From Ridgeia piscesae (Eukaryota > Annelida > Polychaeta > Sabellida > Siboglinidae): DNA of 64,000 bases. Made by a program: the position numbers and the translations under genes. This document shows, in pieces, positions 1 to 64,000 of the stretch. Numbering within the stretch: position 1 is the stretch's first letter; each line of letters opens with the position of its first letter. A model generated the notes under the pieces. That model was not told the origin of the DNA. It was given only the letters and a program-made list of their open reading frames with translations, and made no database searches. The stretch lies in NCBI GenBank assembly GCA_025642075.2, contig JAODUO010000126.1:174501-238500 (forward strand). Reading direction: 5' to 3'.

Positions 1-3000
1 GTCGCTAGTTACGCTAAAAAAACATGTTTTTTAACCAATAGATATTCTGACGCAATTAAATGCGTCATAGTATCGACTGGATTTGTAATAGACATCGTTT
101 TAACTCCTGGGAGATTGATTTGAAAGAATACAATTAGCTTCCGAAATGGTGATTGCTTATTGATTGGTTCCAACTTACGCAACTGAAATCATATACAGTG
201 TTGTGTTTCTGCGACTCGCTCGCAAGTGACCCTGATAATATGTCATAACATGCAGATGGAGTTGCAAAGCAAGTCAGGTGAAGTAGGAACAATTAATTAA
301 AAGTTTAGTAATCATCCAAATTTATGAACCAACAAAGCATGAATTATGTATCCATCAATGTAATATAAATCGTCACATGATTATAGCAGACTTGCTCTAA
401 CCAACATATATGTATTCCCACACAATGCCTGTCATTCACAAATGAATTATGACAGTCAAACATATGTTGATAATGGCATTGTTCAGTCACCTCTGGGAGG
501 TAGAAGCTGACTACTAATGATATATATCACAGTTGTAATTGACACCATGTTGATGATGTCACTTTGCCAACCTGAAATCAAATTTGATCAACTCATTAAA
601 TATCAAACTAATTTAGACAAATCCTTAGAGTAGTGTATTTGTTGAAATATGTTGTGAATAATCATCAAATGAAAGAAACATGTACTAGTGTATGACGACA
701 GGTTAGTGAAATAACAATTTGTGTAACTGATAATGGTATGTATTTCCAACAATTGGGAACAATTTGCAAACAAATACATTGAGCATTGGACATTCCATAG
801 AGCATTTAACATTTCACAATCAAAGCAATAAATTATGCACACCTGTGCTAAAGCGAACGGAATTCTCAGTCGGTGGGGTTATTTGAATTGAAACGTGGCT
901 CGACTATCGACAGTTTTGCCTTTGTATAAGACGGTGTAGTTACTAGGCTGATTGTATCAGGAAAGGCATGCATATTAACTCGAGATTTATTGATGTTAGA
1001 ATCAAGACAAGTGAGGCGTAGTCTATAGACTTTACAGTTCGAGGAATGACCTTTGTTAGTTGACGCCGAACGGATCACAGGGATAAATAATTCATGACGG
1101 CCAATTGTTGATAAAGTTGTGCTGTGCACTGCAAAGGTTAAGAATTTCCAAGAATTTAAATGCTATTTCTTGTGGCCAGTGATTGGTTAATTGTATGGTT
1201 CAGTGACCTAATTGCCAATAAATGGTGTCAGATAATTGTGTTGAACAATTCAGCATTGTTATGAATGAAACAGTTGAAAGGCAGAAAGAAAATGCAGACT
1301 AATGTTGCTGAATTACACAGATCTATACCATCATACAATTAAAATGAAAAAAAATTGTAATAGTGATTTTAAGTAATTTATATAAAATCCTCAGCTTGAT
1401 TGACTTTGCATATTTCGTCTAAGTTTCCATCAGTTTAACTCTAATTTCCAATAACTCACAACATGAATCAGATTAAATGCCAAAGTTGTAGATTGCCTAT
1501 TACATAATGCAATGAATCATAAAGCATAGACTGCATGACACATTAATTTCCAACGGATTCAATACAAGCTCATTTATCACCTGGATATGCAATGTTTTAT
1601 AAAGCTGTAATACATTGCAATCACTTGAATTTCTTGGAATAGAAGTGGGCTAGCGAGGATGTCTGCAATTTGCAAAAAGTAATAACAAAATATTAAACTT
1701 AATAAAACCAGGAATGTTGCAGAATACAGTTCTCATTACAAGGGCAATTGGAACAAATAGTTCTTACAGAAATAAGTTGCGACTGCAGCGGGAATAGCCT
1801 TGCCCATTTATACAAATTCTTTGAGTTATTACAGCCAATCAGACTGTGAGTAAACCTCTGCCAAGGTCATGCATTTCTGCAATGTTTTTCTTTCGCCCTA
1901 CAGTTTGTCTGCGGAGCCTGAGAGGAACCTGCTTCATTCAAAATGAGACAGATAAAAAGTAAAAAAATCGCCTGACGTCAACGGAAATGTGATAAATGCT
2001 GAGTGTAAAGCTTTACATTCGAGACATGTTGTGCTTTCCGGGTGGAGAAATCGAGAATCATTGAGTTTTTTGTCATGTGACGCACATTCATCACTCGTTG
2101 CAGGTTGCTGACTGTCAACACTGCTTCTCCAAGTGGGAAATGAGAGTTGATGTTTTTTACTATCCATGCACACTTGAACTTAACAACACCCGTTGGGTCC
2201 ATAGGAACAATCATGGTAGCTAATTCTTCGAGTGTGCGGATTCGTTGACATTTACTTTCCCTGAGTTTATTAGAATCGCAGGGAGCATTTGGGCTCTGTG
2301 GGACCTGTGTGTTTACCGGCGTTTGTGGGAAAAGGGAATTGATAGGCCCTGCTGTGGGTGGGCAGATGTGTGCAATGTTGGCTGACCAGATGCGATTGAT
2401 TCTGATATCTATGTCAGTTGTTGCAGCCCCGTCTATTGATCATGTGGTGAATCCGTATGAGGCTCAATGTTCTCTGACCTACAATCACGAGACTCTGATC
2501 TCCATTCCCATGGGTGTTGCTGGTGGCGCGGCCGTGTCAATGTCGACAGTTGTTGACCAATGTTTGCCAGGGTTCTGTCTCTCGTGATCGCTTGTATCGT
2601 CGGCGTTTGTTTCTTTTCACTCTATGCTTCAGCACAAGTTCCGTTCTTCTGGATGTTGCATAACTGGTGTACTGTGTGTCCAGTTTAGGACTTTGTGGCA
2701 AAGCAAACTCTGTTTCCTCTCTGCTGCAATTTGTTCCTTGTTCTGTCTCACTTATGGCAGCATTTCGTTTCTTCGTCTTTAGTTTCTTCACTCTGATATT
2801 CTTCTTACTCTTCTGTGCTCCCTCTTCCTTGCTGTTCCCTTGCTATCATGTTCACTTCCTCATTCTCAAGTTCCTTGCTTCCTAGGTTTGATATATCAGT
2901 TTTGCTCATCCTTGTCTCTGTAGATTGGCTGTTATCTTTTACACTTAAAATTGCCATCAATATGACGTAGGAAATTTAAACAAATTGTTCATTATAACTG

Positions 3001-4396
3001 GTTAAATTTGACCCTTCTCAACTTTATTTTTTTCATGGAAAATGTTAATAAAATGTTCTGTATAACTGGTTAAATTTTACCCTTCGTGACCCTAGTCTTT
3101 TCTAGGAAATATTAATGAGAAGGCAAGAAGACTTGCTCAAAGTAATTACCATCGACATAACAGTAGTATATTTATTTATGTGACATGGACCTCACAGCTG
3201 GACGACATATACAAATGTTCTAACTGAGTGCTTCTAATGAAGCGGTACAGATTGGCAAATGTGGTCCTCCAGATGTCAGCCAAGGTGAGAAGCACCGGAG
3301 TACTCCGACGCTCATAAACTATGCTTTTGCCGGACGACTAATGTACAAATAATTTGTCTTTTAATGACGCCAGTCATAACTTTAACATCACCACTCGTAA
3401 TATCATGGCTGGCCACAGATGTGTGACATGTGCGTTCGCTATCTCATTGTTAAGATTCGTGTCCAATACGCATGAATTCTATGCGATGAAAGACAGTAAA
3501 TGTTTAAGGACACTAACAAAATTCTGGCATCTGATGGAGATGGCGACAGACGGGCAGACAAAAAAATTATTCAGTGTATTTGGGGTTTTTTTCTTGACGT
3601 TTGTACACTCAGTAATTTGGCAATACATGTACCAGGGACTTGTGATTACCTTAGCTGTGAATCATGTTAATGTAAATCTTTTACCTATAAAATAATATAA
3701 AATAAAACACTGGTACTATTTGTTAGGTGATGATATTCGTCAGCCATAGTGCCAGATTGACTGATATAGCCGTGGTGGTATTAATTCATACGGACCATGT
3801 CACCGATGATCATAGCCTTGCACTCCCTTCATTACAAAGCCTAGCTGATTAACACTGCATCTAACATAAGCACCGAATTAGAAGTGAACATGGGTGTAAA
3901 TGACACAGCAACATTGATTTGAATTACCACCTGTGATGATAAGTTTACTGTGCGCATAAGCGAACTAGAAATGGCAATCATCCGTGAAGAAATTTAATTA
4001 CATTATTGACGTAGAGATGTTGTGCCAGCTGACCCAGAAAAATGTGATAACAATCAGGGTTGTATGATTTCCCCTGGTGGTTACTGATGGATGCGATATA
4101 AGTCTGCGACATGATAGTAGGGCGGTAATTTAATTTTTGCTATTTGTGGGGCGTCATTTTGTGAACGGCAAGCACAGCCTAATCTTGATCAAAAGGGATG
4201 CTGTTTACCATAGGCACACCCTTGATGTACACCGAAATGTCATCCGTCGGCCATTTGTTAATGCACATATATTATTCAACAATATTAATCATGTCCTTTG
4301 GTTGAGATAATATTTATCTTGGTAAATTTTACCAGAAGTGTGACGAGAACTGAAACAATCAGTATGTATCAATCTGTATTAATGTGTATCAGTGTG

Positions 4397-4433
<37 letters not shown>

Positions 4434-5064
4434 TGTGGGTGTGGGTGTGGGTGTGGGTGTGTGTGATTGTGTGTGTGCGTGTGCGTGTCCTTGTCCGTGT
4501 GTGTGAGTGAGTGAGTGAGGGTGTGTGTGTTTGTTGTGTGTGTGTGTTAGTGTGTGTGTGTGTTTGTTTGTTGTGTGTGTGTGTGTGTGTGTCTGTTTGT
4601 GTGTGTGTGTGTGTGTGTGTGTTGAGTTGAGTGTGTGTGTGTGAGTGTCGGTGTGTGAGTGTGTGTGTGTGAGTGAGGGTGCATGCATGGGTGTATCAAT
4701 GCATCCTTGCATGTGCACATGTGTGTATTCATATCAGTCTGAATACATGTGCATGTGTGCACATGTATGTCCCTGCTTCATGATAATTAATTTGGATAAC
4801 TCTAGCATTTACCTTCTTATTGAATTGCAAAAACTTTCTGACTTTGTGCATATTTAAAATAAATACCAGCTTAATAATGTGTACTTCTGTCAGAATATTT
4901 CTCATTTTACCTTCATGTGTTTGTAAATTATAAATAAAACCTTTATCGTTAATGTATATTTTTTTATTCTCACTTATACGTATATCATAATAAACTCTTA
5001 ATATTCCTTTAAAATGCCTTAAAAATGAATAAAGTCCTACAATTTTACGTTTCGGTCTTTCCAG
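1..5064. other. Non-coding stretch upstream of first visible SLC8 exon
   Basis: AT-rich DNA in which I recognise no exon. It is probably intron of the SLC8 gene that continues at 5065, because that exon lacks the N-terminal part of the exchanger and the large upstream exon typical of the family is not here. Short open frames (for example minus-strand 1978-2214 and plus-strand 2309-2587) carry no domain I recognise and no splice pattern. A short direct repeat containing the words ATAACTGGTTAAAT and ACCCTTC occurs near 2995-3020 and 3060-3085. Confidence 0.5.
4393..4680. repeat. Imperfect (GT)n microsatellite
   Basis: About 290 bp of GT dinucleotides on the plus strand, interrupted by GGTGTGGGTG, GTTTGTTTGTT and GAGTGAGTGAG blocks. 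The His/Thr and Val/Cys open frames over it come from the repeat. Confidence 0.95.
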
Positions 5065-21914
<16,850 letters not shown>

Positions 21915-23243
21915 ACGTGGCCACACACGCACGGTTCGCCGTGACGGTCACTCATGCACTGGCAGCTGTCAGAGCCCTCTGGTGGTGGCGGTGGCTCGGT
22001 CTGTTGTGATTGGGCGGATCGTGGGGTTTTACACCGGAGTTGCGTTTTGCACTGGAGGCACGGATGTGATTGGGGAAGGGGGTTTTGCCATTCCGTGACC
22101 ATTCCAGTCACTAGCATTGTAAGACGGCCGACTGGGGTGTCCCAGATAGCGTGGGAAATTGTCCTGGGAAATGCGTTGTAGACGAAAGCGCTCTATTTAT
22201 CCCTCCATTGCATCTATGAGCATTCGGCTGACCGCACATGATGCAAAGTGGACGTCTGGCCCCACACCAGCCAGTCACATAGCAGTCGAAAACCAATGGC
22301 TGGTAGTTGTTAATTGTTATTTTACGCGAGTCCGTTTCTTTCTCACGGTTGCGAGATGCAGAAGTCAAGCTGGCACGGGTTATCGGTAAATGGTTGACAA
22401 GGTTCCTGATGAGCAAGAGATCTCGCAGTTTCCAGGCTCAAACTGCAACTAGGTTATTTATTTTGCATGGTCTGTGTGCGGTGATGGTGATGGTATTTAT
22501 ACTGAGTTCTTATATGCCCTTCTCAACTTGATTGGTGTGGTCTTCCCTGCTCGATCAACTACTGCTAATTAAGGTATGTGTAACGTTTGTTCAGAAATCG
22601 CTGAAAATGGCAGGAAAAACAAAAGTGATTAAATGTAATCCTTCCTGCCCCGTTAAATCGCATGAGATCGTGGTTATTGTGTTATTGTTTACCTCACTCT
22701 AGTTCCCACGATTGTAATTATCGCTTGTGGTAGTCAAAAGATCTTCGTATCGATTAAACTGCATTGTCCATTGGTGCCGACCAACAGCTGTTCATGTAAA
22801 AGTGGAAATGGGCCGATTGAAAAAAATGGGAGACAGCCTCTTCCAGTCAACATCTGTCATTTCTACTGGGTTCCCAGGGTTTTTGTTTTGTAGTTCACCA
22901 TTTACATTTGCTGTGGTTCGTATATGGCAAGGGTTTGTGAGAACAGAACCAATATGCACAGCCATACAAATAGATCGATCCTACATTAGAAATATAGAAA
23001 CCTGCACGATTTACAAAAAAGTGCAAAAATATGTAACAGAAAAAAGAGAAGTGGGGAGGGAGCGAAATGTTATTGAAAATAGTAGTGCTGACACCTATGG
23101 TCATGTTCTCATTTAGGAGGCAGCTTTAGCGTCAGTTTAGCTTATCATAAACACATCACGTCATCCTTAGGGCAGTCTGGTAAGTTTGCACAGTCAAAAA
23201 CACAGCCTTACAAAGGTGTGGGTGGCTTTGTTACTAGGTGGAA

Positions 23244-23249
23244 AATAAA
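23244..23249 (+). terminator. Possible SLC8 polyadenylation signal
   Basis: AATAAA about 1.3 kb after the stop codon. A second AATAAA lies at 23928-23933. Neither can be chosen without transcript ends. Confidence 0.3.
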
Positions 23250-23396
23250 TGCATACAGTGGAGCCATCTGTCATGTGGAATGTATACTAAAGCGCATTGA
23301 TGCAACCATGTCACTTCCGTTGAATCCAGCGGCTTTTGGCTGTCGCATAAGCCATTGTGGAATGCTGAAAATAAAAAACCCAACATCGCATGTCGG

Positions 23397-23447
23397 GGTG
23401 GTGTTGGGTGGGGTGGGGTGGGGTGGGGTGGGGTGGGGGTGGGGTGT
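23397..23447 (+). repeat. (GGGGT)n G-rich tract
   Basis: Pentanucleotide GGGGT/GGGTG run with many G3-G5 blocks on the plus strand, in the putative 3'UTR or just after it. It can form G-quadruplex structure. Confidence 0.9.
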
Positions 23448-25812
23448 TGAACACCTTATTTGTTTTAGTTTGCGAACTTGCGAGACTGCCCTGTCATGTC
23501 TGATCTCATGCTGCCTGTGTCAGTGATAGAACACGGAGGTCTTCAATCTCAATCGAGCAATGGCGAGAAGTCTGTAACACGTGGTTGCTACGGGCAACGG
23601 GTGACTAGAATTTCGTGTTTTCTTTGTGATATTCGGGATTGGTGTATTTCTAATTTGTTCGCATCCTGATGCATCTGTTTGTTTGTTACCGGCTTTGTAC
23701 AGAGCAATTTGAATTACGCGACGTGTCGCATCGTCGCGGTGTATAGGTCTTGTTGCAGTCGAGATACGGAAGATGTTGTAGACTTAGTCAGTTGTCATAG
23801 CAACACAACGATAGTACATTTATTTGTGGCTCTTGCCCTAGTGATTGATCTGGGTGTTAGGTATCAGACTATTGTTATTTAGCAACTCTGTACTTCTAAT
23901 CTCAATCGCATCAGTTGACAGCAGCAAAATAAAATGTCCTAATATACGGTAGCTATGTGTAGGTAATCCATGCACTTTTATCTTTACATGTCCAAGTAAT
24001 TGCCGACGTATTGTGATTATTTTGCCATGAAGATACACTTCATGATTAGTAACAGTCGCACATACAATGTGAACTTAATTGCACATGCATAGATGACAGT
24101 GTTATGGATATAAATGATTTTACCTCTCAACTATATCCACATTCGTTGCTGGAAAAGTTGGTTTTCACGAATAACTTGCATGATTTCTGCAAGACGTTGG
24201 TGGCCTAATAGAGTGAAATGTGTGTAATTCTGCCACGGTTGTATAGGCTGTTTAATGTATATTTGCATGTCCCTGGTGATGCTGATAGAACAAGATGTGC
24301 CTGTTTATTATGTTTTGATCCCTTGACATTGAATGCTATAGAGAAGTACGATTCTCACATTATTGTTCCCACTTGTTTGACGTGAGTATTTACCGAATGT
24401 CTTGTTGCTTGTCGTGATAAGGGAGTGGGTTTGTACGTTTCCCACAGGTCGATCGATAGGTCACAGTTAGTATTAGCGAATGCTGGGAAGAGGGGAGTTA
24501 TTGTGGGGTGGGGGCATCTGAGTTACCCAAAAGTCCATATGTGTATATTAATATATAATCTTTCACCTGGGGTGGCAGCCGTACCATGTATATAATTTTG
24601 TCATAAACGCCCCAGTTTTGTCTCGGATGCGCCCAGGTTAGCTGGACGCATCTGCAGTTGTGCACATGAAGTATGTATGGGCGTATGTGTGTGTGTGTGC
24701 ATGCATGTGTCTTCACATAGGTTTTAAGAAAGTCTCCCGAATGCATTTGAATGAGTTGTTATTGGATCAGTCGTGGCCTTGCGAATAATTTGGGATGTTT
24801 GTTTTATCGGCGATCAAAATGTCTTGCACCCTTAACATGCAGGTGTATAGTTGGCAGGGTCAGACTGAAAGAGAGCCACAAGCTGTTCTTCATGCTGTGT
24901 GTCCGCAGAAAATACATGATGTGACAAAAACTGTTTGTTGCAAAACCAAAGCACAATGTTACGAGGTCATAACAGGTTTTTATGTGTGTCGATTGTCCAT
25001 TTTTGCATGCGAAGATTACTGTTATAATATGCATTGGCCTCTGTTTTTAAAACCGCAGTCCTTGACAGGTGTGTTGCCAATTTACGCCGTTTCCCCCCGA
25101 GGTACTGCTCCACGATCTGTGTTGTCTGTTATTTTATGGTGTTCCATGCCGAAGTTGTAAATAGCGGTTACCTAATTTCGCGCGGGCATTTTACGTTCTC
25201 GCCTCCCACAGTGTCAGTGTCAGTGTCCGGCCACCAGGAGGCACTGGCATCAGAAGTTAAGGTCAAGGTTATACGGATGAATGATCGTTGAATGTGCTGA
25301 CCTGTTTAGGTTTCAGGGAAATGAAAGGCTGAAGGTGTAAATTTACATAAATACGTCGTAATCACTAAAGGACAACACTGGTTTAATTTGTTTTTTGTTA
25401 TAGCATTTTATGGTTTAAAAAATTGCATTTCAGTCACACAGGGTTGTTAAAATGTCAGGTAATAAGCTGCATTATTATTTGGTTAAATTAGCACTATTGA
25501 AACTAGCCACGTTTTCTTGTTTTCAACAATTCAAAAATAAACAAGCTACACTGATGTTAACGTTGTGACGTGTGGTTGTTCCAAGTGATTACAGTGTTTA
25601 TTAATTTACCCTGGCCAGCAGTCTTTCTCTTTTGTCCTCGTTGTGTATAACATGTTTGCGATGTCGCTTACAAAAGCGCAACACCCCACACGTAGTAGTG
25701 TATTTATTTATTTATTACTGGTCTTTCACCGTACATTGTCCTGTAGTTCAGCATGGGACGCTGAGTGCATCTACACCTCTTGGATTGTTTGTCGTTTTCT
25801 GTTGCCCAGCTG

Positions 25813-26234
25813 CGGTCGGTCGGTCGGTCGGTCGGTCGGTCGTCGTGTGTCGTCGTGCTCGTCGTCGTGTGTCGTCGCTCGTCGGTCTCGTCGCTGTCGT
25901 CGTCGCTGTCGTCGTCGTCGTCGGTCGTCGGTCGTCGTTCGTTCGGTCGGTCGGTCGGTCGGTCGGTCGGTCGGTCGGTCGTTCGTTCGTTGGTGTCGGT
26001 CGGTCGGTCGGTCGGTCGGTCGGTCGGTCGGTCGGTCGGTCGGTCGGTCGGTCGGTCGGTCGGTCGGTCGGTCGGTCGGTCGGTCGGTCGTCGGTCGGTC
26101 GGTCGGTCGGTCGGTCGGTCGGTCGGTCGGTCGGTCGGTCGGTCGGTCGGTCGGTCGGTCGGTCGGTCGGTCGGTCGGTCGTCGGTCGGTCGGTCGGTCG
26201 GTCGGTCGGTCGGTCGGTCGGTCGGTCGGTCGGA
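25813..26234. repeat. (TCGG)n tetranucleotide array
   Basis: About 420 bp of CGGT/TCGG repeats, with an interrupted TCG-rich section at about 25840-25940 (GTCGTCGTGTGTCGTCG). It produces spurious Val-Gly-Arg-Ser (plus) and Pro-Thr-Asp-Arg (minus) open frames of 170-240 codons. Confidence 0.97.
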
Positions 26235-27069
26235 TCAGCCGCTGGCATTATTGACAAGATTGTATTTTTGTGTGTTTTTGCAGCTTCTGATCATGTTTTG
26301 CCACACAAATGCAGGGATCTGATTGGCTATGCATTATCCCGACTGCACAGTGGTGCAGAGTGAAGGCACTTGGTCACCGTGACGTGTCAGCTGGATTTAA
26401 ATAATAAAAGTACGGGAATTATGAGTACGTGTTTCTCTTTATCTGTTATTAGAACCAGCACAATCCCTATTCTTTAAGTGGTTCCATACACACACAGACA
26501 AACTCCCCCTTCTCTGGGTGGTTCTACATGCATGGAGGCCGAAGAGGGTTCCCAGAGAACATTCATAAATGTTGTTTGTTACAAAGTAATTTTTTGGTTA
26601 TAACAAATTCAAAAAAATATTTTGATGTTTAAAAGGCTGTGTGAAATGTTTGTTTCGAAACTGTCTATATGTAAACCTGATGCTCTTGTAAAGTAATGAT
26701 TCAAATACGATGTCTGCTGATTGCAAACTCAGGTCACTGTGCCTACTCAAATATGGTCATTTGAGTGTCACATTGAAACCTGCCTGGCACCTTTACTGAT
26801 GTCACCAGGGAAAGAGCATACGTTTAGTGACTGGATGAATGGACCAACCAATTGTCAACAGAATTAATCAGAACACTACCTCTTGACGGATGTGTCTGTG
26901 ACACGTCAGGCAAGATTCTGTGGACAAGACACCCTGGTGACACCAGTGTGGGTGGATGACGGAGAGCAACTGGACGAAAGCAACACAGTGTCATCATGGT
27001 TTGACAACTGTCAGTGATGTCAACTCTTAAGTTGTTTTGTTTCACACCTGTGATTTTGTGGAGATGACA

Positions 27070-27420
<351 letters not shown>

Positions 27421-27771
27421 TGTTATGCTTGTATCTGTGTATATGTACATGTGTGTGTGTGTCCATTGTATGTGACCAGTACTGACTGACGCATTCATCC
27501 ATGTGTCCATCTAACACTTTCTGAGTAACAACAACACACTGCAAATTGCATTGTCACCTTTTAACCTTTATGTTTACTACCATGTGTCCATGTACACACT
27601 TTCCGAGTCACAACAAACTGCAAATTGCATTGTCACCTTCACGTCTACTACACAACCTTATATAAACATGTGTATATCAGACGTCAGACAAACGGCATGT
27701 GTTATGGCTAAGACTTGACAGAAACATTCCCTCTTATCTAGTACCTACATACAACTGCCAGGTCCCCTCAT

Positions 27772-27884
27772 CTACTGACACACACTGAGCAGACACTGTG
27801 ACTCGGAGAAACCAGACACAGGAATGAAGGCCGCCGATGACATGGACTTGACAGCAAATTTATCCTTGAAACTCTTCTCAAATG
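27772..27884 (-). CDS. DPH6: DPH6 exon 17 (C-terminus, stop)
   Basis: It starts in phase 1 after acceptor CTTTCAG and encodes AFEKSFKDKFAVKSMSSAAF then IPVSGFSESQCLLSVCQ-stop (TAG 27774-27772). The frame is fixed by the upstream exon. Confidence 0.85.
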
Positions 27885-30800
27885 CTGAAAGAAAGAAAGA
27901 CAAAAATAGTATTAGAATAAGCTCATTTTGTCACATCAGATAATTAAGGTCGGACTGCTGACACCTGAAACGTTCAATCAGTGTTCAAGTCTTGACTAAA
28001 CACAACGTGTATGTCCTAATATATCTGGTACAGAGTGTCCTGTAGTTCCTAGGATGCCTTCTCTAGGTCAGTGACTCTTGTTGCTACTCGCTCAATGATA
28101 CGTCAACAATAGAAAAGGACAACATATATTCTTCAGTGGGCCTAAGCTATGAGCACGTCATACTTCAAGGACAGTTAACTGCACCGAATATAACTGGACT
28201 TACTCAAACAGCTGCTGTTGCAGCCAACAATGACATGACGCACATAAATCTGCCCCAGGGACCAGAATGCTTTGAGATGCTGGAAATATAGTCACTAAAT
28301 AAAACTTGACAGATGGGCAGCTTTTTGTACAGAAGTTTTGCACGTGTTGTGGCCCTAATTTAGAGGCAATTTTTCAATCTATCAGTGATGTCTGTAAATT
28401 GGCTATTATAATTGTGTCTTTTAATCATGGGTCATGATGCAAATTATTGCAACATTGTGGTCAATTTAACAGTGCAAATATAAACAATATTTGTTAAAAC
28501 AATATAAAAATATTTGCAATTCCATTTTACATAATATCAAGTTTAATGTTGACTAAGCAGTGAGGATAAAATTGATATAAACCTTCATTTGAACATAACT
28601 ATTAAACTATAGTGGCACTGTGATAGGGCATTTTAGTAAATCAATTTAACAATGAATTTACCAATCGATTTACCTTGATGAAGATTCTCATGCTCAAAGG
28701 TCTCACTGAGATAGAAGATCCTCATTCCTCTCAGATCATCGACCGTCTGACCCGATTGGTGCAGCAGATTCTTGACAGTCTCCAGGGCAGAATGAACCAA
28801 CAGCTCCACCACACTTGTCAACATCGCATCGGCTGCTTCTGTTTCGTGCCCTGAAACAGAACAAATACACGCTGATCCCTAATTATGTAAACTAGCTAGT
28901 AGCGTGGTTGTTTGGACGGGGGTGAATTTTTGAACTGCAACTGTGCCCCTTTGGGCTCACAAAAACCTCCAACCATACCCTCGCTTGAAACTCGTAAAAA
29001 CCTCAAACTGCAACCCCCAGAATTCACAACAAAATGAGCACTATTTTTCCATCAGGCAGAAGGAGCTGTTTCTTCTGCAGGGATATCCTGTGTACCCCTT
29101 GGGTAAGCCCTACTTGGGTGACTCATAAACCCTGTACACAAATGTTCACCTGTGCATGCACTCATTTCTTTCACACATGCAAGCATGCATAACACACATA
29201 TGCCTACACACAAGCACGCACGCACGCACGGTGCACGCTCGCCGCTCACTCACTCACTCACTCATGTATTAGTATCTGCGACACTCATTTAGTTCAGCCT
29301 TACTTATGTGTAATAATGAACCATATGTCAGTTGTATAGCCTTGACCTTGACATTGGGGTTACTCTACTCACCCACGGTGACCTTGAATGTGAGTTGTGG
29401 TGTCTCTGTGTGACACTCCACTACTTCACTGGTGACTGTCACACTGTCAACCGCAGTCCTCTCCACTCTCACTGAAATGACATGTCATTTGAATAATATT
29501 TATTGTTATGTATACTCACACTATCCACGCCAGTAAGAACTGCTATAAATTTTCATATTTCCCTGGAACAATAAGAGACTGGAATTCCCTACCAGAAGCA
29601 ACTGTTAACATTCCTGAGCCATAACATTTTAGACAAGCTTTAATACATGACTAATAACCCAACAAGCATGCGCACCCAGCCCGGTCAGGGTTGGGTGCGC
29701 ATGCTTGGCCAACACTCCTGGTGGAGCCAAACAGTCAGTTGGCTCCACCAGGAGTGTTGGCCAGTATACAGACAAGACAAGACAAGACAAGACAAGACAA
29801 GACAAGACAAGACAAGACAAGACAAGACACTCAAGCAGACACACACACCTACATCCATTCATACACACAAACACTCTCTCACACACACTCACATACATGT
29901 TCAATGAAACACAGAAATATTTCATTAAAAAAATGAATATCACAATGCAACTAATAAAATTGTCCGCTTGCTTCAACTTTGTTATAACACTATTGTTTCA
30001 TATATATGATGTTGAAAATAAACTTTTCTTCCATAGTATCTAATATATATTTTAATTGCATGACAGAAGAGAGAGAGATAGAGAAAGAGCTCACCTTGCT
30101 GACGGTGCATGGCACTGGTGCCTGCGTACACTTGCCATTCAACTAGTGCCTCCCTTGGCAGTTCTGGCACTACCACATACTCCACCAGGTGGCAGCACTG
30201 CTCTGACTCGCCCTCGTTCTGTTAGACACAATTCTCTGTGCAATAATGTGTTTTTATTGATGATGTTATCATGACACCATCATAGCAAAGCTGAATCCAG
30301 TGACAGTCAATTGTTTACCAGTGCATGTGGTTATGTAGTGGAAAGAATACTTGTTATTTTCTATACATGGAACGTTGATTATTCGATACATTTGCTCTGT
30401 CAGTTTACCAATCTGAATGAACACTATTGTCAGTTTACGCACCGATAAATGTTTACGTAATATAATTGAAATACAGACTATCTTAATTGAAATACAGACT
30501 CGTTACATTGATGTTAACAGCCATTAAATATGACAAATATGCTCAGATATTTTATGACAAGCACCAACAATGGGTTTGGACAGATCAGTCCAGTGAAGAA
30601 AGCATGGTAAAGAGATCAGAATCATATCAAACTATGAGCCCTTGAACCATGTCGGCACATCAAGATAGCAGTGAATGACAATCACATAAGTTAGCAAAGA
30701 TACACTAAGCATTACATGGGAATGGACATCTCCGTGTATCGGGGGGAAATAAATTGCTACAGTGGAGTCACCTAGTGAATGATACTGGTGACGTTTACTT

Positions 30801-33800
30801 TCCAGAATAGTTGGAAAGTAAAGATCGCAAGTTCTACAGCCAATATAGCTGGTGGTCGTGGAGGGGGGGTTAAGCAATGCCAAATGCATATTTTATGGAC
30901 TCATTCAAAACCCACGCATTATCGCATACCTTCTTTGCATTGAGCGCCACACGCCACTCCTGTTGGGCAAACGCAATATGGCTGCGCCGAGTCACATAGC
31001 AGATGGCAAGTAGGATGTCACAGAGAGAGCCCCCGTCCGTCATCGCTGCCAGCACACGGTCAACGTGTCGCAGTGCGAGCCTACTCTGTGCTGCTGGACC
31101 ACTCTCCAGCATCGCCATGGTAGCAGGACACAGCGCAATCTGACCAGCCACGTAGACTGTGTCACCAATCTGTGGACACCAGTTGTATGTAGGATACAGA
31201 GTGTTGGTTGATTTACTGCTGAGAATGCTTGAGAAGGGATTAAATCATTACTTGTGACCCCTCCTGACCAAATGAGTGATAAGTAGGAAATATGTTGACA
31301 TAATCTGTTTATATATTTTGAAAGAGGAGATATAGCACTTTATACTGTTTCAATTTCACTGTTAAAATTATGACTCTACTACAGAAATTGGTGAAGTAAT
31401 GTCACATTAGGAATGGTATTTTAAAGATTTTTTAAAGATTTTTCCATTGGATTCTTGAGTCTCTAATAATCAATAGGACAGTATAAATAGTGTAGGTTAG
31501 CTATAAGATAAGTTAATATCAAGATATTGCACTTACTTGTTAATTAATTATTTCTTCATTATATTTGAATACTTTTATTACACCACAATTGATTTCACAA
31601 ATCTACACTCGCCTCTAAATATTATAATTATAAATGTCATTTTATTTCTGCTTTACAATGTAGCATGGAAGGAAATGGAATACGATCAAGAAATTAGCAA
31701 TTCATTAGCACACATCCTCTGACCTATGACCCGGCAGTGTTACCTTCACAGCCTGACTGTACGGTCCAATATTGGCCGGTGCCCAGTGCGACACGCTCTG
31801 TACGTGCATTGTGTGTCGCTGAAGTTCCACACCACCTGTGTTCCTGTGAGCGATGCAGTCCATCTGAAGTGCCACACCAGTTGGTAGCGACACCTGTACA
31901 CAGACTCTGGAGACAGACAACAAATGTGAGGAGGCTGCGAAGTTGGTGAGTGCTAGGATCTAGGAGCAACATTTGTGAAGCTCCATTTGTGCTGCTCCTT
32001 GGTCCTTGAGGGATCGGTTTTTACAAAAGGTTAACAAGATTGTCGTACAGTACAACAACACAGATGGCAAGAAGATAAGGCAGGCCTTGCCACCATCACA
32101 GAAGGCTTTGCAAGAGGATATTGAAGGCTTTGCAACATGGCAATGAAGATTTTGCAAGAGGACAAAGAAGGCTTTGCAAGAGGACAAAGGATTTGTTAGA
32201 GGACAAAGAAGGTTTTACAAGAGGACAAAGACTTTGCTATAGGACAAAGAAGACTTAAAAAGAGGACAAAGGCTTTGCTAGAGGACAAAGAAGGCTTTGC
32301 TAGAGGACAAAGAAGGCTTTGTTAGAGGAAAAAGAAGGCTTTGCAAGAGGACAAAGTAGGCTTTGCTATAGGAAAAGAAGACTTTTCAAGAGGACAAAGA
32401 AGGCTTTGAAAAATGACAAAGAAGGCTTTATTGGAAAATAAGACTTTGCAAGAGGACAAAGTAGGCTTTGTTAGAGGAAAAGAAGACTTTGCAAGAGGTC
32501 AAAGAAGGCTTTGCTAGAGGAAAAAGAAGGCTTTGCAAGAGGTCAAAGAAGGCTTTGCTAGAGGAAAAAGAAGGCTTTGCAAGAGGTCAAAGAAGGCTTT
32601 GCTAGAGGAAAAGAAGGCTTTGCAAGAGGTCAAAGAAGGCTTTGCTAGAGGAAAAAGAAGGTTTTGCAAGAGGTCAAAGAAGGCTTTGCTAGAGGAAAAA
32701 GAAGGCTTTGCCAATGTCAGGGAAAGCTTTGCAAGAGGACATTTAAGGCTTTGAAGTAGAACAAGCAATGCTTTGCAACAGGACAAGGAAGGCTTTGCAA
32801 TATGACAGGACAAAGACCGTATTCAAATGTGCTAAAGTGAAGACATTAAGACAGTGTGCAATGAGTACGAAGGACTTAACTTTGAGGCACATATGTCAGA
32901 AAAAATTAATAAAGCCAATTCTATGATAATTCGACGCACTTTTGAATATCTAGATGACAAGTGTTTTTCTACAGTTTTTAAGTCTCTTGTCTGACCACAT
33001 ATCGAGTATGCAAACCAGGTATGGAGTCCATGTTTAATGAAGCACATAACAGCACTTGAAAATGTTCAGCGTCGAGCAACTAATTTAATTCCTGGATATA
33101 AAGAACTTGATTATAAAGAACGCCTAAAAAGATTAAACCTACCAACTCTTTCATACCGTCGTCTTAGGGGAGACATGATAGAAATTTACAAAATATTAAC
33201 TGGGAAATATGATTCTTCTGTTACATCAAATTATTTTACATTAAGGGAAAAATAGTCAGTAACGAGAGGGCACAACCTAAAATATTTAAAGAAAGATGCC
33301 GATTAAACATCTAAAAAATTCATTTATATACCAATCTACTGAATAGTCTGCCACAGTCTGTGGTAGATGCTCCATCAGTCCAATCATTTGAAGTAAAAAT
33401 TGATAAACTATGGAAAAATCATCCTATAAAATGATTTTACCACACCACCTCTACTATGGACTGTGTCACCTTTAGACGCATGCGCACAGTCTCAAACCAA
33501 TGCTCAAGACAGAGATGGCACAAGAGGCAGGAAACCTAATACTAGCCAGAAAAGGACCTGTAAGAACCTGTAAGATAGTCACAAGGTGGCAGCACATGAA
33601 ACTATATGGCAGAAAGAAACATTACATAATGGTAGATGTCTCACAGTATTTGTTTAATGTGATAAACATTACAAACTCACAAAGGGTTTGCTCTTGGCAC
33701 AGTTGGTTTCTCTCTGACAGAAAATGAAACAAAATTAACTAAGCATCTTGTGCTTGTGTAGTCGAGCAGTATGACCACATTCAAATAAAAAAATGTTTAA

Positions 33801-36800
33801 TACACTCCTGTTACATGTAGCAGGGCCAGACTGGTTACCTGACAGGTGGATTGAGAGCAAAGTGTTGTCTGTAGACGGCATTGATGAGTGCGAAGTCAGC
33901 CATGGATGAAACATAGAGGAAGATGGCGAAGAGGTCACGTGTGCTGTAGCCAAGTGTCTCGAGTTCACCTGAGAGTAGATTGCAATTGAAATGTAGTAAC
34001 TGATCTATCCATCCTATCACCTGCTGCCTTGCAAAAGCTCGGTCAATCCATAATAAATTGAACCAAACATGTATTGCATCCCGTTACATTTTATGTTGAA
34101 ACTCTGACCTGAAAAGGGTTTTGTTATAACAAAAACACCAGCAATTTATGTCCACAATTAGCAGAGAATAATAATTAAAAGTTGTGAAGTTTGATTAGCA
34201 AATGTTAGAATGGCAGGTGATTTCCATCAGTAAAAGGAGAAAAACATATTGAGTTTTTGTGATAACTGTCTTATATTTGGCCATTTCAAACAGGAACTAG
34301 TTTATTTTCAAATATACCGCAAATTTAATTTGAATAACATAAATAAGTGTTGCCTTTGCATGATTTAAAAGGACTCATTGGCAGGCAGCTGTATGCATTG
34401 ATCTGGTCACAAAAACATTAATATGTCCTCAAGAATCAATATTAATAAATATGTTAACTGGTATGACAGCTTTTCAACCAGCCAACATCTTTTCAGGTAA
34501 CACAGTAAGAATGGAAACTGATATTCAAAATCAATAAAACATCAGATGATTAACAAGACTAATATTACTGCATAATGGAAAAGATTAAATTAATAAAATT
34601 ATTGATATATATATATATATATACACAGTATCCAGCCCATAGGATTGATCAAAGAGCTTTCAATCCCAGGCAGATCTGTTCAGTTGAACACAACTCCACT
34701 TCTCTGATCACAGTCCTAAACGGGATAGCTTGCAAAATAGTATAGAAGAACTCACACTTCAGCGATTGCATAGCTGCTTCAGTCTGTTCACCAACAGTGG
34801 CGCCATCTGTGTCTTGCCCAATGATGCCGGACATCCACAAATAGCCTGACTTGTTTTGGTGATGACAGACACGAAAATCTGCTACAAGACGAATGAACAT
34901 CATAAGACACAGCTTTGGAAAGAGTGTATGGAAATTGTCAATAAAGCACAAGGCTAGGAAAATCATTGTGCAACCATATTGTCCCGTGGTTGGGCGAAGG
35001 CCTCGGCCTTCTTCTAAGTTTTTTCTTTTCATAGGGTTTCCAAGTGGTGATACGCAGTGTCCATCAATTGTGTCGTATCCTGCTGATGTGCCCTGCCCAG
35101 GACCGCATCCATCTTCTGACTTGTTCAATCACGTCTGTGACCTTTGTCTTTTCTCTTACTCAGATGTTTGTTTTTTCTGTTCCGGTATGTGATGTTTAAC
35201 ATACTCCTTTCCATCTTTGTTTGTGCAGCTGCTAGCGTTTCCCTTGCTTGGGTGAGTGCCCATGTGTATGCACCATATGTCATTGCTGGAAGTACGCATG
35301 AGTTGTAGACTTGTCTCTTCAAGCATGTTCCAATGTTACCCTTGAAGATGTCACGGTGCTTGGTGAATGCTGTCCATCCGGACATGACTCTTCTATGAAT
35401 TTCTTTATCTTAGATTGTTTGTCTGGTGCTGTATGTCTGTCCCAGGTAGATGTAGCTTTTAATGTTCTCGATCTAAGTGTTGTTGATATTATTATATTGG
35501 TATGTCATTTTTCATGATCACCTTTGTGCTCGATTTGTTAATCTTCAGACCCTGATTTTCACTTTCATCAGCTAACGCCTGTAGCATTAGTTGTAGTTCG
35601 TATGGTGTATTAGCACATATGAGTATGTCTTCGGCGAAGCGAAGATGATTAAGATATTCGCCGTCTATCTTCAAGCCTCTGGTGTCCCAAGTCAGTCCCC
35701 AGAATATGCGTTCAAGTGCTGCCATAAACAGATTGGGCGATATGGTCTCTCTGTCATACACCTCTACAGATGTTGATCTTGTTGCTTTCTTTGTGTAGGT
35801 GGACTGTCATTGAGCTGTTGGTGTAGATATCCTTCAGGAATTCGATGTGCATATCTTCTATCCCCTGTTCTTGAAGCGAGGACAGTAGTGCATGAGTTTG
35901 CACCGAGTCAAAGGCTTTCCCGTAGTCAACGAATGCAATGCAGAATGAGGTATTATATTCTTTGCATTTCTTCTTCAGACGTGGATGTGGTCTGTCATTG
36001 AGTATCCGCTTCTGAATCCAGGATGATCTCCTTGCTGGTTTTCGGCTAGTGTCTTCTCTAGCGTTTTCGTTATTACTTTCATGAGTACTTTAGAGATGTT
36101 TGAAGATTGGAGATACAAAAAATGTTCACAAAGGACCCTCACTACATCTTTATGAGGGATTCCTGAAGAAGAAGAATGGAAATTGTATCTGCAATACGGA
36201 CGGACGGACGGACGGACGGACGGACGGACGGACGGACGGACGGACGGACGGACGGACGGACGGACGGACGGACGGACGGACGGACGGACGGACGGACGGA
36301 CGGACGGACGGACGGACGGACGGACGGACGGACGGACGGACGGACGGACGGACGGACGGACGGACGGACGGACGGACGGACGGACGGACGGACGGACGGA
36401 CGGACACAACATACACACACACACATTCCATAAGTGATTTGAGAAATGTCGTCCATGTACCTTTCCGCCTGTTCTTTGTGCAGTAGACACAGTGGTCTGG
36501 CCTCTCTCCCTCACTGTCATTGATCACATCTTGTAGTTCACACAGGCTCCCTCTAGTGTGCAACTCAGCGATCAGATCTTTGCTTCTCTTCATCGGTAAG
36601 TCCTGCAGTCTCGCTGCAAGTCCTTGTGCAACATCCTGTATGGATGACAACATAGCATGGTAATACGTCCACAGTTTATCTTAACAAAACAAGACGAGAC
36701 ATAACAATGGCAAGATGGCCAAGGAAGATACTAGCTTACTGAGAGTCCACCTTGGGCAGATCCATGTGAGGAAGAAGGGACCTACCACATCCTTTTTCTC

Positions 36801-37958
36801 CAGGTGCATGCTCTTGAAGTGAAGGAAGGCGACGGGTGCGAAGGCGTCGTCTGAGTGAACCACCACCTCCTGGTTGTCACTGCAACACACACGTGGACTG
36901 TCACGGAGGAGACAGAATGTGACGGCAAGCTTTTAAATGAAAAGTATGTTTTTAAGGTAATGTTGTAATTTATGCATATTTGTCAACCGTTCACAAATTG
37001 GAATGCAGTGTCAAACCAGCATATGGTTGCATTAACACTTCCCCCCATTTTCTTGGATTAATTCATACAAGACCCTTCAGATGCCTTCCTGTGTTTGAAG
37101 CCATTAGTTTTTCAACATTTCCTTACAAGTTTTAAGGCCATACCGTAAGTTAGACTATAATCCTCTATTTGTTACGCATATTTTTCTTGGACTAGTTGGG
37201 AGATTTAAAGTAACAGCGGTTACAAATTTCAAAATTATGTCATAACGAACTTACAACTATCCTGGGAAACCATCTGTTATGTAATGCTTTTCAGAGGATT
37301 CACCGTTTTGCTAGTATAGTTAAATATGACACTGGTGTAGTGTCGTGTCGTGTCGTGTCGTGTCGTGTCGTGTCGTGTCGTGTCGTGTCGTGTCGTGTCG
37401 TGTCGTGTCGTGTCGTGTCGTGTCGTGTCGTGTCGTGTAGTGTAGTGTATGTCGAGTTGAGTCGAGTCGAGTCGAGCCGGCGAGCGAGCGAGCCGAGCCG
37501 AGCCGAGCCGAGCCGAGCCGAGCCGAGCCGAGCCGAGCCGAGCCGAGCCGAGCCGAGCCGAGCCGAGCCGAGCCGAGGCGAACCACGCGGAGCCATGTAA
37601 ACTTAGCCAATTCTATAGATTCCGAGCCAGACTTGTGCACCGGTCTCCAACTCTGAGTTCAACATACATTTATATGCACTTGGTCTGGAATTGAAAATCC
37701 CACAATTGTTCTACTTTCTATGTCGAAGAAGTTGTATCGAATGTAACTTCTGAAAATGGCTTATAGAGGGCGCTGCGTTCACTTACATGACGATGCGTTT
37801 GTTGAAGAGGGGACAGTCAAGGGTAAATGTCTCGTACTCGCCCCCCTCACCGCAGATGTTTAGTCCATATTTCTCCTGCTAATAAATGTACGAAACAACA
37901 CATGTACACTAAAAGCCAATAAACATATCAATCTACAAAACAAGTTATTGTAAGTGTA

Positions 37959-38007
<49 letters not shown>

Positions 38008-39929
38008 AGGTGTGTGCACTTGTGCCTGGTTATGTATGTATATTTATGCACGCATGTGTGTATGTATGTGGCATTTTCGTGGCCGTCCGAACACACAAAC
38101 CGAAGTACATACAACAATAGCATACACACATAACACAACTGACAGAAACCACAACAGGTGATAAAACATACATTTTCCATGTGATCAGCCTTTGTTATTA
38201 CCAGAAGATGTATGCTGTCAACTGCTACATATCGTACCCACCCCTACACCTACCATGTGAACCATGTGTGGGAGCATCTCAGCCAGGGAGCAGCCAAGGT
38301 GCTTCTTTGGATTCAAACCTGCAAGATGTGACAGCGTCTTCAATAGGAAATTATTAACTGTTATTTTAATGAGGTCCAGTAATCACTAGACACACAACAT
38401 AGTATCCTTGGTAATATGGGCTGGTGTATTTTACTTTGAACGGCTGGGTTGGGTAATATTTCAGTTTTCTCTCTACCTTGAGATATATAGAGGAGGTACG
38501 GAACAGACAACTGTGTCATTTTGCATAAATCATGCCCATATATGACTAACATTCCTTTACCACCTGTATGCACATAAATGTGTTATGTCAAGAGTATATT
38601 GTCAAAGAGCAATGCATTATGGTTGGTATCTGTTCTCACATTCAGTTTCTGTGACTAGCAAGGCGAAGGTTTCTCACCGAGTGCTGCCACTTTGACAATA
38701 ATGGCCTGCAGATGGCACTGTATCATTTCGTCGAGCAGCTCACGTTGGTCTCGTCGCCACAAATACGCAAGAGGAGTAAGGCCGAGACGGAGACAACTGA
38801 AGAACACATTTGACAAGTAAATTGATGTAGACAGCGGTGGGTGATGAAGTTATTGTTTAATACCGTGAATAGATTTTAACAGAAATAAATTGCAACGTAT
38901 AACAGTTCACTGAAATTACCCAAACCTAATCAATGAATGTTACAAAGCAACAGGTAATCAGTTATTACTAATAAAAAAAATTCAATAATTAGTTAAGATT
39001 GTTATGTTAACAAGTCCCTCACTCAGACTTAAACACATTTTGGTAATGGTCTGGTATATTCTGAGGTTGAGCATATGCTGTGGGGGGGTAACTCACACAT
39101 TTTCCACCCTGACCCTCTGGTAGTCCGACAGTATGGCGCCCACTGACACAGCCTCAATGTCTGTGCCCCTCTGCAACAACAACACGGGGCAATTTGAACA
39201 TGTGCTTCAGCAGATAATCTAAACATCTCCAGATCTCCTGCTAACACATCTCCAATGTGCAATTTGCTAGTAGTATTAAATACTTGGTAACGACAGCTGT
39301 TTGGCAGAAATCGGAGCAACAAAGTTTCCAAATGGATGCCCTCATTGTGGAGTAAATGACAGGTCAGGTCACCTGGCATGGAATTATTAGAACACACACT
39401 TGTTTTGTTGGTTACCGATACCAATTCAATGACCATATCTTGTCAAGGAATGTTAATCTAAGAAAATGTGTCCATCAATATTTCCTAAAAGAATAGCACC
39501 AGTAGACAGTCATATTAATTTTTCAATAGATCAGTCTTGATTAACAACTTTAAATAGTGTCAAGTTTATGATAATCCACATACTTCAACTGTCATGATAC
39601 CATGTTGACCTTTACCCCTCAGGTGCCATGCTGACCTTGACCTTCCAACATACACTCACCTTGACCTCCTTCAGGAGTTCATACAGGTCCTCCACTTCGT
39701 CCCTGCAAGTTTCGCTGTAGTTACTGCCCTGCTCAATGGGGGAGCCACTTATGATGTGCCGGTACAATGGTAGTGACATCGCATCAGCGTACAGCCCAAT
39801 GGCATGATGACCAACCGTCTGGTACATGTAACTGTCCAGCTCATCTGTGTGCAGTCACGTTTTCTTTTGGTTACAGGGTGAAAATGAAATTATTTTATTC
39901 CACACTGGAAGTCTGTGTATACAACTATG

Positions 39930-39984
<55 letters not shown>

Positions 39985-42216
39985 ACTAGTTAATATCTAC
40001 AAATGATATTAACAAATGGTATTAACCACAGTGGCATGGGAGGCATGCTAAGTTTCTCTCAAGATTTTTAGAGTAAATCTCAGGAATAAATGCAGAGCAC
40101 TATCCCACTCAACTTCTACCAGACTGAGGGCAGACTGGAAGGAGGGAATTGTGATGGAAGAATGAAACAAGCAATTAAACCAGCTGAATAAACATCATAA
40201 ATTAACTTTGAATATACACCTGTAGTGATATTATTGCTTTGTTCATGTTATTTTGTAAATGATCACCTCTGAAGAAACTTTTTTGTTTTCTCCAAAATAT
40301 ATGGAGAAAACAAAAAAGTTTATTGAGAGGTAAATCATTTAATGACTATCATAAATGAACACATGTTAATTCAGGATGGTTTCAATATAAACGTTCCAAT
40401 GAAAGACATCACCTGCTAACAAAACAGGTAATGTTTTAAATATGTAATTCCGTTCATTAAATATTTATATTTCAGTGCAACTGGCTGTTACTTTTTCCAT
40501 CGGATTATTTCAATAAGAATAACTTTAACTGGCAGCAATCATAACTCAAATGGATGAGCACATCCATAATTTAAAAGAAATAAATTGGGAATCCCAGTCC
40601 TGGACTGTACCATTTTATGTACACAAAGACTTAATGAACATAATTTCTATTAGTCTGACTCAGTTCCAATACATTCCATATAGTTCTAGTGAGTGTCCAC
40701 AGTACACAGTTTCGACTGACCGCCGTCTCTTGGAAGTAGGTTGGCCAGAGCCACAATCTCATGTCCATGGCTGACACATTGCATCATGTTGTAACAGCTG
40801 TCCTTCCCCCCACTGAAAGCAAACAAGGTTTCATTTGGTGAAGGTAAGTTCTTATGCAGCGCGGTATTGAACTATTCAGCACAGTATCAGAAACTCAGCA
40901 TGATAAATGAGCAATAAAGATTTGAATTCAGTCTGCTGCCATTGAGGTACAGGCAGTGATTGTAGATGGCACAGAACAATGTTCTCATTTCCTTATTCAT
41001 GTAACAAGGTCTGCTGCAGAATTCTGCTCCATCTGCAAATTGCTCCACAAGTCTGACCACATGAAAGTGAAGTTGGAGAACTGCTGTAGTCAGCTTGTGA
41101 GTGAGGCTGTGACATGACTAAGGCATTTAAAATGTTTTTTGCAAGCATATCCTAAAAAATATTTCCTAATCAATGCAATGCTTTAGATGTGAAAATATGC
41201 CACCTGGCAAACACGACACACTTGATTAATCGTTGACATCTACAGTGTTGTCGAATAGAACGTTGATATTGTGGATTACTGTGCTGTCTCATAGATGAAA
41301 GAGAATAATTAACAGACTAACATATATGATAACGTTGTGCATTGTGTTATTATATCGCAATGTGTACTTTTAATGTATTGATCTGTTGTAATACAGACCC
41401 TATACACTGTGTTGTAATGTAATGTTTACATTTGTAGCCTAGTTTTTACTTTGACATTGTATAAGCACACATGAATCTACTTCACAGAGATATGTGGTGT
41501 TGAAATAAAATTGATTGATTGATTGCTATGAAATACATTACTTTTAGAACAGGAAATTCATGTAAGTTGCATCACTGTATGTGTTCTTTGCTACATACAA
41601 ATGAATGTAAACTCCTTATGTAAATGTTGTTAAAAGTACCTTCAATCTAACCCTATATATAACCCTAAGGCTAAGGCCTAAAACTTCTTCCAAACCAGAA
41701 CAACCATCTCCAACAAGTTTCACCAAAACGAGTGAATTTCGTGTTCGTTTTGACTTTAATGTTATTTATGTTTCATGCGATAAGTGTACCATTGTTGTAT
41801 ATGACTATAAGTGTAGCAGATGGACGATGTGAAATTTGATGATGAGTTAAGACAAGTGTCTATTTTCAGGGTTTTTTAATTGCAGGCCTAACTGCTAAAA
41901 GTACCCCAGAATTTACACAAGTCCAGAGTTGCTAACAATATACTACGCACATATTAACGTATTACAATTTGTCATATAGCATAGGCATAGCGTATGTCAT
42001 GATTAGCCTAGAATACGTGAACCTGAAGTGAAAGGGATTGCAGGTGTTTGCTCTTCTTGAAGTTGAAATTGAAAACAGTTTCATAATTGTATGTATAATA
42101 TTTGGCCGATAATATTTGCCTTCCTACACATTTACGGTTAATAAATTTCTCTAAAAATAGCTGCGTAGTCTTCGTTGTTGTTGCTACATTTACCTAATTA
42201 AAGCCACAACACGCAT
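27772..42216 (-). CDS. DPH6: Diphthine--ammonia ligase DPH6, long form with RidA-like domains (complete)
   Basis: Cytosolic enzyme for the last step of diphthamide synthesis, the ATP-dependent amidation of diphthine on elongation factor 2. Seventeen exons in transcript order: 42216-42194, 40812-40721, 39844-39660, 39170-39097, 38796-38678, 38318-38254, 37875-37787, 36879-36786, 36635-36461, 34878-34756, 33968-33839, 31906-31744, 31169-30930, 30218-30095, 29471-29373, 28850-28674, 27884-27772. All boundaries are AG/GT, phases agree, and the sum is 2085 nt (694 residues). Residues 1-250 are the adenine-nucleotide alpha-hydrolase domain: PP-loop SGGKDS at 8-13, DELDSYMYQTVGHHAI, GAILSDYQR, and GEGGEYETFTLDCPLF at about 195-210. 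A linker with CVYC follows. Two RidA/YjgF-type domains lie at about 316-400 and 430-545, then a C-terminal tail. The length resembles fungal and plant DPH6 rather than the short human protein of about 267 residues. I see no frame damage. Confidence 0.95.
27885..28673 (-). other. DPH6 intron 16
   Basis: 789 nt, AT-rich, nothing else recognised. Confidence 0.75.
28674..28850 (-). CDS. DPH6: DPH6 exon 16
   Basis: Phase 1 to phase 1, 177 nt. It encodes GHETEAADAMLTSVVELLVH, then SALETVKNLLHQSGQTVDDL, then a strand ending ETFEHENLHQ. Part of the C-terminal region after the second RidA-like domain. Confidence 0.85.
28851..29372 (-). other. DPH6 intron 15
   Basis: 522 nt, nothing recognised except short GCAC/GCAG and CACT runs at about 29210-29265. 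Confidence 0.75.
29373..29471 (-). CDS. DPH6: DPH6 exon 15
   Basis: Phase 1 to phase 1, 99 nt. It encodes VRVERTAVDSVTVTSEVVEC then HTETPQLTFKVTV. Donor GTGG/GTGAGT. No domain of its own; it continues the C-terminal region. Confidence 0.8.
29664..29706. repeat. Perfect inverted repeat (hairpin 1)
   Basis: 15-nt arms (AAGCATGCGCACCCA at 29664-29678 and its exact complement at 29692-29706) around a 13-nt loop. The next hairpin begins at the adjoining base. Confidence 0.9.
29707..29762. repeat. Perfect inverted repeat (hairpin 2)
   Basis: 24-nt arms at 29707-29730 and 29739-29762 that are exact reverse complements, around an 8-nt loop (ACAGTCAG). The lack of any mismatch suggests a recent origin or selection on the structure. 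It is immediately followed by the GACAA array. Confidence 0.92.
29771..29827. repeat. (GACAA)n pentanucleotide array
   Basis: Eleven perfect head-to-tail GACAA units starting 8 nt after hairpin 2. Confidence 0.95.
30095..30218 (-). CDS. DPH6: DPH6 exon 14
   Basis: Phase 0 to phase 1, 124 nt. It encodes NEGESEQCCHLVEYVVVPEL then PREALVEWQVYAGTSAMHRQ-Q. It contains the end of the second RidA-like domain. Confidence 0.88.
30219..30929 (-). other. DPH6 intron 13
   Basis: 711 nt, nothing recognised. Confidence 0.75.
30930..31169 (-). CDS. DPH6: DPH6 exon 13 (core of second RidA-like domain)
   Basis: Phase 0 to phase 0, 240 nt. It encodes IGDTVYVAGQIALCPATMAM, then a helix with ALRHVDRVLAAMTDGGSLCD and ILLAICYVTRR. 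The pattern (VYVAGQIAL...ALRHVDRVL...) is typical of the RidA/YjgF/YER057c/UK114 fold. Confidence 0.92.
31170..31743 (-). other. DPH6 intron 12
   Basis: 574 nt, AT-rich, nothing recognised. Confidence 0.75.
31744..31906 (-). CDS. DPH6: DPH6 exon 12 (end of RidA 1, start of RidA 2)
   Basis: It starts in phase 2 (AG+A gives R) and ends in phase 0. It encodes VCVQVSLPTGVALQMDCIAH, the usual last strand of a RidA domain, then HVQSVSHWAPANIGPYSQAV, the usual start of the next one (WAPANIGPYSQ). Confidence 0.93.
32098..32812. repeat. 22-23 bp minisatellite (GAAGGCTTTGCAAGAGG)
   Basis: About 30 imperfect units built on AAGAAGGCTTTGCAAGAGGA and its CTAGAGG variant. In 32500-32710 the two variants alternate regularly, giving a dimeric unit of about 45 bp. 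Lys/Glu and Leu/Ser open frames over it are artefacts. Confidence 0.93.
32868..33435 (+). pseudogene. Decayed non-LTR retrotransposon, reverse-transcriptase C-terminal fragment
   Basis: Translated in one frame it reads DLTFEAHMSEKINKANSMII, then PHIEYANQVWSPCLMKHITA, ENVQRRATNLIPGYKELDY and RRLRGDMIEIYKILTGKYD. This is the classic C-terminal end of CR1/jockey-type LINE reverse transcriptases. In-frame stops (after FKSLV, after TLREK and later) and the missing 5' part show it is dead. It sits antisense to DPH6 inside intron 11. Confidence 0.85.
33839..33968 (-). CDS. DPH6: DPH6 exon 11 (RidA-like domain 1, middle)
   Basis: It starts in phase 1 and ends in phase 2, 130 nt. It encodes ELETLGYSTRDLFAIFLYVS then SMADFALINAVYRQHFALNP-PV. 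The helix-strand pattern (DLFAIFLYVSSMADFALINAVY) fits the centre of a RidA domain. Confidence 0.92.
33969..34755 (-). other. DPH6 intron 10
   Basis: 787 nt, AT-rich. It holds a short AT run (34604-34622) and a SINE-tail-like piece at 34627-34690; otherwise nothing. Confidence 0.7.
34627..34690. mobile_element. SINE tail fragment
   Basis: CAGTATCCAGCC, ATCAAAG.GCTTTC and CAGATCTGTTCA match in order the tail region of the SINE at 20040-20340 (CAGTATCCAGTCC, TTCAAAGCGTTTTCC, CAGACTTGTTCA). No tRNA head is seen here. Confidence 0.45.
34756..34878 (-). CDS. DPH6: DPH6 exon 10 (start of RidA-like domain 1), NAGNAG acceptor
   Basis: It encodes DFRVCHHQNKSGYLWMSGII then GQDTDGATVGEQTEAAMQSL-K. GYLWMSGIIG is the first strand of a RidA domain. 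The acceptor is a tandem TAGCAG: splicing after the first AG (exon from 34881) adds one alanine codon, splicing after the second (exon from 34878) does not; both keep frame. Confidence 0.88.
34985..36150 (-). pseudogene. Degenerate RTE-like (F52C9.6-type) LINE reverse transcriptase
   Basis: Pieces in the correct order on the minus strand: SNISKVLMKVITKTLEKTLA and GFRSGYSMTDHIHV; then ISPNLFMAALERIFWGLTWD, LRFAEDILICANTPYELQLM and ENQGLKINKSSTKV; then KHRDIFKGNIGTCLKRQVYN and SCVLPAMTYGA; last SWAGHISRI and WTLRITTWKPYE. The active-site YADD-type box reads FAED. Frameshifts and stops separate the pieces, so the copy is inactive. It lies in the same orientation as DPH6. Confidence 0.88.
36197..36404. 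repeat. (CGGA)n tetranucleotide array
   Basis: About 52 perfect CGGA units with no visible interruption, 57 bp from DPH6 exon 9. Thr-Asp-Gly-Arg and Ser-Val-Arg-Pro open frames over it are artefacts. Confidence 0.98.
36461..36635 (-). CDS. DPH6: DPH6 exon 9 (linker with CVYC)
   Basis: Phase 0 to phase 1, 175 nt. It encodes DVAQGLAARLQDLPMKRSKD, LIAELHTRGSLCELQDVIND and SEGERPDHCVYCTKNRRK. It bridges the ATP domain and the RidA-like domains. Donor AAAG/GTACAT is weak. Confidence 0.85.
36786..36879 (-). CDS. DPH6: DPH6 exon 8 (end of ATP domain)
   Basis: Phase 2 to phase 0, 94 nt. It encodes DNQEVVVHSDDAFAPVAFLH then FKSMHLEKKDV. It matches human DPH6 SADAFAPVAYLRFLELHLE. Confidence 0.93.
37341..37437. 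repeat. (TGTCG)n pentanucleotide array
   Basis: About 19 perfect TGTCG units. Confidence 0.97.
37452..37576. repeat. (GAGTC)n to (GAGCC)n pentanucleotide array
   Basis: A few GAGTC units, then about 17 perfect GAGCC units (37491-37575). It directly follows the TGTCG array and seems to grade into it through GTCGAG intermediates. Confidence 0.95.
37787..37875 (-). CDS. DPH6: DPH6 exon 7 (GEGGEYETFTLDCP motif)
   Basis: Phase 0 to phase 2, 89 nt. It encodes EKYGLNICGEGGEYETFTLD then CPLFNKRIV. The GEGGEYET motif is diagnostic of the DPH6 ATP domain. Confidence 0.96.
37876..38253 (-). other. DPH6 intron 6
   Basis: 378 nt; it contains a GT microsatellite at about 37960-38001. Confidence 0.8.
38254..38318 (-). 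CDS. DPH6: DPH6 exon 6
   Basis: Phase 1 to phase 0, 65 nt, encoding GLNPKKHLGCSLAEMLPHMV-HM. It matches human DPH6 GLDPDKHLGKTLDQM. Confidence 0.92.
38319..38677 (-). other. DPH6 intron 5
   Basis: 359 nt, nothing recognised. Confidence 0.75.
38678..38796 (-). CDS. DPH6: DPH6 exon 5
   Basis: It starts in phase 2 and ends in phase 1, 119 nt. It encodes CLRLGLTPLAYLWRRDQREL then LDEMIQCHLQAIIVKVAAL. PLAYLW(R/Q)R is conserved in DPH6. Confidence 0.95.
39097..39170 (-). CDS. DPH6: DPH6 exon 4
   Basis: Phase 0 to phase 2, 74 nt, encoding RGTDIEAVSVGAILSDYQRV-RVEN. GAILSDYQR.RVE is conserved in DPH6. Confidence 0.95.
39171..39659 (-). other. DPH6 intron 3
   Basis: 489 nt, nothing recognised. The minus-strand open frame 39029-39436 is exon 4 read together with this intron. 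Confidence 0.75.
39660..39844 (-). CDS. DPH6: DPH6 exon 3
   Basis: Phase 1 to phase 0, 185 nt. It encodes DELDSYMYQTVGHHAIGLYA, then DAMSLPLYRHIISGS, ending CRDEVEDLYELLKEVK. Nearly identical to human DPH6 over DELDSYMYQTVGHHAI. Confidence 0.96.
39845..40720 (-). other. DPH6 intron 2
   Basis: 876 nt; it contains a TA microsatellite at about 39935-39977 and a foldback element at 40241-40360. Nothing else seen. Confidence 0.8.
40241..40360. repeat. Long foldback (hairpin) element
   Basis: A perfect 20-nt inverted repeat (AAACTTTTTTGTTTTCTCCA at 40275-40294, complement at 40302-40321, 7-nt loop) lies inside a longer imperfect palindrome. Its outer arms include GTTCAT...AAATGATCACCTCT on the left and AGAGGTAAATCATTT...ATGAAC on the right. 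Total about 120 bp. Confidence 0.8.
40721..40812 (-). CDS. DPH6: DPH6 exon 2 (PP-loop)
   Basis: It starts in phase 2 (AG+T gives S) and ends in phase 1, 92 nt. It encodes GGKDSCYNMMQCVSHGHEIV then ALANLLPRDG. SGGKDS is the ATP pyrophosphatase PP-loop that binds ATP. Confidence 0.96.
40813..42193 (-). other. DPH6 intron 1
   Basis: 1.4 kb. It contains what looks like the 3' end of a retroelement near 41330-41525, otherwise nothing recognised. Confidence 0.7.
41330..41525 (+). mobile_element. Possible retroelement 3' tail with (TTGA)n
   Basis: AT-rich stretch ending TGAAATAAAATTGATTGATT GATTGC. An AATAAA followed by a few TTGA/TGAT units is a common 3' end of invertebrate non-LTR elements. No coding part is present, so the assignment is tentative. 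Confidence 0.35.
42194..42216 (-). CDS. DPH6: DPH6 exon 1 (start codon)
   Basis: 23 nt: ATG at 42216-42214 encoding MRVVALI plus the first two bases of the PP-loop serine, then donor AG/GTAAAT. The human protein starts MRVAALISGGKDS, so both residues and splice phase agree. Too short for an ORF caller; found by matching the expected N-terminus. Confidence 0.92.
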
Positions 42217-42487
42217 TATTTCTGTAAATCAGGCGCACTTAAACAGAGATTAGATGAAAGCACAGAAAACGTGTTTCTGACAGACGACAGGAAGTTGTAG
42301 TGGAAGTAGTCCTTATCACCCGGGCTCACGTGTTGCGCATGCCTACATGTGACGTCCACGTCGCCATTAAAGTTGTTTTGGTGTTGCAAAGAGTCGCACT
42401 AGACGTTTGTTTTCTGTGTGAGTAAGACTGACAGCTTTGCAGAAATCAGTAAATGGCCAGTTCAGATATCATTGCCAATACCACGTG
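42217..42487. promoter_or_regulatory. Probable bidirectional promoter of DPH6 and GOLGA5
   Basis: Head-to-head gene starts with no TATA box. Sites visible on the plus strand: E-box CACGTG at 42327-42332, NRF-1-like TGCGCATGC at 42334-42342, CRE-like TGACGTCC at 42350-42357, CGCCAT (YY1-like) at 42362-42367, and a second E-box CACGTG at 42482-42487. These are motif matches by eye; activity is inferred. Confidence 0.5.
42370..42417 (+). other. GOLGA5: Putative non-coding first exon of GOLGA5 (3' end)
   Basis: A near-perfect donor, CTGT/GTGAGTAAG, after 42417 could pair with the acceptor TTTTTTCCAG before 43363 to form a 5'UTR intron. The 5' end is unknown; 42370 is only nominal. Confidence 0.3.
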
Positions 42488-43063
42488 ATTCATTGGCAAA
42501 AGATCAGGATGAATTGTCGTTAATGTTTTAGTTGTAGTTAGTTTTTCTATAACAATCGCCCGTCAGGCGTCATCGTGAGATATCTTTCACTGACAGTTGA
42601 CAGGTCATCTGTCTTGGCAGTTTCTTCCACAAAAAATGTCAACACAGCGAGCAACGGCTTCTGTTGCAGGCGCGAATTAAGTTATGTTCTGGCTTAGGCA
42701 GCATCATGGTTAGGTTTTATACATGACACTATTATGCCATAGCTATAGTGATGGACTAGTAGTGTCAGGCAAACGAGTTATTGTCACCCTATTTACTTAC
42801 TAGTTTAAGGTAAGACTAAGTCTTACTGAGTTCTCATTCACCTATAGATTGATCTGGAACCTAAGCCAGCAAAAATGGTACAACCTGCCTAGTGCAAATT
42901 TAAGAATGTTTTAGACAGTAATACACTTATGCAAATTTATTTGCAGAGAGCTGCAGGTACTGAGTCTAAGAATAGGCAGTTTACTCAATGGGCTCAATGC
43001 AGTCATGTTACTGCATGGCTTTTGACAGACTGACAAATTAACAATACATTACTGACGTTCAAG

Positions 43064-43308
43064 CAGGGGTAGAAATAGTGGTAGTCTGAGGACTACCAGA
43101 AATTTAGTCGGACTACCAAAGATGATGACAGCAGTAGTCTGACAATGGACTACCAAAAATTTGGGAATATTTTTCAAATTTTGCGTTTGTCCTGTTATTT
43201 TGCTTAAATCTGGGCCATATGACTACCACATATATCTGAGGACTACCAGATTTCCCAACTAAGTAGTCCTGCTGACTACCAGACATTTTTGAGTTATTTC
43301 TACCCCTG
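43064..43308. mobile_element. hAT-like MITE in the GOLGA5 5'UTR intron
   Basis: 245 bp with 14-bp terminal inverted repeats (CAGGGGTAGAAATA ... TATTTCTACCCCTG). CAGGGGT is a typical end of hAT transposons. The interior repeats GACTACCA and GTAGTC motifs in both orientations. No coding capacity. I do not see an obvious 8-bp target-site duplication. Confidence 0.7.
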
Positions 43309-43379
43309 TGTTGTGTAACATATCACAGCAAATGTTATAAAATATTGCATAATTTTTTCCAGGTGAACAAGACAGACTT

Positions 43380-43412
43380 ATGTCTGTAATCAAGAGGGAA
43401 GCTTCAAAGTAG
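43380..43412 (+). CDS. Short upstream ORF in the GOLGA5 leader
   Basis: ATG at 43380 opens a 10-codon frame (MSVIKREASK) ending TAG 43410-43412, 19 nt before the main start at 43432. It lies in the exon after the acceptor at 43361-43362. It may lower translation of the main frame. Confidence 0.45.
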   Translation: MSVIKREASK

Positions 43413-43431
43413 GCAAGAACAGCCATACACA

Positions 43432-44008
43432 ATGTCTTGGTTGTCGGGTCTGGCCGGAAAGGCTGAGGAGCTACTTAATAAAGTAGACCAAAGTGCAGCG
43501 ACTGCTTTGAATTCGAATGAGGACTCAGAGTCACAGTCGGCTGTGCCAACCATCGTAACACACACAGATACGCCACAATTTAATGATGCTAGCAAACTGT
43601 CATCGACGACGTTTTCCCAAAACTGGTCACCGTCATCACAGGTGCAGGAGACAATGTCATACTCGGGTAGCGTGCCGGCAAATCTAAATCGCATATCCGC
43701 CACAGGACGTTCAAAGTTGAACAGTAAACCAGTTGTGGCGCCGCCACCGGTTGCGGTGACACCCACACCACCAGCTGCAGCAAAGAATGGCAAGAAAAAG
43801 GACATGGACGCTGATGAACTGTTCGAGTTCCTGAACAGTTCAAGTACAAATGAGTCTCCAGCAGCGGGACGAAAGAGGCTGCAAACACCGCCAGGAAGCA
43901 AACATTCCAGACAGTCCAGTGCTTCATCCACGACTTCAAGGAAGAGTAGTCGCACGCCAGACCCACCAGGGAACAATGGAAGCTCAGACACTGTGGACGA
44001 TGTTTCAG
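43432..44008 (+). CDS. GOLGA5: GOLGA5 first coding exon
   Basis: 577 nt from ATG 43432 (context CACAATGTC), ending in phase 1 at TTTCAG/GTATGT. It encodes the conserved N-terminus, a Ser/Thr/Pro-rich disordered region and DADELFEFLNSS, which matches human DDELLFDFLNSS. Translation past 44008 is intron. Confidence 0.96.
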
Positions 44009-47000
44009 GTATGTTTATATTTTTGTTATTTGTGCAGCTGTGTGCAAGATGCATATATATTCATTCTATGCTGAACCAAAATCCAAACTCAGCTGTTATA
44101 TTTTGGCAAAGGTTCTTTTTAAATATCAAGAGAATTTGATATTATCACAAAGTATGTTTACATAGTTATTAAGTATGAAATTAATTTACAACTTGTTAAC
44201 AAACTTTGTAAACATTATTTCTTTGGTGTCCTTTATTCAGAGAATTTAGAACCGTGATTAGCTGACATGTGTGTTGTAGGCTTTGAACCCAGTGTCACAC
44301 CAGATCAGTCAACAAATGATGTCACAGTCAATAACGACTTGTCGAGTGGTTACCATAGTAACCATGAGGACAGTGGTGCCACCATGCAGCAGCAGCAGTT
44401 GTCATCCCTTGAGTTGGAGAATCAGTTGTTGAAGAACGAAGTTGCTTCTCTTAACCAGGAGATGTCGTCTATCATACAGCGCGCCAAGAGTGCACAAGAC
44501 GGTGTGTTGTGATTGGCTGTCTTGAGGGTGGGTGGGTGGAAGGAAATGGAAGGGTGTGATTGGTGGTAAAAAACTCAAATATAGTGGATGTTGGCCCCCA
44601 AAATGTATAGGATTAGGAGACCGGTGTCTTCCCCAATGTACATGGGTATATGAAAACAGACATTTGTTCAAGTGTGTATGTATTGCTGGAAATTATATGC
44701 ATTTTCATGTAAATACTGCAGAAAGAGTAGGACTTAAATGCAGTATAATACTCAAAGAAAGTAAATTTGACATTGTAAATTAGAAATCAAAACATCAACT
44801 GAAATTAATATTATCATAAAATGCCAAAAAATACTGTTAATATCGTGCTAAACCAGGTTACATAACAGTGATGATCTGAATCAATTTGATTTGAATCGCC
44901 AACCCCTTGCGGAAGTTGTCACAAGAACTGTCCTTGCTGCAGCGATGCTGAAGATGCAGCGGCAGGCGGAGCTGCACCAGTCACAGCTGTCCCGCAGTGA
45001 CCAGGTGGTCAGGGAACTACAGTCCAAGGAGAGCGACTGGCAGGAGGCACTCCGAGCGAAGGACTCGCAACTCGCCGTACTTAGAGTCAGGTTCGATGAG
45101 GTCGACAAGGAACTACGTGCGAAGCAGTCAATGATCGACTCCGTCCAAGCGGAGAGGGACAGGTGAGTCGTCATGGTAATGGATTGTGGATGTCTGCTGA
45201 TTTGACCTCGACAGATTCCATGATGGCGGTTTGTTATAAGGTGTTCAGCTTTTAATTGTGTATTTATTAGTTCAGAGTTTGAAAATGCCAGTTGTTGATG
45301 TTTGCGTCTATGAGATAGTCTTATTTGTTTAGTTTAGTTGTGATTCTCTTATACCATGACAACAGACAACACAGCTGACTACTGTCAAGCTAGCTTACAT
45401 GTACAATGTATGGCTTTTCCAATAGATAATTGGCATATGACTGTTTTACTACTTCTGAGATAAAACTATGTTCCTTGGTGTATTGTACACAACATTATAA
45501 ATGTACCCATGAAATTGTGCTAATAATGCATCTTCAGCTTTATATTGTCATGTTATGTTACAATTTTAATCACATGATTGTCATGTGACAGGATCCTGTC
45601 AGATCACACTTCTGTGAGTGGAGTACAGAGTCAGGCCCTGGATTCCATCAAGGAGAAATTGAATGATGCAGAAATGTTCCTTCAACATGAGAAGCAGTCT
45701 CGTGCTCGATTTGAGGTAGATCATATATTTAGAACAGAGATTCCTGCCTTTCCGGGGTGGAATCATCTCACTGCCTGTGTAGATATATGACTGTGCAATC
45801 AGAAAACTTGAGATAGTGTGCAGTTGAACAGGTCTGATATAAAGCGCTCTCAAAAAATAACAAGAGGCAATTGTTTGGATCCGTGCATCTACAAGTATTA
45901 ACAAAACGTAACTGTTTACAACTACAATTACAAATGTTATACCAGTAATTTAGTTGAAAAACCTTTTTGAGTTTAAAAAAATTCAAGTCGCATGGACAAT
46001 GTCATCAGGGCTTTATGCAGGATAAAATTATTGCCAGTCACACGTGTTTTGGTGGGCACATGGATGTTAACTGTTAAGCCGGTTTACAAACTTTTAAATG
46101 TGTCTGATGGCCATGATGTCACACATGTGACACCATTTTCACTCACTTTCAAGGCATAACTAACAATATCTATGGTTTTGGAAGACTTTTTTGCTCCTTT
46201 AGTTTTTTACCCGTCCACCACCCAGCCCACCCATATTTCTACCCATCCATATTCATTTTTACCCATCCAAATGACGGGTGGACGGGTCTCTACATAAAGC
46301 TATGAATGTCATTGTCATGGAGGGACTGATATCACACGTTCCTATTCTCACCCATCAGCCAGTCACCTACATGGGAATACTAGTCTAGGTCTAGATGCCC
46401 AGTTAATCCATACATTTTGGTCAACAGTTTTGTTATCATTTGTTCTCAGCTTATTATATCATTTTCTATTACATCATTTATATATTTGTGAGATGCTTAT
46501 ATCCACAGTTCTATAGCTAGTATTGCACAGCTAGTAAAGTACGATCGTACAATTTGCTTTGTCTCGATATCATGTAAGACTGATGTCTGACTTAATAGCA
46601 ACATCAAAATCCAGACTTGTGGACTATGCTGAATAAACACGTAGAACTATGGCTACATTTTGGTATGAGAACGAGACGTTTTTAGACGTGTGAAATGAAT
46701 GTTTCAGCAAGAAGTACAGGAGCGCCAGAGTCGACTGGAGCAAGAGAAGCACACAATGGCCGAGGCACTGTCAGCCGCACAGCGCAAGGTCAACGAAGAG
46801 AAAGGTAGTGCGGCTGAGATGTAAACAACACACATTTCATGAACGTATCGTCAACAGCACTCCTATAATTAATTTTGTTAAGAAATATTCACAGTTTTGC
46901 ATGTCAAAATGTACTAATTTTGGTACCTTCCATTATTTTGTGTCTATTGATCTGATTATGATCAACATTTATTCACCATTAAGCAGGACAGATGTGTAGT

Positions 47001-50000
47001 ATTTAGGGCCTTAACATATATCCTGCAGGTATCATCAATGCCTGTTCATCAGTTTATTACCATTGTTTTAAATGTTCTTAATACAATACATATTTTGAAG
47101 GCATCTACTATCTACTACTGTGTTTAATAATCCCATAAAAAAATTCAAATTTTATTTATGTCTAGAAAAAATCAACTAAGTTATTCCACATGGAGGAAGA
47201 ACCGTAGATGTTGCATGAAATAAAATAATCTAAAAACAAAGTGACTCACACAGACAGTGACAAATGGCATTTCTACAGTGGCTTGTCTATTATTTTTCAT
47301 TGAAGCCGTTTCAGTTTACAGATGGTCACATTTACAAGCTTCCATTTCTTCAGTTGGAGATAGCTGTTGTAATCGAACTAACTGTGTTGTCGATCTTATT
47401 CACATTGAAGAGATAACGTTCCTTTAACTAACAGTTGACAATTTAGTGCTAAAACATATTTACAATACGTAACCCATGTAGTATTCGTATTTGCGGGTGT
47501 TGCTTCTATCACACTTGATTCTCTCAGGTCGATGCACAGAACTGAGTGCCCAGCTGAGGTCATGTAAGGGCCATGCGGACGCTGCCCGCCAGGAACTGAC
47601 TGAGTACAAGGAGAAGGCGACTAGGATCCTACAGGTACCAGTCCTCTCACACCACCGCCCTCTTGCTGTGTGTTTGTGTAGAAACAGGTTAAAGGACATT
47701 CAGTTTGTAAGCAATTTGGCAATTGACATGGCTGTAATATTGTAAATGTTTACATTTTAATTACGCATTAAACAGTGAATAGGGGATATAATGTAAACTA
47801 TAATTACGGACATATAATTGTGAACCTGGTATATAATATAAGTGATGTCATGCTTCTGTTATAAGTCCCCTACAACTTAGGAATAACCCTTTAATAAGAA
47901 GAGACTATTACCAATACACAAGAGTTGTTGACTGTTTATAATTTTCGATTCTCATGCAATTCTTAGTGGGCGAACATAGTGTAATATATGTCAAGAGTTT
48001 CATATTTTATAAATGTCATTTCACCAACACTTTCTTGAGCATTTTATATGGTCTCTAAGCACTTGACAACATGTGACATAATTGTGTGTTGTTGCCAACA
48101 TGTGACAATTCTGTGTTGTTGCCAACATGTGACATAATTATGTGTTGTTGCCAACATGTGACAATTCTGTGTTGTTGCCAACATGTGACATAATTGTGTG
48201 TTGTTGCCAACATGTGACATAATTCTGTGTTGTTGCCAACATGTCATAATTTGTCGTGCCAACATGTAATTTGTGTTGTTGCCAACATGTCACTAATTCT
48301 GTGTGTTGCCAACATGTCATATAATTTGTGTTGTTGCCATGTCTACTGTGTTTTGCCAACATGCACATAATCTTTTTAAATGTGACATACTATTTCTGTG
48401 TTGTTGCCAACATGTGACATAATTCTGTGTTGTTGCCAACATGTCACATAATTCTGTGTTGTTGCCAACATGTCACATAATTCTGTGTTGTTGCCAACAT
48501 GTCACATAATTCTGTGTTGTTGCCAACATGTCACATAATTCTGTGTTGTTGCCAACATGTCACATAATTCTGTGTTGTTGCCAACATGTCACATAATTCT
48601 GTGTTGTTGCCAACATGTGACATAATTCTGTGTTGTTGCCAACACGTCACATAATTCTGTGTTGTTGCCAACATGTCACATAATTCTGTGTTGTTGCCAA
48701 CATGTCACATAATTCTGTGTTGTTGCCAACATGTCACATAATTCTGTGTTGTTGCCAACATGTCACATAATTTGTGTTGTTGCCAACACGTCACATAATT
48801 CTGTGTTGTTGCCAACATGTCACATAATTCTGTGTTATTGCCAACATGTCACATAATTCAGTGTTGTTGTCTTCAGTCAAAGGACCGGCTGATTGCGAGC
48901 CTGAAAGAAGGGGTGTCAGGAGGGGGTAGTGAGGTTGCAGTGTCACCAGCTGAGCTGGATGATGTGAGGCAGGAACGTGACATCCTGCGTGAAGAACTAC
49001 AACAGAGTCGCATGACCATCGAGAACCTACGCATTGAACTACAGGTAATCCTTTTGGCCTGGGAAGTGAAAACTCCTGCAAGAGGAAATAGAAAACTTGT
49101 CAACGACTCAAAGTGGCAGTACTTGATGAAATGAGAGTTGCGTAACTTGCCACCTAAACAATTCATTGTCAAGGTGGAGAGATATTAGATGTATATTACT
49201 AAAGAACATATCTTTAAAGACAAATGTCGTAATAAAACCGGTACAGTGGTAATACTTTCTGTACTTTTACCTGCTACTCATAGATCAGTGACAAGCTGTG
49301 CTAACATTCCGTTTGCGACCAAAGTAATCCCACCAGGGCCAGAGGATGACATTTGTAAAACCTGTAAATCCTCGCACCACCTTATTAGGCCCACTAGCAA
49401 ACCTATGAAGTGACTGCCCTGTATGTGTGAAACTGATGGCGATTGGACAGTTATCAGACAATATATGAATGCATAATGCGAACTAATGTCAAACTTGGCA
49501 TAAATTGTTTAATTCTACATGTTTTGTCTCATCATCTGGCAAATGACATTACGGTCTAGGCGATGTTACTGACCTGTCCAAATCCCACTATCTGTCCGAT
49601 GACCGTCACATTGACCCTAACATTCCTCAATGTTGTTGTGAAGGATCTGGAGAGTCAGCTACAACAGGACAGTGATGCTGCCCAGGAGGAGGCCCGGGCT
49701 CTCGAGGAGCAGTTGTCTGGGGAGAAACAGAGGAGGGAGGACGCCGAACAGGAGCTCGCTCGACACAAACAGGTTGGTCGGTTTGTGTGAGTGCATTGGA
49801 CGCAAGACAAACACATACTTTACCTTTTTATCAAAATAATTACCCATTTGACCATTTTCACGAGCTGCTGAGAGTATTATGTATTACTAAGTGTACTTCC
49901 CAAAACACAGGAACCTGCGTCTAGCAATATTATTGACTGATGTTATAAATAGGTATGTTCTTATATAGCGTAGTACCCCATCATTAGATTTGCTTGAAGT

Positions 50001-53000
50001 ACTTTATATTTTACACTTTACACTCTGGCAAACCTGTTAAATCAAATGGCATCTGCAGAGTTTTGTAAAGCAGTATTCCAGGGGATACCTGAGACTTACA
50101 TAATGAGCAGCACCCTTGGATAACTCAGTCTAATAGTAGTTTTATGTGGTCCTGCACATTTGTGATGAGTACAGATGTTGCGGGGCATGAAGGCAGATGG
50201 TAATGGTGAAGGTAGTTTTGGACACATTGACTTATTGGCGTGATGGTTGACTCGCAGGAGCTACGCTACGCACACGAGGAGCTGCTCAAACAGAAGACAG
50301 CACTGCAGGGTCGACTACAGGACCGCGACAGTGAGATAGAGCGACTTAGGAACCAGGTACTGTTACCTATCTCATGAGGATACAGCGTATTGCATGTTCA
50401 CAGAGTAGTTAATGTTCACAGAGTGGCTAATGTTCACAGAGTGGCTAATGTTCACAGAGTGGTTAATGTTCACACAGAGTGGTTAATGTTCACACAAAGT
50501 GGTTAATGTTCACACAAAGTGGTTAATGTTCACAGAGTGGTTAATGTTCACACAAAGTGGTTAATGTTCACAGAGTGGTTAATGTTTACACAAAGTGGTT
50601 AATGTTCACAGAGTGGTTAATGTCATCACAAAGAGTGGTTAATGTTCACGAGTGGTTAATGTTCACACAGTGGTTAATGCTCACACAGAGTGGTTAATAT
50701 TCACACAGAGTTGTTAATATTCACAGAGTGGTTAATGTTCACACAGTGGTTAATGCTCACACAGAGTGGTTAATGTTCACACAGAGTTGTTAATGTTCAC
50801 AGAGTGGTTAATGTTCACAGAGTGATGAACTGGTTTATTAAAGTAGCTTAAGTTTGCATGTATGACACTTACATGGCTTGAAGCAATTTTTGAAATTATA
50901 TGTGGTGTTGTACATCATAAGCTGGCTTAAAATTAAGCTAGCATATATGTTACTAAACACACGATGACAGTCCACAATGTTTCAGTTCGCAAAATGGTTT
51001 GTGTGATTTTTGCAAAATGTTTACAATTTACGCAACTCGAATTATCATGTTTAAAAAAACGACTGTTTTTCAGATTAATTCAGTTGCACTTCAGAACAAG
51101 CAATACAAAACACCTGGCAATTTGTTTAACGATCAAACTAAATTTTCAAATAAATGTGTTGCATTGATGCCAGTATTAGTTCCACTTATGAACAGCCAAG
51201 GTTGTGTTTTGCAGCTGACCACAAAGAGTATGAGCAGCAGTAGCCAGGTGGAGCTGGAGAATCGTCTCCACTCGCTGACGGAAAGTCTCATACAGAAGCA
51301 GACGATGCTCGAGGCACTGAGCACTGAGAAGAACTCTCTCGTGTTACAGTTGGAGAGACTCGAGGTAGGACACGACATTAGTGGAGAGACTCGAGGTAGG
51401 ACACGACATTAGTGGAGAGACTCGAGGTATGACACAACATTAGTGGAGAGACTCGAGGTAGGACACAACATTAGTGGAGAGACTCGAGGTAGGACACGAC
51501 ATTAATGGAGAGACTCGAGGTAGGACACAACATTAGTGGAGAGATCCGAGGTAGAACACGACATTAGTGGAGAGACTCGAGGTAGGACACAACATTAGTG
51601 GAGAGACTCGAGGTAGGACACGACATTAGTGGAGAGACTCAAGGTAGGACACGACATTAGTGGAGAGACTCAAGGTAGGACACAACATTAGTGGAGAGAC
51701 TCGAGGTAGGACACAACATTAGTGGAGAGACTCGAGGTAGGACACGACATTAGTGGAGAGACTCAAGGTAGGACACGACATTAGTGGAGAGACTCAAGGT
51801 AGGACACACATTAGTGGAGAGACTCAAGGTAGGACACAACATTAGTGGAGAGACTCGAGGTAGGACACAACATTAGTAGAGAGACCCGAGGTAGGACACA
51901 ACATTAGTGGAGAGACTCGAGGTAGGACACGACATTAGTGGAGAGACTCGAGGTAGGACACGACATTAGTGGAGAGACTCGAGGTAGGACACAACATTAG
52001 TGGAGAGACTCGAGGTAGGACACAACATTAGTAGAGAGACCCGAGGTAGGACACAACATTAGTGGAGAGACTCGAGGTAGGACACGACATTAGTGGAGAG
52101 ACTCGAGGTAGGACACGACATTAGTGGAGAGACTCGAGGTAGGACACGACATTAGTGGAGAGACTCGAGGTAGGACACAACATTAGTGGAGAGACTCGAG
52201 GTAGGACACAACATTAGTGGAGAGACTCGAGGTAGGACACAACATTAGTGGAGAGACTCGAGGTAGGACACGACATTAGTGGAGAGACTCGAGGTAGGAC
52301 ACAACATTAGTGGAGAGACTCGAGGTAGGACACAACATTAGTGGAGAGACTCGAGGTAGGACACAACATTAGTGGAGAGACTCGAGGTAGGACACAACAT
52401 TAGTGGAGAGACTCGAGGTAGGACACAACATTAGTGGAGAGACTCGAGGTAGGACACAACATTAGTGGAGAGACTCGAGGTAGGACACAACATTAGTGGA
52501 GAGACTCGAGGTAGGACACAACATTAGTGGAGAGACTCGAGGTAGGACAAACATTAGTGGAGAGACTCGAGGTAGGACACAACATTAGTGGAGAGACTCG
52601 AGGTAGGACACAACATTAGTGGAGAGACTCGAGGTAGGACACAACATTAGTGGAGAGACTCGAGGTAGGACACAACATTAGTGGAGAGACTCGAGGTAGG
52701 ACACAACATTAGTGGAGAGACTCGAGGTAGGACACAACATTAGTGGAGAGACTCGAGGTAGGACACAACATTAGTGGAGAGATCCGAGGTAGAACACGAC
52801 ATTAGTGGAGAGACTCGAGGTAGGACACAACATTAGTGGAGAGACTCGAGGTAGGACACAACATTAGTGGAGAGACTCGAGGTAGGACACAACATTAGTG
52901 GAGAGACTCGAGGTAGGACACAACATTAGTGGAGAGACTCGAGGTAGGACACAACATTAGTGGAGAGACTCGAGGTAGGACACGACATTAGTGAGAGACT

Positions 53001-56000
53001 CGAGGTAGGACACAACATTAGTGGAGAGACTCGAGGTAGGACACAACATTAGTGGAGAGACTCGAGGTAGGACACAACATTAGTGGAGAGACTCGAGGTA
53101 GGACACAACATTAGTAGAGAGACCCGAGGTAGGACACAACATTAGTGGAGAGACTCGAGGTAGGACACAACATTAGTGGAGAGACTCGAGGTAGGACACA
53201 ACATTAGTGGAGAGACTCGAGGTAGGACACAACATTAGTGGAGAGATCCGAGGTAGAACACGACATTAGTGGAGAGACTCGAGGTAGGACACGACATTAG
53301 TGGAGAGACTCGAGGTAGGACACAACATTAGTGGAGAGACTCGAGGTAGGACACAACATTAGTAGAGAGACCCGAGGTAGGACACAACAGTAGTGGAGAG
53401 ACTCGAGGTAGGACACGACATTAGTGGAGAGACTCGAGGTAGGACACGACATTAGTGGAGAGACTCAAGGTAGGACACAACATTAGTGGAGAGACTCAAG
53501 GTAGGACACGACATTAGTGGAGAGACTCAAGGTAGGACACAACATTAGTGGAGAGACTCGAGGTAGGACACGACATTAGTGGAGAGACTCAAGGTAGGAC
53601 ACGACATTAGTGGAGAGACTCAAGGTAGGACACAACAGTAGTGGAGAGACTCGAGGTAGGACACGACATTAGTGGAGAGACTCGAGGTAGGACACGACAT
53701 TAGTGGAGAGACTCAAGGTAGGACACGACATTAGTGGAGAGACTCAAGGTAGGACACAACATTAGTGGAGAGACTCAAGGTAGGACACGACATTAGTGGA
53801 GAGACTCAAGGTAGGACACAACATTAGTGGAGAGACTCGAGGTAGGACACGACATTAGTGGAGAGACTCGAGGTAGGACACGACATTAGTGGAGAGACTC
53901 AAGGTAGGACACGACATTAGTGGAGAGACTCAAGGTAGGACACGACATTAGTGGAGAGACTCGAGGTAGGACACAACATTAGTGGAGAGACTCGAGGTAG
54001 GACACAACATTAGTAGAGAGACCCGAGGTAGGACACAACATTAGTGGAGAGACTCAAGGTAGGACACAACATTAGTGGAGAGACTCGAGGTAGGACACGA
54101 CATTAATGGAGAGACTCGAGGTAGGACACAACATTAGTAGAGAGACTCGAGGTAGGACACAACATTAGTGGAGAGACTCGAGGTAGGACACAACATTAGT
54201 GGAGAGACTCAAGGTAGGACACAACATTAGTGGAGAGACTCGAGGTAGGACACAACATTAGTGGAGAGACTCGAGGTAGGACACGACATTAGTGGAGAGA
54301 CTCGAGGTAGGACACGACATTAGTGGAGAGACTCAAGGTAGGACACGACATTAGTGGAGAGACTCAAGGTAGGACACACATTAGTGGAGAGACTCGAGGT
54401 AGGACACGACATTAGTGGAGAGACTCGAGGTAGGACACAACATTAGTGGAGAGACTCAAGGTAGGACACGACATTAGTGGAGAGACTCGAGGTAGGACAC
54501 GACATTAGTGGAGAGACTCGAGGTAGGACACGACATTAGTGGAGAGACTCGAGGTAGGACACAACATTAGTGGAGAGACTCGAGGTAGGACACACATTAG
54601 TGGAGAGACTCGAGGTAGGACCCCGAACATTAGTGGAGAGACTCGAGGTAGGACACGACATTAGTGGAGAGACTCGAGGTAGGACACAACATTACTGGAG
54701 AGACTAGAGGTAGGACACAACATTAGTGGAGAAACTCAACGTAGGACACAATGTTAAGTAGAGGAACTTGACGTAGGACACAATGTTAAGTGGAGGAACT
54801 TAACGTAGTACACAATGTTAAGTGGAGAGACTTGATGTAGGACACAATGTTAAGTGGAGAAACTTGACGTAGGACACAATGTTAAGTGGAGAGACTTGAT
54901 GTAGGACACAATGTTAAGTGGAGAGACTTGACGTAGGACACAATGTTAAGTGGAGAAACTTGACGTAGGACACAATGTTAAGTGGAGGAACTTAACGTAG
55001 TACACAATGTTAAGTGGAGAGACTTGACGTAGGACACAATGTTAAGTGGAGAGACTTGACATAGGACACAATGTTATGTGGAGAGACTTGACATAGGACA
55101 CAGTGTAAACTGGAGAGACTTGACGTAGAAAACGAGGTTTTTTAAGTGGAGAGACTTGAGGTAGGAGGCAATGGTAAGTGGCAGACTCGACGTAGAACTT
55201 GAATTTACATGGAGAGACATCATTATTAAGTAACACAGTTATGTAAAACAGGAAATTGACATGTGCTGCCACCTGTTGTAGAAGCAGTATCGGGAATCGG
55301 AGGCAGCGGCCGTGCGGGCAAGTGCTGTCGCAGTCAATGTGAATGATGACGACGAGGGTAAGTCAGCGAACATGTGTCTCGGTTGAAATGTTGCTAGTCC
55401 AAGTTGTTGTCATACGTCTGAGGCATCTAATTCAGTTTGGGGTCGTGTTTGATGTTACAAAAGTGTGGACAATAGTTAACATCACTCTACTATGTAGGTC
55501 AGCTGTGAAACTTAGTCTTGTAGTGAAGTTGGTGTATATACCTGGTGGTTACCTTCTTTACATACAGTGTAACATTGTTACCCTATCCAGATTAACAAGT
55601 CATTATTCCAGATAAACAAATCGTGCATTCGACAGAGAATATTCTGGATTCCTTGGTTTCGGTCAAACAACATAGTACCATTGTAGCAAAGCTATAAATA
55701 ACCATCACCTGGTTTTTGCTTACGATGTGCATATCAATTTCTTCATAATTCGTTTCAGTATATCTTGATAAAACAGTTGTAGAATGATATCATTAATGAC
55801 GTTTGTGTTTGGTTTCCAGTGCGACAACGCATGCCAGGATTCATGCGCGTCACACCTCAAGATAGCAACGTGGCTCGCAAAGTGAAGAAAGCTGCCTACA
55901 ACATCGACAGATTCAGGTGACAGTCACATTCCTTAGGGACAGTCTCAAAACTACACAAGTACCGTGTAATTTAAACTTAGGTCTTTTGCACTATATGAAA

Positions 56001-59000
56001 CTTTGTATCAGTGTATTCTGCATATATAATATATTGAATTAATCAGTCATAATAATAGTTTTTAATATTTATTGTTGTATCTTACATTGCTGTTAGCTTA
56101 TTAATCAATTTTATTAATAATTTATCATTTTGTTTGGTCTAGTAATTTACTATGGATAAGTTTAGGTTTTACATATTTTTAGAAGCTCTATTTTTATATA
56201 TTTATAATTTATTTTATTTAGTTATCATTATTATTTACATATTTTACATATTTTATGTGAAGTGTGTACAGTGTAAGCTTAATTTATTGCATACATTTTA
56301 TTAATTATATTTTACCAATGTTGTATTTTATGTGCTTGGAGCAGAATCATATACCAGATATATGATGCCTTATAAATACAATTATTAATTAATATCATGT
56401 CACTTGTTGCCTAGCAACATGTCCCTCAAGACTTCACTGTCCTGGGTTTTTTCTGCAGGAAGACAACATGCTAAATAATAAATCAATTATAAAGAAAAAA
56501 ATTGACTTAAGAACCCTTAAGAATGGTAGTGAAATGGTGTATATTTATTATTTAAAGAAGTCGTGCTGTGCTGATTTAAACTGTGACCTGTTTATTTCAG
56601 CATTCGACTTGGAGTGTTTCTACGGAGATATCCAATAGCTCGCATCTTTGTCATAATCTACATGGTGAGTGTGTGATGTGGCACAGTTACCCTGTGTACC
56701 CTCCTGTGTACCCTCCTGTGTACCCTCCTGTGTACCCTCCTGTGTACCTCCTGTGTACCTCCTGTTTACCTCCTGTGTACCCTCCTGTGTACCCTCCTGT
56801 GTACCTCCTGTGTACCTCCTGTGTACCTCCTTAAACCCCCCCCGTGTACCCCCCTTTTACCCCCCCTGTGTACCCTCCCCGTGTACCCCCCCCTTTTACC
56901 CTCCTGTGTACCTCCTGTGTACCCTCCCCGTGTTCCCTCCTTTTACCCCCCTTTTGTACCCTCCTGTGTACCCTCCTGTGTACCCTCCTGTGTACCCTCC
57001 TGTGTTCCCTCCTGTGTACCCTCCTGTGTACCCTCCTTTTACCTCCTGTGTACCCTCCTGTGTACCCCCGTGTACCTCCTGTGTACCTCCCGTGTACCTC
57101 CTGTGTCCCCCCCTGTGTCCTCCCCGTTTTCCCCCCTGTGTACCCTCCTGTGTTCCCCGTGTACCTCCTTGTACCTCCTTTTACCCCCCTGTGTACCTCC
57201 TGTGTACCCTCCTGTGTACCTCTTGTACCCCCCCTGTGCCCTCCTTTTACCTCCCTTTTACCTCCTTTTCCTCCTTTTACCTCCTGTGTACCTCCTGTGT
57301 ACCCTCCTTTTTCCCCCGGTACCTCCTGGTACCCCCTGTGTACCCTCCTGTGTACCCTCCTGTGTACCCCCCTGTGTACCTCCTGTGTACCCTCCTGTGT
57401 CCCCCCTGTGCCCTCCCGTGCCCCCCTGTGTACCCTCCTGGTCCTCCTGTGTACCTCCTGTGTACCTCCGTGCCTCCTTTTACCCCTTTTCCCCTGTGCC
57501 CCCTGTGTCCTCCTGTGTACCCTCCTGTGTACCTCCTGTGTACCTCCTGTGTACCCTCCTGTGTACCCCCTGTGTACCTCCTGTGTACCCTCCTGTGTAC
57601 CTCCTGTGTACCTCCTGTGTACCCTCCTGTGTACCCTCCTGTGTACCTCCTGTGTACCTCCTGTGTACCCCCTGTGTACCTCCTGTGTACCTCCTGTGTA
57701 CCCCCTGTGTACCTCCTGTGTACCTCCTGTGTACCTCCTGTGTACCTCCTGTGTCCTCCTGTGTCCTCCTGTTTCCCCCTGTGTTCCTTTATTTTGCCCC
57801 TTTTACCCCCTGTGTACCCCCTGTGTACCTCCCTTTTCCTCCTGTGTACCTCCTGTGTCCTCCTGTGTTTTCCTCCTGTGTACCCTCCTGTGCCTCCTGT
57901 GTTTTTTCCTCCTTTTACCTCCCCGTGTACCTCCCCGTGTACCTCCTGTGTACCTCCCGTGTCCCCCTGTGTACCCCCCTGTGTCCTCCTGTGTACCCCC
58001 TGTGTACCTCCTTTTACCCCCCTGTGTCCTCCTGTGTACCTCCTGTGTACCTCCTTTTACCCCTTTCCCCTGTGTACCTCCTTTATTTGTACCTCCTTTT
58101 ACCTCCTTGTACCTCCTGTGTACCCCCCTGTGTTTCCCCCCCCGTGTACCTCCTGTGTACCCTCCTGTGTACCCTCCTGTGTACCCTCCTGTGTACCCCC
58201 TGGTACCTCCTGCGTACCTCCTGCGTACCTCCTGTGTACCTCCTGTGTACCCTCCCGTGTACCCTCCCGTGTACCCTCCCGTGTACCTCCCGTGTACCTC
58301 CTGTGTACCTCCTGTGTACCTCCTGTGTACCTCCTGTGTACCTCCTGTGTACCCTCCTGTGTACCTCCTGTGTACCTCCTGTGTCCCTCCGGTTTACCCT
58401 CCCTGTGCCTCCTGTGGCCCCTGTGTACCCTCCTTTGTACCCCCCCTGTGTACCTCCTGTGTACCTCCTGTGTCCCCCCTGTGTACCTCCTGTGTACCTC
58501 CTGTGTACCCCCTGTGTACCTCCTGTGTACCCCCTGTGTACCCCCTGTGTACCCCCTGTGTACCTCCTGTTTTACCTCCTGTGTACCTCCTGTGTACCTC
58601 CTGTGTACCTCCTGTGTCCCTCCTGTGTACCCTCCTGTGTACCTCCTGTGTACCTCCTGTGTACCTCCTGTGTACCTCCTGTGTACCCCCTGTGTACCTC
58701 CTGTGTACCTCCTGTGTACCCCCTGTGTACCTCCTGTGTACCTCCTGTGTACCCCCTGTGTACCTCCTGTGTACCTCCCCGTGTACCCCCCTGTGTACCC
58801 TCCTTTTACCCCCCGTGTACCCTCCTGTGTACCCCCTGTGTCCCCGTGTACCCCCCTGTGTCCCCCCTGTGTACCCCCTGTGTACCCCCTTTTCCTCCTG
58901 TGTCCTCCTGTGACCTCCTGTGGCCTCCTTGTACCCCCTGTGTACCCCCTGTGTAAACCCCCTGTGTACCTCCTGTGTACCCCCTGTGTACCTCCCGTGC

Positions 59001-62000
59001 CTCCTTTTACCTCCTTTTCCCCCCTTTTGTACCCCCTTGTACCCTCCTGTGTACCCTCCTGTGTACCTCCTGTGTACCCTCCTGTGTACCCCCCCTGTGT
59101 CCCCCCTGTGTACCCCCCTTTTACCCCCCTGTGTACCTTCCCGTGTACCCCCCTGGTACCCCCTGTGTACCCTCCTGTGTACCCTCCTGTTCCCCTCCTG
59201 TGTACCCTCCTGTGTACCTCCTGTGTACCCTCCTGTGGGTTTTACCTCCTGTGTACCCTCCTTTTACCTCCTGTGTACCCTCCTGTGTACCTCCTGTGTA
59301 CCTCCTGTGTACCTCCTGTGTACCTCCTGTGCCTCCTGTGTACCCTCCTGTGTACCCTCCTGTGTACCCTCCTGTGTACCTCATGTGTACCCTCCTGTGT
59401 ACCCTCCTGTGTACCTCCTGTGTACCTCCTGTGCCCTCCTTTATTGGGCCCTCCTGTGTACCTCCTGTGTAACCTCCTGTGTACCTCCTGTGTCCTCCCT
59501 GTGTACCTCCTGTGTACCTCCTGTGTACCCTCCTGTGTACCCTCCTGTGTACCTCCTGTGTACCTCCTGTGTACCCTCCTGTGTACCCTCCTGTGTACCC
59601 TCCTGTGTACCTCCTGTGTCCCTCCTGTGTCCCCCCTGTGTACCCCCCTGGCCTCCTGTGCCCCCTGCGTCCTCCTGGTACCTCCTTTTACCTCCTGTGT
59701 ACCTCCCCGTGTACCCCCCTTTTACCCCCCTGTGTCCTCCTGTGTACCCCCCCTGTGTCCTCCTGTGTACCTCCTGTGTACCTCCTGTGTACCTCCTGTG
59801 TACCCCCCTGTGTACCTCCCCGTGTACCTCCCCGTGTACCTCCTGTGTACCTCCTTTTACCCCCTGTTTTACCTCCTGTGTACCCTCCTGTGTACCTCCT
59901 GTGTACCTCCTGTGTACCCCCTGTGTCCCTCCTGTGTACCTCCTTTTGTACCTCCTGTGTACCCTCCTGTGTACCCTCCTTTTACCTCCTGTTCCTCCTG
60001 TGTACCTCCTGTGTACCTCCTGTGTCCTCCTGTGTACCTCCTTGTCCTCCTGTGCCTCCTGTCCTCCTGTGCCCCCCCGTGTACCCCCTGTGTACCCCCT
60101 GTGTACCTCCCTTTTACCTCCTGTGTACCTCCTTTTACCCTGTGTACCCCCCTTTTACCTCCTGTGTACCTCCTGTGTACCTCCTGTGTACCTCCTGTGT
60201 ACCTCCTGTGTACCTCCTGTGTACCCCCCTTTTACCTCCTTTTACCCCCTGTGTACCCCCCTTTTCCTCCTGTGTACCTCCTGTGTACCTCCCCGTGTAC
60301 CCCCCTGTGTACCCCCCTTTTTGTACCCCCCTGTGTCCTCCTGTGTACCCCCTTTTACCTCCTGTGTACCTCCTGTTTACCTCCTGTGTACCTCCTGTGT
60401 ACCCTCCTGTGACCCCCCTCCTGGTACCTCCCTGCGTACCTCCTGTGTACCTCCTGTGTACCTCCTGTGTACCTCCTGTGTTCCTCCTTTTACCCCCCTG
60501 TGTACCCCCTTTTACCCCCTGTGTTTCCTCCCTGTGTACCTCCTGTGCCCCCTGTGTACCCCCTGTGTACCCCCTGTGTACCTCCCCGTGTCCTCCTGTG
60601 TACCTCCTGTGTACCCCCCTGTGTACCCCCCCGTGTACCCTCCCGTGTACCTCCCGTGTACCTCCCGTGTACCTCCTGTGTACCTCCTGTGTTTCCTCCC
60701 GTGTCCTCCTGTGTACCTCCTTTTACCCTCCCTTTTACCTCCCCGTTAAACCCCCTGTGTACCCCCTGTGTACCTTCCTGTGTACCTCCTGTGTACCTCC
60801 GGGACCTCCTGTGTACCTCCTGTGTACCTCCTGTGTACCTCCTGTGTACCTCCTGTGTACCTCCTGTGTACCTCCTGTGTACCTCCTGTGTACCTCCTGT
60901 GTACCCCCCTGTGTACCTGTGTACCCTCCTGTGTACCCTCCTGTGTACCTCCTGTGTACCTCCTGTGTACCCCCCCCGTGTACCCCCCTGTGTACCTCCT
61001 GTGTACCTCCTGTGTACCTCCTTTTGTACCTCCTTTTACCTCCCTTTTCCTCCCGTGTACCTCCTGTGTTTTGCCTCCTGTGTACCCCCCCTGTGTACCC
61101 CCTGTGTACCCCCTGTGTACCCCCTGTTTACCCCCTTTTACCTCCCGTGTACCTCCTGTGCCCTCCCTTGTACCTCCTGTTTACCTCCCGTGCCCTTGGC
61201 CTCCTGTGTACCTCCCCGTGTACCTCCTTTTACCTCCTGTGTCCTCCTTTTTTTCCTCCTTTTACCTCCTGTGCCCCCTGTGTACCCCCCCGTTTTTCCC
61301 CCCTTTATTTTGTACCCCCTGTGTCCCCTGTGTACCCCCCTTTGTACCTCCTGTGTACCTCCTGTGTACCTCCTTGTACCTCCTTTTCCCCCTTTTTTTA
61401 TTTTCCCGTGTACCTTCCCGTGTACCTCCTGTGTACCCTCCTTTTACCCCCCTGTGACCCCCCTGTGTCCTCCTGTGTACCCCCCCTGGTCCTCCTGTGT
61501 ACCTCCTGTGTACCTCCTTTTTGTACCCCCTGTGTACCCCCTGTGTACCCCCTGTGTACCTCCCTTTTTACCCCTTTCCCGTGTACCTCCTTGTACCTCC
61601 TGTGTACCTCCTGTGCCTCCCGTGTACCTCCTGTTTTACCTCCTGTGTACCCCCCCTTGTACCTCCTGTGTACCTCCCGTGTACCCTCCCGTGTACCCCT
61701 CCCCCCGTACCTCCGTTCCTCCTGTGCCTCCTGTGCCTCCTGTGCCTCCTGTGCCCCCCTGTGCCCCCGTGTACCTCCTGTGTACCCCCCCGTGTACCTC
61801 CTGTGTACCTCCTGTGGGACCCTCCTGTGTACCCTCCTGTGTCCTCCTGTGTATTTGCCCCCTGTGCCTCCTGTGTACCTCCCCGTGCCTCCTTTTGTAC
61901 CTCCTTTTACCTCCTGTGTACCCCCTGTGTACCCCCGTGTACCCCCTGTGTACCCCCCCGTGTACCTCCTTTTACCTCCTGTGTACCTCCTTGTACCCCC

Positions 62001-64000
62001 TGTGTACCTCCTTTGTACCTCCTGTGTACCCTCCTTTTACCTCCTGTGTAACCTCCTGTGACCTCCCCCGTGTCCCCTTGCCTCCTTTTCCCCCCTGTGC
62101 CCCCCGTGTTTTCCTTTGAAACCCCCTGTGTACCCCTGTGACCCCCTTTTGTACCTCCTGTGCCTCCCGTTTCCCTCCTGTGTACCCTCCTGTTACCCCC
62201 TGTGTCCCTCCTGTTTCCCCCCGTGTACCTCCTGTGCCCCCCTGTGTACCCCCTGTGCCTCCCGTGTACCTCCTGTGTACCTCCTTTTACCTCCTGTGTA
62301 CCCTCCCTTTTACCTCCCTTTTACCCCCTTTTACCCCCCTGTGGACCCTCCTGTGTACCTCCTTTTACCCCCCTGTGCCTCCTGTGTACCTCCTGTGTAC
62401 CTCCTGTGTACCTCCTTTTACCTCCTTTTACCTCCTTTTACCCCCCTGCCCTCCTGTTTTACCTCCTGTGCCCTCCTTTTACCTCCTTTTGTACCCCCTG
62501 TGTTCCCCCCTTTTACCCTCCCGTGTACCTCCTGTGTCCCCTGTGCCTCCTTTGTCCTCCTGTGTACCTCCTGTGTACCTCCTGTGTACCTCCTTTTACC
62601 CCTGTTAACCTCCTGTGTACCTCCTGTGTACCTCCTGTGTACCTCCTGTGTACCTCCTTGTGTACCCCCCTGTGTACCCCCTGTGTACCTCCTGTGTACC
62701 TCCTGTGTACCTCCTGTGTACCTCCTGTGTACCTCCTGTGTACCCTCCTGTGTCCCTCCTGTGTACCTCCTGTGTACCTCCTGTGTACCCTCCTGTGTAC
62801 CTCCTGTGTACCCCCTGTGTACCCCCCGACCTCCTGTGTACCTCCTGTGTCCCTCCTGTGTACCCTCCTGTGTACCCTCCTGTGTACCTCCTGTTACCCC
62901 CCTGTGTACCCCCTGTGTTTTCCTTCCCGTGTACCTCCTGTGTACCCCCCTGTGTACCCTTCCTTGTCCCCTGTGTACCCCTGTGGGGCCCCCTGTGCCT
63001 CCTGTGCCCTCCTGTGTACCCTCCTGTGTACCCCCTGTGTCCCCTTTTCCTCATGTCCCCCCTGTGTACCCCCCCGGGGATTTTCCTTTTGTACCCCCGT
63101 GTACCCCCTGTGTACCTCCTGTGTACCTCCTGTGTACCCCCCTGTGTACCCCTGTGTACCCCCTGTTTTTACCCCCTGTGTACCCCCTGTGGTTACCCCC
63201 CCTGTGTACCTCCTGTGTACCCCTTTTACCCCCTGTGTACCTCCTGTGTTTTCCTCCTGTGTACCTCCTGTGTTTCCTCCTGTGTACCCCCCCTTTTACC
63301 CCCTTTTACCTCCCCGTGTACCTCCTTTAACCCCCTGTGTACCCCCCTGTGTACCCTCCTTTTCCTCCTGTGTACCTCCTGTGTACCTCCTGTGTACCTC
63401 CTGTGTACCCTCCTGTGTACCTCCTGTGTACCTCCTGTGTACCTCCTGTGTACCTCCTGTGTACCTCCTGTGTACCCCCTGTGTACCTCCTGTGTACCCC
63501 CTGTGTCCTCCTGTGCCCCCTGTGTACCTCCTGTGCCTCCCCGTGTACCTCCTGTGTCCTCCCTGTGTACCTCCTGTTTTACCCCCTTTTACCCCCCTGT
63601 GTACCCTCCTGTGTACCTCCTGTGTACCCTCCTGTGTACCCCCTGTGTACCTCCTGTGTACCTCCTGTGTACCTCCTGTGTACCTCCTGTGTACCCTCCT
63701 GTGTACCTCCTGTGTACCCTCCTGTGTACCCTCCTGTGTACCTCCTGTGTACCTCCTGTGTACCTCCTGTGTACCTCCTGTGTACCCTCCTGTGTACCCT
63801 CCTGTGTACCCTCCTGTGTACCCCCTGTGTCCCTCCTGTGTACCCTCCTGTGTACCTCCTGGTACCTCCTGTGTACCTCCTGTGTACCTCCTGTGTACCC
63901 TCCTGTGTACCTCCTGTGTACCTCCTGTGTACCTCCTGTGTACCTCCTGTGTACCCCCTGTGTACCTCCTGTGTACCCCCTGTGTACCCTCCTGTGTACC
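43432..64000 (+). CDS. GOLGA5: Golgin-84 (GOLGA5), lacking only the last exon
   Basis: Golgi membrane coiled-coil tether acting in cis-Golgi/intra-Golgi transport and ribbon structure; in vertebrates a Rab1 partner. Coding exons: 43432-44008, 44280-44501, 44943-45162, 45592-45715, 46708-46804, 47528-47634, 48877-49044, 49644-49772, 50258-50356, 51215-51364, 55282-55357, 55820-55916, 56601-56664. They sum to 2130 nt, 710 codons, with all phases consistent. The N-terminus MSWLSGLAGKAEELLNKVDQ matches human MSWFVDLAGKAEDLLNRVDQ. Residues about 1-240 are low-complexity and Ser/Pro-rich, 240-630 are heptad-rich coiled coil, and the end RRYPIARIFVIIYM begins the C-terminal membrane anchor. The final exon (about 20-30 residues in vertebrates) must lie beyond 64000, past the satellite. 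The total would be near the 731 residues of the human protein. Four introns carry minisatellites touching a splice site. Confidence 0.95.
44280..44501 (+). CDS. GOLGA5: GOLGA5 exon (start of coiled coil)
   Basis: Phase 1 to phase 1, 222 nt. The end LELENQLLKNEVASLNQEMS matches human LRLENQLLRNEVQSLNQEM. Confidence 0.95.
44502..44942 (+). other. GOLGA5 intron
   Basis: 441 nt, nothing recognised. Confidence 0.75.
44943..45162 (+). CDS. GOLGA5: GOLGA5 exon (AKDSQLAVL coiled coil)
   Basis: Phase 1 start after TTGCTGCAG, phase 2 end (GACAG/GTGAGT), 220 nt. It includes LRAKDSQLAVLRVRFDEVDK, matching human VAAKDSQLAVLKVRL. The start follows from phase and homology; an ATG-based start at 44891 is intronic. 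Confidence 0.92.
45163..45591 (+). other. GOLGA5 intron
   Basis: 429 nt, nothing recognised. Confidence 0.75.
45592..45715 (+). CDS. GOLGA5: GOLGA5 coiled-coil exon
   Basis: Phase 2 to phase 0, 124 nt. It encodes ILSDHTSVSGVQSQALDSIK then EKLNDAEMFLQHEKQSRARF-E. It aligns with human LQNQALQTFQERLHEADATL. Confidence 0.93.
45716..46707 (+). other. GOLGA5 intron
   Basis: 992 nt, nothing recognised with confidence. Confidence 0.7.
46708..46804 (+). CDS. GOLGA5: GOLGA5 coiled-coil exon
   Basis: Phase 0 to phase 1, 97 nt. It encodes QEVQERQSRLEQEKHTMAEA then LSAAQRKVNEEK. Confidence 0.93.
46805..47527 (+). other. GOLGA5 intron
   Basis: 723 nt, nothing recognised. Confidence 0.75.
47528..47634 (+). 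CDS. GOLGA5: GOLGA5 coiled-coil exon (YKEKATRILQ)
   Basis: Phase 1 to phase 0, 107 nt. It ends AARQELTEYKEKATRILQ, matching human SKQELIDYKQKATRILQ. Confidence 0.95.
47635..48876 (+). other. GOLGA5 intron with 29-bp minisatellite
   Basis: 1.24 kb. The first 430 nt are unremarkable; the rest is the minisatellite that runs up to the acceptor. Confidence 0.85.
48062..48866. repeat. 29-bp minisatellite abutting the 3' splice site
   Basis: About 27 units of TGTTGTTGCCAACATGT plus CACATAATTC, very regular from 48400 to 48860 and degenerate at the left end. The last unit runs into TGTTGTTGTCTTCAG, so the array supplies sequence immediately upstream of the acceptor at 48875-48876. Left-end units have GTGACATAATT where later ones have GTCACATAATT. 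Confidence 0.96.
48877..49044 (+). CDS. GOLGA5: GOLGA5 coiled-coil exon (SKDRLIASLKEG)
   Basis: Phase 0 to phase 0, 168 nt. It starts SKDRLIASLKEG, matching human SKEKLINSLKEG, and ends SRMTIENLRIELQ. Confidence 0.95.
49045..49643 (+). other. GOLGA5 intron
   Basis: 599 nt, nothing recognised. Confidence 0.75.
49644..49772 (+). CDS. GOLGA5: GOLGA5 coiled-coil exon
   Basis: Phase 0 to phase 0, 129 nt. It encodes DLESQLQQDSDAAQEEARAL then EEQLSGEKQRREDAEQELAR-HKQ. Confidence 0.93.
49773..50257 (+). other. GOLGA5 intron
   Basis: 485 nt. A stretch at about 49955-50050 (TATATAGCGTAGTA...CTGGCAAACCTGTT) weakly resembles the SINE tail seen at 20040. Nothing else. Confidence 0.6.
50258..50356 (+). 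CDS. GOLGA5: GOLGA5 coiled-coil exon
   Basis: Phase 0 to phase 0, 99 nt. It encodes ELRYAHEELLKQKTALQGRL then QDRDSEIERLRNQ, matching human LQSRIKDRDEEIQKLRNQ. Confidence 0.95.
50357..51214 (+). other. GOLGA5 intron with GTGGTTAATGTTCACA minisatellite
   Basis: 858 nt. The array occupies most of the first half; the second half is AT-rich unique sequence. Confidence 0.85.
50395..50822. repeat. 18-22 bp minisatellite just after a 5' splice site
   Basis: About 22 imperfect units of GTGGTTAATGTTCACAGA with CACACAGA and CACACAAA length variants. It begins about 38 nt after the donor at 50357. Confidence 0.95.
51215..51364 (+). CDS. GOLGA5: GOLGA5 exon (most conserved coiled-coil block)
   Basis: Phase 0 to phase 0, 150 nt. 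It includes SQVELENRLHSLTESLIQKQ then TMLEALSTEKNSLVLQLERL-E, nearly identical to human. The donor CTCGAG/GTAGGA is the first of the repeated donors described next. Frame continuation past 51364 meets TAG within two repeat units. Confidence 0.97.
51351..55200. repeat. 31-bp minisatellite made of exon end plus 5' splice site
   Basis: Head-to-tail 31-nt units, each containing TGGAGAGACTCGAG (the last 14 nt of the exon) followed by GTAGGACAC (the start of the intron) and AACATTAG. It starts at the real boundary (exon end 51364) and stays very regular to about 54730, on the order of 110 units. A diverged block with ATGTTAAGTGGAGAGACTTG in units of about 32 nt follows, to about 55200. Variant units (CTCAAG, CCCGAG, GATCCGAGGTAGAACACG) recur at intervals, which suggests block duplication inside the array. 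Confidence 0.97.
55282..55357 (+). CDS. GOLGA5: GOLGA5 exon
   Basis: Phase 0 to phase 1, 76 nt, acceptor CTGTTGTAG just after the array. It encodes KQYRESEAAAVRASAVAVNV then NDDDE. Confidence 0.88.
55358..55819 (+). other. GOLGA5 intron
   Basis: 462 nt, nothing recognised. The open frame 55343-55615 is exon plus intron read through. Confidence 0.75.
55820..55916 (+). CDS. GOLGA5: GOLGA5 exon (KVKKAAYNIDRFS)
   Basis: Phase 1 to phase 2, 97 nt. It encodes RQRMPGFMRVTPQDSNVARK then VKKAAYNIDRF, matching human KVRKAASSIDQFS. Confidence 0.94.
55917..56600 (+). other. GOLGA5 intron
   Basis: 684 nt, very AT-rich, nothing else. Confidence 0.75.
56601..56664 (+). CDS. GOLGA5: GOLGA5 exon (start of membrane anchor)
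   Basis: Phase 2 to phase 0, 64 nt, donor ACATG/GTGAGT. It encodes SIRLGVFLRRYPIARIFVII-YM, almost identical to human SIRLGIFLRRYPIARVFVII. The rest of the transmembrane segment is on the next exon, outside the window. Confidence 0.96.
56690..64000. repeat. Large 10-12 bp satellite (CCTCCTGTGTAC) filling the last GOLGA5 intron
   Basis: At least 7.3 kb of CTCCTGTGTAC (11 nt), CCTCCTGTGTAC (12 nt) and CCCTGTGTAC (10 nt) units mixed irregularly, starting 26 nt after the donor and running past the right edge. TTTTACC variants of TGTGTACC are common between 56830 and 63330 and rare at both ends. The plus strand has almost no stop codons, giving Pro/Val/Tyr/Leu/Cys/Thr open frames of up to 1247 codons in all three frames. 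These are not genes: no start context, no domain, and frames rotate between 11- and 12-nt units. Confidence 0.97.

Follow-up and report, generated by a model that had tools for sequence, protein, structure and literature searches.

The golgin-84 gene of the vestimentiferan tubeworm Ridgeia piscesae raises the question of what makes the splicing machinery settle on one of many equal 5' splice sites. In the window (the whole stretch of 64,000 nucleotides that was analyzed), golgin-84 (GOLGA5) is represented by 12 exons from 43432 to 55916 on the + strand. Their joined translation, 688 amino acids without stops, matches the Pfam family Golgin_A5 (E 5.5e-78), which bears out the identification of the gene in the preliminary description; exon 10 by itself matches Golgin_A5 profile positions 155–204 (E 4.5e-21). 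The assembled protein is identical across all 688 residues to the R. piscesae protein NP493_126g02011 (P0001); among the matches listed, the next-closest protein is from Lamellibrachia satsuma (90%, for the searched part only, residues 420–688). P0001 extends past exon 12, so at least one further intron lies 3' of exon 12. The features at the exon 10/intron 10 junction and beyond are as follows, with the evidence for each in brackets.

51215..51364, + strand: exon 10 of golgin-84, 150 nt, phase 0 at both ends (Golgin_A5 profile match; identity with P0001)
51365..51373, + strand: donor 1, the authentic 5' splice site, intronic side, CTCGAG/GTAGGACAC (matrix score, U1 pairing, open frame)
51351..54725, + strand: main family, 109 copies of a unit of about 31 nt with AG/GTA in each, unit 1 being the authentic junction (repeat finder, unit split)
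54726..55109, + strand: units 110–121, a distal family of 12 diverged copies, 32 nt each (unit split)
55110..55207, + strand: degenerate tail, three unit-like copies, units 122–124, one of which keeps GAG/GTAGGA (unit split)
55282..55357, + strand: exon 11, acceptor TTGTAG/AAGCAG (exon assembly, protein alignment)

Intron 10 (51365–55281) is filled by the array except for about 74 nt. Tandem Repeats Finder reports 51351–55102 (period 31, 120.8 copies, 95% matches, score 6295), and a separate unit split gives 124 unit-like copies that reach approximately 55207; the 109 main-family units agree with the approximately 110 tandem copies first described at 51351–55200, with the exact copy number having a single assembly as its basis. 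In unit 1, exon 10 supplies its final 14 nt (TGGAGAGACTCGAG) and the intron its first 17 nt. The exon 14-mer, which the unit had been said to reproduce, recurs exactly in 76 of the 108 further main-family units (units 2–109) and in none of units 110–124 (0/15); a 14-nt match to the exon edge with 76 further exact copies is not chance. The main-family units are 31 nt (103 units), 30 nt (five units), or 33 nt (one unit) in length and fall into 18 sequence types with a mean ungapped pairwise identity of 0.94 (for these counts, the unit 1 base just 5' of the shared 14-mer, where the exon differs, was set to the consensus). In the distal family the mean identity is 0.90; CTTGAC/GT replaces CTCGAG/GT in five of its 12 units, with variants in the remaining seven, and AATGTT replaces AACATT in 11. 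Higher-order structure was sought and discarded: no identical block of at least five units contains three or more unit types, and the argument for large block duplications fails because shuffled unit orders already give largest blocks of 4.4 units on average and up to nine. The purine fraction of the array on the + strand is 0.68, and R-loops could be favored.

An array of this kind could be misassembled, that is, its true length could be much shorter or longer, or it could be the product of read mis-joining. The five 30-nt units and the one 33-nt unit could be sequencing noise, and the available part of PMC9921365 describes the printed R. piscesae assembly as short-read with a contig N50 of 10.42 kb; such an assembly very probably could not resolve the array. 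However, the window contains no N within 64 kb and P0001 is located on a 1.24-Mb record, so the sequence probably comes from an assembly other than that of PMC9921365; also, the 18 main-family unit types, the distinct distal family, and the presence in the same window of further arrays, hundreds to thousands of bases long, argue against an artefact, which we regard as very unlikely.

One of these further arrays also lies close to a splice site:

48063..48869, + strand: 29-nt array in intron 6, a different repeat, its 3' end 7 nt from the exon 7 acceptor (repeat finder)

Exclusion of AG from the intron 6 array was considered, as one AG precedes the acceptor AG, yet the unit itself has none; the idea is unconvincing, with 12 of the 87 possible single changes of the unit creating an AG. 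If uniform placement is assumed, the closeness of the arrays to exons gives weak P values (0.037 for intron 6 and 0.196 for intron 9). In the intron 6 and intron 9 arrays, too, the half nearer the exon is the more regular, which is not so for the 11-nt array in intron 12; the cases are too few, and exon-side regularity across these arrays proves nothing.

The preliminary description had placed GAG/GTAGGA in every unit. This holds for 84 of the 109 main-family units; the others have AAG/GTAGGA (21 units), GAG/GTAGAA (three units), or GAG/GTATGA (one unit), and across the whole array GAG/GTAGGA is found in 85 of 124 units. The AG/GT core is kept in all 109 main-family units and in one of the 15 units that follow (units 110–124); the distal family has lost the G at position −1 in all 12 units, five reading GAC/GTAGGA, and in two the GT is gone. 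Using a donor weight matrix, donor 1 scores 7.67, rank 4 among the 12 donors of the gene, and the AAG variants score 8.42; by the same matrix, 84 of the 123 other array sites equal donor 1, 21 score higher, and 18 score lower. The proposed ladder of near-identical donors is supported, as 105 of the 123 other sites equal or outscore the authentic one; in the distal family, 10 of 12 sites score only 0.07 to 4.39, and the other two lack GT.

The calculated pairing energy with the 5' end of U1 is −9.3 kcal/mol for donor 1, rank 3 among the 12 gene donors, and −9.2 to −9.3 kcal/mol for 105 of the 109 main-family sites (one example calculated per site type). Such pairing would fit an intron that acts as a U1 platform, its sites sequestering U1 or shielding the transcript from premature polyadenylation, the protection by U1 known as telescripting. 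However, AATAAA and ATTAAA are both absent from intron 10, leaving nothing obvious that needs protection. One intron of one gene should hold a very small share of the U1-binding sites in the nucleus, so depletion of nuclear U1 by this intron, and hence titration by the array, is unlikely; we consider the platform as a whole highly improbable.

Special conservation of the array donors was not seen: in the 103 units whose length is exactly 31 nt, three of the nine donor positions are variable vs eight of the 22 positions elsewhere in the unit, which gives no indication of selection on the array donors. Donor positions that are no less variable than others are the pattern expected of passengers. 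The commonest variants, CTCGAG/CTCAAG and CACGAC/CACAAC, resemble CpG to CpA changes. An argument from CpG decay was not pressed, the CpG observed/expected ratio of the main array (0.71) being that of exons 1–9 (0.71).

The unit could also be spliced in its own right, recursively or as a micro-exon, with TTAG/TGGAGAGACTCGAG/GTAGGA acting as a 14-nt exon; the main family contains 96 TTAG/TGG sites. As acceptors these sites are poor: the pyrimidine fraction before the array TTAG averages 0.25 with a maximum of 0.38, whereas that of the 11 predicted acceptors of the gene is 0.38–0.69, so that even the most pyrimidine-rich array site only reaches the level of the weakest genuine acceptor, and three TRAY branch-like cores occur in 51365–54725. 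The pyrimidine tract and branch site that mark recursive splice sites were not seen before AG/GT in the array, which is 0.68 purine (the tract directly 5' of AG/GT was assessed by eye). We find this reading hardly credible.

To predict the consequences of a wrong choice, exon 10 was lengthened to each array site in turn and joined in silico to the coding exons that precede it and to exons 11 and 12. Only donor 1 of the 124 array sites preserves the protein frame. Donor 2 gives a frameshift with a stop 93 nt beyond the end of exon 10, and sites 3–124 all reach the same TAG 45 nt beyond that end:

51410..51412, + strand: in-frame TAG, met once exon 10 extends to donor 3 or further, 122 of 124 sites (frame test)

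The preliminary description had argued that a 31-nt step, not being a multiple of three, and an early TAG would make downstream donors yield frameshifted or truncated proteins. In silico this is correct: 31 leaves a remainder of 1 when divided by three, three-unit steps that restore the frame are also closed by the TAG at 51410–51412, and a premature stop results for 123 of the 124 sites. Given at least one intron 3' of exon 12, the products from sites 2–124 are expected to be targets of nonsense-mediated decay (NMD).

The golgin-84 proteins fit donor 1. In an alignment of P0001 with 15 others, from annelids to bird and sea anemone (chosen from 120 listed of 588; scoring in the search was limited to the 7987 candidates that share the most words), 16 of 16 proteins pass directly from QLER to the residues of the following exon, with nothing inserted. 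The assignment of donor 1 rests on P0001 and these proteins of other species; the insertion-free alignment shows the conserved product, not the frequency with which each donor is used. RNA structure was considered as the selector and rejected: in predicted accessibility donor 1 ranks 73 of 109 with 80-nt windows and 45 of 109 with 200-nt windows. The predicted median for units 2–109 is 0.057 vs 0.0016–0.083 for the other donors of the gene in one setting and 0.014 vs 0.0003–0.012 in a second; by these predictions, accessibility is no lower in the array than at the remaining donors of golgin-84. Neither donor strength nor predicted accessibility singles out donor 1, so the selecting step proposed below is putative. 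In classical experiments with duplicated donors the downstream site was reportedly often favored, which would predict misuse here; the case is thus worth testing.

Misuse might even be functional. If array donors were used appreciably, the yield of NMD targets would be set by copy number, and unproductive splicing would tune golgin-84 output. Most array donors equal or outscore donor 1, they have no special masking by predicted structure, nearly all (123/124) lead to premature stops, and the unit contains a GGAGA purine motif 5' of the donor that we take to be SRSF1-like. However, the array donors lack a conservation signature, the exon, once extended, quickly far exceeds 150 nt, and normal splicing is reported in the available portions of the amphioxus literature on comparable repeats; we judge such tuning unlikely, while noting that it is compatible with the origin proposed below and does not exclude it. 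The stricter form, a copy-number rheostat in which a fixed share of transcripts goes to downstream donors as NMD targets and allele length sets the golgin-84 output, is a little more doubtful still; if true, the gene would titrate, in nature, which donor is taken when more than 100 equal sites are on offer.

Instead, we favor the interpretation that the array is a near-neutral, expanded minisatellite, a 'mirage' in the sense used for amphioxus, and that splicing keeps to donor 1; we give this a probability of about 0.8. A 31-nt segment over the exon 10/intron 10 junction would first have been tandemly duplicated and then amplified to approximately 109 copies. The copy adjacent to the exon, pinned by the constraints of protein and splicing, may have seeded the young units, and the distal units would be an older layer that has since drifted. 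Donor 1 is probably chosen through exon definition, to which the 150-nt length of the exon, its 3' splice site, and the exon sequence upstream would contribute, and through being the first in order of synthesis during transcription. Surplus U1 would be removed in spliceosome assembly; such removal where several donors bind U1 was reportedly described by Hodson and colleagues in 2012. Transcripts in which a wrong donor was used would acquire premature stops and be cleared by NMD. If splicing keeps to donor 1 in this manner, the array would be nearly neutral.

We file the array as a mirage-type minisatellite that is unusually large and, as far as our searches reach, in a new phylum; it extends these minisatellites from amphioxus to an annelid and provides a readable case of an exon edge seeding intron growth. 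For splicing theory, the problem is the choice of one 5' splice site among equals: in a widely conserved gene, 105 of 123 other sites equal or outscore the authentic donor and exactly one yields the protein. Clean mRNA even under an NMD block would mean that more than 100 competitors can be held back by nothing but position and exon definition; otherwise, NMD conceals heavy waste.

In the literature searched, with most subscription journals outside its scope, no annelid case of splice-site-spanning repeats was found, and repeats named mirages were found only in amphioxus. For globin genes of amphioxus, the available part of PMC3087553 describes minisatellite-like duplications that span exon/intron boundaries, and it cites equivalent repeats in Adh3 (Canestro et al., 2002), named 'mirages'; many of the repeats, not all, carry AG/GT, and the Adh3 data together with globin RT-PCR suggest that splicing is undisturbed. 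Together with the part of PMC3902484 available, mirages are reported for Adh3, globin, TnC, and PGBD5, with splicing said to be normal. As in the tubeworm, a tandem unit extends over the exon/intron boundary in these genes (Adh3; BflGb6/BflGb9; TnC; PGBD5, so far as the available text describes them), and units are homogenized with those at the cluster edge excluded from homogenization. AG/GT is found in many amphioxus units and here in 109 of 109 main-family units. The unit sizes given there are 10–72 bp for Adh3 and 150–160 bp for BflGb6; the tubeworm unit of 31–32 nt is within minisatellite size. The host is an annelid rather than a lancelet, and the approximately 109 near-identical donors compare with three and six units in the two BflGb6 haplotypes described.

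Intron gain from tandem AGGT duplications is said to have been described by Rogers in 1989 and by Zhuo and colleagues in 2007. Repeats of approximately 30 bp, in four copies on average, are described in the available part of PMC2812944 for human segmental duplications, some at exon–intron boundaries, and 24-nt repeats in gained fission-yeast introns in that of PMC3629103. The likeness of these systems, as there described, to the tubeworm array is that short tandem repeats with splice signals lie at exon edges; however, in them a few copies alter exons or make introns, whereas here the flanking exons show no apparent change and the array makes up nearly the whole intron. Constructs with duplicated 5' splice sites share with golgin-84 that several equal donors compete and can jointly bind U1; those constructs are made in the laboratory with a few sites, whereas the tubeworm has more than 100 in a natural gene.

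Besides the donor array at the exon 10/intron 10 junction of the golgin-84 (GOLGA5) gene, the window contains these tandem arrays:

32100-32807, 22-nt tandem array with the unit AGAAGGCTTTGCAAGAGGACAA
48063-48869, 29-nt tandem array in intron 6 of the golgin-84 gene
50399-50819, 18/38-nt tandem array in intron 9 of the golgin-84 gene
56691-64000, 11-nt CCTGTGTACCT-type tandem array in the intron 3' of golgin-84 exon 12

The 11-nt array is at least 7.3 kb long and extends past the end of the window; its + strand has an open frame of 1247 codons. Both strands of the 22-nt array carry open frames, 45 to 102 codons long, and some of these are rich in lysine and glutamate. Judged by eye, open frames on the minus strand at 35492-36089 are similar to retrotransposon reverse transcriptase, and two minus-strand frames at 39612-40871, upstream of the golgin-84 gene, resemble exons of a DPH6-type diphthine ammonia ligase.

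Within the gene, the intron 9 array starts 42 nt downstream of the exon 9 donor and is more regular in the half that faces the exon. The intron 6 array ends 7 nt upstream of the exon 7 acceptor; its consensus unit includes a GU-rich tract as well as a branch-like core, TAAT. Just one AG (48860) precedes the acceptor AG. The intron 6 array is a counterpart, on the 3' side, of the donor array; however, it is wholly intronic. The donor-array unit includes the last 14 nt of exon 10.
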